Positions 1 through 64,000 of a DNA stretch of 64,000 nt are shown piece after piece (within the stretch, counting starts at the first letter, position 1; each line of letters opens with the position of its first letter). A program made the translations under genes and the position numbers. The notes below the pieces were generated by a model that did not search any database, was not told the origin of the DNA, and was given only the letters and a program-made list of their open reading frames with translations. The stretch is taken from assembly GCA_032433765.1 (NCBI GenBank), contig JAVIAB010000041.1:73244232-73308231 (forward strand). The letters run 5' to 3'. The DNA comes from Megaustenia siamemsis (Eukaryota; Mollusca; Gastropoda; Stylommatophora; Ariophantidae).

Positions 1-22
1 TATTCTATAATGTCATCATCAG

Positions 23-196
23 GTCCCAGCAAAGACTCTCCCAGAATACGATTACTGTGTGACAGCATTGATTATGGAAACTTCAACAGCACAAACTCTG
101 ACCTCACTATTTTCTTTCATTCTGTCGGGCTAAGAAATGCTAGCACTGGCTTTATATTCTCATTTCAGGCTAAAATGAAGTCAAACAAACCTATTG
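23..196 (+). CDS. Exon A of CUB-domain membrane protein gene: C-terminal half of a CUB domain
   Basis: The exon begins after an AG at 21-22 and ends at a strong donor (g|GTAAGT at 197). Both boundaries are phase 1. It encodes about 58 residues starting at the Gly of a CUB 'YDG' motif, followed by PSKDSPRIRLLCD, which holds the fourth conserved CUB cysteine, and then an aromatic-rich strand, IFFHSVGL...GFIFSFQAK. Two N-glycosylation sequons are visible (NST, NAST). It is a clear paralogue of exon D: same start phase, same LLCD block, same ending. CUB domains are extracellular beta-sandwich modules for protein binding, usually in secreted or membrane proteins. Upstream exons, including the start and signal peptide, are outside the window. 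The acceptor tract is only weakly pyrimidine-rich, so the start is inferred mainly from phase. Confidence 0.8.
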
Positions 197-317
197 GTAA
201 GTAAACAATATAAATTAATGCTCACATGCGAGTGATCAGTTTAAGGACTGACTTGTCATATTTAAGAAAATTTGTTATTAAGAAATCATTCAGAAAATTC
301 ATTTAAAAAAAGAAAGA

Positions 318-705
318 AATTCACTGGATGCTGCAGAAATGTGGTTTTACAGAAGAATGTTGAAAATACCATTGACAGTTAAGAAGAGTGACGAAAATTT
401 TCTGAAAGAGGCCAAAGCAAAAAAGACATCTAATATTCAATATAATAGGAAGAAACAATCATCGTTCTTCGGCCATGTAATGAGATGGGAACAGCTGGAA
501 TATATTGTAATAACTCGGAACGTTGAGGGACGAAGAGATAGACTAGAGGGAAGCAAAGAGAAAAGATACCAGACAGCTTTAGAGAATGGCTTGGCAGAAG
601 GTCAACAACAGAAATGATAAATAACTGTCGAAATCGAAAGTTTTGGAGAGACACGATCACCTACACCAGCAAGCATGGTACTTGATGATGATGATATAAT
701 ATTTT
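318..705 (+). pseudogene. LINE reverse-transcriptase C-terminal fragment (family A)
   Basis: Reads WFYRRMLKIP, then SFFGHVMRWEQLEYI and a basic GRRDR stretch, a C-terminal tail typical of RTE-like non-LTR retrotransposons. Only the last ~100 residues and a very short 3' region ending in a GATGAT run (from about 684) remain. Related pieces occur at 13495-14690, 14866-14950, 18895-19700, 29150-29636 and 31683-31905. Clade placement is inference. Nothing suggests function. Confidence 0.75.
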
Positions 706-884
706 AAATTGGTTCTCTTAATGCAGGTTCCGGAAGTAAAAGAAATGCAAGCGTTCTTGTGTTATTTCGAACGTATTTATTTGTGATGTATTCTTACAGT
801 TTGTTTTAATTACCATCCATTGTGCTATTACGAGCACGAACGAAAATGCAAAATGAAAGCGGGAAAACTACAACACAAAAAAAA

Positions 885-1110
885 AAAACAAGCAGAGTGT
901 TTAATAGGCACTTGGAACATCTGCGGTTTAGGTGATAAAAGCACAGAAATAGTTGAATTTATGAAGACAAGGAATATAAAAATCTTATGATTAGCGGACA
1001 CAACCAGCTTTCACCATTGCTAAGACATCGAAACATTTCTATGCCAGCTAAACAACAAATGATAAATAGCATTTTCATACCAACTTTGTGCTATGAAAGT
1101 CAAACATGAA
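885..1110 (+). pseudogene. LINE family C, left part, split by the giant palindromic element
   Basis: About 893-1007 reads as the start of an apurinic-endonuclease domain (LIGTWNICGLGDKS, then FMKTRNIKIL with a stop after it). It jumps near 1015 to a reverse-transcriptase C-terminal segment (ISMPAKQQMINSIFIPTLCY), so the copy has lost its interior. The frame runs into CATGAA at 1105-1110, where the giant element begins, and resumes at 11923. The two flanks were one LINE copy before that insertion. Confidence 0.7.
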
Positions 1111-1170
1111 AGTAGTATAGCAGGGTCCATTTGACCCGTATTTGGACCGTAAATTAACAAAGATATATAG

Positions 1171-1190
1171 TGTGGTGCGCAGCGCACCAC
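1171..1190. other. Perfect hairpin near the element terminus
   Basis: TGTGGTGCGC and GCGCACCACA face each other around a single A, a 10-bp GC-rich stem some 60 bp inside the end of the element. The same hairpin is mirrored near 11843-11863 in the right arm. It could be a transposase/integrase or replication recognition structure; that is inference. Confidence 0.7.
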
Positions 1191-1898
1191 ATGTACATGA
1201 GAGACAGGGGGAGTTAACCGTGACATTTCGTGTCGAGGTATTGACCTCTAGTCCAGGTGACCCGGAAGTGACGTGTTTATGTCTGGTGTGTCCTGGCTTT
1301 GGAGTTCTTTATGTACTTGATCGTTAGTGATAGGTTAGTAGATTATACAACAGCATTGAAAAACAATCAATATAAAACAAAAGACAAAAGATATATTTTA
1401 TTCTTTTATTATCTCAATAGGTGTATAACATACAGTGGATATTATATAATATTACAAACATATTCAGTACATTGAGTAAATATATAGTACAAGGATAACA
1501 ATTATTTATAGCTATGTAGTTGGGTGTCTGCTTAGCTCTATGTCATAAATGAATCATAAGGGGTGAAACTATTAGAGATTGCTGGGTAGTCTAAGCTGGT
1601 AGTGTAAAGAGTTAAATATCTAGAGGAGTTGTCGAGACGTTATCATCAGCTACCTTTCTTTTTATATAGAAATAGGAAAGAGCATTTCTTGTTTGACTGT
1701 AGGAAAATATGGAATTATTTAAGACTTTGAAACCTACATTTTTCCCACCCTTAGCCATTTGCGTAGCGAGAACCTCTAAAAACATATCTTTATCTAATTT
1801 GTTGTGTTGCTTGCTTAGCCCTTTACAACTGATTTTATCGTAATCCCCACTACAATGGTACGTCTTACTACATAAGCTAACAAGAGCTGTCCCTTCGT

Positions 1899-2596
1899 CT
1901 TCTACCTTTTAGCTCCCAGTGGAGCATAGGTCTTCAACAAACACTTTCCAAGTCGTTCTGTTTTTTGCAATTCTTTTAAGATCATTCCATGTCTTCCCCA
2001 TCATCTTCATCTCTGCTTCAATCTGTCTTCTCCAAGAATTCCTTGGTCTTCCTCTTTGTCTTTTCCCCTGGGGATTCCAAAAAAGGGCCTGTTGTGTAAT
2101 ACTCTCAGTTGGTTTCCGTAGTGTGTGTCCTATCCATCGCCATCGTCTTCGCTGTATTTCTTTATCCACTGGTATTTGACCGGTACATTTCCATAATTCC
2201 ACGTTTGTGACTTTGTCCTGCCATTTCCATCCCTTTATTCTGCGCAAGCATCCATTAATGAAAGTCTGTACCTTCGTGATTGTCAATTTTGTTATTCTCC
2301 ATGTTTCACAGCCATATAATAGAACCGACTTAACATTGGAGTTGAAAATTTGTATTTTTGTATTTAGCCTAATTTCTTTGGATTTCCATATGTTTCCCAG
2401 TGCAATGAAAGCTCCTCTTGCTTTTGATATCCTTATTTTGGTATCGTTTTCTGTTCCTCCCTCTTTATCTATATTACTGCCCAGATATATATAAGATTGT
2501 ACGTCTAGTAGAGGTATTTCTCCTAGTTTTATTTGGTTATTGCCAACTGCATTAATTCTCATAATGTTGGTCTTATCTCTATTAATCTTTAGAACT
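1899..2596 (-). mobile_element. LINE family D 3' fragment inserted in the left arm only
   Basis: Flanked by an 11-bp target duplication TGTCCCTTCGT (1888-1898 and 2597-2607) that occurs once in the right arm. On the minus strand it encodes 217 residues of a reverse-transcriptase C-terminal region: YIYLGSNIDKEG, LLYGCETWR, RRRWRWIGHTLRK, GKRQRGRPR, and an end WKVFVEDLCSTGS. The 3' side is short and not polyadenylated, as in RTE-like elements. The uninterrupted right arm shows this is a younger, one-sided insertion. The 5' end is truncated before the reverse-transcriptase catalytic motifs. Confidence 0.9.
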
Positions 2597-2689
2597 TGTC
2601 CCTTCGTACTCTAGTTTAAAAAGCCCGGGCGTTCGTTTGGTGTACGCTTTAACACCCTTACAGTTTATACAGTCTGTTTTGCTAGTATG

Positions 2690-3370
2690 TTCATCGCAGC
2701 GATGGGTGTATGGAGGTCGCCTAGTGTGTAATAAGGGCTGTATAGGGGTCGTCTAGTGTGCCGTGATGGGTCAATGGAGGTCGGCTAGTATGTCGTGATG
2801 GGTGTACGGAGGTCGTCTAGTGTGTCATATTGGGTGTATAGAGGGCGTTTAGTGTGTCATGATGGTTGTATAGGGGTCGTCTAGTGTGTCATGATGGTTG
2901 TATAGGGGTCGTCTAGTGTGCCGTGATGGGTGTACGGAGGTCGTCTAGTGTGTCATATTGGGTGTATAGAGGGCGTTTAGTGTGTCATGATGGTTGTATA
3001 GGGGTCGTCTAGTGTGTCATGATGGTTGTATAGGGGTCGTCTAGTGTGCCGTGATGGGTCAATGGAGGTCGGCTAGTATGTCGTGATGGGTGTACGGAGG
3101 TCGTCTAGTGTGTCATATTGGGTGTATAGAGGGCGTCTAGTGTGTCATGATGGGTGTATAGCGGTCGTCTAGTGTGTCATATTGGGTGTATAGAGGGCGT
3201 CTAGTGTGTCATGATGGGTGTATGTAGGTCGTTTAGTGTGTCATATTGGATGTATAGAGGGCGTTTAGTGTGTCGTGAGGGGTGTATGGAGGTCGTCTAC
3301 TGTGTCGTGAGGGGTGTATGGAGGTCATCTAGTGTGGTATGTGTGGTGTATGGCGGTTGTCTGGTATATC
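2690..3370. repeat. 32-bp minisatellite in left arm
   Basis: About 20 units of GTCTAGTGTGTCATGATGGG-type sequence with variants (ATATTGGG, CCGTGATGGG). Some multi-unit blocks repeat as groups, for example 2780-2920 and 2930-3060. Confidence 0.9.
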
Positions 3371-3380
3371 ATACTTTAAT

Positions 3381-3789
3381 CAACCAATAAGAAAAATGAA
3401 GGAACATTACATTCAACATTACTTATCTTAACTACTTTACATCAATACAGTTGAATAACGTGTTATCGTTAAGTCTTACCATACTTTAAGAGAAAACATT
3501 CAAACTTACAGCGTAAAATATAGTCTCAATCATCTACACCGAATATAACCTGTTATCGATAAGCCTTAACATACGTTAAGAGAAAACAAGCCAACTTACT
3601 GTGCAAAAATCCGCTAGTGTGAACAGTAACTTTCCTTGAATCAACCAAACTTATAACGCCGTCTAGTTTAAATATAACCTGGTAAGAAATGAATAAATTA
3701 GCCAATCAGCGAGTGACTATGCCAACATCGCTTGATATCGGGATTAACCAATCAGAAAAGAGTATTAACATAGGAGGCGGGGCGAAGAA
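3381..3789 (+). promoter_or_regulatory. CCAAT/GC-box promoter-like region in left arm
   Basis: Three CCAATCAG-type boxes (near 3700, 3750 and 3810, the last within the following ORF) and a CCAATAAG at 3386, plus a GC box GGAGGCGGGGC at about 3774. This sits just upstream of an ORF ending at a splice donor. The spacing looks like a pol II proximal promoter without a TATA box. An identical copy is mirrored at 9953-10361. No transcript evidence is available. Confidence 0.4.
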
Positions 3790-4098
3790 ATGGCTGACAG
3801 GTGGATTAACCAATCAGAAAAGCGCGTTAGCCCAAGCGTAGGTAGTGGCTGTCGGGTCAGCAGTGGGGGAAAAATGCGGGGTGGTGGGTTACTTGAACTC
3901 GTTTTGACCCCTGAGGCAATTCCAGAAGAGTTCTATGACCTCATTTTGACCGCTGAAGGCTTTAATACCAAGGTTTCCCACTTCAACGAACGACATACAT
4001 CATTAAAGGTGATTACTTCAGCTCTTAGACTTTGGAGTTCCATATCTTTATCACTTCAACGAATGACAGACAACAGTAAAGATGATCATTTCAGGTAA
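3790..4098 (+). CDS. Hypothetical 102-aa ORF / candidate first exon in left arm
   Basis: Starts MADRWINQSEKRVSP right after a GC box and runs 102 codons. The end overlaps a good splice donor (TTTCAG|GTAAGA; GT at 4095), and the TAA stop lies inside that donor, so this is either a small ORF or a first exon read into a downstream exon. An exact copy lies at 9644-9952 on the minus strand. I do not recognise the protein: no transmembrane segment or known motif, and a Gly-rich stretch around residues 27-34. Perfect conservation between arms may reflect gene conversion or recency rather than selection. Confidence 0.35.
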   Translation: MADRWINQSEKRVSPSVGSGCRVSSGGKMRGGGLLELVLTPEAIPEEFYDLILTAEGFNTKVSHFNERHTSLKVITSALRLWSSISLSLQRMTDNSKDDHFR

Positions 4099-4109
4099 GA
4101 AAACTTAGT

Positions 4110-5410
4110 TCCAAACCTAAAATTTTGGTTCATACTCACAAAGTTGAACACAAACTCTACAAATTTAGGCCCAAAGTTGTAATTGTTAGACACGAAAGTC
4201 GTAAATGTTATATGCAAAGTCCAAAAGTTTGTCAAAAAGACAACCCAAACTCAAAATAGTTAGATGCAAAGCTCAAAAATGTATATGCAAAGTCCAAAAA
4301 GTTACTCCAAAAGACAACTAATATAACACTTAACCCCAAAATTTCGTCTCATAACCAAAAAGTTGAACTCAAAACCCTAAAAATTTAGTCCCAAAGTGAT
4401 ACTAGTTCGACACAAAAGTCGTAAATGTTATATACAAAGTCTAAAAGTTTGTCAAAAAGACAACCCAAACTCAGAATAGTTAGACACAAAACCCAACAAT
4501 TTATAGGCAAAGTCCAAAAAGTTACTCCAAAAGACAACTAATGTAACTCTTAATCCCAAAATTTCGGCTCATATGCACAAAGTTGAACACGAACTCTACA
4601 AATTTAGTCCCAAAGTCGTAATTGTTAGACACGAAAGTCGTAAATGTTATATTCAAATCCAAAAGTTTGTTAAAAAGACAACCCAAACTCAAAATAGTTA
4701 GACACAAAACTCAACAATTTATAGGTAAAGTCCAAAAAGTTACTCCAAAAGACAACTAATGTAACACTTAACCCCAAAATTTCGTCTCATAACCAAACAG
4801 TTGAACTCAAAACCCTAAAAATTTAGTCCCAAAGTGATACTAGTTCGACACAAAAGTCGTAAATATTATATACAAAGTCTAAAAGTTTGTCAAGAAGACA
4901 ACCCAAACTCAGAATAGTTAGACACAAAACCCAACAATTTATAGGCAAAGTCCAAAAAGTTACTCCAAAAGACAACTAATGTAACACTTAACCCCAAAAT
5001 TTCGTCTCATAACCAAACAGTTGAACTCAAAACCCTAAAAATTTAGTCCCAAAGTGATACTAGTTCGACACAAAAGTCGTAAATGTTATATACAAAGGCC
5101 AAAACTTTGTCAAAAAGACAACCCAAACTCAGAATAGTTAGACACGAAAGTCATAAATGTTATATGCAAAGTCCAAAATTTTGTCAAAAAGACAACCCAA
5201 ACTCAGAATATTTAGACACAAAAGACCAAATAGTTACATTCAAAGTCCAAAAGTTTGTCAAAAAGACAACCTTAACGCAAAATAGTTAGACACAAAACCC
5301 AACAATTTATATGCAAAGTCCAAAAAGTTACTCCAAAAGACAACTAATTTAACAACAAGCCCTAAAATTTCGTCTCATAACCAAAAAGTTGAACTCAAAA
5401 CCCTAAAAAG
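4110..5410. repeat. ~220-bp tandem array in left arm
   Basis: Five to six diverged units containing the phrases AAGTTTGTCAAAAAGACAAC and TAGTTAGACACAAAAC. Exact recurrence at 4761 and 4981 gives a 220-bp period. Mirrored at about 8335-9632. Reading frames across it are artefacts of the repeat. Confidence 0.85.
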
Positions 5411-5759
5411 TGTCCACTTATCAACCAAAGTCTTTAATACAGCTGAGAAAACCCTAATAAATAATTACAATTCACTAAAAATGTTGCACTTGATGATAGT
5501 TGCGACTGTGTCTAAATCATTATTGAAAATATTCATAGAACTCTAGTAAAAGCCAAACACACTAAAACACCACATTGAAAGAATGAACTTAAAGTTCACG
5601 CCCCTGTCACAACTCTGCTAAGAAAAGTACTGCAAAGCATGAAAGTTATGTCCCCTGCTATAACTCTACTAAACGAAAGTATTACCAAACACGTAGGTTA
5701 CACTCCTACCATAACCCACTAAGAAAAACAAGATTTTGCTTAAAATACCACATTTATGA

Positions 5760-6640
5760 TTGTTACGCCCCTTGACCCTTTATGAGGGGACGCCCATGAA
5801 ACTGTTAGAAATAGTAAATTTACACTCTAGGGTTACTCCAAACTTTATATTAAGCATCCCCATAGCAAAAATTTACTAAAAAACCACTTTTATGAGTGTT
5901 GCCCCCTTACCCATTTTTGGCGGTTACGCCCATGAAACTGTTAAAAATAGTAAATTTAACAGCTAGACATACCCCAAACTTTATAATAAACATCCCCGTA
6001 TCAAGAATTTACATAAAAACAACTTTTGAAATTACTACCCCTGTACCCATTTTTGGCGGTTACGCCCACGAAACTGTTAAAAATAGTCAATTTAACATCT
6101 AGACATACCCCAAACTTTATATTAAGCATCCCCGTATCAAGAAGTTACATAAAAACAACTTTTGAAATTACTACCCCTGTACCCATTTTTGGCGGTTACG
6201 CCCACGAAACTGTTAAAAAATAGTCAATTTAACATCCAGACATACCCCAAACTTTATATTAAGCATCCCCGTATCAAGAATTTACATAAAAACAACTTTT
6301 GAAATTACTACTCCGGTACCCATTTTTGATGGTTACGCCCATGAAACTGTTAAAAATAGTAAATTTACACTCTAGACATATCCCAAACTTCATTTTAGTC
6401 ATCCCCATATCAAGAATTTACATAAAAATCACTTTTGAAATTACTACCCCTGTACCCATTTTTGGCGGTTACGCCCATGAAACTGTTAAAAATAGTCAAT
6501 ATAACACCTAGACATATCCCAAACTTTATATTAAGCATCCCCGTATCAAGAAGTTACATAAAAACAACTTTTGAAATTACTACTTCTGTACCCATTTTTG
6601 GCGGTTACGCCCATGAAATCGATAAAAAAATTGAAGTTTA
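5760..6640. repeat. ~136-bp tandem array in left arm
   Basis: About six units with GGCGGTTACGCCCATGAAAC and ACCCATTTTTGG. Mirrored at 6964-7985, which has one extra unit. The ~65-aa frames in it repeat the same peptide and are not separate genes. Confidence 0.9.
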
Positions 6641-6744
6641 ACCTATTGGCATACATCAAACATAATATGTGACACGCCCATGTATCAAATTTGCCTAAAA
6701 AATCAACCAAAAATTAGTAGTATACAATGTCAATTAGGACGGAT

Positions 6745-6867
6745 AAAAGTGCCTTTGAAGGCACCTAAATCCTTATATAAATAGTCTACCCGTACATCGA
6801 GGCACATTTTTTGGTGCGGTTTTTCCTTATATGAGAGTCTACCGTTTTTCCTTATAGTCTATCCATC
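6745..6867. other. Central spacer of the palindrome
   Basis: The non-palindromic loop, starting where GACGGATAAAAG stops matching the other arm's GATGGATAGAC. It contains a small hairpin (GTGCCTTTGAAGGCAC near 6750), a TATATAAAT stretch and two copies of ACCGTTTTTCCTTATA-like sequence. No ORF of note. Confidence 0.7.
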
Positions 6868-6963
6868 CTAATTGACATTGTATACTACTAATTTTTGGTT
6901 GATTTTTTAGGCAAATTTGATACATGGGCGTGTCACATATTATGTTTGATGTATGCCAATAGG

Positions 6964-7985
6964 TTAAACTTCAATTTTTTTATCGATTTCATGGGCGTAA
7001 CCGCCAAAAATGGGTACAAGGGTAGTAATTTCAAAAGTTGTTTTTATGTAACTTCTTGATACGGGGATGCTTAATATAAAGTTTGGGATATGTCTAGGTG
7101 TTATATTGACTATTTTTAACAGTTTCATGGGCGTAACCGCCAAAAATGGGTACAGGGGTAGTAATTTCAAAAGTGATTTTTATGTAAATTCTTGATATGG
7201 GGATGACTAAAATGAAGTTTGGGATATGTCTAGAGTGTAAATTTACTATTTTTAACAGTTTCATGGGCGTAACCATCAAAAATGAGTACCGGAGTATTAA
7301 TTTCAAAAGTTGTTTTTATGTAAATTCTTGATACGGGGATGCTTAATATAAAGTTTGGGGTATGTCTGGATGTTAAATTGACTATTTTTTAACAGTTTCG
7401 TGGGCGTAACCGCCAAAAATGGGTACAGGGGTAGTAATTTCAAAAGTTGTTTTTATGTAACTTCTTGATACGGGGATGCTTAATATAAAGTTTGGGGTAT
7501 GTCTAGATGTTAAATTGACTATTTTTAACAGTTTCGTGGGCGTAACCGCCAAAAATGGGTACAGGGGTAGTAATTTCAAAAGTTGTTTTTATGTAAATTT
7601 TTGTAATGGGGATGCTTAATATAAAGTTTGGGTATGTCTAGATGTTAAATTGACTATTTTTAACAGTTTCGTGGGCGTAACCGCCAAAAATGGGTACAGG
7701 GGTAGTAATTTCAAAAGTTGTTTTTATGTAAATTCTTGATACGGGGATGTTTATTATAAAGTTTGGGGTATGTCTAGCTGTTAAATTTACTATTTTTAAC
7801 AGTTTCATGGGCGTAACCGCCAAAAATGGGTAAGGGGGCAACACTCATAAAAGTGGTTTTTTAGTAAATGTTTTGCTATGGGGATGCTTAATATAAAGTT
7901 TGGAGTAACCCTAGAGTGTAAATTTACTATTTCTAACAGTTTCATGGGCGTCCCCTCATAAAGGGTCAAGGGGCATAACAATCAT
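6964..7985. repeat. ~136-bp tandem array in right arm
   Basis: Inverted counterpart of 5760-6640 with one additional unit (about 7570-7700) that contains a small deletion (TTTTTGTAATGGGG). Confidence 0.9.
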
Positions 7986-8334
7986 AAATGTGGTATTTTA
8001 AGCAAAATCTTGTTTTTCTTAGTGGGTTATGGTAGGAGTGTAACCTACGTGTTTGGTAATACTTTCGTTTAGTAGAGTTATAGCAGGGGACATAACTTTC
8101 ATGCTTTGCAGTACTTTTCTTAGCAGAGTTGTGACAGGGGCGTGAACTTTAAGTTCATTCTTTCAATGTGGTGTTTTAGTGTGTTTGGCTTTTACTAGAG
8201 TTCTATGAATATTTTCAATAATGATTTAGACACAGTCGCAACTATCATCAAGTGCAACATTTTTAGTGAATTGTAATTATTTATTAGGGTTTTCTCAGCT
8301 GTATTAAAGACTTTGGTTGATAAGTGGACACTTT

Positions 8335-9632
8335 TTAGGGTTTTGAGTTCAACTTTTTGGTTATGAGACGAAATTTTAGGGCTTGTTGTTAAATTAGTTG
8401 TCTTTTGGAGTAACTTTTTGGACTTTGCATATAAATTGTTGGGTTTTGTGTCTAACTATTTTGCGTTAAGGTTGTCTTTTTGACAAACTTTTGGACTTTG
8501 AATGTAACTATTTGGTCTTTTGTGTCTAAATATTCTGAGTTTGGGTTGTCTTTTTGACAAAATTTTGGACTTTGCATATAACATTTATGACTTTCGTGTC
8601 TAACTATTCTGAGTTTGGGTTGTCTTTTTGACAAAGTTTTGGCCTTTGTATATAACATTTACGACTTTTGTGTCGAACTAGTATCACTTTGGGACTAAAT
8701 TTTTAGGGTTTTGAGTTCAGCTGTTTGGTTATGAGACGAAATTTTGGGGTTAAGTGTTACATTAGTTGTCTTTTGGAGTAACTTTTTGGACTTTGCCTAT
8801 AAATTGTTGGGTTTTGTGTCTAACTATTCTGAGTTTGGGTTGTCTTCTTGACAAACTTTTAGACTTTGTATATAATATTTACGACTTTTGTGTCGAACTA
8901 GTATCACTTTGGGACTAAATTTTTAGGGTTTTGAGTTCAACTGTTTGGTTATGAGACGAAATTTTGGGGTTAAGTGTTACATTAGTTGTCTTTTGGAGTA
9001 ACTTTTTGGACTTTACCTATAAATTGTTGAGTTTTGTGTCTAACTATTTTGAGTTTGGGTTGTCTTTTTAACAAACTTTTGGATTTGAATATAACATTTA
9101 CGACTTTCGTGTCTAACAATTACGACTTTGGGACTAAATTTGTAGAGTTCGTGTTCAACTTTGTGCATATGAGCCGAAATTTTGGGATTAAGAGTTACAT
9201 TAGTTGTCTTTTGGAGTAACTTTTTGGACTTTGCCTATAAATTGTTGGGTTTTGTGTCTAACTATTCTGAGTTTGGGTTGTCTTTTTGACAAACTTTTAG
9301 ACTTTGTATATAACATTTACGACTTTTGTGTCGAACTAGTATCACTTTGGGACTAAATTTTTAGGGTTTTGAGTTCAACTTTTTGGTTATGAGACGAAAT
9401 TTTGGGGTTAAGTGTTATATTAGTTGTCTTTTGGAGTAACTTTTTGGACTTTGCATATACATTTTTGAGCTTTGCATCTAACTATTTTGAGTTTGGGTTG
9501 TCTTTTTGACAAACTTTTGGACTTTGCATATAACATTTACGACTTTCGTGTCTAACAATTACAACTTTGAGCCTAAATTTGTAGAGTTTGTGTTCAACTT
9601 TGTGAGTATGAACCAAAATTTTAGGGTTTGGA
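8335..9632. repeat. ~220-bp tandem array in right arm
   Basis: Inverted counterpart of 4110-5410, nearly identical. Confidence 0.85.
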
Positions 9633-9643
9633 ACTAAGTTTTC

Positions 9644-9952
9644 TTACCTGAAATGATCATCTTTACTGTTGTCTGTCATTCGTTGAAGTGATAAAGATAT
9701 GGAACTCCAAAGTCTAAGAGCTGAAGTAATCACCTTTAATGATGTATGTCGTTCGTTGAAGTGGGAAACCTTGGTATTAAAGCCTTCAGCGGTCAAAATG
9801 AGGTCATAGAACTCTTCTGGAATTGCCTCAGGGGTCAAAACGAGTTCAAGTAACCCACCACCCCGCATTTTTCCCCCACTGCTGACCCGACAGCCACTAC
9901 CTACGCTTGGGCTAACGCGCTTTTCTGATTGGTTAATCCACCTGTCAGCCAT
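9644..9952 (-). CDS. Hypothetical 102-aa ORF / candidate first exon in right arm
   Basis: Exact inverted copy of the ORF at 3790-4098, again ending inside a GTAAGA donor, with the same upstream CCAAT and GC boxes at 9953-10361. Both copies point toward the centre of the palindrome, so transcripts from the two arms would converge and be complementary to each other. Confidence 0.35.
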   Translation of the reverse strand: MADRWINQSEKRVSPSVGSGCRVSSGGKMRGGGLLELVLTPEAIPEEFYDLILTAEGFNTKVSHFNERHTSLKVITSALRLWSSISLSLQRMTDNSKDDHFR

Positions 9953-10369
9953 TTCTTCGCCCCGCCTCCTATGTTAATACTCTTTTCTGATTGGTTAATC
10001 CCGATATCAAGCGATGTTGGCATAGTCACTCGCTGATTGGCTAATTTATTCATTTCTTACCAGGTTATATTTAAACTAGACGGCGTTATAAGTTTGGTTG
10101 ATTCAAGGAAAGTTACTGTTCACACTAGCGGATTTTTGCACAGTAAGTTGGCTTGTTTTCTCTTAACGTATGTTAAGGCTTATCGATAACAGGTTATATT
10201 CGGTGTAGATGATTGAGACTATATTTTACGCTGTAAGTTTGAATGTTTTCTCTTAAAGTATGGTAAGACTTAACGATAACACGTTATTCAACTGTATTGA
10301 TGTAAAGTAGTTAAGATAAGTAATGTTGAATGTAATGTTCCTTCATTTTTCTTATTGGTTGATTAAAGT

Positions 10370-11045
10370 ATGATATACCAGACAACCGCCATACACCACA
10401 CATACCACACTAGATGACCTCCATACACCCCTCACGACACAGTAGACGACCTCCATACACCCCTCACGACACACTAAACGCCCTCTATACACCCAATATG
10501 ACACACTAAACGACCTACATACACCCATCATGACACACTAGACGCCCTCTATACACCCAATATGACACACTAGACGACCGCTATACACCCATCATGACAC
10601 ACTAGACGCCCTCTATACACCCAATATGACACACTAGACGACCTCCGTACACCCATCACGACATACTAGCCGACCTCCATTGACCCATCACGGCACACTA
10701 GACGACCCCTATACAACCATCATGACACACTAGACGACCCCTATACAACCATCATGACACACTAAACGCCCTCTATACACCCAATATGACACACTAGACG
10801 ACCTCCGTACACCCATCACGGCACACTAGACGACCCCTATACAACCATCATGACACACTAGACGACCCCTATACAACCATCATGACACACTAAACGCCCT
10901 CTATACACCCAATATGACACACTAGACGACCTCCGTACACCCATCACGACATACTAGCCGACCTCCATTGACCCATCACGGCACACTAGACGACCCCTAT
11001 ACAGCCCTTATTACACACTAGGCGACCTCCATACACCCATCGCTG
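10370..11045. repeat. 32-bp minisatellite in right arm
   Basis: Inverted counterpart of 2690-3370, same unit order. Confidence 0.9.
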
Positions 11046-11922
11046 CGATGAACATACTAGCAAAACAGACTGTATAAACTGTAAGGGTGTTAAAGCGTAC
11101 ACCAAACGAACGCCCGGGCTTTTTAAACTAGAGTACGAAGGGACAGCTCTTGTTAGCTTATGTAGTAAGACGTACCATTGTAGTGGGGATTACGATAAAA
11201 TCAGTTGTAAAGGGCTAAGCAAGCAACACAACAAATTAGATAAAGATATGTTTTTAGAGGTTCTCGCTACGCAAATGGCTAAGGGTGGGAAAAATGTAGG
11301 TTTCAAAGTCTTAAATAATTCCATATTTTCCTACAGTCAAACAAGAAATGCTCTTTCCTATTTCTATATAAAAAGAAAGGTAGCTGATGATAACGTCTCG
11401 ACAACTCCTCTATATATTTAACTCTTTACACTACCAGCTTAGACTACCCAGCAATCTCTAATAGTTTCACCCCTTATGATTCATTTATGACATAGAGCTA
11501 AGCAGACACCCAACTACATAGCTATAAATAATTGTTATCCTTGTACTATATATTTACTCAATGTACTGAATATGTTTGTAATATTATATAATATCCACTG
11601 TATGTTATACACCTATTGAGATAATAAAAGAATAAAATATATCTTTTGTCTTTTGTTTTATATTGATTGTTTTTCAATGCTGTTGTATAATCTACTAACC
11701 TATCACTAACGATCAAGTACATAAAGAACTCCAAAGCCAGGACACACCAGACATAAACACGTCACTTCCGGGTCACCTGGACTAGAGGTCAATACCTCGA
11801 CACGAAATGTCACGGTTAACTCCCCCTGTCTCTCATGTACATGTGGTGCGCTGCGCACCACACTATATATCTTTGTTAATTTACGGTCCAAATACGGGTC
11901 AAATGGACCCTGCTATACTACT

Positions 11923-12305
11923 CATGAACCCTTTCTAAATCACAATTAAGAAAGATCAATACACGTGAGATGCGATGCTTGAGAAAAGTAACAAACAACA
12001 CAAGAAGAGATAGAATACCAGATGAAACCATAAGAAAAATGGTTGGAACAAAACCCTGCAAGAATATATAGAACAACAACAACTTAAATGGTTTGATATG
12101 TCAAGGGCATTCTTCTCAAGAATACATGAAACAAGACCAAGAGGAAGATCCAGAAGAAGATGGATAGATGCAGTGACAGAGACATGTAACAACAAAGGAA
12201 AATCACTAACTCAGACAATTCGAGCAGCTCAAGAACGACAAATGATATAAACCACGACACCTTTTAGGTATCAGTAAGAGAGAGAAAAGAAGAAGAAGAA
12301 GAAAA
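11923..12305 (+). pseudogene. LINE family C, right part (RT C-terminus)
   Basis: Continues the frame broken at 1110: LSKSQLRKINTREMRCLRK, then after a frameshift near 12060 LKWFDMSRAFFSRIHETRP and GRSRRRWIDAVTE, ending at a stop near 12250. The 3' end is short and runs into a GAAGAA tail (about 12280-12305). Together with 885-1104 it forms one internally deleted LINE copy. Confidence 0.75.
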
Positions 12306-12839
12306 ATGCAGGCTCACTATAGCACAGATCATATACTACAGCCATTAATTCTGATGGTGACTTGAATTAAAGGCACACTAATCAATCTTCAAGCCAATCT
12401 CTTGCTATTAGGACACAAAAATAAAACACTTTAGCTGTTTAGGCAACTATATAAACTCAACATTTGTTGCAATAACACATTAAGCATGCAATGCCTGGTT
12501 ATGCCTCATACACCGCATATAAATGTAACAGTTGTAGAGTCCCCATTAAACCATTGAGAATGGATATACAAGGAGAAATCCTAAACCATTAAATAACAAA
12601 ATGGAAATGATGTCTAGGAGATAAAAAATAAAGCAAATCTGTTACAGTTCACATAAAAAAAAAGATAATTAAAGTTAAAAATAAAAAGATCAGTCACAGA
12701 ACACAGCTGTTTGTTTTTATTCCAAAGTAGCATTTTAGTTCAAACCTTGGAAATTGTACAGAATGAATGGGTGAACATGTCCTGAATCTAAAACATTCTT
12801 GAAAATTTCTTGAATTTCCCATTCTTGAAACTCATATTC

Positions 12840-13440
12840 TATAGATTTCATTCATTCATTGGGTGTCGTCTCCGCATCGTGGCTACCATGGAGCGCCATT
12901 TACACTGACTCTTGTCTTGCAAGTTGTCATAGGTTCACTTGTCCATCTTTGATGTTATCAGTCCACTTTAGTCTTGGTCTGCCTCTACTTCATCTTTAGA
13001 TATGTATTATGTCTCTTCACACCCCCCCCCCCCAATAATTTCAGTTGCCTTTGTTCGAATTGCGCTGTGTAGTTATTTTTTTTTCATTTTTAGCCGATTC
13101 AGAACTTCCTTGTTTTTCTTATTTTCCTTCCACCCAATTCTTCTCATTTTTAGCCGATTCAGAACTTCCTTGTTTTTCTTATTTTCCTTCCACCCAATTC
13201 TTCCCATTTTTAGCCGATTCAGAACTTCCTTGTTTTTCTTATTTTCCTTCCACCCAATTCTTCCCACTTTTCTATAGATCCACATTTCAAAGGCTTACAT
13301 TTTCTATTCTATTTTCTTATTTAATGTCAATGTTTCAGTATTTGTTGAGTAAATAATTTAATGTCAATGTCACAGTATTTGTTGAGTAAATATAACATTT
13401 TACAATTCATAATTTTAGTTATGATGTTATTTACTTTAAT
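12840..13440 (-). pseudogene. LINE family B C-terminal fragment with internal 60-bp triplication
   Basis: Minus-strand remnant: its 3' end (12840-13000) matches the end of the fragment at 30775-31125. At 13082-13265 three nearly identical 60-bp units encode RIGWKENKKNKEVLNRLKM on the minus strand, a segment that is single-copy in related LINE copies (compare 30780-30860). A 10-bp C run lies at 13022. Sequence from 13290 to 13440 contains a shorter duplicated phrase (TTTAATGTCAATGT). Confidence 0.7.
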
Positions 13441-13494
13441 GTGAGTATATTCTTCATGCTGTTAAATTGTTTCTTCATATTCCTATTCTTTTGT

Positions 13495-14690
13495 TTTAGC
13501 GATGAACAGTGCGGTTTTGTTAGAGATAAAGGAACAATCAATGCCCTTTATATCATAAGATCTTTAGTAGAAAGAGCCATAGAGGTGAAAACAGATCTAT
13601 ACCTATGTTTCATAGATTACACCAAGGCATTTGACAAAGTAAAGCACCAAGAAATAATCAACATTTTAGAAAGCATAAACATAGACAGCAAAGATCTAAG
13701 AATAATAAAGAACATGTACTGGCAATAAACAGCGGCCATAAGTACTGGAACCAATTGAGAATGTTTCAACAAATAAAACAGGGTGTTAGACAAGGTTGTG
13801 TGCTGTCACCAGATTTGTTTAATATATTTATAGTGAGATTATTTTAAGATCCATCAGGGACATGCCTGGAATAACAATTGGAGGTCATAATATAAATAAT
13901 CTAAGGTATGCTGATGATACAGTCTTTAATCGCTAAAAGTGAAAATGCGTTACAAGAAATGTTGGACATTAAAGTGAAAGAAAGCAGAAATAAAGGACTC
14001 AGCCTTAAAAAGACAGAGGTAATGGTAACAACAAAGAAAAAGACATCACCTCAGTGCAAAATAAAGACAAGAGGAACAATATTAACACAGGTAAATGAAT
14101 TTAAATATGTAGGAACTTTGTTAACCTCAGACGGAAGATGTACAAAAGAGGTGAGATGCAGAATGGCTCAGGCAAAAGCAACTTTCCAAAAAATGAGGAA
14201 AATACTATGCAATCCATTTTTGACAATAGAAACAAGAAAAAGAGTTCTTAAATGTTACGTAGAGCCAGTCTTAACAAATGGATGCGAGTCATGGACAATA
14301 GGACAACAAACAAGAAAATCACTGGAGTCTGTAGAAATGTGGTTTTACAGAAGAATATTGAGAACCATGGACAGCTAAGAAGAGTAATGAAGAGGTTCTG
14401 AGAGAGGTCAAAGCAAAAAGAGAGCTAATTTCTAATATTAGGAAGAAACAATCATCATTTTTTGGCCATGTAATGAGAAGAGAACAACTTGAATATATTG
14501 TAACAACTGGACAAATTGAGGGACGAAGAGATAGAGGGAAGCAAGGAGAAAAAATAACAGACAGCTTAAGAGAATGGCTTGGCAGAAGGTCAACAAGAGA
14601 AATGATAAATTGCTGCCGAGATCGAAAGTTGTGGATAGACATGATCACCTACGCCAGTAAGCCCGATACTTGATGATGATGATTCTTTTG
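13495..14690 (+). pseudogene. LINE family A reverse transcriptase, 5'-truncated and broken
   Basis: Contains DEQCGFVRDKGTINALY, motif A FIDYTKAFDKV (near 13608-13640), motif B VRQGCVLSPDLFN (near 13785-13825) and motif C LRYADDT (near 13903-13920), followed by the connection region (KYVGTLLTSDGRC, VEPVLTNGCESW) and the tail FFGHVMRREQLEYI...GRRDRGKQ. Stops and shifts near 13727, 13845, 13935 and 14376 rule out a working enzyme. It ends in GATGATGATG at 14675-14685, the 3' tail typical of this family. It is the longest family A copy here. Confidence 0.85.
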
Positions 14691-14865
14691 TTTATTTCTG
14701 TCCCACATTTTCTATCATTTGTTATAACATGTCCAACATAGTTTTATTCTCGAACTCTTCCTAGGTTCTTTTCATCTACTACAGAATCCACTTGTATATT
14801 TTGTGTGTTTTCTCTGCTAATTATAATAATTTTACTCTTTTTAGTACTTATTTAGTATTTTAGTA
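14690..14865 (-). pseudogene. LINE family B fragment, antisense
   Basis: TTTTGTTTATTTCTGTCCCA and what follows parallels 33225-33340, part of the antisense LINE B copy there. Degenerate with no usable frame. Confidence 0.5.
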
Positions 14866-14950
14866 ATGATAAATAACTGTTGAGATAGAAAGTTGTGGAG
14901 AGACATGATCACCTATGCAGGCGGGCCTAGTACTTCATGTTGATGATGTT
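14866..14950 (+). pseudogene. LINE family A 3'-end scrap
   Basis: Matches the last ~80 bp of family A copies (GAAAGTTGTGGAGAGACATG, then CTTCATGTTGATGATG). Only the 3' terminus is present, as expected for extreme 5' truncation. Confidence 0.65.
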
Positions 14951-15420
14951 ATTTTAGAAGTAAATGCTCATAACAGATAGATCAAATCTAAGAGTTGGAT
15001 ATTTGCAAAATTACATTTTCAACCACAAATTTTTGTTTTAAGATACAGTTTTCTTAAATCACTTGATTGTACTATAGAAGAAGTATGTGTATTTCATCTT
15101 TCTGGAAAGATACACATGAAAAAACATCTAAAGTATCAGTGACAAACAGCTTTGAGAATCACAAATATGACAGAAGTATATAATGGACACATCTTTAGTT
15201 TATGATATTAAAAATGCAAAAGTTACTTGGAAAATGTATTTGAAAATATGTAAATAACCAAGAACTTGACGGTCACTTCATCTGCATATATACTTTTTTT
15301 TCTCAAAGTTAGAAGATCTATACTGGCCAAACGTTATCATGACAAACAACACCGATGTCGTTAGTCGCAACACGTTGAGGGATATACTTCCAGAAGCAAT
15401 CTGAGCACTTTCGGACCTGT

Positions 15421-16315
15421 CAACTAAACTAAACTAGACAATCAATTCATTATCCTAAAGCACCATTTCTACTGACATCTGAATCAAGTCTTCTATCTCT
15501 ATAAATGCTTATTATATCTTCCTCTTCTTCTTCTACATTTTTAGCTAGTGGAACATAGGTCTTCAACAAACACTTTCCAAGTCGTTCTGTTTTTTGCCAT
15601 TCTTTTAAGATCATTTCATGATTTCCCCATCTTCATCTCTGCTTCTATCTGTCTTCTCCAAGAATTCCTTGGTCTTTCGCTTTGTTTTTTCCCCTGGGAA
15701 TTAAAAAAAAACGGGCCTGTTATGTAATACTTTCAGTTGGCTTCCGTAGTGTGTGTCCTATCCAGCACCAACGTCTTCGCTGTATCTCTTTATCCACTGG
15801 TATTTGACTGGTACATTTCCATACTTCTATGTTAGTGATTTTGTCCTGCCATTTCCATCCTTTTATTCTAACTAAACTAGACAATCAATTCATATCCTAA
15901 AGCAGCATTTCTACTGACATCTCAATCAAATTCTTCTCTCTCTATAAATGCTTGTTATATCTACAACAGACTAATTATTTTACTTAAACTGTCATGTATA
16001 TATTATTTCTGTTTCCATCAAATTCTTCTCTCTCTATAAATGCTTGTTATATGTACAACAGACTAATTATTTTGCTTAAGCTGTCATGTATATATTATTT
16101 CTGTTTCCATCAAATTCTTCTCTCTCTATAAATGCTTGTTATATCTACAACAGACTAATTATTTTCCTTAAGCTGTCATGTATATATTATTTCTGTTTCC
16201 ATCAAATTCTTCTCTCTCTATAAATGCTTGTTATATCTACAACAGACTAATTATTTTCCTTAAGCTGTCATGTATATATTATATCTGTTTCCATCAAATT
16301 CTTCTCTCAATTTGC
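15421..16315. repeat. 92-bp tandem array, split by a LINE
   Basis: Units of TCTATAAATGCTTGTTATAT plus CAGACTAATTATTTT recur every 92 bp at 15941, 16033, 16125 and onward. A diverged unit at 15421-15520 lies left of the LINE fragment and a matching one (from 15869) right of it, so the LINE inserted within or beside the array. Confidence 0.8.
15525..15868 (-). pseudogene. LINE family D 3' fragment
   Basis: Minus-strand copy of the same 3' end as 1899-2596 (plus strand: GGAACATAGGTCTTCAACAA, CACTTTCCAAGTCGTTCTG). The tail is GAAGAAGAAGAG. Frameshifted; about 330 bp long. Confidence 0.8.
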
Positions 16316-16632
16316 TCTATTGTCACATGTTCCAGCAATTCCCTTCTGAAGGCTGAAAATGTTCATTTCTTCCTCTGGATAATGGTAACGTATATTTTCC
16401 CTTGGACTCCTGTAGAGCAATATAAGTTATTCACATTCCCAGCAATATAAGTTATTCACATTCCCAGCATTCATCTGCAAGACCACATCTATTGATTCCA
16501 AATATTTATGCCACTGACATTTGACCACAAATGAGGAGCTATTTCTTCTACATGAATGGATGATATATGAATCACTCCTGAAGTATTTTATCAATTTCAA
16601 AAGTAGGGAGAGAACAAATGTTTGAACTGGAT

Positions 16633-18756
16633 TATAGTTCGTTTCAAATCATGTGCCCAACTTCAAAACGCTATTACTCTCTAACCGTTTGTTAAAAACT
16701 TTTGAAATTTTCCAAATGTTATTACAATGCAAAAGACCCTTTAAATGTATATTTAACAAATATCTTGCAGCTGCAGTTTTCTTAAAGCGGCGAATTTCTT
16801 TAATGTTTGTCAAAATTGTAAATTGTGAAGCCCTAAAGAATATAAATTACCGTAGTTGCTGGTCTATGAATAATTTTCACTAGGTAAAGGCGTGGCCGTA
16901 ATGGGGAAATAACTGGATAAGACAAAACACCAGGAGAATTATTGTCTGCTCAGTTCGAGGACGGACGATAATATCAAGGTATACATGTATGTCCAATTTT
17001 CATAGTTGTGTGGTCCTGAAAAGGACCGTTTGTTGAAATAATTTAAGGTAATATAGGGGCCAACATTGTGGGGGCTATATACTTTCATTCTGAATCAGAC
17101 GAGTCTAAAAGATTAATAACTGTTTGGGGTTGAACATTCCACAAACCATCATTTTTCCAATATTCCTCTTCCTGTTTTAAGACGTGGTCTTCACATTTAG
17201 CCCAATAATCTTTGTCTATATTTAATAAAGCGAGATTAGCAAGAGTCTTTACATCGCATATTTTGAATGTTGCATTTTCATCTGCCACTTGTCCTTTTAA
17301 TTTTGCCAAGATTAGTTCTATTGGATTTAAATGAGCATGGTAAGGTGGCATCCTCAAACTTATATGACCGTGCTCTTGGATAATCTTTTCTATTTGAAAA
17401 ATCTTTGTCCTCTGTTTTTGCTTTACTAGAGATAGTAATTCAGGTTTTAAGTACATGTTATTAAATTGTATGTGCTCCTTTGTGAGCCATATCTTAATAG
17501 CATCTTTTGTACTGGATGATGTCGGGACTTTATCTTCAAGTGCAACAATGTTGTGGTACGCTGCATTGTCCATTATTAGGCAAGATGGTCGGTCTAGTGA
17601 TGGGAGAACATAATTTTCAATCCAATGTCTAAATATGTGACCATTCATCTCAGAGTGATAATCCCGATTGTCTATGGATTTTTAAAGAAAAATGAGCTCT
17701 GCATTCTGTATTAGTCCATGTTGTCGACTACCTGCATGAGCAATTATCAAGCGCTGTCCTTTGCTGCTAGGTATTAATCTCTTAATCTTTCCATCTGATG
17801 ACTGCCATTCCCTTTGGTTAGTGTGGTGAGCATTGATCCATGTTTCATCCAAGTACACAATATCATAACCTTGCTTGCGCACCTCTTTTACTTCACGTAA
17901 GTACTTGCTTCTCATGACTACTATATGTGGCTTCTCACAGATGATGTTTCGTCCATTGGAATACTTTCTTAATGTAAAGCCTGCAGCTCTCACATTCCTC
18001 CATAATGTAGACTTTGATATTTCAATACTGTTGTTCTTTTTCAGCGATACTTTTAATTTTCTTATTGTAACAGTTTCATTCATACCCAACATTTTGCGAA
18101 TTTCACTTCTAATAAGTTCACTGTCGAAATTATCCAACATTTTTGCTCTTCCTTGTGATTTTGTATATTTTGAACATTGACGGTCACGTGCTTGAATCCA
18201 GCGATTAAATGACCGTTTAGATAAATCCAAAATGTGTCTTGTCCTATTCTCATGGTTTTCTAAAGAATGAAATAATCTTCCTCGTTTAGCCTCTTTGCAA
18301 AAATAGCCATACATTTTTATTGCGATGTTTTGTAAACTGCAGAATTTCATTTTAAGACTCATGATAAATGTTATCGTTCCACGTCTCTGCCGCTGAATGA
18401 ACGGAAATGGAACACACAATGTCTCGTGTTTTTTAGAAGTGTCTAATTGTATCAGAAAACCCACGTTGAAAGCGTGCAAACACGTCAATTTGACAGTGTA
18501 TGGCCGTGTATTTTACTCGCTATTTTTAGCTTAAAATACTGTAAACATTAAGTTTTGTCTACACCAATGGGTCGTTATAAATTTATATAAATCAAATAAG
18601 CAACAATAATAACCAAATGTTTTTTTTTAATGAAATTAATTCCCTGTTGGGTTCTAATCATTATAACTTTACATGCAAATATTGAAGAACTTACAAAAAG
18701 CGGTTAAAACGATATCGATTTTAAAAGTTGGGCACGAGTTATGAAACGGACTATAA
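16633..18756 (-). mobile_element. Tc1/mariner-like DNA transposon with terminal inverted repeats
   Basis: The left end TATAGTTCGTTTCAAATC and the reverse complement of the right end TATAGTCCGTTTCATAAC pair up. Similarity continues inward (GTGCCCAACTT, then AACCG and TTTTTG stretches) for about 60-70 bp. A TA at each edge fits the TA target preference of the IS630-Tc1-mariner superfamily. The element is about 2.1 kb and contains one transposase reading frame on the minus strand with a single stop. Exact TIR limits are approximate. Confidence 0.75.
17085..18488 (-). pseudogene. IS630-Tc1-mariner DDE transposase, one in-frame stop, DD83E spacing
   Basis: One continuous frame except for a single TAA at 17679-17681. 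The likely start is the Met at 18362 (MSLKMKFCSLQ), with an upstream in-frame Met at 18488. The N-terminal part holds helix-turn-helix-like DNA-binding sequence (RKLKVSLKKN...STLWRNVRAAGF). The catalytic core shows VYLDETWIN (first Asp), LIMDNAAYHN (second Asp) and HLNPIELILAKLK (Glu). I count 83 residues between the second Asp and the Glu, against 34-41 in classical Tc1/mariner. From memory, a long-spacing animal group called Sailor (DD82E) exists; this could belong there, unverified. Few lesions suggest fairly recent inactivation. Confidence 0.85.
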
Positions 18757-18894
18757 TTATTACCTTAGAGTTGTCTTTCACTTTGAACTTCACTAACTTA
18801 TGTTCACCATTTTTGTTGACTACAAAGTGACTAAAAATAATACCTACTTGACAAACAATGATGTGATAGGCAAGATATAGAATCCAGTTCATCA

Positions 18895-19700
18895 TCGTCA
18901 TCATGTGCCATGCCGGTTGGCGCAGGTGATCATGCCCCTCCACAATCTTCTATCTACAGTGCATCGTATCAGTTCTGTTGTTGACTGTTTTCCATGCCAT
19001 GACACCAAGCTATCCAGTATTTTCTCTCTTTGTCGCCCGCGATCTCTCTTTCCTTTTATTTTGCCAGTTGTAACCAAGTATTCCAACTGTCCTTTTCTCA
19101 TTATGTGCCCGAAAAATGTTGATTGCTTCTTTCTGGTGTTTTTTAAGAGCTCCCTTTTTGTGTTGGTCTCTTTGAGAACTTCCTCATTGGTCTTTTTAGC
19201 TATCCAGGGAACTTTCAACATTCTTCTGAGAAATCCCATCTCTGTAGCCTCTAATCGTCTTTTCATTTGCTTGTCTACTGTCCATGATTCGCTTACATAG
19301 GTCAGAATTGGTTCTATATAGTACCGATGAACTCTCTTTCTCATTTTTATTGACATAGATTTGTTGCATAAGATATTTTTCATTTTCTGAAATGCTATTT
19401 TGGTTGAGCTATTCTGCTTTTTATTTCTGTGGTGCATCTCCCATCTGATGTTATTATTGTGCCCAAGTATTTGAAACGTTGCACTTGTTTCAGATTTGTC
19501 TCATTTATTTTTATGTTGCAGGATGGTGGTGATTGTTTCTTCGATATAACCATTACTTCTGTTTTCTTACTATTCAGACTGAGACCTTTCTTGTTGCTTT
19601 CTTTTACTATTATGTCTATCATTTCTTGTAGTTCGTTCCCTGTCTCTGCTATTAGGACTGTGTCATCCTCATATCATCTGAATAATCAGAATCCAATTAC
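18895..19700 (-). pseudogene. LINE family A reverse-transcriptase C-terminal half
   Basis: Minus strand, 5'-truncated near the YADD motif (about 19660-19690, read as a degraded DDTVLIAE). Then ELQEMIDIIVKESNKKGLSL, FKYLGTIITSDGRC, a frameshift near 19430, YIEPILTYVSESWTVDKQ, TFFGHIMRKGQLEYLVTTG and GKRDRGRQREKILDSL. The 3' end sits at 18895 with ATGATGACGATGATG-like sequence. Confidence 0.85.
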
Positions 19701-19854
19701 CATAATTATTTGGGTTGATGAGAACACTTCTCATCAACAGCCTAATTCTCTATCAAATGAAGCAGCATCTCTATAGGGCAACATTCACAAAATAGGCATA
19801 ATATTTCTTCACACTTGAATCAATTCCTGGAGTTTCAGGCTTAATAAATATTTT

Positions 19855-20520
19855 TAATTTTACTTGTGTTTCAGCACCTTGTAACAATATCAATTTTACT
19901 TGTGTTTCAGCACCTTGTAACAATAACAAGTTTACTTGTGTTTCAACACCTTGTAATAATATCAATTTTACTTGTGTTTCAGCACCTTGTAACAATATCA
20001 ATTTTACTTGTGTTTCAGCACTTTGTAACAATATCAATTTTACTTGTGTTTCAGCACCTTGTAACAATATCAATTGTACTTGTGTTTCAGCACCTTGTAA
20101 CAATATCAATTTTACTTGTGTTTCAGCACCTTGTAACAATATAATTTTACTTGTGTTTCAGCACCTTGTAACAATATCAATTTTACTTGTGTTTCAGCAC
20201 TTTGTAACAATATCAATTTTACTTGTGTTTCAGCACCTTGTAACAATATAAATTTTACTTGTGTTTCAGCACCTTGTAACAATATCAATTTTACTTGTGT
20301 TTCAGCACCCTGTAACAATATCAATGTTACTTGTGTTTCAGCACCTTGTAACAATATCAATTTTACTTGTGTTTCAGCACCTTGTAACAATATCAATTTT
20401 ACTTGTGTTTCAGCACCTTGTAACAATATCAATTTTACTTGTGTTTCAGCACCTTGTAACAATATCAATTTTACTTGTGTTTCAGCACCTTGTAACAATA
20501 TCAATTTAACGGCAACAGAA
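19855..20520 (+). repeat. 36-bp minisatellite made of the exon B 3' splice junction
   Basis: Eighteen tandem copies of TTTTACTTGTGTTTCAG plus CACCTTGTAACAATATCAA. The last copy is the functional acceptor and first ~18 bases of exon B; the preceding 17 are duplicates spanning intron end and exon start. Decoy acceptors lie every 36 bp. One unit near 20135-20153 is 35 bp. The nine decoys downstream of it (acceptor positions 20162 to 20450) stay in frame with exon B with no stop, each adding 12 residues (APCNNINFTCVS or variants). Confidence 0.9.
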
Positions 20521-20567
20521 GCTCCTCAATACCTCCTTTCACCTAATTATCCAGACTGGTATCCAAG
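20486..20567 (+). CDS. Exon B of CUB gene: first strands of the second CUB domain
   Basis: Acceptor TGTGTTTCAG ends at 20485 and donor AAG|GTAAGAG starts at 20568. With one base from exon A it reads APCNNINLTATEAP, then QYLLSPNYPDWYP, the classic CUB opening: first conserved Cys, then SPNYP..YP. It ends in phase 2, matching exon C. The 5' edge is one of eighteen near-identical acceptors in the 36-bp array; this copy is chosen because it is nearest the conserved sequence and adds no repeat peptide. Upstream acceptors would lengthen the protein in 12-residue steps. Confidence 0.85.
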
Positions 20568-20635
20568 GTAAGAGCAACACACAATCACCAATACTGCATT
20601 AATACAAGGACAGAACATAACCACTGATCATTTTA

Positions 20636-21030
20636 AATGGCCTCCACATTGTCAAAAAATGGCCTCCGCATTGTCAAAAAATGGCCTTCGCATTGTCAAA
20701 AAATGGCCTCCGCATTGTCAAAAAATGGCCTCCGCATTGTCAAAAAAATGGCCTTCGCATTGTCAAAAAATGGCCTCCGCATTGTCAAAAAATGGCCTCC
20801 ACTTTGTCAAAAAATGGTCTCCACATTGTCAAAAAATGGCCTCCAATTTGTCAAAAAATGGCCTCCACTTTGTCAAAAAATGGCCTCCGCATTGTCAAAA
20901 AATGGCCTTCGCATTGTCAAAAAATGGCCTCCACTTTGTCAAAAAATGGTCTCCACATTGTCAAAAAATGGCCTCCACTTTGTCAAAAAATGGCCTCCAC
21001 TTTGTCAAAAAATGACCTCCGCATTGTCCA
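20636..21030. repeat. 22-bp minisatellite
   Basis: About 18 units of AAAATGGCCTCCGCATTGTC with CTTCGC, CCACAT and CCACTT variants and one 23-bp unit. It starts ~70 bp after exon B. Overlapping open frames are repeat artefacts. Confidence 0.9.
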
Positions 21031-21088
21031 AATGAGGAACATTTTCCTCCAGTACACCAGGGATATTATGTTACACTTTAGACAATTT

Positions 21089-21344
21089 GGGAGCCGCTCA
21101 GTGGTTAGTGAACTTGACTACATAGGACAAGAGGTAGGGTTCGATACCAACCGAGGGCTCCTGGTTCACCCAGCCTTTAATGGGTACCGGAATTTTTCTG
21201 GGAAAGTAAAGCGGCACGGGCGTAATACAGACCACATTACCCCAAAAATTATGTGCCGAAGGTCTGTAAAATGTATGGTCACTAACACCATATTCCCTAT
21301 ACGCTACTTGGCGTGACGGAGCTCTTTACTTACTTTACTTTTTT
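21089..21344 (+). mobile_element. tRNA-derived SINE, family 1, copy a
   Basis: The head GGGAGCCGCTCAGTGGTTAG has a pol III A box and GGGTTCGATACC a B box. The shared body contains AAGCGGCACGGGCGTAATAC and ATGGTCACTAACACCATATT. It ends in a T-rich ACTTACTTTACTTTTTT tail. Confidence 0.85.
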
Positions 21345-21379
21345 ATACAATTTTGTGAAATCTCTTTATTTTTGAAGAT

Positions 21380-21524
21380 ATTGGACATATCATTTTATAA
21401 TTTAGAGCACTGTCTTCAAATGTTTCATTTCAAATACATCAGATACAATATGTTATAATTTAGAGTACTGTCTTCAAATGTTTCATTTTCAAATATATCA
21501 GATACAATATGTTATAATTTAGAG
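21380..21524. repeat. 60-bp tandem array, left segment
   Basis: Units with AGATACAATATGTTATAATT, TAGAGTACTGTCTTCAAATG and TTTCATTTTCAAATATATC. The same array resumes at 23127-23756 and 27372-27400 after two insertions. Confidence 0.9.
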
Positions 21525-23126
21525 TTATTGTTATTGTTATTCGTTATGGAAGGCCTCGGTATCACAGCAAACGAATTAAAATCCATAATTGCTCAACCGC
21601 CCGTGCCAGTGGAATCATCCGAATTACTAATTCATCTCCCAAACAAAGAAAGGTAACTGTAGTCCCCATCGTAGCAGTCTCAGCACACGCCAAAAGACAT
21701 AAGGCGAAACCGCGCAGAAAGTGAACACAGCCAACTGTTCCCTGTCATACGATATCATCATTCATCGTAAACAAGCGGGATATCGAAGCAGGATCAAAAC
21801 GGATGAGACACACAGCTCACGGTGTGCACAGAGCACTTAACTCAGTAGCTCCTGCAACAAGCCGGACTTGGAATATGAGGAAACTGCAAGAAGGAACACT
21901 TTTCAGACATAGCCTTCAATGGTTCCTGCCGCCTATCCACCATATACCATGGGAGTTCACGACCTCCCGAAAATGATGATCGTCATAGCGCTTGATGATG
22001 TTAGGCCATCATTGATGACTCCAATTCCAAACATATAGACACACAGTGGTGGTAATTTGTGATTTCCAATCCAACAGAAGCCACATGACCTGTAGTTAGT
22101 AAAACCACAGAGAGAATATGATTTTGTGACCTTCACTGATTCACTCTTAGATGTGAATGTGTAGTTTACACAAGAGGAGAAGTTTTCAACTACAGTGATC
22201 CCATTTAAGGCAATTCTGGGATAGCAAGGCAAGTCTCCTTTATATTAGCAGAACTTGATGTTCTCAGCTCCCTTCTTGTAGCTGCCGCCACACGATTCTG
22301 ATGTCTCATTAACTTGGACATCGTTCAAGAACAATGTCAGATTAACATTCCATAGATATGGCTCTGCTGATGAAATGCTTGGTGCAACAGTTGTATCAAT
22401 CATACTGGAGGCTCCTGGTCTGTGGTCATTAATATCACAGACGGCACATGATGTTGTTATATTCAGTATTTCTTTCTGGGGTGTAAATATGTGGCACACA
22501 CATGGAGAGTGGTTTGTGGCCACAGTAATCCCATTAAAGGCAATTCTAGGATAGCATGGCATAGCTGTTTCAGAACAGCACAATCCTTTGATGTTTTCTG
22601 TGTTCGCTATAAAGCTGCTGCTGCTACCCAATCCTGACCAATTATAGGTGTGGACATTATTCACTTGCAATGACAAAACTGCTTTGTTTACATCATAAAC
22701 CTCTGGAAGCGAATCATTTATGGGACTAATAGTACAATTTAATCTTCCATCGGGGATATCTTCATTGAGTCCCCAAAAAAGGTCTTTGGTTAAAAAGCAC
22801 ATATGCTTTTGAGTTAAACACATAATGAGCCCACTTCATAGATTCAAAATGATCCTTGCAAATGCCATCCTTTTGCACAAGTTAGGTCCTTAGCTACCAA
22901 CGTCACAAATGTCTGAAACGAAGCCATCCAATTAACGACTTTATCTACAGCGAAGGTTAACGAACTGTGAACAAACATTTATGTTCAAACCCTTGAAAAC
23001 ATTTTCAAAAATCTGCCAACTCGCAGCAATAAAATATATCCTGTTGTTCAATGTAAACATTGCTTAGTCCATAGCTCGAATATAAATAAGCTGCCATTTT
23101 GGTGCGTCCCATGACGTCCAAAATTT
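21525..23126 (-). mobile_element. 1.6-kb intronless gene-bearing retroposon inserted in the 60-bp array
   Basis: Interrupts the array, with AATTTAGAG at both edges as a probable target duplication. On the minus strand it ends in an AATAACAATAACAATAAC tail (about 21525-21540), the mark of a retroposed RNA. Its last ~170 bp (21545-21715) also occurs at 40500-40660, so the 3' part is a known-to-this-window repeat. Upstream lies an intronless Cys-rich coding region (21957-22823) and a leader that may include promoter sequence (GACGTCATGGG near 23113). Confidence 0.6.
21957..22823 (-). pseudogene. Unrecognised Cys-rich extracellular-type protein, two repeats, one in-frame stop
   Basis: A single frame of about 288 codons broken by one TAA at about 22242-22244. 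It contains two copies of a ~110-residue unit: first with ENIKGLCCSETAMPC and YPRIAFNGITVATNH, second with ENIKFC, a stop, then LPCYPRIALNGITVVENF. Each unit is rich in Cys (about 6-8) and N-glycosylation sequons (NCT, NWS, NIT, NLT, NET), so it looks secreted or extracellular. I do not recognise the family. Upstream, MAFARIILNL at about 22880 could be the start of a signal peptide but hits a stop. No introns are visible, consistent with retroposition. Confidence 0.55.
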
Positions 23127-23752
23127 AGAGTACTGTCTTCAAATGTTTCATTTTCAAATATATCAGATACAATATGTTATAATTTAGAGTACTGTCTTCA
23201 AGTGTTTCATTTCAAATACATCAGATACAATATGTTATAATTTAGAGTACTGTCTTCAAATGTTTCATTTCAAATATATCAGATACAATATGTTATAATT
23301 TAGAGTACTGCCTTCAAATGTTTCCTTTCAAATACATCAGATACAATATGTTATAATTTAGAGTACTGTCTTCAAATGTTTCATTTTCAAATATATCAGA
23401 TACAATATGTTATAATTTAGAGTACTGCCTTCAAATGTTTCCTTTCAAATATATCAGATACAATATGTTATAATTTAGAGTACTGTCTTCAAATGTTTCA
23501 TTTTCAAATATATCAGATACAATATGTTATAATTTAGAGTACTGTCTTCAAGTGTTTCATTTTCAAATATATCAGATACAATATGTTATAATTTAGAGTA
23601 CTGTCTTCAAGTGTTTCATTTTCAAATATATCAGATACAATATGTTATAATTTAGAGTACTGTCTTCAAGTGTTTCATTTTTGAATACATCAGATACAAT
23701 ATGTTATAATTTAGAGTACTGTCTTCAAATGTTTCATTTTCAAATATATCAG

Positions 23753-23756
<4 letters not shown>
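23127..23756. repeat. 60-bp tandem array, main segment
   Basis: About ten units, alternating TTTCATTTTCAAATATATC and TTTCATTTCAAATACATC types; one unit has TTTTTGAATACATC. Confidence 0.9.
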
Positions 23757-23794
<38 letters not shown>

Positions 23795-23804
23795 CAAGAC
23801 TTAA

Positions 23805-24500
23805 TCAGAGTAGGATTCCAGACTCTCTCATAAAGTCAGCTGTTTGTTTAAGCGAATCGATTGCCTCATATAGTTTTTCTTCCTGGGAGGTGGGCGTGGA
23901 CCACATTGCTCTTCTCAGGTCTGTGTACTGGGGGCAATCCTGTAGAACATGTTTTGTAGTCATATTGTCCAGTATACAGTGGCTTATGCTGGTTGTACCT
24001 ATTTTGAAGTTGGTGAACATGTGATTTCTCATTCTATTGTGGCCAGTGCGTAGGCGAAGTATGATGACTTGATCCCTCCTTAATGGTTGGTGGTATCCGT
24101 CACTCTCGTTATGCTTTGGGTGTTCTCGTTTCCATTTTTCATGGAACTGACTCTTGAGGATGGATTTGGCTTCATCATAACTGAGCGGATGGTTCTCTTG
24201 TGGTAATCTCCCTCCCTCTTTAGCTAATTCGTCTGCGCGTTCGTTCCCGTGTATATTACAGTGTGATGGTATCCACTGAATGCGTACTCTCTGGAAGTTA
24301 TTGCATAGTTGGTCCAGGGTTCTCAAGTCATCTAGTTCATTGTTCTTGGGGCGTTTTAGAGCTGATAGTACTGACAGTGCATCAGTGAGGATCACCAATT
24401 TATTGTGCATGTTATTTTTGTGTTGAGTAGCCAGTGTTGCAGCATTTCTGACGGCCTCAGTTTCTGCTTTAAAGTTGTTTGAGAATTTTCCAATAGCCAT
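23805..24500 (-). pseudogene. RNase H domain of LINE family E
   Basis: Shows the RNase H catalytic pattern: FKAETEAVRNAA (Glu), LVILTDALSVLSAL (Asp) and WIPSHCNIHGNERADELAK (His and final Asp). The first Asp (DGSATNA-like) lies beyond the SINE insertion near 24840. A zinc-knuckle-like tail (CILDNMTTKHVLQDCPQY) follows. The frame is open for 231 codons and ends at 23805. Confidence 0.85.
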
Positions 24501-24759
24501 TGACTTGGTTCAGTGGTTAGTGAACTGGACTACAAAGGACAAGAGGTAGGGTTCGATCCCAACCGACGGCTTCTGGGTTCATCCAGCCTTTAATGAGTAC
24601 CTCATTTTTTTCAGGGAAAGTGAAGCGGCACGGGCGTAATACCGACCACATTACCCCAAAAATCATGTGCCGAAGGTCTGTAAAATATATGGTCACTAAC
24701 ACCATATTCTCTATACGCCATTGGAGTGACGGGGGTACTTTACTTTTTTTTTTTTTTTT
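24501..24759 (+). mobile_element. SINE family 1, copy b, inserted in LINE E
   Basis: The head is slightly degraded (GGTTCAGTGGTTAGTGAACT), with B box GGGTTCGATCCC. The body is shared with the other copies and ends in a 17-base T run. It lies inside the RNase H coding region, so it post-dates the LINE. Confidence 0.85.
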
Positions 24760-26416
24760 AACTACTGACATGTTGATCTCGTCCTGATTATTCAGCGTCA
24801 AGAACACACCTCCCCCTCCATTTCTGGTGGCATTTGTAGCAGAGCCATCTGTGTATATGTGGGACCAAGAGTCCTGTGGGTAGGTAGGGTGTATGTGTTT
24901 TTCTGCTATGTGTTTTCTTTCTGTGTCTGATTGGGTGTATGTGTTTTTCTGCTATGTGTTTTCTTTCTGTGTCTGATTGGGTGCCTTTTTTCATGATTCC
25001 TGTTATATTTTCCTTAAGTTCTGGTATTTTATGCTTTTCATGAGGAGACATATCAGATGGGCCCAAGGGTTTCGATATTGTTTGGGAAAGTACTGGGTCT
25101 CTAGTAGTTAGTTCATTGGCAATTGCAGCGAAGTTGCTCCTCTTTAGTCGTACAATTCCGGAACCAGTTATTCCTTGGTGCATGGGGTGGCTAAGGAGCC
25201 TTCTATATTTCTCCGCTTGTTGCAATACTTTAGTGACTCATCTGTCATCTAAGGGTTGTAAACCTGTTACTGTTTCTAGAGTCTTGATAGGTGTAGATTT
25301 CATAGCACCAGTGATGATACGGGCAGCTTGGTTCTGTGTTCTGTTAATTTTGCTAAGGTGTGATTTGGAAGCCGTAGCCCAGGCTGTGACTCCATACTCT
25401 AGAACTGGTCTGACTCTTCCTACGTATAGTCTTTTCAAAATATTGCTGTCTGTCCCCCAGTCCGTTCCTGCCAATTTCTTTATAATATTTGTTCGTTTTC
25501 TGGCTTTTTTCCTTGCTCTGTCTATCTGATTTTTCCAAGTCATTCTGCGATTCATGGTTACGCCAAGATATGTTGGTTTTGGTCAATAGGGAGTGCATGG
25601 TCTTTTATCTTCAAGTTTGCAGAGAGTGTGTTTCTTGATAGGCTGAAAATTGTATACGTAGTTTTTTTTCGTTGATTGGTAAGAACCAGGTGTTCGTCCA
25701 TTTTTCAAGTTCACCTACGGAATCTTGCATCCTGGGTCCAGTCACCGACATACTTTCCTCGCGAGCCCAGAACGCCAGATCATCTGCGTTTATTGTTGAG
25801 TGTATTCTGGGTGGAATGTCCATTACGATGTCATTTATGAAAATTAAAAAGAGTGTTGGGGACAAGACTGCGCCTTGTGGGACACCTTGTTCGATAGAGA
25901 CCTTCTTACTTATTTGACCTTGCACTTGTACTCTGGCCGTTCCATCCTGAAGGTATTTAGAGACCCAATTGAATAAACGACCCTGGATGCCAAGTCTAAA
26001 AAGTTTGTTCTTTAAACCCTCTCGCCAAACCTACCAAAAGCCTTCTCCATGTCTACCCATACTGTCAGTGTGTGTTTCTTTTCTTGTAGAGCATCCTCTA
26101 TTTCCTGTGCAATGTAGGTGACCAGGTCTTCAGTTGATCTGTACTGACGGAAGCCACTTTGTTGTGGTACAATTTGTTGTTTTGTCTCCAAATGCCACAT
26201 AAGTCTTCTGTTAACCAACCTTTCCATGAGTTTACTCAGGCAGCTCAGTAGGCTAATTGGTCTGTAGCTACTTGGGTCTAGTGGGTCTTTTCCACGTTTG
26301 AGGATGGGCACCATAATAGCTTCTTTCCAGATTGCCGGCACATGACCTCTCTTCCAGCTAGCATTCATTATCCTTAGAAGCTGGCTCTTGGCTTTTTGTC
26401 TCAGATTTAGGAGCAT
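24760..26416 (-). pseudogene. Reverse transcriptase region of LINE family E, frameshifted
   Basis: Minus-strand pieces in order: WKEAIMVPILKRGKDP, SYRPISLLSCLSKLMERL, QQSGFRQYRSTEDL and motif A WVDMEKAF (26012-26416); motif B GVPQGAVLSPTLF and motif C INADDLAFW (25611-25925); thumb RMTWKNQIDRARKKARKRT, VRPVLEYGVTAW and AARIITGA (25238-25555); then the linker to RNase H (24788-25225), which contains a ~55-bp tandem duplication near 24885-24990. Motif C reads NADD rather than YADD. Multiple shifts; not functional. Confidence 0.85.
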
Positions 26417-27342
26417 TTCGTTGGAGATTCCATCTTTACCAGGGGAAGTTTGAGCTTCAATCCTTTGAGGGCAACATCTAATTCAGTTGGGGTAAAGATG
26501 GTCGTCTGATGCTCTTCTGGTGCTAAATGCATGTGTTTTGCATCTTGGTTTTCCCATCTTGCAGCTTTCTGTTTGTCTATTGGAATGTTTATTCTACTAA
26601 TGTTTTTGTAAGTCTCTATCAGTAGGTTTGCTGCCCTTTTGCCTGTGAGGATGTTCTGATTGTGTGTTGATGATATTGGAGGTCGGCAGTTGTTTTCGTC
26701 GCTCAGAGCTTTCGCAAGTTTCCATTGTTTATGACGATATCTGTCTAGATTAAGGCTCTCTGTTTTGTCTATCCAACTCTGTTTTGCTGATATCATGACC
26801 TCACGTCTGTATTTGGCAGAGGCTGCTTTATAGGCTATGTTGCTCTCTGTGCTTTGTGATGTTTCAGCTATTTCTCTGGCAGAGTCCAGTTCCTCTTCTA
26901 GTCTTTGTATTTCCTTGCTCCAGTATGGCTTGTAGTTTCTTCTTGCTCCTCTAGGAATGGATTCTTTAGCAGCTCTCAGGATTCCATTTGTTAACCGCTC
27001 TATCATATTATTGACCTTCATTTCGTGGGTGTTGATAGGCGCAGTATATGCATCAGTGAGCCTTGCAAACTTTGCCCAATCTGCTCTCTTATAGTTCCAG
27101 CGGGGAAGAGGTATTTGCAACTCGTGAGCAAGAGCCACTGAAAGTTGGACTGGTCTATGACCACTATCTCCAAGTTGGTTCAGCACTTTTCTGTTTATTT
27201 TGATAGGTATGTCTCCAGTTGCAAATGCTAGGTCGGGAGTGGAAGTTGTTTTCCATCTACTTGAGTAGAAGGATGGGGGGTCCTCCCTAGAGTTTATGAG
27301 GAATATGTTGTTGTCTATTTCCAATTCTTCCACTTCTTCCAC
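26407..27342 (-). pseudogene. Endonuclease end and RT linker of LINE family E
   Basis: 311 open codons. TPDLAFATGDIPI and GDSGHRPVQLSVAL are the last motifs of an AP-type endonuclease (catalytic SDH replaced by SGH), followed by a basic linker (RRNYKPYWSKEIQRLEEELD) leading into TPTELDVALKGLK at the start of RT. The endonuclease N-terminus is missing, so the copy is 5'-truncated at 27371. Confidence 0.85.
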
Positions 27343-27505
27343 TTCTTCACCTCGAACATTGGACTTTTTTGTATATCAGATACAATATGTTATAATTTAG
27401 AACATTACACATTGATATACTTTACAAATTAAGCCGACAGCACTTGGGCTCTGAATGTTTCTTTTAGTGACAAGAAACTTAAGGTAAATTACAATTTCTT
27501 TCCAG

Positions 27506-27633
27506 TAATAAGGACTGTAAGTGGAACATCACATCAGATTCTCACTCACGGACTGTTAAGTTGACATTTACAGATTTTGTCTTGGAGCGGAGATTTCCAG
27601 CCTGTACACATGACTATGTAAAGATATATGATG
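27506..27633 (+). CDS. Exon C of CUB gene: middle of the second CUB domain
   Basis: Acceptor TTTCTTTCCAG precedes it; the phase-2 join with exon B gives SNKDCKWNITS, then RTVKLTFTDFVLERRFPACTHDYVKIYDG. This holds CUB cysteines 2 and 3 and the DY..IYDG motif where many CUB domains bind calcium. The 3' end is the first of about 45 consecutive GATG|GTACAG-type donors in the 24-bp array; the first donor rebuilds a canonical YDG-F junction with exon D in phase 1. Later donors would add YDGTVNYS octapeptides. Start accurate to one base. Confidence 0.85.
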
Positions 27634-28760
27634 GTACAGTAAATTACTTATATGATGGTACAGTAAATTACTTATATGATGCTACAGTAAATTACTTATA
27701 TGATGGTACAGTAAATTACTCATATGATGGTGCAGTAAATTACTCATATGATGGTACAGTAAATTACTCATATGATGGTACAGTAAATTACTCATATGAT
27801 GGTACAGTAAATTACTCATATGATGGTACAGTAAATTACTCATATGATGGTGCAGTAAATTACTCATATGATGGTACAGTAAATTACTCATATGATGGTA
27901 CAGTAAATTACTCAAATGATGGTACAGTAAATTACTCATATGATGATACAGTAAATTACTCATATGATGGTACAGTAAATTACTCATATGATGGTACAGT
28001 AAATTACTCATATGATGGTACAGTAAATTACTCATATGATGGTACAGTAAATTACTCATATGATGGTACAGTAAATTACACATATGATGGTACAGTAAAT
28101 TACTCATATGATGGTACAGTAAATTACACATATGATGGTACAGTAAATTACTCATATGATGGTACAGTGAATTACACATATGATGGTACAGTAAATTACG
28201 TATATGATGGTACAGTAAATTACTCATATGATGATAAGGGAAATTACTCATATGATGGTACAGTAAATTACTCATATAATGGTACAGTAAATTACACATA
28301 TGATTGTACAGTAAATTACTCATATGATGGTACAGTAAATTACTCATATGATGGTACAGTAAATTACTCATATGATAGTACAGTAAATTACTCATATGAT
28401 AAGATAGTAAATTACTCATATGATAGGATAGTAAATTACTCATATGATAGGATAGTAAATATTACTCATATGATAGGATAGTAAATTACTCATATGATGG
28501 TATAGTAAATTACTCATATAATTGTATAGTAAATTACTCATATGATAGTATAGTAAATTACTCATATGATTGTATAGTAAATTACTCATATGATAGTATA
28601 GTAAATTACTCATATGATGGTATAGTAAATTACTCATATGATAGTATAGTAAATTACTCATATGATAGTATAGTAAATTACTCATATGATAGTATAGTAA
28701 ATTACTCATATAATTGTATAGTAAATTACTCATATGATAGTATAGTAAATTACTCACATT
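27622..28760 (+). repeat. 24-bp minisatellite made of the exon C 5' splice junction
   Basis: About 46 copies of TATGATGGTACAGTAAATTA plus CTCA. The first unit is the real end of exon C plus its donor. The frame stays open to 28481 (about 34 units, YDGTVNYS repeated). From about 28400 the units shift to GATAGTATAG and GATTGTATAG types, forming two sub-blocks. Nearly every unit keeps a GT that could act as a 5' splice site, with variation at the base before it. Confidence 0.9.
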
Positions 28761-28803
28761 AACAATGATTATTTCTGGACAATAAGGACAGATACATTAG
28801 TTT

Positions 28804-29120
28804 GGGGACCTCGGTAGCCTAATTGGGAAAACCACCCTACTGGGCTACGGACGTTCAGACAACTCATGTTCGATTTCCCCTGGAAGCAGTGTGAATTGTA
28901 CTCGTGGTTAGAAGAAAAAAAATACCCCCACAGCTGATAGCAGAAATGGGTACCAGAGTAGCACTATGGGAAGGTGAGGAATGCCGTCTCGCATGGTGTA
29001 TTTCAATGCTTGAAGCGACACTATCCAGAAATCTCCTAACTATCTGGATAGGTGGCCGAGCACATATGGATGAAAACTCGCATGCTAAGATTCCGATTTA
29101 AATCCTCGTACTATACCTTT
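28804..29120 (+). mobile_element. Second tRNA-like SINE (single copy here)
   Basis: GGGGACCTCGGTAGCCTAATTGG resembles a tRNA A-box region and CATGTTCGATTTCCCC a B box about 50 bp on, followed by GTGGTTAGAAGAAAAAAAAT. From 29050 a second weak tRNA-Ser-like stretch (GGTGGCCGAGCAC...GATTTAAATCC) is visible. Without another copy the 3' limit is a guess. Confidence 0.5.
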
Positions 29121-29149
29121 AAATTAGTAGACTGTGATTTAACAAATAT

Positions 29150-29636
29150 CATCATCATGTGCCATACCGGTTGGCGTAGGTGATCATGTCCCTCCACGAT
29201 CTTCTATCTACAGTGCATCGTATCAGTTCTGTTGTTGACTGTTTTCCATGCCATGACACCAAGCTATCCAGTATTTTCTCTCTTTGTCGTCCGCGATCTC
29301 TCTTTACTTTTATTTTGCCAGTTGTAACCAAGTATTCCAAATTTCCTCTTCTCATGATGTGCCCGAAAAATGTTGATTGCTTCTTTCTGATGTTTTTTAA
29401 GAGCTCCCTTTTTGTGTTGGCCTCTTTGAGAACTTCCTCATTGGTCTTTTTAGCTGTCCAGGGAACTTTCAAAATTCTTCTGAGAAATCCCATCTCTGTG
29501 GCCTCTAATCGTCTTTTCATTTGTTTGTCTACTGTCCATGATTCGCTTCCATAGGTCACAATTAGTTCTATATAGCACCGATGAACTCTCTTTCTCATTT
29601 TTATTGACATAGATTTGTTGCATAAGATATTTTTCA
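29150..29636 (-). mobile_element. LINE family A 3' fragment with target duplication
   Basis: Bounded by the 11-bp direct repeat TTAACAAATAT (29139-29149 and 29637-29647). Minus strand: KNILCNKSMSIKMRKRVHRC, YGSESWTVDKQ, FLRRILKVPW, FFGHIMRRGNLEYLVTTG, GRQREKILDSL; 3' tail of GAT repeats at 29150. Very similar to 18895-19440, so both come from a recent subfamily. Confidence 0.9.
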
Positions 29637-29984
29637 TTAACAAATATAATGTGTGAAATTTATTGTTTGAATTTATAAATCTATAGAATAAAACAGACAA
29701 ACGGAATGGCTCATAGTTCAGCATTTCAAGAGACATTTTAAATTGTGAGTTAACCAACATGAGTGAATCACTGAGAGACCTTTTCTCCACAGCTGCAAAA
29801 TCATAATATTAACTGTCAATGTATGGATACACAAATGTCTGAAAAATACTGCTCAAAAATAGGGTCAGTAGAAAGTAGGGTATTAAACTCTTTATTATGA
29901 AGCTTTGGTTTGTTCCAACATTAAAACCATTGCTAAATAATATAGCTTTAGGTAATTTAGGTCACATGAATATTTTGCTATCAC

Positions 29985-30365
29985 CTGGATATTTTGCTGT
30001 CACCTGGATATTTTGCTGTCACCTGGATATTTGCTGTCACATAGATATTTTGCTGTCACCTGGATAATTACTGAACTTATTGACAATATTTTGCTGTCAC
30101 ATGCATATTTTGCTGTCACCTGGATAATTACTGAACTTATTGACAATATTTTGCTGTCACCTGGATATTTACTGTAACATGGATATTTTACCTTCACTTG
30201 GATATTTTGCTGTCACCTAGATATTTTGCTGTCACATGGATATTTTACCGTCACTTGGATATTTGCTGTCACCTAGATATTTTGCTGTCACATGGATATT
30301 TTACCGTCACTTGGATATTTGCTGTCACCTAGATATTTTGCTGTCACATGGATATTTTGCTGTCA
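29985..30365. repeat. 19-bp minisatellite
   Basis: About 18 units of TATTTTGCTGTCACCTGGA, with some units replaced by AATTACTGAACTTATTGACA inserts (30065 and 30126) and TTTACCGTCACTTGG variants. Flanks 29648-29984 and 30366-30770 show nothing recognisable. Confidence 0.85.
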
Positions 30366-30774
30366 TTTGTTACAAAGTGGAATCTGAGAAGTAGTGGTCT
30401 TGTGGGAGATGGGCTATTAACTCCATGGGCATATGAAGTATAGTCACATAGGGACTGGAATATGTAGGCCATGCTATAAGGCATAGTTTAGAAAATGATT
30501 AGACTGTAGGCCCCTATCTAAAATGTGCTTCATAGAATGTGATTTATTTATGCAGAAATTAATGGCTTCGTCAGCAAATTATGGCAAGAGCTATTCAAGT
30601 CTTATTACAATTTTAACATGAATATATTCTAGTAAAGATACAGAGGTAATGTCTATTTTTAAGCATCTTCTATTTTGCACATAATCCATCATACAAGGCA
30701 ACAAAGACAATGTAATGAATACTTATTTTTAGAGAAATAAATATGTGTAAATTGGTTTGAAATTAATAGCCTTT

Positions 30775-31125
30775 GAAATGTGGATATATAGAAGAATAGG
30801 TAGAATTTGATGGGGAAAGAAAAGAAAACAAACGATGAAGTCTTAAAACAACTAAAAATGAAAAGAGAACTGCTAAATACAATTCAAACAAGACATATGC
30901 AATTTTTGGGTCATGTTAAAAGACACAACAGCATACTAAAAGTAATCCTGGAGGGGAAAATACAAGTTAAAAGAGGCAGAGGCAGACCAAGACTAACATG
31001 GATGAGTAACATCAAAAGATGGACAAACCAGCCTATGACAACCTGCACCATCGAAGCATGAGACAGAGCAGAATGGCGCTCCATGGTAGCCAACCTTCGT
31101 TTCGGAGATGGCACTCAATGATGAT
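30775..31125 (+). pseudogene. LINE family B C-terminal fragment
   Basis: ATGTGGATATATAGAAGAAT (MWIYRRIG), then NDEVLKQLKMKRELLNTIQ, MQFLGHVKRHNS and KVKRGRGRPRLTW-like sequence, ending in ACTCAATGATGATG. Same 3' end as the antisense copies at 12840 and 31426. Nothing is recognisable from 31126 to 31425. Confidence 0.8.
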
Positions 31126-31682
31126 GAAATTGATTAAATATAATTAAGGTTTTTAATATTATAACTTAAAATAATACATTAAATTACATTTGTAAAAAAT
31201 CTCTGCTGGGAAGAGTTTTTAAAAATGTTAAACTACTGTAAATAAATTAATGCTGATACATATGAGAGTCCTGTTTCAACAAAATTTAGTCGATTTCTGA
31301 TTCAGTATATTAAAAAATAAAATCTTAATTTAATCTAACTGCTTCTAAACAATATAAAATATATTGCATGTATCAACTTAAAAACTAAAACTTTGTAAAA
31401 GTGTTAAATGAGGTAGTAGTATTATCATCATCATCAATGAGTGCCGTATCTGCATCGAAGGTTGGCTACCATGGAGCCCCATTCCGCTCTGTATCTTTTT
31501 ATGTTACTCATCCATGTTAGCGTGTTCTGCCTCTGCCTCTTTTACCTTGTATTTTTCCTTCCAAGAATATTTTAGTAGGCTGTTGTGTCGTTTAACATGC
31601 CTCCAAAATCTCATTTGTCTTGTTTGATTTGTATTTAGTAGTTCTCTTTTCGTTTTTGGTTGTTTGAAACCTCATCTTCTCT

Positions 31683-31905
31683 GACAATAGATACAAGAAA
31701 AAAAGAGTTCTAAATGTTATGTAGAGCCAGTCTTAATATATGGATATGAATCTTGGACAATAGAACAACATAAAAGAATATTACTTGAGGCTGTAGAAGT
31801 GTGGTTTTACAGAATGGTTATGGTTGAGAATACCATGGACAGCTAAGAAGAGCAATGCAAACGTTCTGAAAGAGGCCAAAGCAAAAAAGAGAGCTAATTT
31901 CAAGA
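31683..31905 (+). pseudogene. LINE family A fragment nested in LINE B
   Basis: Reads TRKKRVLNVM-like sequence then YGYESWTIEQ, VEVWFYRM and ERGQSKKRANF-like sequence, matching 14230-14440. No 3' end is present, so it may be an internal patch or recombination product rather than a simple insertion. Confidence 0.6.
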
Positions 31906-32089
31906 CTTCATGGTTTGTTTTCTTTTCTTTCCACCCAATTCTTCCTATTCTTCGATAAATCCACATTTCAAAGGCTTCAACTTTCATTTCTGTTTTCTTG
32001 TCTAATGTCCATGTTTCTGCGCCATACAGAAATGTTGTGAAGATATAATATTTTGCTAATCTTAGTTTTAGCCCTGGTGTTATTTGTCT

Positions 32090-33159
32090 GGGTACAAATA
32101 ATAATACATAAATATTATTATATGGGGAACTTCCGAGGCGATAATAGGGAATAATAGAACAAAGAAGTATGTGTTAGCACTCGGAAAAATTGACAGACAA
32201 ACAACAATAGAAAAAAACGAAGAACAATATATGGTCCGAAGTGGGATCGAACCCGTACTCAGTGGCACCGCGCCTTGCCACGAGAAGCCGAACGCTTGGT
32301 ACACTGCCACGCAGCCAACTAAAAAATTGGCTATTGCAGTAGTGTCTTCCACGAAAGGCGATCTCAATGACTATAGCATAGGGTAACGATCACAGACCGG
32401 AAATAAATTGTATATTTGTACTTTCCTATTAATGCAAGTATCTCCCAGTAGGGCTGAATACTTGTGTTGTAGACAAACATTTATTGGACGAAACAGCACG
32501 AATAGTAGTTCCCAGTGGTTATATACTGGGTACAAATAATAATACATAAATATTATTATATGGGGAACTTCCGAGGCGATAATAGGGAATAATAGAACAA
32601 AGAAGTATGTGTTAGCACTCGGAAAAAGTGACAGACAAACAACAATAGAAAAAAACGAAGAACAATATATGGTCCGAAGTGGGATCGAACCCGTACTCAG
32701 TGGCACCGCGCCTTGCCACGAGAAGCCGAACGCTTGGTACACTGCCACGCAGCCAACTAAAAAATTGGCTATTGCAGTAGTGTCTTCCACGAAAGGCGAT
32801 CTCAATGACTATAGCATAGGGTAACGATCACAGACCGGAAATAAATTGTATATTTGTACTTTCCTATTAATGCAAGTATCTCCCAGTAGGGCTGAATACT
32901 TGTGTTGTAGACAAACATTTATTGGACGAAACAGCACGAATAGTAGTTCCCAGTGGTTATATACTGGGTACAAATAATAATACATAAATATTATTATATG
33001 GAGAACTTCCGAGGCGATAATAGGGAATAATAGAACAAAGAAGTATGTGTTAGCACTCGGAAAAATTGACAGACAAACAACAATAGAAAAAAACGAAGAA
33101 AAATATATGGTCCGAAGTGGGATCGAACCCGTACTCAGTGGCACCGCGCCTTGCCACGA
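32090..33159 (-). mobile_element. Head-to-tail multimeric tRNA-SINE (438-bp unit, ~2.4 copies)
   Basis: GGTACAAATAATAATACATA recurs at 32091, 32529 and 32967, giving a 438-bp period with almost no divergence. On the minus strand each unit holds a tRNA-like head: GGCTGCGTGGCAGTGTACC (A-box area) and GGGTTCGATCCCA (B box). The whole multimer is flanked by a 12-bp duplication TGTTATTTGTCT (32078-32089 and 33160-33171). The outermost unit is truncated inside the tRNA head. Confidence 0.8.
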
Positions 33160-33343
33160 TGTTATTTGTCTCAATGTTAGTATATTTTTCATGGCATTAA
33201 AATTACTTTTTGCCATTCATATTCTTTTGTTTGTTTCAGTTTTACATTTTCCATCACTAGTTATATATAGTATGTCTAATGTCATTGTAGCTCTGAACTG
33301 TCTCCGGGTCTATTCCTTCAACTTTGATATCCACTTGTAGGTT

Positions 33344-35287
33344 TTGATGGAAAAACGAGCTTGGATCTCAGACACCACATGGAAATACATCAAAGAAAGA
33401 AGAGAAGCGAAGAGAGCCATGACTAATGTAAAGACAGATCTTGGAAAGGTTCTGGCAAAAGCAACATACAAAGAATTAGACAACAAAGTGAAAAGTTCGG
33501 CAAGAAGAGATACAAGAGCTTATATAGACAACTTGGCAGAGAAAGCAGAGACAGCTGCAATTACAGGAGACAGCAGAACTCTTTATACTGTACAAAAGAT
33601 GCTGACAAACACCTATACATCCAGTGGAACACCAATTCTAGACAAATCTGGATTAATGCTAACAACAAGCGCAGACATAAAAGCCCGTTGGGCGGAACAC
33701 TTCAAAGAAATTCTTAACCGTCCACTACCTCACAGTTTAATAGATTTTGAAGCTGAAACACCAGCAGCAGAATTAGATGTAAATTTAGATGACTTCACCT
33801 TGAGTGAAATAGAAACCACCTTAAAGCTAATGACCAATAACAAGGCTGCTGGAGAGGATAAGTTAACAGCTGAGATCCTCAAGGCAATTGATAGCCATAA
33901 TTTAATACATCTCCAAAAAATGTTCAACATCATTTGGAAAACAGAGAAGACGCCTCATAAATGGAAAATAGGAATCATTGTTAAGATCCCAAAAAAGGGC
34001 AATCTTAGAGATTGTAACAATTGGAGAGGCGTGACACTTTTGTCAGTTGCCTCAAAATTATTCTGTAAAATCATCCTAAATAGAATAAAGGATTCAATAG
34101 ATACAGTAATGCGTGAAGAACAGGCTGGGTTTAGAAAAGGGAGAAGCTGTCTTGACCACATTTTCACTCTACGACTTATATTGGAGGAACACATTGAAAA
34201 GCAAAAACCTTTTGTACTTAACTTCATCGACTTCAAAAAAGCATTTGATAGTATTCATAGAGATTCTTTGTGGAAAATTCTGAAGCAATATGGCTTACCA
34301 TCAAAAATCATAAATATTATCAAAGACATGTATGATGGTTACACATGTGCAGTTCGAACAGAGGAAGGACTGAGCGAATGTTTCCCAATAGAAACTGGGG
34401 TTAAACAAGGATGTATTTTATCGCCCTTGTTATTTGGAATTGTTATGGACTTCATAATGAAGAAATGCTGCACTGGTAATAAAGGCATCGAATGGATACA
34501 AGGAGACCATTTGGAGGACCTGGACTTTGCTGATGACATAGTTCTCATCAGCAATCAGATAAAAACGATGCAGGAAAACACAAATGAACTATCATCAATA
34601 GCCAGCAAAATTGGGCTTGAGGTCAATCATGAAAAGACTAAAGTCATGAAAAGTTTAATTCCAACAAGTGACAAAATATACATGGAAAACAAACCAGTAG
34701 AAGAGATCGATCACTTCATCTATCTTGGAAGTCACATTGATCGAGAAGGGGATACGAGCAAAGAAATTAGAATCAGACTGGCTAAAGCAGCAATGTCTTT
34801 CAGAAGCCTTGAAAAGTTGTGGAAATCAAAACTCATTAGCACAAACACAAAACTTAGGCTATTCAAATCAAATGTACTATCAACCCTTACGTATGCGTGT
34901 GAAAGCTGGAAAACAACAAGAGATATAGAAACAAAGTTGAACGCATTCGAAAATAAATGTCTAAGGAAAATACTTGATATAGCATGGAACGAATTCAAAA
35001 CAAACGAGGAAATTAGAGAAATCGCCAAACAACCTCTTATATCTTCAGTAATAAAGAAAAGACGATGGTCATACGTTGGACATGTGATGAGAAGAGATAA
35101 TAATCGAATAGCAAAGCAAGCCCTCATATGGGAAACAACAGGTAAAAGAAAAAGAGGAAGACCCAGGGAGACACTGAGAAGAACATTGATGAGAGAGGCA
35201 AGAGCAGCAGGAATCGGCTCCCTCAATGAGATAGAACTGCTTGCACAGAATAGAGACAGATGGCGAGATTTGATAAAATATCTTTAA
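33344..35287 (+). CDS. Intact LINE family B reverse transcriptase ORF (5'-truncated element)
   Basis: 647 uninterrupted codons. Reverse transcriptase motifs are all present: NWRGVTLLSVASKLFCKI (about residue 226), EEQAGFRKGRSCLDHIF (about 257), motif A FIDFKKAFDSIH (about 294), motif B GVKQGCILSPLLFG (about 351) and motif C LDFADDIVLIS (Asp pair near 396), then the thumb and the C-terminal RRWSYVGHVMRRDNN and GKRKRGRPRETLRR. The AP endonuclease that normally precedes RT is missing: the first codons (MMEKRAWISD) correspond to the linker, so the element is 5'-truncated and the ATG is probably not a native start. An RNA-copying activity is plausible for the domain family; autonomous mobility is not. 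Confidence 0.85.
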   Translation: MMEKRAWISDTTWKYIKERREAKRAMTNVKTDLGKVLAKATYKELDNKVKSSARRDTRAYIDNLAEKAETAAITGDSRTLYTVQKMLTNTYTSSGTPILDKSGLMLTTSADIKARWAEHFKEILNRPLPHSLIDFEAETPAAELDVNLDDFTLSEIETTLKLMTNNKAAGEDKLTAEILKAIDSHNLIHLQKMFNIIWKTEKTPHKWKIGIIVKIPKKGNLRDCNNWRGVTLLSVASKLFCKIILNRIKDSIDTVMREEQAGFRKGRSCLDHIFTLRLILEEHIEKQKPFVLNFIDFKKAFDSIHRDSLWKILKQYGLPSKIINIIKDMYDGYTCAVRTEEGLSECFPIETGVKQGCILSPLLFGIVMDFIMKKCCTGNKGIEWIQGDHLEDLDFADDIVLISNQIKTMQENTNELSSIASKIGLEVNHEKTKVMKSLIPTSDKIYMENKPVEEIDHFIYLGSHIDREGDTSKEIRIRLAKAAMSFRSLEKLWKSKLISTNTKLRLFKSNVLSTLTYACESWKTTRDIETKLNAFENKCLRKILDIAWNEFKTNEEIREIAKQPLISSVIKKRRWSYVGHVMRRDNNRIAKQALIWETTGKRKRGRPRETLRRTLMREARAAGIGSLNEIELLAQNRDRWRDLIKYL

Positions 35288-35386
35288 AAGAAAACTGCTA
35301 GAACAAAAATTCATATAGGAGAAGGTGTATCTTGGTCTACGCCCTATGGGCCGGTTACGGCTCGAAAGGTCAATAGATAGATAGAT
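35288..35386 (+). other. 3' region of the intact LINE
   Basis: About 95 bp after the stop, containing CTACGCCCTATGGGCCGGTT and ending in ATAGATAGATAG rather than poly(A). Short 3' UTR plus a simple-repeat tail fits RTE-like elements. Confidence 0.7.
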
Positions 35387-36395
35387 TGAACAAGCTTGGT
35401 GATAGAATGCAGCTCTGTAGTAGTATAGGATAACAGTGTGATACAAGGACATGTAGAGATTACTTCAAAGATTTGCTCAGTGTATAGATTGAACAAGCTT
35501 GGTGATAGGTTGCAGCTCTGTAGTAGTATAGGATAACAGTGTGATACAAGGACATGTAGAGATTACTTCAAAGATTTGCTCAGTGTATAGATTGAACAAG
35601 CTTGGTGATAGAATGCAGCTCTGTAGTAGTATAGGATAACAGTGTGATACAAGGACATGTAGAGATTACTTCAAAGATTTGCTCAGTGTATAGATTGAAC
35701 AAGCTTGGTGATAGAATGCAGCTCTGTAGTAGTATAGGATAACAGTGTGATACAAGGACATGTAGAGATTACTTCAAAGATTTACTCAGTGTATAGATTG
35801 AACAAGCTTGGTGATAGGTTGCAGCTCTGTAGTAGTATAGGATAACAGTGTGATACAAGGACATGTAGAGATTACTTCAAAGATTTGCTCAGTGTATAGA
35901 TTGAACAAGCTTGGTGATAGAATGCAGCTCTGTAGTAGTATAGGATAACAGTGTGATACAAGGACATGTAGAGATTACTTCAAAGATTTGCTCAGTGTAT
36001 AGATTGAACAAGCTTGGTGATAGAATGCAGCTCTGTAGTAGTATAGGATAACAGTGTGATACAAGGACATGTAGAGATTACTTCAAAGATTTGCTCAGTG
36101 TATAGATTGAACAAGCTTGGTGATAGAATGCAGCTCTGTAGTAGTATAGGATAACAGTGTGATACAAGGACATGTAGAGATTACTTCAAAGATTTGCTCA
36201 GTGTATAGATTGAACAAGCTTGGTGATAGAATGCAGCTCTGTAGTAGTATAGGATAACAGTGTGATACAAGGACATGTAGAGATTACTTCAAAGATTTGC
36301 TCAGTGTATAGATTGAACAAGCTTGGTGATAGAATGCAGCTCTGTAGTAGTATAGGATAACAGTGTGATACAAGGACATGTAGAGATTACTTCAG
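35384..36395. repeat. 103-bp tandem array
   Basis: About ten highly uniform units beginning TAGATTGAACAAGCTTGGTG. Variation is limited to GATAGAATGC versus GATAGGTTGC and TTGCTC versus TTACTC. It starts exactly at the LINE tail. From 36396 to 36892 I see nothing recognisable. Confidence 0.9.
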
Positions 36396-36904
36396 GAAAC
36401 GTGTGCTCTCACATGGAGGAGGAAAACATGTTTTGAAAACAGGAGAGAAAAAACAACCCAAAATCCTGTGGGAAATATTGTCTATAAATAGAAGCTCTAA
36501 CAGAGGTAATCAAAATGCTCAGCAATCACAAAAAATTATTATAGAACAGTCTTAGTTCTATTGAAAACAAAGATCAATATCAGCCATTATAGATCATAAA
36601 CTTTGTCATATAAATAAAGCCATATTCTAGCTATGACATCTTTGTGTTATTATGAATTTACACGAAAAGAAGTTACAGAATATTACAGTATAAAAAAAGA
36701 CTTTTAATAAAAGAATGTGGATGACACTGCATGTGAAAAATATTTTTAAAATCTTCATTTACATACATATTGGGACCACATTTTAGAGACTGAAGTGAAT
36801 CATGTTTGACCATCAACTACTAATTAATTAACATGCTTACCTTTCTCTAACCACCTTTGGAACCGCTTTAAGTGCAATCAATCCAGTTTTGTAAATCATT
36901 ATAT

Positions 36905-37163
36905 GAAAAAAAAGTAAAGTACCCTGGTCACGCTAAGTTTCGTATAGGGAATATGGTGTTAGTGACCATAAATTTTACAGACCTTCGGCGCATGATTTTT
37001 GGGGTAATGTGGTCGGTATTACGCCCGTGCCGCTTCACTTTCCCAGAAAAAAAATCCGGTACCCATTAAAGGCTGGGTGTACTCGGAACCGTCGGTTGGG
37101 ATCGAACTCTACCCCGTGTCCTTTGTAGACCAGTTCACTAACAACTGAGCTATCGCGGCTCCC
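36905..37163 (-). mobile_element. SINE family 1, copy c, with target duplication
   Basis: Minus-strand copy with the best-preserved head (GGGAGCCGCGATAGCTCAGT on the minus strand) and B box GAGTTCGATCCC. Flanked by the 12-bp repeat AAATCATTATAT (36893-36904 and 37164-37175). Length 259 bp. It lies 60 bp upstream of exon D. Confidence 0.95.
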
Positions 37164-37222
37164 AAATCATTATATAGTTGACCTAATTTATTGAGAATGT
37201 ATTTTTTTCATGCATTTTTCAG

Positions 37223-37390
37223 GTTTTAATAAAACTTCTAACCAAATTACATTACTTTGTGACACAAGCAGTCATTTTGTAAATCAGTACGTCAGCAAAA
37301 ACTTCAGCACAGTTCTTGTCTTCCATTCTGATGGGGAAAACAACTACAAAGGGTTCAATGTAACTTACCAGTCCTTCCACGCTAAATCAG
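37223..37390 (+). CDS. Exon D of CUB gene: C-terminal half of the second CUB domain
   Basis: Acceptor TGCATTTTTCAG ends at 37222 and donor TCAG|GTATGC follows 37390. Phase 1 at both ends. Reads (G)FNKTSNQITLLCDTSSHF and STVLVFHSDGENNYKGFNV with a closing YQSFHAKS. Supplies the fourth CUB cysteine and the final strands. Same layout as exon A (YDG junction, LLCD, F-rich strand), so the two exons are an old duplication. Sequons NKT, NFS and NVT suggest an extracellular glycosylated face. Confidence 0.9.
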
Positions 37391-37484
37391 GTATGCTTAA
37401 GGTATTTTTGGTTAAGAAAAAATTAATGATCTTTAATGGGTAGATTAAGAGTCTTTAATGGGTAGATTAAGAGTCTTTATTGGG

Positions 37485-37755
37485 TCCTATAAGAAGAAGG
37501 CATTGGAAATATATCTGTCATGTGCTGAAAATAAATGAAGATAGACTTCCCCATCAGACATTCATGTGGAAACCATGTGGTGAAAGAAAACAAGCCAGAC
37601 CAAAAGACTCACTAAGCAGAACCAATTACTAGGGATGATTCAACCATGGGACTAAGAAACAATCAAGACATACAAGAATAAATCGTCAGTCGTGGAGAAC
37701 TATGACCTCTGACCTATGTACCGTCATTGACAAGAAAGGAAAATGAGAAGTGAAT
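37485..37755 (+). pseudogene. LINE RT C-terminal fragment, other family
   Basis: Reads RRWKYICHVLKINEDRLPHQ and FMWKPCGERKQARPKDSL, then after breaks RQSWRTMTSDLCTVIDKKG, the standard end of a LINE reverse transcriptase. Short, with stops; no tail identified because the 117-bp array follows. A 24-bp duplication (ATGGGTAGATTAAGAGTCTT) precedes it at 37436-37470. Confidence 0.7.
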
Positions 37756-39840
37756 GGGTTGTTTAAACATTAAAATGTGATGTCAATTATCAGCCATTAT
37801 AACTTCTCCTTCATTACTTGGCCTTAATGACCAACAAAGTAATAATTACTTCTTAAAACTCTTATGGCATCTTGTTGTTTAAACATTAAAATGTGATGTC
37901 AATTATCAGCCATTATAACTTCATTACTTGGCCTTAACGACCAACAAAGTAATAATTACTTCTTAAAGCTCTTATGGCATCTTGTTGTTTAAACATTAAA
38001 ATGTGATGTCAATTATCAGCCATTATAACTTCTCCTTCATTACTTGGCCTTAATGACCAACAAAGTAATAATTACTTCTTAAAACTCTTATGGCATCTTG
38101 TTGTTTAAACATTAAAATGTGATGTCAATTATCAGCCATTATAACTTCATTACTTGGCCTTAACGACCAACAAAGTAATAATTACTTCTTAAAGCTCTTA
38201 TGGCATCTTGTTGTTTAAACATTAAAATGTGATGTCAATTATCAGCCATTATAACTTCTCCTTCATTACTTGGCCTTAACGGCCAACAAAGTAATAATTA
38301 CTTCTTAAAACTCTTATGGCATCTTGTTGTTTAAACATTAAAATGTGATGTCAATTATCAGCCATTATAACTTCTCCTTCATTACTTGGCCTTAATGACC
38401 AACAAAGTAATAATTACTTCTTAAAGCTCTTATGGCATCTTGTTGTTTAAACATTAAAATGTGATGTCAATTATCAGCCATTATAACTTCTCCTTCATTA
38501 CTTGGCCTTAATGACCAACAAAGTAATAATTACTTCTTAAAGCTCTAATGGCATCTTGTTGTTTAAACATTAAAATGTGATGTCAATTATCAGCCATTAT
38601 AACTTCTCCTTCATTACTTGGCCTTAATGACCAACAAAGTAATAATTACTTCTTAAAGCTCTTATGGCATCTTGTTGTTTAAACATTAAAATGTGATGTC
38701 AATTATCAGCCATTATAACTTCTCCTTCATTACTTGGCCTTAATGACCAACAAAGTAATAATTACTTCTTAAAGCTCTTATGGCATCTTGTTGTTTAAAC
38801 ATTAAAATGTGATGTCAATTATCAGCCATTATAACTTCTCCTTCATTACTTGGCCTTAATGACCAACAAAGTAATAATTACTTCTTAAAGCTCTTATGGC
38901 ATCTTGTTGTTTAAACATTAAAATGTGATGTCAATTATCAGCCATTATAACTTCTCCTTCATTACTTGGCCTTAACGACTAACAAAGTAATAATTACTTC
39001 TTAAAGCTCTTATGGCATCTTGTTGTTTAAACATTAAAATGTGATGTCAATTATCAGCCATTATAACTTCTCCTTCATTACTTGGCCTTAACGACCAACA
39101 AAGTAATAATTACTTCTTAAAACTCTTATGGCATCTTGTTGTTTAAACATTAAAATGTGATGTCAATTATCAGCCATTATAACTTCTCCTTCATTACTTG
39201 GCCTTAATGACCAACAAAGTAATAATTACTTCTTAAAGCTCTTATGGCATCTTGTTGTTTAAACATTAAAATGTGATGTCAATTATCAGCCATTATAACT
39301 TCTCCTTCATTACTTGGCCTTAATGACCAACAAAGTAATAATTACTTCTTAAAGCTCTTATGGCATCTTGTTGTTTAAACATTAAAATGTGATGTCAATT
39401 ATCAGCCATTATAACTTCTCCTTCATTACTTGGCCTTAATGACCAACAAAGTAATAATTACTTCTTAAAGCTCTTATGGCATCTTGTTGTTTAAACATTA
39501 AAATGTGATGTCAATTATCAGCCATTATAACTTCTCCTTCATTACTTGGCCTTAATGACTAACAAAGTAATAATTACTTCTTAAAGCTCTTATGGCATCT
39601 TGTTGTTTAAACATTAAAATGTGATGTCAATTATCAGCCATTATAACTTCTCCTTCATTACTTGGCCTTAATGACCAACAAAGTAATAATTACTTCTTAA
39701 AGCTCTTATGGCATCTTGTTGTTTAAACATTAAAATGTGATGTCAATTATCAGCCATTATAACTTCTCCTTCATTACTTGGCCTTAATGACTAACAAAGT
39801 AATAATTACTTCTTAAAGCTCTTATGGCATCTTGTAGTTT
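37755..39840. repeat. ~117-bp tandem array
   Basis: About 18 units starting GTTGTTTAAACATTAAAATG. The first part alternates 116/117-bp units with 110-bp units lacking CTTCTCC; later units are uniform. AT-rich, with no frame of note. Confidence 0.9.
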
Positions 39841-39965
39841 AACAGCAAAGTTACTTCACTTCAGACTGCTCATGTCCATCATTTAGGATGCCCTACATTT
39901 GGTCCACATTATAAATCTCCACTGTCCTCCAACAGGCTGTTTTCCTCTCCTCTCTTTTCCTCTCC

Positions 39966-39993
39966 CCTCATCTTTCTTTCTTTCTTTCTTTCT

Positions 39994-40037
<44 letters not shown>

Positions 40038-40040
40038 TCA
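39966..40040. repeat. CTTT microsatellite
   Basis: Pure TTTC repeats with one interruption (TTCTTCTTTC near 39992). Simple sequence. Confidence 0.95.
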
Positions 40041-40494
40041 GATTTCAGATTTCAGGTATGTGGTTGTTTCTATGACAATTTTTTTTTCACAACTTTTATA
40101 TGGATCTAAATGCTGGAGATCAAGAAAATAGAAACATAAAGACTTACATCCAACAATCATCTAGTGGAAAATTATTGATATATTTAAGCCAAACAAAATA
40201 ATTAATCAAGAATTGCTTGAGAGGTGCAACTGTGAAAAAATGTACACAATAATAACAGGCAGATTCTGAAAATACATTCAGCGTTATAGGCAGAAGAGCT
40301 CTATAAACAACCACAATGGCTGCCGTGCAGTGGATTCCAGAAGGGAGGTGAAGGATACGGACCAAGGACAGCCATGGAAAGTGAACAGTATGGTTTACAC
40401 GGTTGTGTAAAGGATGACCACGGAATGTGTACAATAAATGCCCATTGTTGGTGTCCTGCAAAATAACAAAGCATATGAACATCTCAATTTTTTA

Positions 40495-40665
40495 TTATGG
40501 TTATGGTTATGGAAGGCCCCGGTATCACTGCAAGCAAATTAAAATCCATAATTGCTCAACCGCCCCTGCCAGTGGAATCATCCGAATTACTAACTCATCT
40601 CCCAAAGAAAGAAAGGTAACTGTAGTCTCCATCATAGCAGTCATAGCACACAAATATTTTGTTGG
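40495..40665 (-). mobile_element. Retroposon 3' segment shared with 21545-21715
   Basis: About 165 bp matching the 3' part of the gene-bearing retroposon (GGAAGGCCCCGGTATCACTG and TCAACCGCCCCTGCCAGTGG), with a minus-strand tail ATAACCATAACCATAATAA. This copy has no Cys-rich coding part. The remaining intron from 40666 to 41738 shows only a tRNA-like GGTTCAAATAC near 40775; nothing else recognised. Confidence 0.65.
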
Positions 40666-41738
40666 GCCATGGTAAGTGAAAATGTGAGAGAAAACAACGC
40701 ACTTTAGAAAGGGTTTTATAGTGAGAAGGTCAGAAGCATGTTGGTAAAGTGTTGGCTTGGTGATAGTGGTGTATGGGTTCAAATACATCTTGACGCTGCA
40801 GTCAAACCTGCTGAAAAGGAATGGGTACCTGCCTTACTAATTTAGGAACAAGTAATGACAGTGAGAAAAAGAGCACTTGATCGGCACAAAATAGATACAC
40901 TTACTTTTCGTAACATTTCTGGTTGAATCCCCGGTCTATACCCTGTCATATACTTACTTGTCTTAGCTTTAACCCAGCACATTGATGTCCTCTTTGTGGT
41001 GGCAGCAGTCTAAAATGTCTTGTATTTGCAACATCCTTTTATATAGACTTGCATACAGGCTGATGTTGCCATGGCATAATTCGGCAGTAAGGAGTGGATC
41101 AGAAACTGATGATAAGTGATAAAAATAGGTTGGGCTTCATTCCTTTGAACCGTCAGTATTTCAAATGTCCGGTGTAGCTCACATACGATTGATGATGTAA
41201 TTTCTTATCGCTTATTGTCCGCTCCTTGGGACTCCAAAAACTCCTTTTAGACTCTCCTTTTTAAACTCCTTTTAGAAACTGATGAAAAAAAAATCGATGT
41301 TCTGTGTGTCTATTCTTATATTTAAACAAAATGCACGTTTTACGGACATCACCCATGGATATCTTATTTTTTTTTCTGATCCAAGTATAATTTTTTTTTT
41401 CCCAAGTGAAAGGTAATAATGCCTGTCTCCTTCATGCATGATCTTATTTGTCCTTTACCATCTATCTAAACTGAATGAAGGTTTATAGGATACAAATGAT
41501 GCTTTGTTACATAATCTAGTACAGGAGTGAAGTTATTGGTCACAACAAGGAGAATTAGGAGAACTGTAGTGTACTTTCCTTTTGTTTATAACTTCCCTAA
41601 ATTAACAGGTCAGCTACGCTTTTTTATTTAAATGGGCCGCATGATAAGCATAGGACCGTGTATTGTTCTTTGTTTTTTTTCTGCTGTTGATTATTTGTTA
41701 TTTTTTTCGAGTGTTGTAAATATACTTCTTCCTCTGAA

Positions 41739-41930
41739 ATTATTGGCACATGGCTAGTGTTTAACAGGGAGCATTGGCACATGGCGAGTGTCTAACAGGG
41801 AGCATTGGCACATGGCGAGTGTCTAACAGGGAGCATTGGCACATGGCGAGTGTCTAACAGGGAGCATTGGCACATGGTGAGTATCTAACAGAGAGCATTG
41901 GCACATGGCGAGTGTCTAACAGGGAGCAAA
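41739..41930. repeat. 31-bp minisatellite
   Basis: Six units of ATTGGCACATGGCGAGTGTC plus TAACAGGGAGC. Confidence 0.9.
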
Positions 41931-42081
41931 CCACTTTACCACATAGCTAGTGCACTAGCCACATAACTACTGACACATCAGTACTGTCAATTCTTGTAGC
42001 CTGAAACAATAATTTTTGTTTAAAAAATGTCAATTCAAGTTTATCTACAAACATCCATGTTCATTTTTTAACAAATTCCAG

Positions 42082-42256
42082 ACAGTGGACCTGATAACAC
42101 TATTGCTATTATTGCAATTGTTCTTGGTAGTTTTGGCACACTATGTTTCATGATATCCATTGGTAGTTGGGCCTGGAAAAAAATATCGAGGAGGCGACTA
42201 TTAAACTCACAAAACAGAGATTCACATCACAATGAAGAACATGAAAACATCTCCAG
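42082..42256 (+). CDS. Exon E of CUB gene: transmembrane helix and juxtamembrane region
   Basis: Acceptor AAATTCCAG, donor CAG|GTAAGT; enters in phase 1 and leaves in phase 2. Reads DSGPDN, then a hydrophobic stretch of about 23 residues (TIAIIAIVLGSFGTLCFMIS...), then a basic stop-transfer KKISRRRLL. The arrangement (CUB outside, single helix, positive inner flank) gives a type I topology. The following HH-rich, acidic SHHNEEHENIS belongs to the cytoplasmic tail. Confidence 0.9.
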
Positions 42257-42419
42257 GTAAGTGTTCTAAAGCTAATGCATGTCTGTATGTTTATTGCTTC
42301 TGTCACTATCATGATAATTATCTTGTATTGTTACTTCTGTCTGTCTATTGTGCTTTCAAGCCGAAAACAGCACATACGGCAGAATATCTAGACTCTTGTG
42401 TCTGATTAAATTTTTTATC

Positions 42420-43195
42420 AAGTGTCAGACCTTGCACAGGATCCGCATTGTATCTTGCCACATGGCTCTGACCTGGGCAAGTCGCTCAATCTTGGTGAGG
42501 GAGCTGATGTATGTTGTTGTTGCCTCTCGCCTCAATGTTCTTTTTAGTGTTTCTCTGGGTCGGCCTCTTTTTCCTTTTACCCCCTGGTTCCTATTTGAGA
42601 GCTTACTTTGAGATTCTCTTGTTGTCTCTTCTCATCACATGACCAACATGTGACCACCTTCTTCTCTTGTTGTCTCTTCTCATCACATGACCAACATGTG
42701 ACCACCTTCTTCTCTTGTTGTCTCTTCTCATCACATGACCAACATGTGACCACCTTCTTCTCTTGTTGTCTCATCTCATCACATGACCAACAGGTGACCA
42801 CCTTCTTCTCTTGTTGTCTCTTCTCATCACATGACCAACATGTGACCACCTTCTTCTCTTGTTGTCTCTTCTCATCACATGACCAACATGTGACCACCTT
42901 CTTCTCTTGTTGTCTCTTCTCATCACATGACCAACATGTGACCACCTTCTTCTCTTGTTGTCTCTTCTCATCACATGACCAACATGTGACCACCTTCTTC
43001 TCTTGTTGTCTCATCTCATCACATGACCAACAGGTGACCACCTTTTTCTCTTGATTATAGATGAAATTGTTGGATGCTTTGTCATTTCTCTTATTTCTGC
43101 ATTGTTACTTACTTCAGAAATATAATCTGCAAACAACCTTTTTGTCCTGTTACATTGCAGTTCAGTAGGTACTTGAGCTATTAAACTTGACACAT
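42420..43195 (-). pseudogene. LINE family B-like C-terminal fragment with internal 45-bp expansion
   Basis: Minus strand: LFADYISEVSNNAEIREMTK, SSIIKRKRWSPVGHVMR (43011-43193), then ten 45-bp repeats of WSHVGHVMRRDNKRR, then GKRGRPRETLKRT-like sequence and an end near 42430. In the intact copy at 33344-35287 the matching RRWSYVGHVMRRDNN block occurs once. Confidence 0.8.
42610..43050 (-). repeat. 45-bp coding minisatellite inside the LINE fragment
   Basis: Ten units of CTTCTCTTGTTGTCTCTTCT plus CATCACATGACCAACATGTG, exactly 15 codons long, so the LINE frame is kept through the array. Two units share the ATCTC/CAGGTG variant (42771 and 43011). Confidence 0.9.
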
Positions 43196-43451
43196 TTTGG
43201 AGTTATCAGATAGTTGCATATTGAGGCATTTCTTTTCAGACGCAATTAAACATAAATATTGATAAATCTATAGTTCAAGGTATTCATACACATAATTCTC
43301 AGAATTCTTAAGCAAAAGTTAAGATGCTGTTTTAATCAGAAATGATCATTTGTAAAGGAAATAAGATGACCCATCACACCACGCGGGGGGCATATAGGAT
43401 ATATCATGTTAGTGCCCATATTATTTTTTATATAGACCATTAGCACATGAC

Positions 43452-43712
43452 GGGAGCCACGATGGCTCAGTGGTTAGTGAACTGGGCTACAAAGGGCAAG
43501 AAGTTGGGTTCGAGCCTGATCGACGGCTTCCGGGTTCACCCAGCCTTAAATGGGTACCGGATGTTTTCTGGGAAAGTGAAGCGGCACGGGTGTAATACTG
43601 ACCACATTAATCAAAAAATCATGTGCTGAAGGTTTGTAAAATTTATGGTCACTAACACCATATTCCCTATACGGTACTTAGCATGACGGGGGCTCTTTAC
43701 TTCTTTTTTTTT
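43452..43712 (+). mobile_element. SINE family 1, copy d
   Basis: GGGAGCCACGATGGCTCAGT head, B box GGGTTCGAGCCTG, shared body and ACTTCTTTTTTTTT tail. Nothing is recognisable from 43713 to 44060. Confidence 0.9.
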
Positions 43713-44074
43713 ATTATGATAGCGATGAACATAAAAAAAAAGAGAAATAAGCAAAAGATGCGACAGACTTTGCCAAATCTTCATACATATATTACCACTG
43801 CTAAATAGGAAATAACCTTAGAGGCAAAATGAGGAATTTATAATATAATTTAAATTAAAATGTAATACTACTCATGTCTGAGCTGGATGTTAGACCTAAA
43901 ATCAATCAGAAAACATAATCATAACAAAAATGAAAATTTGATAGATGTATATGTGATAGATACAGCTTGGAGATAAATGAGAAGTAAAAAACTAATAAAA
44001 AAGTTAGGAATAATGCCTGTCATTGAATGAATAAAAACACAAGAGAAATTTGATGGCTGTGGATGAAGTCAAAA

Positions 44075-44430
44075 ATATGTAGGGTCACCTTTGTCTGCGT
44101 CCCTAGTCATGCAGGAGTACGGGGAAACAAAAGAGCGGACAGGTTTGCTGGTTGCGCTATTGTCGAGGACAGTCAACCAATGGATCAGGCAGACATCATC
44201 AATGACCTCCGAGATGCGGGAAGAGCGCAGGACTTCGACAACCATAAGTTTCCTTCAGATGAAAGAGTTGGGAGTTAAGATAGGCACAGCCAGAAACGAG
44301 AAACTTATACGAAGGGCATATAAGAAGACTTATCAACCAACACAGAACTGGAGTCGTCAGTCGCTGGACACTGCGGGAATTGCTGAGGAGATATGAGAAC
44401 CTATGGACATATTCGGAGTGCAATGATGAT
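44075..44430 (+). pseudogene. LINE RNase H fragment
   Basis: VTFVCVPSHAGVRGNKRADR is the C-terminal RNase H motif (SH...GN..AD) of an I-like or related LINE. After a shift it continues to IGTARNEKLIRRAYKK and ends with CAATGATGATGACC. A different family from LINE E, judged by sequence. Confidence 0.75.
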
Positions 44431-44879
44431 GACCCGCAAATAAATTTATAACTCAAAAACAAGATAAAGAATTGTTGCTCTTGCAATGAGAGAAATTTTA
44501 AAAATATAACACAATGAGGCATACAAAAATGCTATGAGAATATTAGATCAAATGACTGACAACAAAAAAGATATATGGAGGGAATATTAGAAGCATACAT
44601 TGACACTATTTTCTGAAAACTTCAACAGTCATTGATGATGAGGAAAATAAGTTATTAATCTGTTTAATCTGTGTACTTTTTAGCCCAAATGTCTGTTTTT
44701 TTTAATTAGCCACATTCCAACAAAACAGCTAGTGACTAAAAAGTCATTTGTCACTTTGCTTGACTGTAACACAATTACCTTTATTTTGCTTTGTTTAAAG
44801 TCACCCTTTCTAGATTGTTCGAAACTAGTGGACAATATTTTTCCTCCTTTTGTCAGATAAACTCTGTTAATTTTCACAT

Positions 44880-45035
44880 TTACCATATTCCACATATTTC
44901 CATATTCCACGTATTCCCATACTCCACATATTCTCATATTCCACATATTTCCATATCCCACATATTCCCATATTCCACAAATCCCCTTATTCCACATATT
45001 TCCATATTCCACATATTTCCATATTCCACATATTC
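44880..45035. repeat. ~16-17-bp minisatellite
   Basis: About nine imperfect units of CATATTCCACATATTTC. Confidence 0.85.
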
Positions 45036-45299
45036 CATAACTTATAGCTATCTTTCATAATGAATACATAACCCAGCACATACTCACAACATTTTTGTTT
45101 AAAAATAACAAATTGAACTATACATATGTCAGTTGCACAGCTACAAGGAATGAAACAAACAGAAAAGCTTAAATTGTTGAAAATGGCAGAGAATCAGAGT
45201 TATAAAATCATAAAGACTTGAAAAATAAAGTGCAATAACAAATAGAATGGTAACAGAATGATAAATATAAATGTTGAGCTTATTGACAATTACAGATTA

Positions 45300-45535
45300 A
45301 GTGAGGTGCGCGTGGCCGTGCGGCTAAAACCACTGTCCCGCTGGCTGGTGTTCGAAGCCCGCGGTAGACATAAAGGATTTTTTTCTATCGGGGGTGAAAT
45401 AAAAATTTTGAGTCTCACACGTCGTGACGACTGCTTAACCAAGCGGCCTTTATCCCTCTGGTTCTATCGTTGCCCCCCGACATACACCAGCAATGGTACT
45501 ATGTGTCGTCAAGATAGGTTTTTTTTTTTAACAGA
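45300..45535 (+). mobile_element. Third tRNA-like SINE
   Basis: GTGCGCGTGGCCGTGCGGCT resembles the 5' half of a tRNA with an A box, and GGTGTTCGAAGCCCGC a B box about 35 bp later. The body runs to a T-rich end (TAGGTTTTTTTTT). Single copy in this window, so limits are approximate. Confidence 0.6.
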
Positions 45536-45621
45536 TGAAGTTGTTAATAATATTGTCTTTATACATGCTCACACTCAGACACACACACATATTACCTTTA
45601 TTTTGCTCTATATTATTGCAG

Positions 45622-45724
45622 TGGCCTTGGCTACAACACACTCGATGCTGAGGCAAGTCATCTACCTGTTGAGCCTAGTGATTTTCCTGATGAAGCTAGT
45701 GAGTTACCTGCTGAGATGACATAA
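45622..45724 (+). CDS. Exon F of CUB gene: cytoplasmic C-terminus and stop
   Basis: Acceptor TATTATTGCAG; the phase-2 join gives SGLGYNTLDAEASHLPVEPS, then DFPDEASELPAEMT and TAA at 45722-45724. The tail is acidic and proline-rich with a near-repeat (EASHLP / EASELP) and a YNTL motif that could serve in sorting; that role is inference. All six placed exons join in compatible phases, which is the main support for the gene model. Confidence 0.85.
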
Positions 45725-45802
45725 TACATGAACTTCTTAACCAAACTTGGTGTGTATTTATTATCTCTTACTTCATATAACAACTAGTTTTTGCAGATGA
45801 TT

Positions 45803-45989
45803 GAGCCAGTGGTAGGGTGTGCTAAACACTCCAAAGTATGATGACAGCTTTACAAGGAAGGAACACAACACAATACTGACGTTTCGGCCTGTGGTCTTCT
45901 TCAGGAATAGTAGAGTTGGTATATAGTATATAATATTAGTAGAGCTGTCATCATAATTTGGAGTGTTTAGCACAACCTACCACTGGCTC
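45803..45989. mobile_element. Short inverted-repeat element in the 3' UTR region
   Basis: GAGCCAGTGGTAGGGTGTGC...GACAGCT (45803-45849) and AGCTGTCATCATAATTTGGA...TGGCTC (45943-45989) are ~47-bp imperfect inverted repeats around a ~95-bp centre containing GACGTTTCGGCCTGTGGTCT. Similar GTTTCGGCC/CTTCTTCAG hairpin motifs occur in some Penelope-like elements; alternatively a MITE. Confidence 0.6.
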
Positions 45990-46070
45990 TTTGCTACCAG
46001 CTTTACCGCAGCATTGTAATTATTTGCCTGTTCCCCCTTTGCAGAGTATTCACCAGTTTAAGCAAAATGA

Positions 46071-46076
46071 AATAAA
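46071..46076 (+). terminator. Candidate polyadenylation signal (proximal)
   Basis: AATAAA about 350 bp after the CUB gene stop. A second AATAAA lies at 47648-47653. Which is used cannot be decided from sequence. Confidence 0.4.
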
Positions 46077-46269
46077 ATATTTCCAAACCTCTGTTGATAT
46101 AATCTGGAGGCAAATACAATCATTAACAAAATGAATGAGCTTTACAATTTTGCTGAGAACGACCTTATTTAGCCAATTATTAAAGGACTTCATTGAAACA
46201 GCCATAATGTCTGCTGTGAAAACAGTCACTGAATTAGATCAACCCAAGCCAACAATATAGAACACTCAC

Positions 46270-46600
46270 TGTGGAAGCCAACTGAGAGTATTACATGACA
46301 GGCCCTTTTTTAGAATCCACTGGGGAAAAGACAAGAAGAAAAACCAAAATATTCTTGGTAAAGACAGATGGAAGCAGAGATGAAGAGGATGTGGAAGACA
46401 TGGAATGATTTTTTAAAAAATGACAAGATACAGAATAGCCTGGAAAGTGTTTGCTGAAGACTTATGCTCCACAGGGTGCTGAAAGTGTTTGTTGAAGACC
46501 TATGCTCCACAGGGTGCTGAAAGTGTTTGTTGAAGACCCATGCTCCATAGGAAGCTGAAAGAAAGAAGAATAAGGCAACAGTATAATCAACTACAAAATC
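46270..46600 (+). pseudogene. LINE family D 3' fragment with triplicated end
   Basis: Same 3' region as 1899-2596 in + orientation (GCCCTTTTTTAGAATCCACT, ATGGAAGCAGAGATGAAGAG). The final ~55 bp (AAAGTGTTTGTTGAAGACC...CCACAGG) is tandemly tripled at 46440-46560. Tail GAAAGAAGAA. The stretch 46601-47850 is AT-rich with no feature beyond a possible distal poly(A) signal. Confidence 0.8.
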
Positions 46601-47647
46601 TGTCAAGTAATAGTTGAATTAAAAACAATTTACTTTCATTGCATCTCAGTTATTATGGTGTTTTGGTTTCTACTTTATTTATTTATACATTTTGTTGCAT
46701 AATAATTGGAAGTATCATAGGATGGCATAATTTGAAAATATGTGCTGCCAAATCCTTTCCATTTCTCTGCATCGATGGCTCATTCATTAAATAAAGTTCT
46801 CATACATTGCCGGTAACGATCTCTGGTACCAATAAATTTGTTCTATAGTACAACTTTAAAACACAAATCCTATGTTCTAAAATTATACAATCATTTAGTC
46901 TTTCCCTAGTCTCTACTTTCTTTGAATTGACAAAGTCACAATTATTTTAATATATGCATTACCTCACTAGATATACAAAGTAAATGGACAGGCTTAAAAT
47001 GATCATATGTTATGACAATATCTGTATTTATTGTGCAAATGACAGTAGTAATTTATATGAATATTGAAACATTGAAATTATTGTAACAAAATGGTTGTAT
47101 ATTTTTGTGTAAAATGCTGGGAACAATTTGTCTTTAAACCTTTCACTAGATGTGATTTTTAGAAATTCAAATATGGGTTCAAATTTTGCAAAATATTTAG
47201 CACAAATTAGCAAAATCACAGACAACATGCAACAGTTATTTTATGTGAATTAGGCCCCTTTGTTCAATGTTGCATCATGTACTTGTCTATCATCAGGTGA
47301 AGCACACCATAGAGTTTAAATATCATGATTGCTATATGTTTCTCAGTTCTGTTAACACAGTGTTAACAAGAAACATGTGTACTTAATATTTATTTTCGCA
47401 TGTTCTAACTTTCTATCATACCTATTATCTAATAGTTTAAAAATCTGTTTCTAGCCTAAATATTATCTATTTATTTTGAGATTTATTATTCTGTAATTGT
47501 TTACAACAGCTTTATTATAATGCCAACATTGTTATAAAGTTTGACTACATTTGTTTATTTTACTTGTAATTTACCAATCTGTACATATATATCTGTATTT
47601 GATGCAATTGGATATTAGTCTGCCCTTGGAAATATCCCATACACTGA

Positions 47648-47653
47648 AATAAA
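47648..47653 (+). terminator. Candidate polyadenylation signal (distal)
   Basis: AATAAA in CACTGAAATAAACAAAG, followed by T/G-rich sequence (GTTGGCTGTTGTTT at ~47680), the usual downstream element. It would imply a ~1.9-kb 3' UTR containing a LINE piece. Confidence 0.4.
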
Positions 47654-47851
47654 CAAAGTAATCCATTGGTCAAAACGTTGGCTGTTGTTTATACAATGGC
47701 CTTTTATATTCTTTCTGTTTTATCATTTGGGGAAATTTTATTCAGATGGGCTTTCAGCCACAATTTTATTACTATGTGTACAAAGGATGCCATTCTTTAT
47801 TAATTTGACAGCACAATATTTATTCCTTATCAAATCGTTTTAACTAAAGTA

Positions 47852-47973
47852 TAGGGTGTTTCTAAAGTCGCTGTGCAGTGATTTGAAAATAGTTTTGAAA
47901 ATACGTCACCGATTGATGAAATTTAGGTCATGATATTTTGTTTCACTGCACAGCGACTTTAGAAACACCCTGT
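47852..47973. mobile_element. Small MITE with ~28-bp perfect TIRs
   Basis: AGGGTGTTTCTAAAGTCGCT...CAGTGA and its reverse complement TCACTG...AGAAACACCCT surround about 60 bp. A TA borders each end, fitting a mariner-type non-autonomous element. Too short to code. Confidence 0.85.
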
Positions 47974-48048
47974 ATTTTGCACAATAAACCTGTTGCAACT
48001 TTTTGTTTGCAGTCTTCAGAAAAATAATAAAAATGAGAAATCAATTTT

Positions 48049-51000
48049 GCATGACTACAACTAAGAAAATAGTAATGACTTGAGCATGACTACAGCTAAG
48101 AGAATAGTGATGACTTGAGCATGACTACAGCTAAGAGAATAGTGATGACTTGAGCATAACTACAGCTAAGAGAATAGTGATGACGTGAGCATGACTACAG
48201 CTAAGAAAATAGTAATGACTTGAGCATTACTACAGCTAAGAGAATAGTGATGACTTGAGCATAACTACAGCTAAGAAAATAGTAATGACTTGAGCATTAC
48301 TACAGCTAAGAGAATAGTAATGACATGAGCATAACTACAGCTAAGAAAATAGTAATGACTTGAGCATTACTACAGCTAAGAAAATAGTAATGACTTGAGC
48401 ATTACTACAGCTAAGAGAATAGTAATGACTTGAGCATACTACAGCTAAGAAAATAGTAATGACTTGAGCATTACTACAGCAAAGAGAATAGTAATGCCAT
48501 GAGCATTACTACAGCTAAGAGAATAGTAATGACATGAGCATAACTACAGTTAAGAGAATAGTAATGACTTGAGCATTACTACAGCTAAGAGAATAGTAAT
48601 GACATGAGCATAACTACAGCTAAGAAAATAGTAATGACTTGAGCATTACTACAGCTAAGAGAATAGTAATGACTTGAGCATGACTACAGCTAAGAAAATA
48701 GTAATGACTTGAGCATTACTACAGCTAAGAGAATAGTAATGACTTGAGCATTACTACAGCTAAGAGAATAGTAATGACATGAGCATAACTACAGTTAAGA
48801 GAATAGTAATGACTTGAGCATTACTACAGCTAAGAGAATAGTAATGACATGAGCATATCTACAGCTAAGAAAAAGTAATGACTTGAGCATGACTACAGCT
48901 AAGAAAATAGTAATGACTTGAGCATTACTACAACTTACAAAAAAGTAAAGACTTATGCATGACTGCAGCCAAGAAAATAGTAATGGCTTGAGCATACCTA
49001 CAACTAAGAAAATAGTAATGACTTGAGCATGACTACAGCTAAGAGAATAGTAATGACTTGAGCATAACTACAGCTAAGAGAATAGTAATGATTTGAACAT
49101 GACTACAGCTAAGAGAATAGTAATGACTTGAGCATAACTGCAGCCAAGAAAATAGTAATGACTTGAGCATGACTACAGCTAAGAGAATAGTAATGACTTG
49201 AGCATGACTACAGCTAAGAGAATAGTAATGGCTTGAGCATAACTACAACTAAGAAAATAGTAATGACTTGAGCATGACTACAGCTAAGAGAATAGTAATG
49301 ACTTGAGCATGACTACAGCTAAGAGAATATTAATGACTTGAGCATGACTACAGCTAAGAAAATAGTAATGACTTGAGCATGACTGCAGCTAAGAGAATAG
49401 TAATGGCTTGAGCATGACTTCAACTAAGAGAATAGTAATGGCTTGAGCATCACTACAGCTAAGAGAATAGTAATGGCTTGAGCATGACTACAGCTAAGAG
49501 AATAGTAATGACTTGAGCATGACTACAGCTAAGAAAATAGTAATGACTTGAGCATGACTACAGCTAAGAAAATAGTAATGGCTTGAGCATGACTACAACT
49601 AAGAAAATCGTAATGACATGAGCATGACTACAGCTTACAAAATAGTAATGACTCATGCATGACTGCAGCCAAGAAAAAAGTAATGGCTTGAGCATACCTG
49701 CAACTAAGAAAATAGTAATGGCTTGAGCATCACTACAGCTAAGAGAATAGTAATGCTTGAGCATGACTACAGCTAAGAGAATAGTAATGACTTGAGCATG
49801 ACTACAGCTAAGAAAGTAGTAATGACTTGTGCATGACTACAGCTAAGAGAATAGTAATGACATGAGCATAACTACAGCTAAGAAAATAGTAATGACTTGA
49901 GCATGACTACAGCTAAGAAAATAGTAATGGCTTGAGCATGACTACAACTAAGAAAATCGTAATGACTTGAGCATGACTACAGCTTACAAAATAGTAATGA
50001 CTCATGCATGACTGCAGCCAAGAAAATAGTAATGGCTTGAGCATAACTGCGTCTAAGAAAATAGTAATGACTTGAGCATGACTACAACTAAGAAAATAGT
50101 AATGACTTGAGCATTGCTACAGCTAAAAGAATAGTAATGACTTGAGCATGACTACAGCTAAGAAAATAGTAATGACTTGAGCATACCTGCAACTAAGAAA
50201 ATAGTAATGACTTGAGCATGACTGCAGCCAAGAAAATAGTAATGGCTTGAGCATAACTGCGTCTAAGAAAATAGTAATGACTTGAGCATGACTACAACTA
50301 AGAAAATCGTAATGACTTGAGCATTACTACAGCTAAGAGAATAGTAATGACATGAGCATAACTACAGTTAAGAAAATAGTAATGACTTGAGCATTACTAC
50401 AACTTACAAAAAAGTAATGACTTATGCATGACTGCAGCCAAGAAAATAGTAATGGCTTGAGCATACCTACAACTAAGAAAATAGTAATGACTTGAGCATG
50501 ACTACAGCTAAGAGAATAGTAATGACTTGAGCATGACTACAGCTAAGAGAATAGTAATGACTTGAGCATGACTACAGCTAAGAGAATAGTAATGACTTGA
50601 GCATGACTACAGCTAAGAGAATAGTAATGACTTGAGCCTGACTACAGCTAAGAGAATAGTAATGACTTGAGCATGACTGCAGCCAAGAAAATAGTAATGA
50701 CTTGAGCATGACTACAGCTAAGAGAATAGTAATGACTTGAGCATAACTGCAGCCAAGAAAATAGTAATGACTTGAGCATGACTACAGCTAAGAGAATAGT
50801 AATGACTTGAGCATGACTACAGCTAAGAGAATAGTAATGACTTGAGCATGACTACAGCTAAGAGAATAGTAATGGCTTGAGCATGACTACAGCTAAGAGA
50901 ATAGTAATGACTTGAGCATGACTACAGCTTACAAAATAGTAATGACTCATGCATGACTGCAGCCAAGAAAATAGTAATGGCTTGAGCATACCTGCAACTA

Positions 51001-54000
51001 AGAAAATAGTAATGATTTGAGCATGACTGCAGCCAAGAAAATAGTAATGGCTTGAGCATAACTGCGGCTAAGAAAATAGTAATGACTTGAGCATGACTAC
51101 AGCTAAGAGAATAGTAATGGCTTGAGCATAACTACAACTAAGAAAATCGTAATGACTTGAACATGACTACAGCTAAGAGAATAGTAATGATTTGAACATG
51201 ACTACAACTAAGAGAATAGTAATGATTTGAGCATGACTACAGCTAAGAAAATAGTGATGACTTGAGCATGACTACAGCTAAGAAAATAGTGATGACTTGA
51301 GCATGACTACAGCTAAGAGAATAGTAATGGCTTGAGCATGACTACAGCTAAGAGAATAGTGATGACTTGAGCATGACTACAGCTAAGAGAATAGTAATGA
51401 CTTGAGCATGACTACAGCTAAGAAAATAGTAATGACTTGAGCATGACTACAGCTAAGAAAATAGTAATGACTTGAGCATGACTACAACTAAGAAAATAGT
51501 AATGACTTGAGCATGACTACAGCTTACAAAATAGTAATGACTCATGCATGACTGCAGCCAAGAAAATAGTAATGGCTTGAGCATACCTGCAACTAAGAAA
51601 ATAGTAATGACTTGAGCATGACTGCAGCCAAGAAAATAGTAATGGCTTGAGCATAACTGCGTCTAAGAAAATAGTAATGACTTGAGCATGACTACAGCTA
51701 AGAGAATAGTAATGGCTTGAGCATAACTACAACTAAGAAAATCGTAATGACTTGAGCATGACTACAGCTAAGAGAATAGTAATGATTTGAACATGACTAC
51801 AACTAAGAGAATAGTAATGACTTGAGCATGACTACAGCTAAGAAAATAGTGATGACTTGAGCATGACTACAGCTAAGAAAATAGTGATGACTTGAGCATG
51901 ACTACAGCTAAGAGAATAGTAATGGCTTGAGCATGACTACAGCCAAGAAAATAGTGATGACTTGAGCATGACTACAGCTAAGAGAATAGTAATGGCTTGA
52001 GCATGACTACAGCTAAGAAAATAGTGATGACTTGAGCATGACTACAGCTAAGAGAATAGTAATGGCTTGAGCATGACTACAGTATGACTACAGCTAAGAG
52101 AATAGTGATGACTTGAGCATGACTACAGCTAAGAGAATAGTAATGACTTGAGCATGACTGCAGCTAAGAGAATAGTAATGGCTTGAGGATGACTTCAACT
52201 AAGAGAATAGTAATGACTTGAGCATGACTGCAGCTAAGAGAATAGTAATGGCTTGAGCATGACTTCAGCTAACAGAATAGTAATGGCTTGAGCATGACTT
52301 CAACTAAGAGAATAGTAATGGCTTGAGCATCACTACAGCTAAGAAAATAGTAATGACTTGAGCATTACTACAGTTAAGAAAATAGTAATGACTTGAGCAT
52401 TACTACAACTTACAAAAAAGTAATGACTCATGCATGACTGCAGCCAAGAAAATAGTAATGACTTGAGCATGACTACAGCTAAGAGAATAGTAATGACTTG
52501 AGCATGACTACAGCTAAGAGAATAGTAATGACTTGAGCATGACTACAGCTAAGAGAATAGTAATGACTTGAGCATGACTGCAGCCAAGAAAATAGTAATG
52601 ACTTGAGCATGACTACAGCTAAGAGAATAGTAATGGCTTGAGCATTACTACAGCTAAGAGAATAGTAATGACTTGAGCATAACTACAGCTAAGAGAATAG
52701 TAATGACTTGAGCATGACTGCAGCTAAGAGAATAGTAATGGCTTGAGCATGACTTCAACTAAGAGAATAGTAATGGCTTGAGCATCACTACAGCTAAGAG
52801 AATAGTAATGGCTTGAGCATGACTACAGCTAAGAGAATAGTAATGACTTGAGCATGACTACAGCTAAGAAAATAGTAATGGCTTGAGCATCACTACAACT
52901 AAGAAAATAGTAATGATTGAGCATGACTACAGCTTACAAAATAGTAATGACTCATGCATGACTGCAGCCAAGAAAATAGTATGGCTTGAGCATACCTGCA
53001 ACTAAGAAAATAGTAATGACTTGAGCATGACTGCAGCCAAGAAAATAGTAATGGCTTGAGCATAACTGCGTCTAAGAAAATAGTAATGACTTGAGCATGA
53101 CTACAGCAAAAAGAATAGTAATGGCTTGAGCATAACTACAACTAAGAAAATCGTAATGACTTGAGCATGACTACAGCTAAGAGAATAGTAATGATTTGAA
53201 CATGACTACAACTAAGAGAATAGTAATGACTTGAGCATGACTACAGCTAAGAAAATAGTGATGACTTGAGCATGACTACAGCTAAGAAAATAGTGATGAC
53301 TTGAGCATGACTACAGCTAAGAGAATAGTAATGGCTTGAGCATGACTACAGCTAAGAGAATAGTGATGACTTGAGCATGACTACAGCTAAGAGAATAGTA
53401 ATGACTTGAGCATGACTACAGCTAAGAAAATAGTAATGACTTGAGCATGACTACAGCTAAGAAAATAGTAATGACTTGAGCATGACTACAACTAAGAAAA
53501 TAGTAATGACTTGAGCATGACTACAGCTTACAAAATAGTAATGACTCATGCATGACTGCAGCCAAGAAAATAGTAATGGCTTGAGCATACCTGCAACTAA
53601 GAAAATAGTAATGACTTGAGCATGACTGCAGCCAAGAAAATAGTAATGGCTTGAGCATAACTGCGTCTAAGAAAATAGTAATGACTTGAGCATGACTACA
53701 GCTAAGAGAATAGTAATGGCTTGAGCATAACTACAACTAAGAAAATCGTAATGACTTGAGCATGACTACAGCTAAGAGAATAGTAATGATTTGAACATGA
53801 CTACAACTAAGAGAATAGTAATGACTTGAGCATGACTACAGCTAAGAAAATAGTGATGACTTGAGCATGACTACAGCTAAGAAAATAGTGATGACTTGAG
53901 CATGACTACAGCTAAGAGAATAGTAATGGCTTGAGCATGACTACAGCCAAGAAAATAGTGATGACTTGAGCATGACTACAGCTAAGAGAATAGTAATGGC

Positions 54001-57000
54001 TTGAGCATGACTACAGCTAAGAAAATAGTGATGACTTGAGCATGACTACAGCTAAGAGAATAGTAATGGCTTGAGCATGACTACAGCATGACTACAGCTA
54101 AGAGAATAGTGATGACTTGAGCATGACTACAGCTAAGAGAATAGTAATGACTTGAGCATGACTGCAGCTAAGAGAATAGTAATGGCTTGAGGATGACTTC
54201 AACTAAGAGAATAGTAATGACTTGAGCATGACTGCAGCTAAGAGAATAGTAATGGCTTGAGCATGACTTCAGCTAAGAGAATAGTAATGGCTTGAGCATG
54301 ACTTCAACTAAGAGAATAGTAATGGCTTGAGCATCACTACAGCTAAGAAAATAGTAATGACTTGAGCATTACTACAGCTAAGAGAATAGTAATGACTTGA
54401 GCATGACTACAACTAAGAAAATCGTAATGACTTGAGCATTACTACAGCTAAGAGAATAGTAATGACATGAGCATAACTACAGTTAAGAAAATAGTAGTGA
54501 CTTGAGCATTACTACAACTTACAAAAAAGTAATGACTTATGCATGACTGCAGCCAAGAAAATAGTAATGGCTTGAGCATACTACAACTAAGAAAATAGTA
54601 ATGACTTGAGCATGACTACAGCTAAGAGAATAGTAATGACTTGAGCATGACTACAGCTAAGAGAATAGTAATGATTTGAACATGACTACAGCTAAGAGAA
54701 TAGTAATGACTTGAGCATAACGGCAGCCAAGAAAATAGTAATGACTTGAGCATGACTACAGCTAAGAGAATAGTAATGACTTGAGCATGACTACAGCTAA
54801 GAGAATAGTAATGACTTGAGCATGACTACAGCTAAGAGAATAGTAATGACTTGAGCATGACTGCAGCTAAGAAAATAGTAATGGCTTGAGCATGACTGCG
54901 TCTAAGAAAATAGTAATGACTTGAGCATGACTACAACTAAGAAAATAGTAATGACTTGAGCATGCTACAGCTAAAAGAATAGTAATGACTTGAGCATGAC
55001 TACAGCTAAGAAAATAGTAATGACTTGAGCATACTGCAACTAAGAAAATAGTAATGACTTGAGCATGACTGCAGCCAAGAAAATAGTAATGGCTTGAGCA
55101 TAACTGCGTCTAAGAAAATAGTAATGACTTGAGCATGACTACAACTAAGAAAATAGTAATGACTTGAGCATGACTACAGCTAAGAGAATAGTAATGACTT
55201 GAGCATGACTACAGTAAGAAAATAGTAATGACTTGAGCATGACTACAACTTACAAAAAAGTAATGACTTATGCATGACTGCAGCCAAGAAAATAGTAATG
55301 GCTTGAGCATACCTACAACTAAGAAAATAGTAATGACTTGAGCATGACTACAGCTAAGAGAATAGTAATGACTTGAGCATGACTACAGCTAAGAGAATAG
55401 TAATGACTTGAGCATGACTACAGCTAAGAGAATAGTAATGACTTGAGCATGACTACAGCTAAGAGAATAGTAATGACTTGAGCCTAACTACAGCTAAGAG
55501 AATAGTAATGACTTGAGCATGACTGCAGCCAAGAAAATAGTAATGACTTGAGCATGACTACAGCTAAGAGAATAGTAATGACTTGAGCATGACTACAGCT
55601 AAGAGAATAGTAATGGCTTGAGCATAACTACAACTAAGAAAATCGTAATGACTTGAACATGACTACAGCTAAGAGAATAGTAATGACATGAGCATAACTA
55701 CAGTTAAGAAAATAGTAATGACTTGAGCATTACTACAACTTACAAAAAAGTAATGACTTATGCATGACTGCAGCCAAGAAAATAGTAATGGCTTGAGCAT
55801 ACCTACAACTAAGAAAATAGTAATGACTTGAGCATGACTACAGCTAAGAGAATAGTAATGACTTGAGCATGACTACAGCTAAGAGAATAGTAATGATTTG
55901 AACATGACTACAGCTAAGAGAATAGTAATGACTTGAGCATAACTGCAGCCAAGAAAATAGTAATGACTTGAGCATGACTACAGCTAAGAGAATAGTAATG
56001 ACTTGAGCATGACTACAGCTAAGAGAATAGTAATGACTTGAGCATGACTACAGCTAAGAGAATAGTAATGACTTGAGCATGACTACAGCTTACAAAATAG
56101 TAATGACTCATGCATGACTGCAGCCAAGAAAATAGTAATGGCTTGAGCATACTGCAACTAAGAAAATAGTAATGATTTGAGCATACCTGCAACTAAGAAA
56201 ATAGTAATGATTTGAGCATGACTGCAGCCAAGAAAATAGTAATGGCTTGAGCATAACTGCGGCTAAGAAAATAGTAATGACTTGAGCATGACTACAGCTA
56301 AGAGAATAGTAATGGCTTGAGCATAACTACAACTAAGAAAATCGTAATGACTTGAACATGACTACAGCTAAGAGAATAGTAATGATTTGAACATGACTAC
56401 AACTAAGAGAATAGTAATGATTTGAGCATGACTACAGCTAAGAAAATAGTGATGACTTGAGCATGACTACAGCTAAGAAAATAGTGATGACTTGAGCATG
56501 ACTACAGCTAAGAGAATAGTAATGGCTTGAGCATGACTACAGCTAAGAGAATAGTGATGACTTGAGCATGACTACAGCTAAGAGAATAGTAATGACTTGA
56601 GCATGACTACAGCTAAGAAAATAGTAATGACTTGAGCATGACTACAGCTAAGAAAATAGTAATGACTTGAGCATGACTACAACTAAGAAAATAGTAATGA
56701 CTTGAGCATGACTACAGCTTACAAAATAGTAATGACTCATGCATGACTGCAGCCAAGAAAATAGTAATGGCTTGAGCATACCTGCAACTAAGAAAATAGT
56801 AATGACTTGAGCATGACTGCAGCCAAGAAAATAGTAATGGCTTGAGCATAACTGCGTCTAAGAAAATAGTAATGACTTGAGCATGACTACAGCTAAGAGA
56901 ATAGTAATGGCTTGAGCATAACTACAACTAAGAAAATCGTAATGACTTGAGCATGACTACAGCTAAGAGAATAGTAATGATTTGAACATGACTACAACTA

Positions 57001-60000
57001 AGAGAATAGTAATGACTTGAGCATGACTACAGCTAAGAAAATAGTGATGACTTGAGCATGACTACAGCTAAGAAAATAGTGATGACTTGAGCATGACTAC
57101 AGCTAAGAGAATAGTAATGGCTTGAGCATGACTACAGCCAAGAAAATAGTGATGACTTGAGCATGACTACAGCTAAGAGAATAGTAATGGCTTGAGCATG
57201 ACTACAGCTAAGAAAATAGTGATGACTTGAGCATGACTACAGCTAAGAGAATAGTAATGGCTTGAGCATGACTACAGTATGACTACAGCTAAGAGAATAG
57301 TGATGACTTGAGCATGACTACAGCTAAGAGAATAGTAATGACTTGAGCATGACTGCAGCTAAGAGAATAGTAATGGCTTGAGGATGACTTCAACTAAGAG
57401 AATAGTAATGACTTGAGCATGACTGCAGCTAAGAGAATAGTAATGGCTTGAGCATGACTTCAGCTAACAGAATAGTAATGGCTTGAGCATGACTTCAACT
57501 AAGAGAATAGTAATGGCTTGAGCATCACTACAGCTAAGAAAATAGTAATGACTTGAGCATTACTACAGTTAAGAAAATAGTAATGACTTGAGCATTACTA
57601 CAACTTACAAAAAAGTAATGACTTATGCATGACTGCAGCCAAGAAAATAGTAATGACTTGAGCAGAACTACAGCTAAGAGAATAGTAATGACTTGAGCAT
57701 GACTACAGCTAAGAGAATAGTAATGACTTGAGCATGACTACAGCTAAGAGAATAGTAATGACTTGAGCATGACTGCAGCCAAGAAAATAGTAATGACTTG
57801 AGCATGACTACAGCTAAGAGAATAGTAATGGCTTGAGCATGACTACAGCTAAGAGAATAGTAATGACTTGAGCATGACTACAGCTAAGAGAATAGTAATG
57901 ACTTGAGCATGACTGCAGCTAAGAGAATAGTAATGGCTTGAGCATGACTTCAGCTAAGAGAATAGTAATGGCTTGAGCATGACTTCAACTAAGAGAATAG
58001 TAATGGCTTGAGCATGACTACAGCTAAGAGAATAGTAATGGCTTGAGCATGACTACAGCTAAGAGAATAGTAATGACTTGAGCATGACTACAGCTAAGAA
58101 AATAGTAATGACTTGAGCATGACTACAGCTAAGAAAATAGTAATGACTTGAGCATGACTACGCTAAGAAAATAGTAATGACTTGAGCATGACTACAGCAA
58201 AAAGAATAGTAATGGCTTGAGCATGACTACAACTAAGAAAATAGTAATGACTTGAGCATGACTACAGCTAAGAGAATAGTAATGACTTGAGCATGACTAC
58301 AGCTAAGAGAATAGTAATGACTTGAGCATGACTACAGCTAAGAAAATAGTAATGACTTGAGCATGACTACAGCTAAGAAAATAGTAATGACTTGAGCATG
58401 ACTACAACTAAGAAAATAGTAATGACTTGAGCATGACTACAGCTTACAAAATAGTAATGACTCATGCATGACTGCAGCCAAGAAAATAGTAATGGCTTGA
58501 GCATACCTGCAACTAAGAAAATAGTAATGACTTGAGCATGACTGCAGCCAAGAAAATAGTAATGGCTTGAGCATAACTGCGTCTAAGAAAATAGTAATGA
58601 CTTGAGCATGACTACAGCTAAGAGAATAGTAATGGCTTGAGCATAACTACAACTAAGAAAATCGTAATGACTTGAGCATGACTACAGCTAAGAGAATAGT
58701 AATGATTTGAACATGACTACAACTAAGAGAATAGTAATGACTTGAGCATGACTACAGCTAAGAAAATAGTGATGACTTGAGCATGACTACAGCTAAGAAA
58801 ATAGTAATGACTTGAGCATGACTACAGCTAAGAGAATAGTAATGGCTTGAGCATGACTACAGCCAAGAAAATAGTGATGACTTGAGCATGACTACAGCTA
58901 AGAGAATAGTAATGGCTTGAGCATGACTACAGCTAAGAAAATAGTGATGACTTGAGCATGACTACAGCTAAGAGAATAGTAATGGCTTGAGCATGACTAC
59001 AGCATGACTACAGCTAAGAGAATAGTGATGACTTGAGCATGACTACAGCTAAGAGAATAGTAATGACTTGAGCATGACTGCAGCTAAGAGAATAGTAATG
59101 GCTTGAGCATGACTTCAACTAAGAGAATAGTAATGACTTGAGCATGACTGCAGCTAAGAGAATAGTAATGGCTTGAGCATGACTTCAGCTAAGAGAATAG
59201 TAATGGCTTGAGCATGACTTCAACTAAGAGAATAGTAATGGCTTGAGCATCACTACAGCTAAGAAAATAGTAATGACTTGAGCATTACTACAGCTAAGAG
59301 AATAGTAATGACTTGAGCATGACTACAACTAAGAAAATAGTAATGACTTGAGCATGACTACAGCTAAGAGAATAGTAATGACTTGAGCATAACTACAGTA
59401 AGAAAATAGTAATGACTTGAGCATTACTACAACTTACAAAAAAGTAATGACTTATGCATGACTGCAGCCAAGAAAATAGTAATGGCTTGAGCATACCTAC
59501 AACTAAGAAAATAGTAATGACTTGAGCATGACTACAGCTAAGAGAATAGTAATGACTTGAGCATGACTACAGCTAAGAGAATAGTAATGATTTGAACATG
59601 ACTACAGCTAAGAGAATAGTAATGACTTGAGCATGACTACAGCTTACAAAATAGTAATGACTCATGCATGACTGCAGCCAAGAAAATAGTAATGGCTTGA
59701 GCATACTGCAACTAAGAAAATAGTAATGGCTTGAGCATACTACAACTAAGAAAATAGTAATGACTTGAGCATGACTACAGCTAAGAGAATAGTAATGACT
59801 TGAGCATGACTACAGCTAAGAGAATAGTAATGACTTGAGCATGACTACAGCTAAGAGAATAGTAATGACTTGAGCATGACTACAGCTAAGAGAATAGTAA
59901 TGACTTGAGCATAACTACAGCTAAGAGAATAGTAATGACTTGAGCATGACTGCAGCTAAGAAAATAGTAATGACTTGAGCATGACTACAGCTAAGAGAAT

Positions 60001-63000
60001 AGTAATGACTTGAGCATGACTACAGCTAAGAGAATAGTAATGGCTTGAGCATAACTACAACTAAGAAAATAGTAATGACTTGAACATGACTACAGCTAAG
60101 AGAATAGTAATGACATGAGCATAACTACAGTTAAGAAAATAGTAATGACTTGAGCATAACTACAACTTACAAAAAGTAATGACTTATGCATGACTGCAGC
60201 CAAGAAAATAGTAATGGCTTGAGCATACCTACAACTAAGAAAATAGTAATGACTTGAGCATGACTACAGCTAAGAGAATAGTAATGACTTGAGCATGACT
60301 ACAGCTAAGAGAATAGTAATGATTTGAACATGACTACAGCTAAGAGAATAGTAATGACTTGAGCATAACTGCAGCCAAGAAAATAGTAATGACTTGAGCA
60401 TGACTACAGCTAAGAGAATAGTAATGACTTGAGCATGACTACAGCTAAGAGAATAGTAATGACTTGAGCATGACTACAGCTAAGAGAATAGTAATGGCTT
60501 GAGCATGACTACAGCTAAGAGAATAGTAATGACTTGAGCATGACTACAGCTTACAAAATAGTAATGACTCATGCATGACTGCAGCCAAGAAAATAGTAAT
60601 GGCTTGAGCATACCTGCAACTAAGAAAATAGTAATGATTTGAGCATGACTGCAGCCAAGAAAATAGTAATGGCTTGAGCATAACTGCGGCTAAGAAAATA
60701 GTAATGACTTGAGCATGACTACAGCTAAGAGAATAGTAATGGCTTGAGCATAACTACAACTAAGAAAATCGTAATGACTTGAACATGACTACAGCTAAGA
60801 GAATAGTAATGATTTGAACATGACTACAACTAAGAGAATAGTAATGATTTGAGCATGACTACAGCTAAGAAAATAGTGATGACTTGAGCATGACTACAGC
60901 TAAGAAAATAGTGATGACTTGAGCATGACTACAGCTAAGAGAATAGTAATGGCTTGAGCATGACTACAGCTAAGAGAATAGTGATGACTTGAGCATGACT
61001 ACAGCTAAGAGAATAGTAATGACTTGAGCATGACTACAGCTAAGAAAATAGTAATGACTTGAGCATGACTACAGCTAAGAAAATAGTAATGACTTGAGCA
61101 TGACTACAACTAAGAAAATAGTAATGACTTGAGCATGACTACAGCTTACAAAATAGTAATGACTCATGCATGACTGCAGCCAAGAAAATAGTAATGGCTT
61201 GAGCATACCTGCAACTAAGAAAATAGTAATGACTTGAGCATGACTGCAGCCAAGAAAATAGTAATGGCTTGAGCATAACTGCGTCTAAGAAAATAGTAAT
61301 GACTTGAGCATGACTACAGCTAAGAGAATAGTAATGGCTTGAGCATAACTACAACTAAGAAAATCGTAATGACTTGAGCATGACTACAGCTAAGAGAATA
61401 GTAATGATTTGAACATGACTACAACTAAGAGAATAGTAATGACTTGAGCATGACTACAGCTAAGAAAATAGTGATGACTTGAGCATGACTACAGCTAAGA
61501 AAATAGTGATGACTTGAGCATGACTACAGCTAAGAGAATAGTAATGGCTTGAGCATGACTACAGCCAAGAAAATAGTGATGACTTGAGCATGACTACAGC
61601 TAAGAGAATAGTAATGGCTTGAGCATGACTACAGCTAAGAAAATAGTGATGACTTGAGCATGACTACAGCTAAGAGAATAGTAATGGCTTGAGCATGACT
61701 ACAGTATGACTACAGCTAAGAGAATAGTGATGACTTGAGCATGACTACAGCTAAGAGAATAGTAATGACTTGAGCATGACTGCAGCTAAGAGAATAGTAA
61801 TGGCTTGAGGATGACTTCAACTAAGAGAATAGTAATGACTTGAGCATGACTGCAGCTAAGAGAATAGTAATGGCTTGAGCATGACTTCAGCTAACAGAAT
61901 AGTAATGGCTTGAGCATGACTTCAACTAAGAGAATAGTAATGGCTTGAGCATCACTACAGCTAAGAAAATAGTAATGACTTGAGCATTACTACAGTTAAG
62001 AAAATAGTAATGACTTGAGCATTACTACAACTTACAAAAAAGTAATGACTTATGCATGACTGCAGCCAAGAAAATAGTAATGACTTGAGCAGAACTACAG
62101 CTAAGAGAATAGTAATGACTTGAGCATGACTACAGCTAAGAGAATAGTAATGACTTGAGCATGACTACAGCTAAGAGAATAGTAATGACTTGAGCATGAC
62201 TGCAGCAAGAAAATAGTAATGACTTGAGCATGACTACAGCTAAGAGAATAGTAATGGCTTGAGCATTACTACAGCTAAGAGAATAGTAATGACTTGAGCA
62301 TAACTACAGCTAAGAGAATAGTAATGACTTGAGCATGACTGCAGCTAAGAGAATAGTAATGGCTTGAGCATGACTTCAGCTAAGAGAATAGTAATGGCTT
62401 GAGCATGACTTCAACTAAGAGAATAGTAATGGCTTGAGCATGACTACAGCTAAGAGAATAGTAATGGCTTGAGCATGACTACAGCTAAGAGAATAGTGAT
62501 GACTTGAGCATGACTACAGCTAAGAGAATAGTAATGACTTGAGCATGACTACAGCTAAGAAAATAGTAATGACTTGAGCATGACTACAGCTAAGAAAATA
62601 GTAATGACTTGAGCATGACTACAACTAAGAAAATAGTAATGACTTGAGCATGACTACAGCTTACAAAATAGTAATGACTCATGCATGACTGCAGCCAAGA
62701 AAATAGTAATGGCTTGAGCATACTGCAACTAAGAAAATAGTAATGACTTGAGCATGACTGCAGCCAAGAAAATAGTAATGGCTTGAGCATAACTGCGCTA
62801 AGAAAATAGTAATGACTTGAGCATGACTGCAGCCAAGAAAATAGTAATGGCTTGAGCATAACTGCGCTAAGAAAATAGTAATGACTTGAGCATGACTACA
62901 GCTAAGAGAATAGTAATGGCTTGAGCATAACTACAACTAAGAAAATAGTAATGACTTGAGCATGACTACAGCTAAGAGAATAGTAATGATTTGAGCATGA

Positions 63001-64000
63001 CTACAGCTAAGAGAATAGTAATGACTTGAGCATGACTACAGCTAAGAAAATAGTAATGACTTGAGCATGACTACAGCTAAGAAAATAGTGATGACTTGAG
63101 CATGACTACAGCTAAGAGAATAGTAATGGCTTGAGCATGACTACAGCTAAGAAAATAGTAATGACTTGAGCATGACTACAGCTAAGAGAATAGTAATGGC
63201 TTGAGCATGACTACAGCTAAGAAAATAGTGATGACTTGAGCATGACTACAGCTAAGAGAATAGTAATGGCTTGAGCATGACTACAGCATGACTACAGCTA
63301 AGAGAATAGTGATGACTTGAGCATGACTACAGCTAAGAGAATAGTAATGACTTGAGCATGACTGCAGCTAAGAGAATAGTAATGGCTTGAGCATGACTTC
63401 AACTAAGAGAATAGTAATGACTTGAGCATGACTGCAGCTAAGAGAATAGTAATGGCTTGAGCATGACTTCAGCTAAGAGAATAGTAATGGCTTGAGCATG
63501 ACTTCAACTAAGAGAATAGTAATGGCTTGAGCATCACTACAGCTAAGAAAATAGTAATGACTTGAGCATTACTACAGCTAAGAGAATAGTAATGACTTGA
63601 GCATGACTACAACTAAGAAAATAGTAATGACTTGAGCATTACTACAGCTAAGAGAATAGTAATGACTTGAGCATAACTACAGTTAAGAAAATAGTAATGA
63701 CTTGAGCATGACTACAACTTACAAAAAGTAATGACTTATGCATGACTGCAGCAAGAAAATAGTAATGGCTTGAGCATACCTACAACTAAGAAAATAGTAA
63801 TGACTTGAGCATGACTACAGCTAAGAGAATAGTAATGACTTGAGCATGACTACAGCTAAGAGAATAGTAATGACTTGAGCATGACTACAGCTAAGAGAAT
63901 AGTAATGACTTGAGCATGACTACAGCTTACAAAATAGTAATGACTCATGCATGACTGCAGCCAAGAAAAAAGTAATGGCTTGAGCATACCTGCAACTAAG
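48049..64000. repeat. ~16-kb satellite-like array of a 35-bp monomer, runs off the window
   Basis: Roughly 450 copies of AGCTAAGAGAATAGTAATGA plus CTTGAGCATGACTAC. Recurring variants include AGCCAAGAAAATAGTAATGG...ACTGCGTCT, CTTACAAAATAGTAATGACT plus CATGCATGACTGC, GAGGATGACTTCAAC, and a partial duplication CTACAGTATGACTACAG. Runs of variants repeat in the same order: blocks starting with CTTACAAAATAG near 51530, 53525, 56713 and 61140 are nearly identical for about 0.9 kb. Most monomers are exactly 35 bp; occasional 1-bp deletions. The frames read on the minus strand are repeat artefacts. Confidence 0.95.

What the first reader, a model, noticed from the sequence alone, without database searches (positions are those of the whole stretch)
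1105..11928. A 10-kb palindromic transposon with Polinton-type ends and 5-kb inverted repeats
Seen: arms near-identical over about 5 kb, ends AG...CT, perfect 6-bp direct repeat CATGAA at both edges. Known: Polinton/Maverick elements have 6-bp target duplications and AG...CT termini, usually with inverted repeats of hundreds of bases enclosing a set of viral-type genes. Here almost the whole element is inverted repeat and the centre is only ~120 bp. Inference: a non-autonomous derivative mobilised in trans by a Polinton integrase, perhaps formed when replication or repair copied one end across the element.
Basis: partly seen in the sequence, partly recalled or inferred. Interest (0 to 1): 0.9.

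Follow-up and report, generated by a model that had tools for sequence, protein, structure and literature searches.

The report
Giant palindromic virus-like transposons
A 10.8-kb stretch that reads the same on both strands is one copy of a large family of mirror-image transposons, related to virus-like Polintons, whose fuller copies carry a DNA-polymerase gene in each half; it matters because such long near-perfect palindromes are normally unstable, yet here they have spread and stay nearly identical.

Summary
In detail: window 1111-11922 is one palindrome (arms ~5.6 kb, core 174 bp) with (AGT)2...(ACT)2 ends and a perfect 6-bp duplication, CATGAA. It is not a one-off. The genome (2.59 Gb; closest named PolB relatives are gastropod) holds at least ~200 copies by the exact end. 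Of 26 copies examined, 22 show two inverted arms, and all 17 with both ends read have 6-bp duplications. Fuller copies carry in each arm an outward-reading gene for a zinc-finger PolB of Polinton/adintovirus type (1,477 aa and open in L036), under purifying selection. The window copy keeps only the PolB tail. No integrase or capsid gene was seen in the copies fetched. The two arms of one element differ by 0.23%, against 1.74% for shuffled pairs (13 elements), so arms are recopied from one another. L041 turns at a 5-bp micro-inverted repeat, L031 asymmetrically, as fold-back would give. The core is bounded by real transposon ends: the same sequence forms outer ends, with 6-bp duplications, of elements linked to a second PolB family that also looks palindromic. 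Best reading: Polinton-derived palindromic replicons copied by protein-primed synthesis with hairpin fold-back and integrated in trans; the integrase source is not shown.

The parts
1105..1110 (.). left 6-bp target duplication CATGAA
11923..11928 (.). right 6-bp target duplication CATGAA
1111..1119 (+). left terminal motif AGTAGTATA (A end, continues AGTAGTATAGCAGGGTCC)
11914..11922 (-). right terminal motif AGTAGTATA (A end)
1111..6745 (+). left arm of the palindrome (with a LINE fragment inside)
6860..11922 (-). right arm of the palindrome
6716..6889 (.). core: 174 bp bounded by inverted AGTAGTATA (B ends); nested mini-element or terminal hairpin
1612..1898 (-). PolB C-terminal tail, left copy, first part (interrupted by the LINE fragment; continues at 2608 to about 2698)
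   Evidence: the end of the second part is inferred from the mirror position
11044..11421 (+). PolB C-terminal tail, right copy (from the residue matching 1353 of P0001; start inferred from the tail boundary)
1899..2596 (-). LINE fragment in the left arm only; duplicated target TGTCCCTTCGT at 1888-1898 and 2597-2607
2701..3362 (.). 32-bp tandem repeat, left arm (20.7 copies)
10380..11041 (.). 32-bp tandem repeat, right arm (20.7 copies)
4119..5196 (.). 220-bp tandem repeat, left arm
8545..9628 (.). 220-bp tandem repeat, right arm
5790..6618 (.). 136-bp tandem repeat, left arm (6.1 copies); matched also in PolB-bearing relatives
6987..7951 (.). 136-bp tandem repeat, right arm (7.1 copies)

Best explanation
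The element is a non-autonomous member of a family of palindromic, Polinton-derived transposons. Shown: every copy with both ends read has Polinton-type ends and 6-bp duplications; the family is palindromic; fuller copies encode an outward-reading PolB in both arms; the arms of one element are almost identical; the core is bounded by sequences that serve elsewhere as real termini. Inferred: (1) PolB copies the linear element by protein-primed synthesis from the AGTAGT ends. (2) A single strand folds back, either on inverted terminal motifs at the core (a terminal hairpin) or on a chance micro-inverted repeat, and primes itself, so that one arm is written from the other; this makes the palindrome and keeps its arms identical. 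(3) An rve-type (Polinton) integrase from elsewhere inserts the product with a 6-bp duplication. (4) The window copy lost the PolB body in both arms at the same point and is copied by PolB made by its relatives.
For: 6-bp duplication in 17 of 17 elements with both ends read: 14 unambiguous at the exact border, 2 (L009, L031) after one extra AGT, 1 (L046) in a TG microsatellite where it cannot be placed uniquely; 0 of 272 mismatched flank pairs agree at the border. End 18-mer 197 forward + 202 reverse in the genome, control 0/0. PolB: 1,477-aa open frame in L036 with C2H2 fingers and DANALY, KLLGNSAYG and DTDS motifs (motifs recalled as PolB-typical); PF03175 in 9 of 17 aligned proteins. dN/dS 0.19-0.33 in the 20 of 36 comparisons with dS of 0.05 or more. 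Arms: 0.23% apart within elements vs 1.74% permuted, 0 of 100000 permutations as low, 13 elements. L041: 4.1-kb palindrome, 99.4%, centre GAGTT-TTC-AACTC where other copies read GAGTTGAAAACTC, with its own 6-bp duplication. L031: arm 1-4620 joined to inverted arm 1768-1. In the five window-type copies with both tails listed, PolB starts at the same residue (1353 or 1355) in both arms. B ends with duplications ATCGAA and TACTTG. The extra AGT of L009 and L031 fits slippage at a protein-primed start (adenovirus analogy, recalled).
Against: No integrase, terminal protein or free linear DNA was shown. None of the 12 PF03175 matches in the genome lies at a family place (nearest 300 kb). The best PolB piece of L036 is under the Pfam cut-off (20.9 vs 25.8 bits) and the whole protein gives no PF03175 match at E 0.1, so the polymerase call rests on motifs and relatives. 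In 6 of 13 elements at least one arm is as close or closer to another element's arm. The remaining 16 of 36 dN/dS values run from 0.22 to 0.84 or are undefined. Only one symmetric fold-back junction was found; a stem of 5 with loop 3-10 occurs at 69 of 4900 arm positions. L031 shows no clear microhomology and, like L046, could be an internal deletion of a palindrome. L037, the single-arm copy, has no visible 6-bp duplication. The copies were picked as the best matches to the window's end, so young, similar ones are over-represented.
Confidence: 0.72

Rival explanations
1. The PolB-bearing palindrome is one segment of a segmented Polinton/adintovirus-like virus; integrase, ATPase and capsid genes sit on other segments with other ends.
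For: The elements carry PolB but no other viral gene was seen in them. A separate A32-like ATPase frame (often 252 aa) occurs at more than 100 places (127 matches among 150 scored; family match of one copy). Bidnaviruses, which use a related PolB, can have up to twelve segments (PMC11071296, passage).
Against: Of 127 ATPase matches one lies within 20 kb (17.9 kb) of the 190 family places compared, the rest more than 100 kb away or on contigs without one; the ends of the ATPase copies were not read; no capsid gene was sought by sequence.
Confidence: 0.12
2. The palindromes arise after insertion, by chromosomal inversion-duplication or gene conversion in the host genome.
For: Palindromes can form by fold-back repair in chromosomes (general knowledge).
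Against: The 6-bp duplications flank the whole element in the 17 read at both ends, including the novel palindrome L041; the LINE fragment in the window's left arm has not been copied to the right arm.
Confidence: 0.06
3. A giant foldback-type DNA transposon moved by a non-Polinton transposase that also makes 6-bp duplications; the PolB tail is captured baggage.
For: The window copy by itself has no recognisable transposition gene.
Against: PolB is long, outward-reading and conserved in many copies (30 of 86 scored have an open frame of 1460 aa or more without stop); the ends match the (AGT)2//(ACT)2 Maverick motif (PMC8097293, passage); among the frames scanned, the only other transposase is a Tc1-like one near the rearranged copy L038.
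Confidence: 0.07
4. Assembly artefact (reads joined to their own reverse complement).
For: Such artefacts exist with amplified DNA (general knowledge).
Against: The arms differ by point changes, repeat number and a LINE fragment; many loci, each with its own target duplication; the core is unique and shared.
Confidence: 0.03

Closest known systems
Polinton/Maverick transposons (vertebrate Mavericks of PMC8097293)
   Same: 6-bp duplications, (AGT)2...(ACT)2 ends, PolB; the paper reports end motif and duplications (passages).
   Different: The intact vertebrate Mavericks there have inverted repeats of 46-1,447 bp, 12.7-24.6 kb in all, and seven or eight conserved genes including integrase and capsid. 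Here the arms are about 5-6.5 kb where a core-bearing copy was read in full, almost the whole element, with PolB only or just its tail.
Adintoviruses (PolB with N-terminal OTU-like domain)
   Same: The PolB has an N-terminal region with zinc fingers and a D-x-x-C-type motif that I take, from recall, for OTU-like; the definition was read in section 16 of PMC11071296.
   Different: No hexon or rve-chromodomain integrase was seen in the elements.
Adenovirus and yeast linear-plasmid palindromic defective genomes (symmetric recombinants, pGKL derivatives; recalled, not read)
   Same: Protein-primed linear DNA giving palindromic derivatives of one end.
   Different: Those are laboratory or episomal derivatives; here the palindrome is an integrated, amplified, inherited form.
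Parvovirus rolling-hairpin replication; bidnaviruses
   Same: Self-priming from a terminal hairpin is the proposed way to the core-centred palindrome (parvovirus mechanism recalled); bidnaviruses use an adintovirus-class PolB (passage).
   Different: No parvovirus-type helicase or capsid gene was seen.
Teratorn (piggyBac-herpesvirus element)
   Different: piggyBac transposase, 41-182 kb; unrelated machinery.

Membership tests
Polinton/Maverick | 6-bp target duplication | tested here: met
   17 of 17 elements with both ends read (two after one extra AGT, one in a microsatellite), control 0 of 272
Polinton/Maverick | AG...CT or (AGT)2//(ACT)2 ends | tested here: met
   all 17; motif as in PMC8097293 (passage)
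Polinton/Maverick | protein-primed type PolB | tested here: met
   family level, by motifs and relatives. The window copy keeps only the C-terminal tail. Protein priming itself not testable here
Polinton/Maverick | rve-type integrase gene in the element | tested here: not met
   25 elements in 38 loci, several in part: non-PolB frames of 120 aa or more number 34; the 10 scanned are LINE-like, Tc1-like or unassigned. The window's frames: no integrase match in the 4 scanned
Polinton/Maverick | packaging ATPase, protease, capsid genes in the element | tested here: not met
   none among the frames scanned; none of 10 PF00770 and 1 of 127 PF04665 matches lies within 20 kb of 190 family places, that one 17.9 kb off; capsid not searched by sequence
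Adintovirus | PolB with N-terminal OTU-like domain | tested here: inconclusive
Adintovirus | hexon and integrase with chromodomain | tested here: not met
   not among the frames scanned in the fetched copies; hexon not searched by its own profile
Foldback (long inverted-repeat) transposons | element made mostly of inverted repeats | tested here: met
   22 of 26 copies show two inverted arms; this is a form, not a lineage

The most novel reading that the evidence does not exclude
A class of eukaryotic transposons that live as palindromic, capsid-less PolB replicons. Each is in effect one strand folded on itself: a terminal hairpin built from transposon ends self-primes the copying of the whole strand (a protein-primed rolling hairpin), so every round rewrites one arm from the other. 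At least two such lineages (A and B ends, PolB ~40% identical in the compared piece) share one genome, and the second supplies the hairpin at the centre of the first. They may be the replicase segment of a split Polinton whose integrase and capsid lie elsewhere.
Probability: 0.3. Interest if true: 0.92.

Novelty: new variant of a known kind. Interest (0 to 1): 0.8.

Why it matters
Long near-perfect palindromes are usually unstable in genomes (general knowledge), yet here at least 22 shown, and by end counts probably hundreds or more, persist with arms kept alike. If the mechanism holds, these are natural records of protein-primed replication and fold-back in a eukaryote: each insertion is a snapshot of a replication product, and the difference between its two arms dates it, as with LTRs. 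It would also show that a Polinton can be reduced to a polymerase and its ends and still amplify, and it makes testable how Polintons replicate (AGT-repeat start, hairpin intermediates).

Tried and rejected
Assembly artefact, post-insertion palindromy and non-Polinton foldback: see rivals. An inside-out version of the A family (B ends outside, A ends in the centre) was considered for the 11.9-kb element on C41 and rejected: after core-like sequence the DNA read there is not the A arm, and B ends go with another PolB. A link between the ATPase family and these elements was looked for by position and not found. rve (PF00665) in the genome gave 150 scored matches of 2391 candidates, which I take for retrotransposons mainly (open frames up to 1,725 aa); uninformative about a Polinton integrase. 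Viral-contig scans found no relative: the protein matched no pattern; the alignment matched three stretches, none confirmed. A solved-structure search with the alignment was swamped by zinc fingers in the 60 of 235 rows shown. Short contigs holding PolB relatives could be transcripts, so I drew nothing from them. Paper searches (open-licence PMC library, listings read) listed nothing on palindromic Polintons; that is the limit of any 'not in print' claim.
Full report
The observation. The window's element is a palindrome from 1111 to 11922, flanked by CATGAA. The left arm has taken up a 700-bp LINE fragment and the right arm one extra 136-bp repeat; otherwise the arms are 98-100% alike. Its ends read (AGT)2...(ACT)2, the motif reported with 6-bp duplications for vertebrate Mavericks (PMC8097293, passages).

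A family, not a single case. The window lies in a 2.59-Gb genome. The outer 596 bp found 4550 first-look candidates, of which the best 40 were scored at 95-100% identity. The exact 18-letter end occurs 197 + 202 times, reversed control 0 + 0. Of the 100 places listed there, 33 pairs face each other 2.4-18.3 kb apart and 34 places stay unpaired. The PolB tail found 5812 candidates, of which 150 were scored; 56 facing pairs lie 6-15 kb apart, 36 with short frames on both sides (170 aa or less), 19 with longer frames on both, 1 mixed; 38 scored places stay unpaired. I examined 26 elements, the window included (38 loci L009-L046; several only in part). Of these, 22 show two inverted arms. The other four are L037 (single arm), L038 (rearranged), L043 (one arm, then a gap of N) and L046 (68-bp repeats only). 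L045 and L011/L012 belong to ends that share 14 bp of right flank (L005, L006) and are probably one insertion duplicated with the chromosome. All 17 elements with both ends read carry a 6-bp duplication; L009 and L031 have one extra AGT at the left end, and L046 lies in a TG microsatellite where its duplication cannot be placed uniquely.

What the elements encode. PolB-type copies have an outward-reading frame in each arm. L036 holds an open 1,477-aa frame on one side; the mirror frame, cut at 858 aa by the end of the locus, is also given as 1,477 aa in the genome search. It has C2H2 fingers, a conserved middle region and PolB-type motifs. PF03175 matches one piece at E 2e-4, under its cut-off; the whole protein gives no such match at E 0.1, but 9 of the 17 aligned proteins do, best E 1e-11. 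The best named relatives are from the gastropods Bradybaena, Pomacea, Littorina and Nucella, hence my inference about the host. [quoted passage not shown] I see a comparable motif but could not test the fold (model pLDDT 84; structure search off). In the 20 of 36 copy comparisons with dS of 0.05 or more, dN/dS is 0.19-0.33; in the 16 closer ones it runs from 0.22 to 0.84 or is undefined; the comparisons share copies and badly aligned blocks were left out. A 500-aa PolB piece gave 86 scored matches of 4744 candidates: 30 sit in frames of 1460 aa or more without stop, and among 19 facing pairs 4 have both arms that open. Window-type copies keep about the last 125 residues of PolB; in the five with both tails listed, the match starts at residue 1353 or 1355 alike in both arms. 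In the window the tail is followed by 32-bp, 220-bp and 136-bp repeats, and the other window-type copies match that interior. Ten of 34 other frames were scanned: reverse transcriptase, one Tc1-like transposase, unassigned; no integrase, no capsid-type match. They are therefore self-replicating at most, not complete Polintons.

Arms are recopied. Over the outer ~880 bp, the two arms of 13 elements differ by 0.23% on average; random pairing gives 1.74% and never below 0.63% in 100000 permutations. Four end rows were dropped from this test for incomplete matches. In 7 of the 13 elements each arm is the other's first-ranked nearest, ties included; in the other six at least one arm is as close or closer to another element. 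The difference stays low to ~3.4 kb from the ends in most elements; beyond, the large differences in some (L017, L021, L023, L025) lie where repeat arrays align badly. The LINE fragment in one arm of the window suggests that recopying does not happen after insertion, or has not yet.

How palindromes form. L041 is a 4.1-kb palindrome whose centre lies inside PolB, exactly at a micro-inverted repeat: other copies read GAGTTGAAAACTC, and L041 turns around at GAGTT-TTC-AACTC. It has normal ends and its own duplication CAGGTG, so the turn was made before insertion. Such stems (5 bp, loop 3-10) occur at 69 of 4900 positions of the arm, so chance placement is about 1.4% for this single case. L031 is arm 1-4620 joined to inverted arm 1768-1, as an asymmetric fold-back would give, though without clear microhomology. 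L013/L014 turn around at a 40-bp spacer in sequence from another PolB family. L046 keeps only 68-bp repeats.

The core. In 17 of 26 elements the centre holds a core of 172-359 bp (700 bp in L009/L010) bounded on both sides by inverted AGTAGTATA; two more show one border. Within the elements the 9-mer was otherwise seen only at the A ends, except in the rearranged L038. In the whole window it occurs 14 times, the other 10 in one 103-bp tandem repeat at 35.4-36.4 kb. The border AGTAGTATAGATTGGCACTTAGG occurs 86 times in the genome, 74 of them with the inner-arm prefix. Of the 12 without, I read five: L037, and two facing pairs 11.9 and 14.4 kb apart, which are outer ends of elements flanked by perfect duplications ATCGAA and TACTTG. 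So the core borders are genuine transposon ends (B ends). Just inside, the C41 element resembles the core for part of the stretch read and then differs. Among 42 B ends sampled, 15 pairs face each other 5.1-14.4 kb apart.

A second PolB family. The centre of L013/L014 carries a piece of a PolB ~40% identical to the first. It has 150 scored relatives of 3628 candidates in the genome, with frames up to 1,476 aa. Eight of the 150 lie within 12 kb of a sampled B end (2000 shifted controls: mean 0.06, maximum 2), all eight oriented as outward reading requires, though for some only one end was sampled; 10 of 11 neighbouring pairs face outward from a shared centre, one of these being L013/L014 itself. 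The B family thus has the look of the same palindromic build; its elements were not read whole.

Mechanism. The simplest chain: PolB starts at AGTAGT ends; a displaced strand whose 3' end carries two inverted B ends some 160-210 nt apart folds into a hairpin and primes itself; the copy is a palindrome with the B pair as core; the product is inserted by an integrase in trans. L037 has the build of the unfolded form (core at one end, A end at the other) but lies in a minisatellite and shows no clear duplication. All steps after 'ends and PolB exist' are inferred. The integrase is the weakest link.

Membership and novelty. By ends, duplication size and polymerase it belongs with Polintons/Mavericks; by gene content it fails the full definition, so I file it as a Polinton-derived palindromic variant, not as a Polinton proper. 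Ten paper searches in an open-licence library (listed in Tried and rejected) listed no such element.

Noticed in passing
genome places; one copy read as L047: An A32-like (poxvirus-type packaging) ATPase frame, often 252 aa and mostly without stops, occurs at more than 100 places of this genome (127 matches), away from the PolB palindromes sampled; what element carries it is unknown.
   Followed up: partly
C137:9135591-9145465 of the genome (L048 in part): A PolB of another type (1,025-aa frame) with an A32-like ATPase match about 8 kb away: probably an ordinary Polinton, its ends not read.
   Followed up: partly
window 1899-2596 and L025 about 990-3196: The same kind of LINE sits at the same point of the left arm in the window and in L025, with different lengths; repeated insertion or descent was not decided.
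   Followed up: partly
L038:1-201: A rearranged copy in which a truncated core lies 25 bp from an A end that has lost its first bases.
   Followed up: no
window 35419-36354: Ten AGTAGTATA motifs at 103-bp spacing in a tandem repeat, apparently unrelated to the element.
   Followed up: no
window 17085-18512: Two adjoining frames that look like a broken Tc1/mariner-type transposase (by eye only).
   Followed up: no
window 19802-21035 and 42577-43104: Frames made of short peptide repeats over long minisatellites (by eye).
   Followed up: no
window 33341-35287: A 648-aa frame that looks like a LINE reverse transcriptase (by eye only).
   Followed up: no
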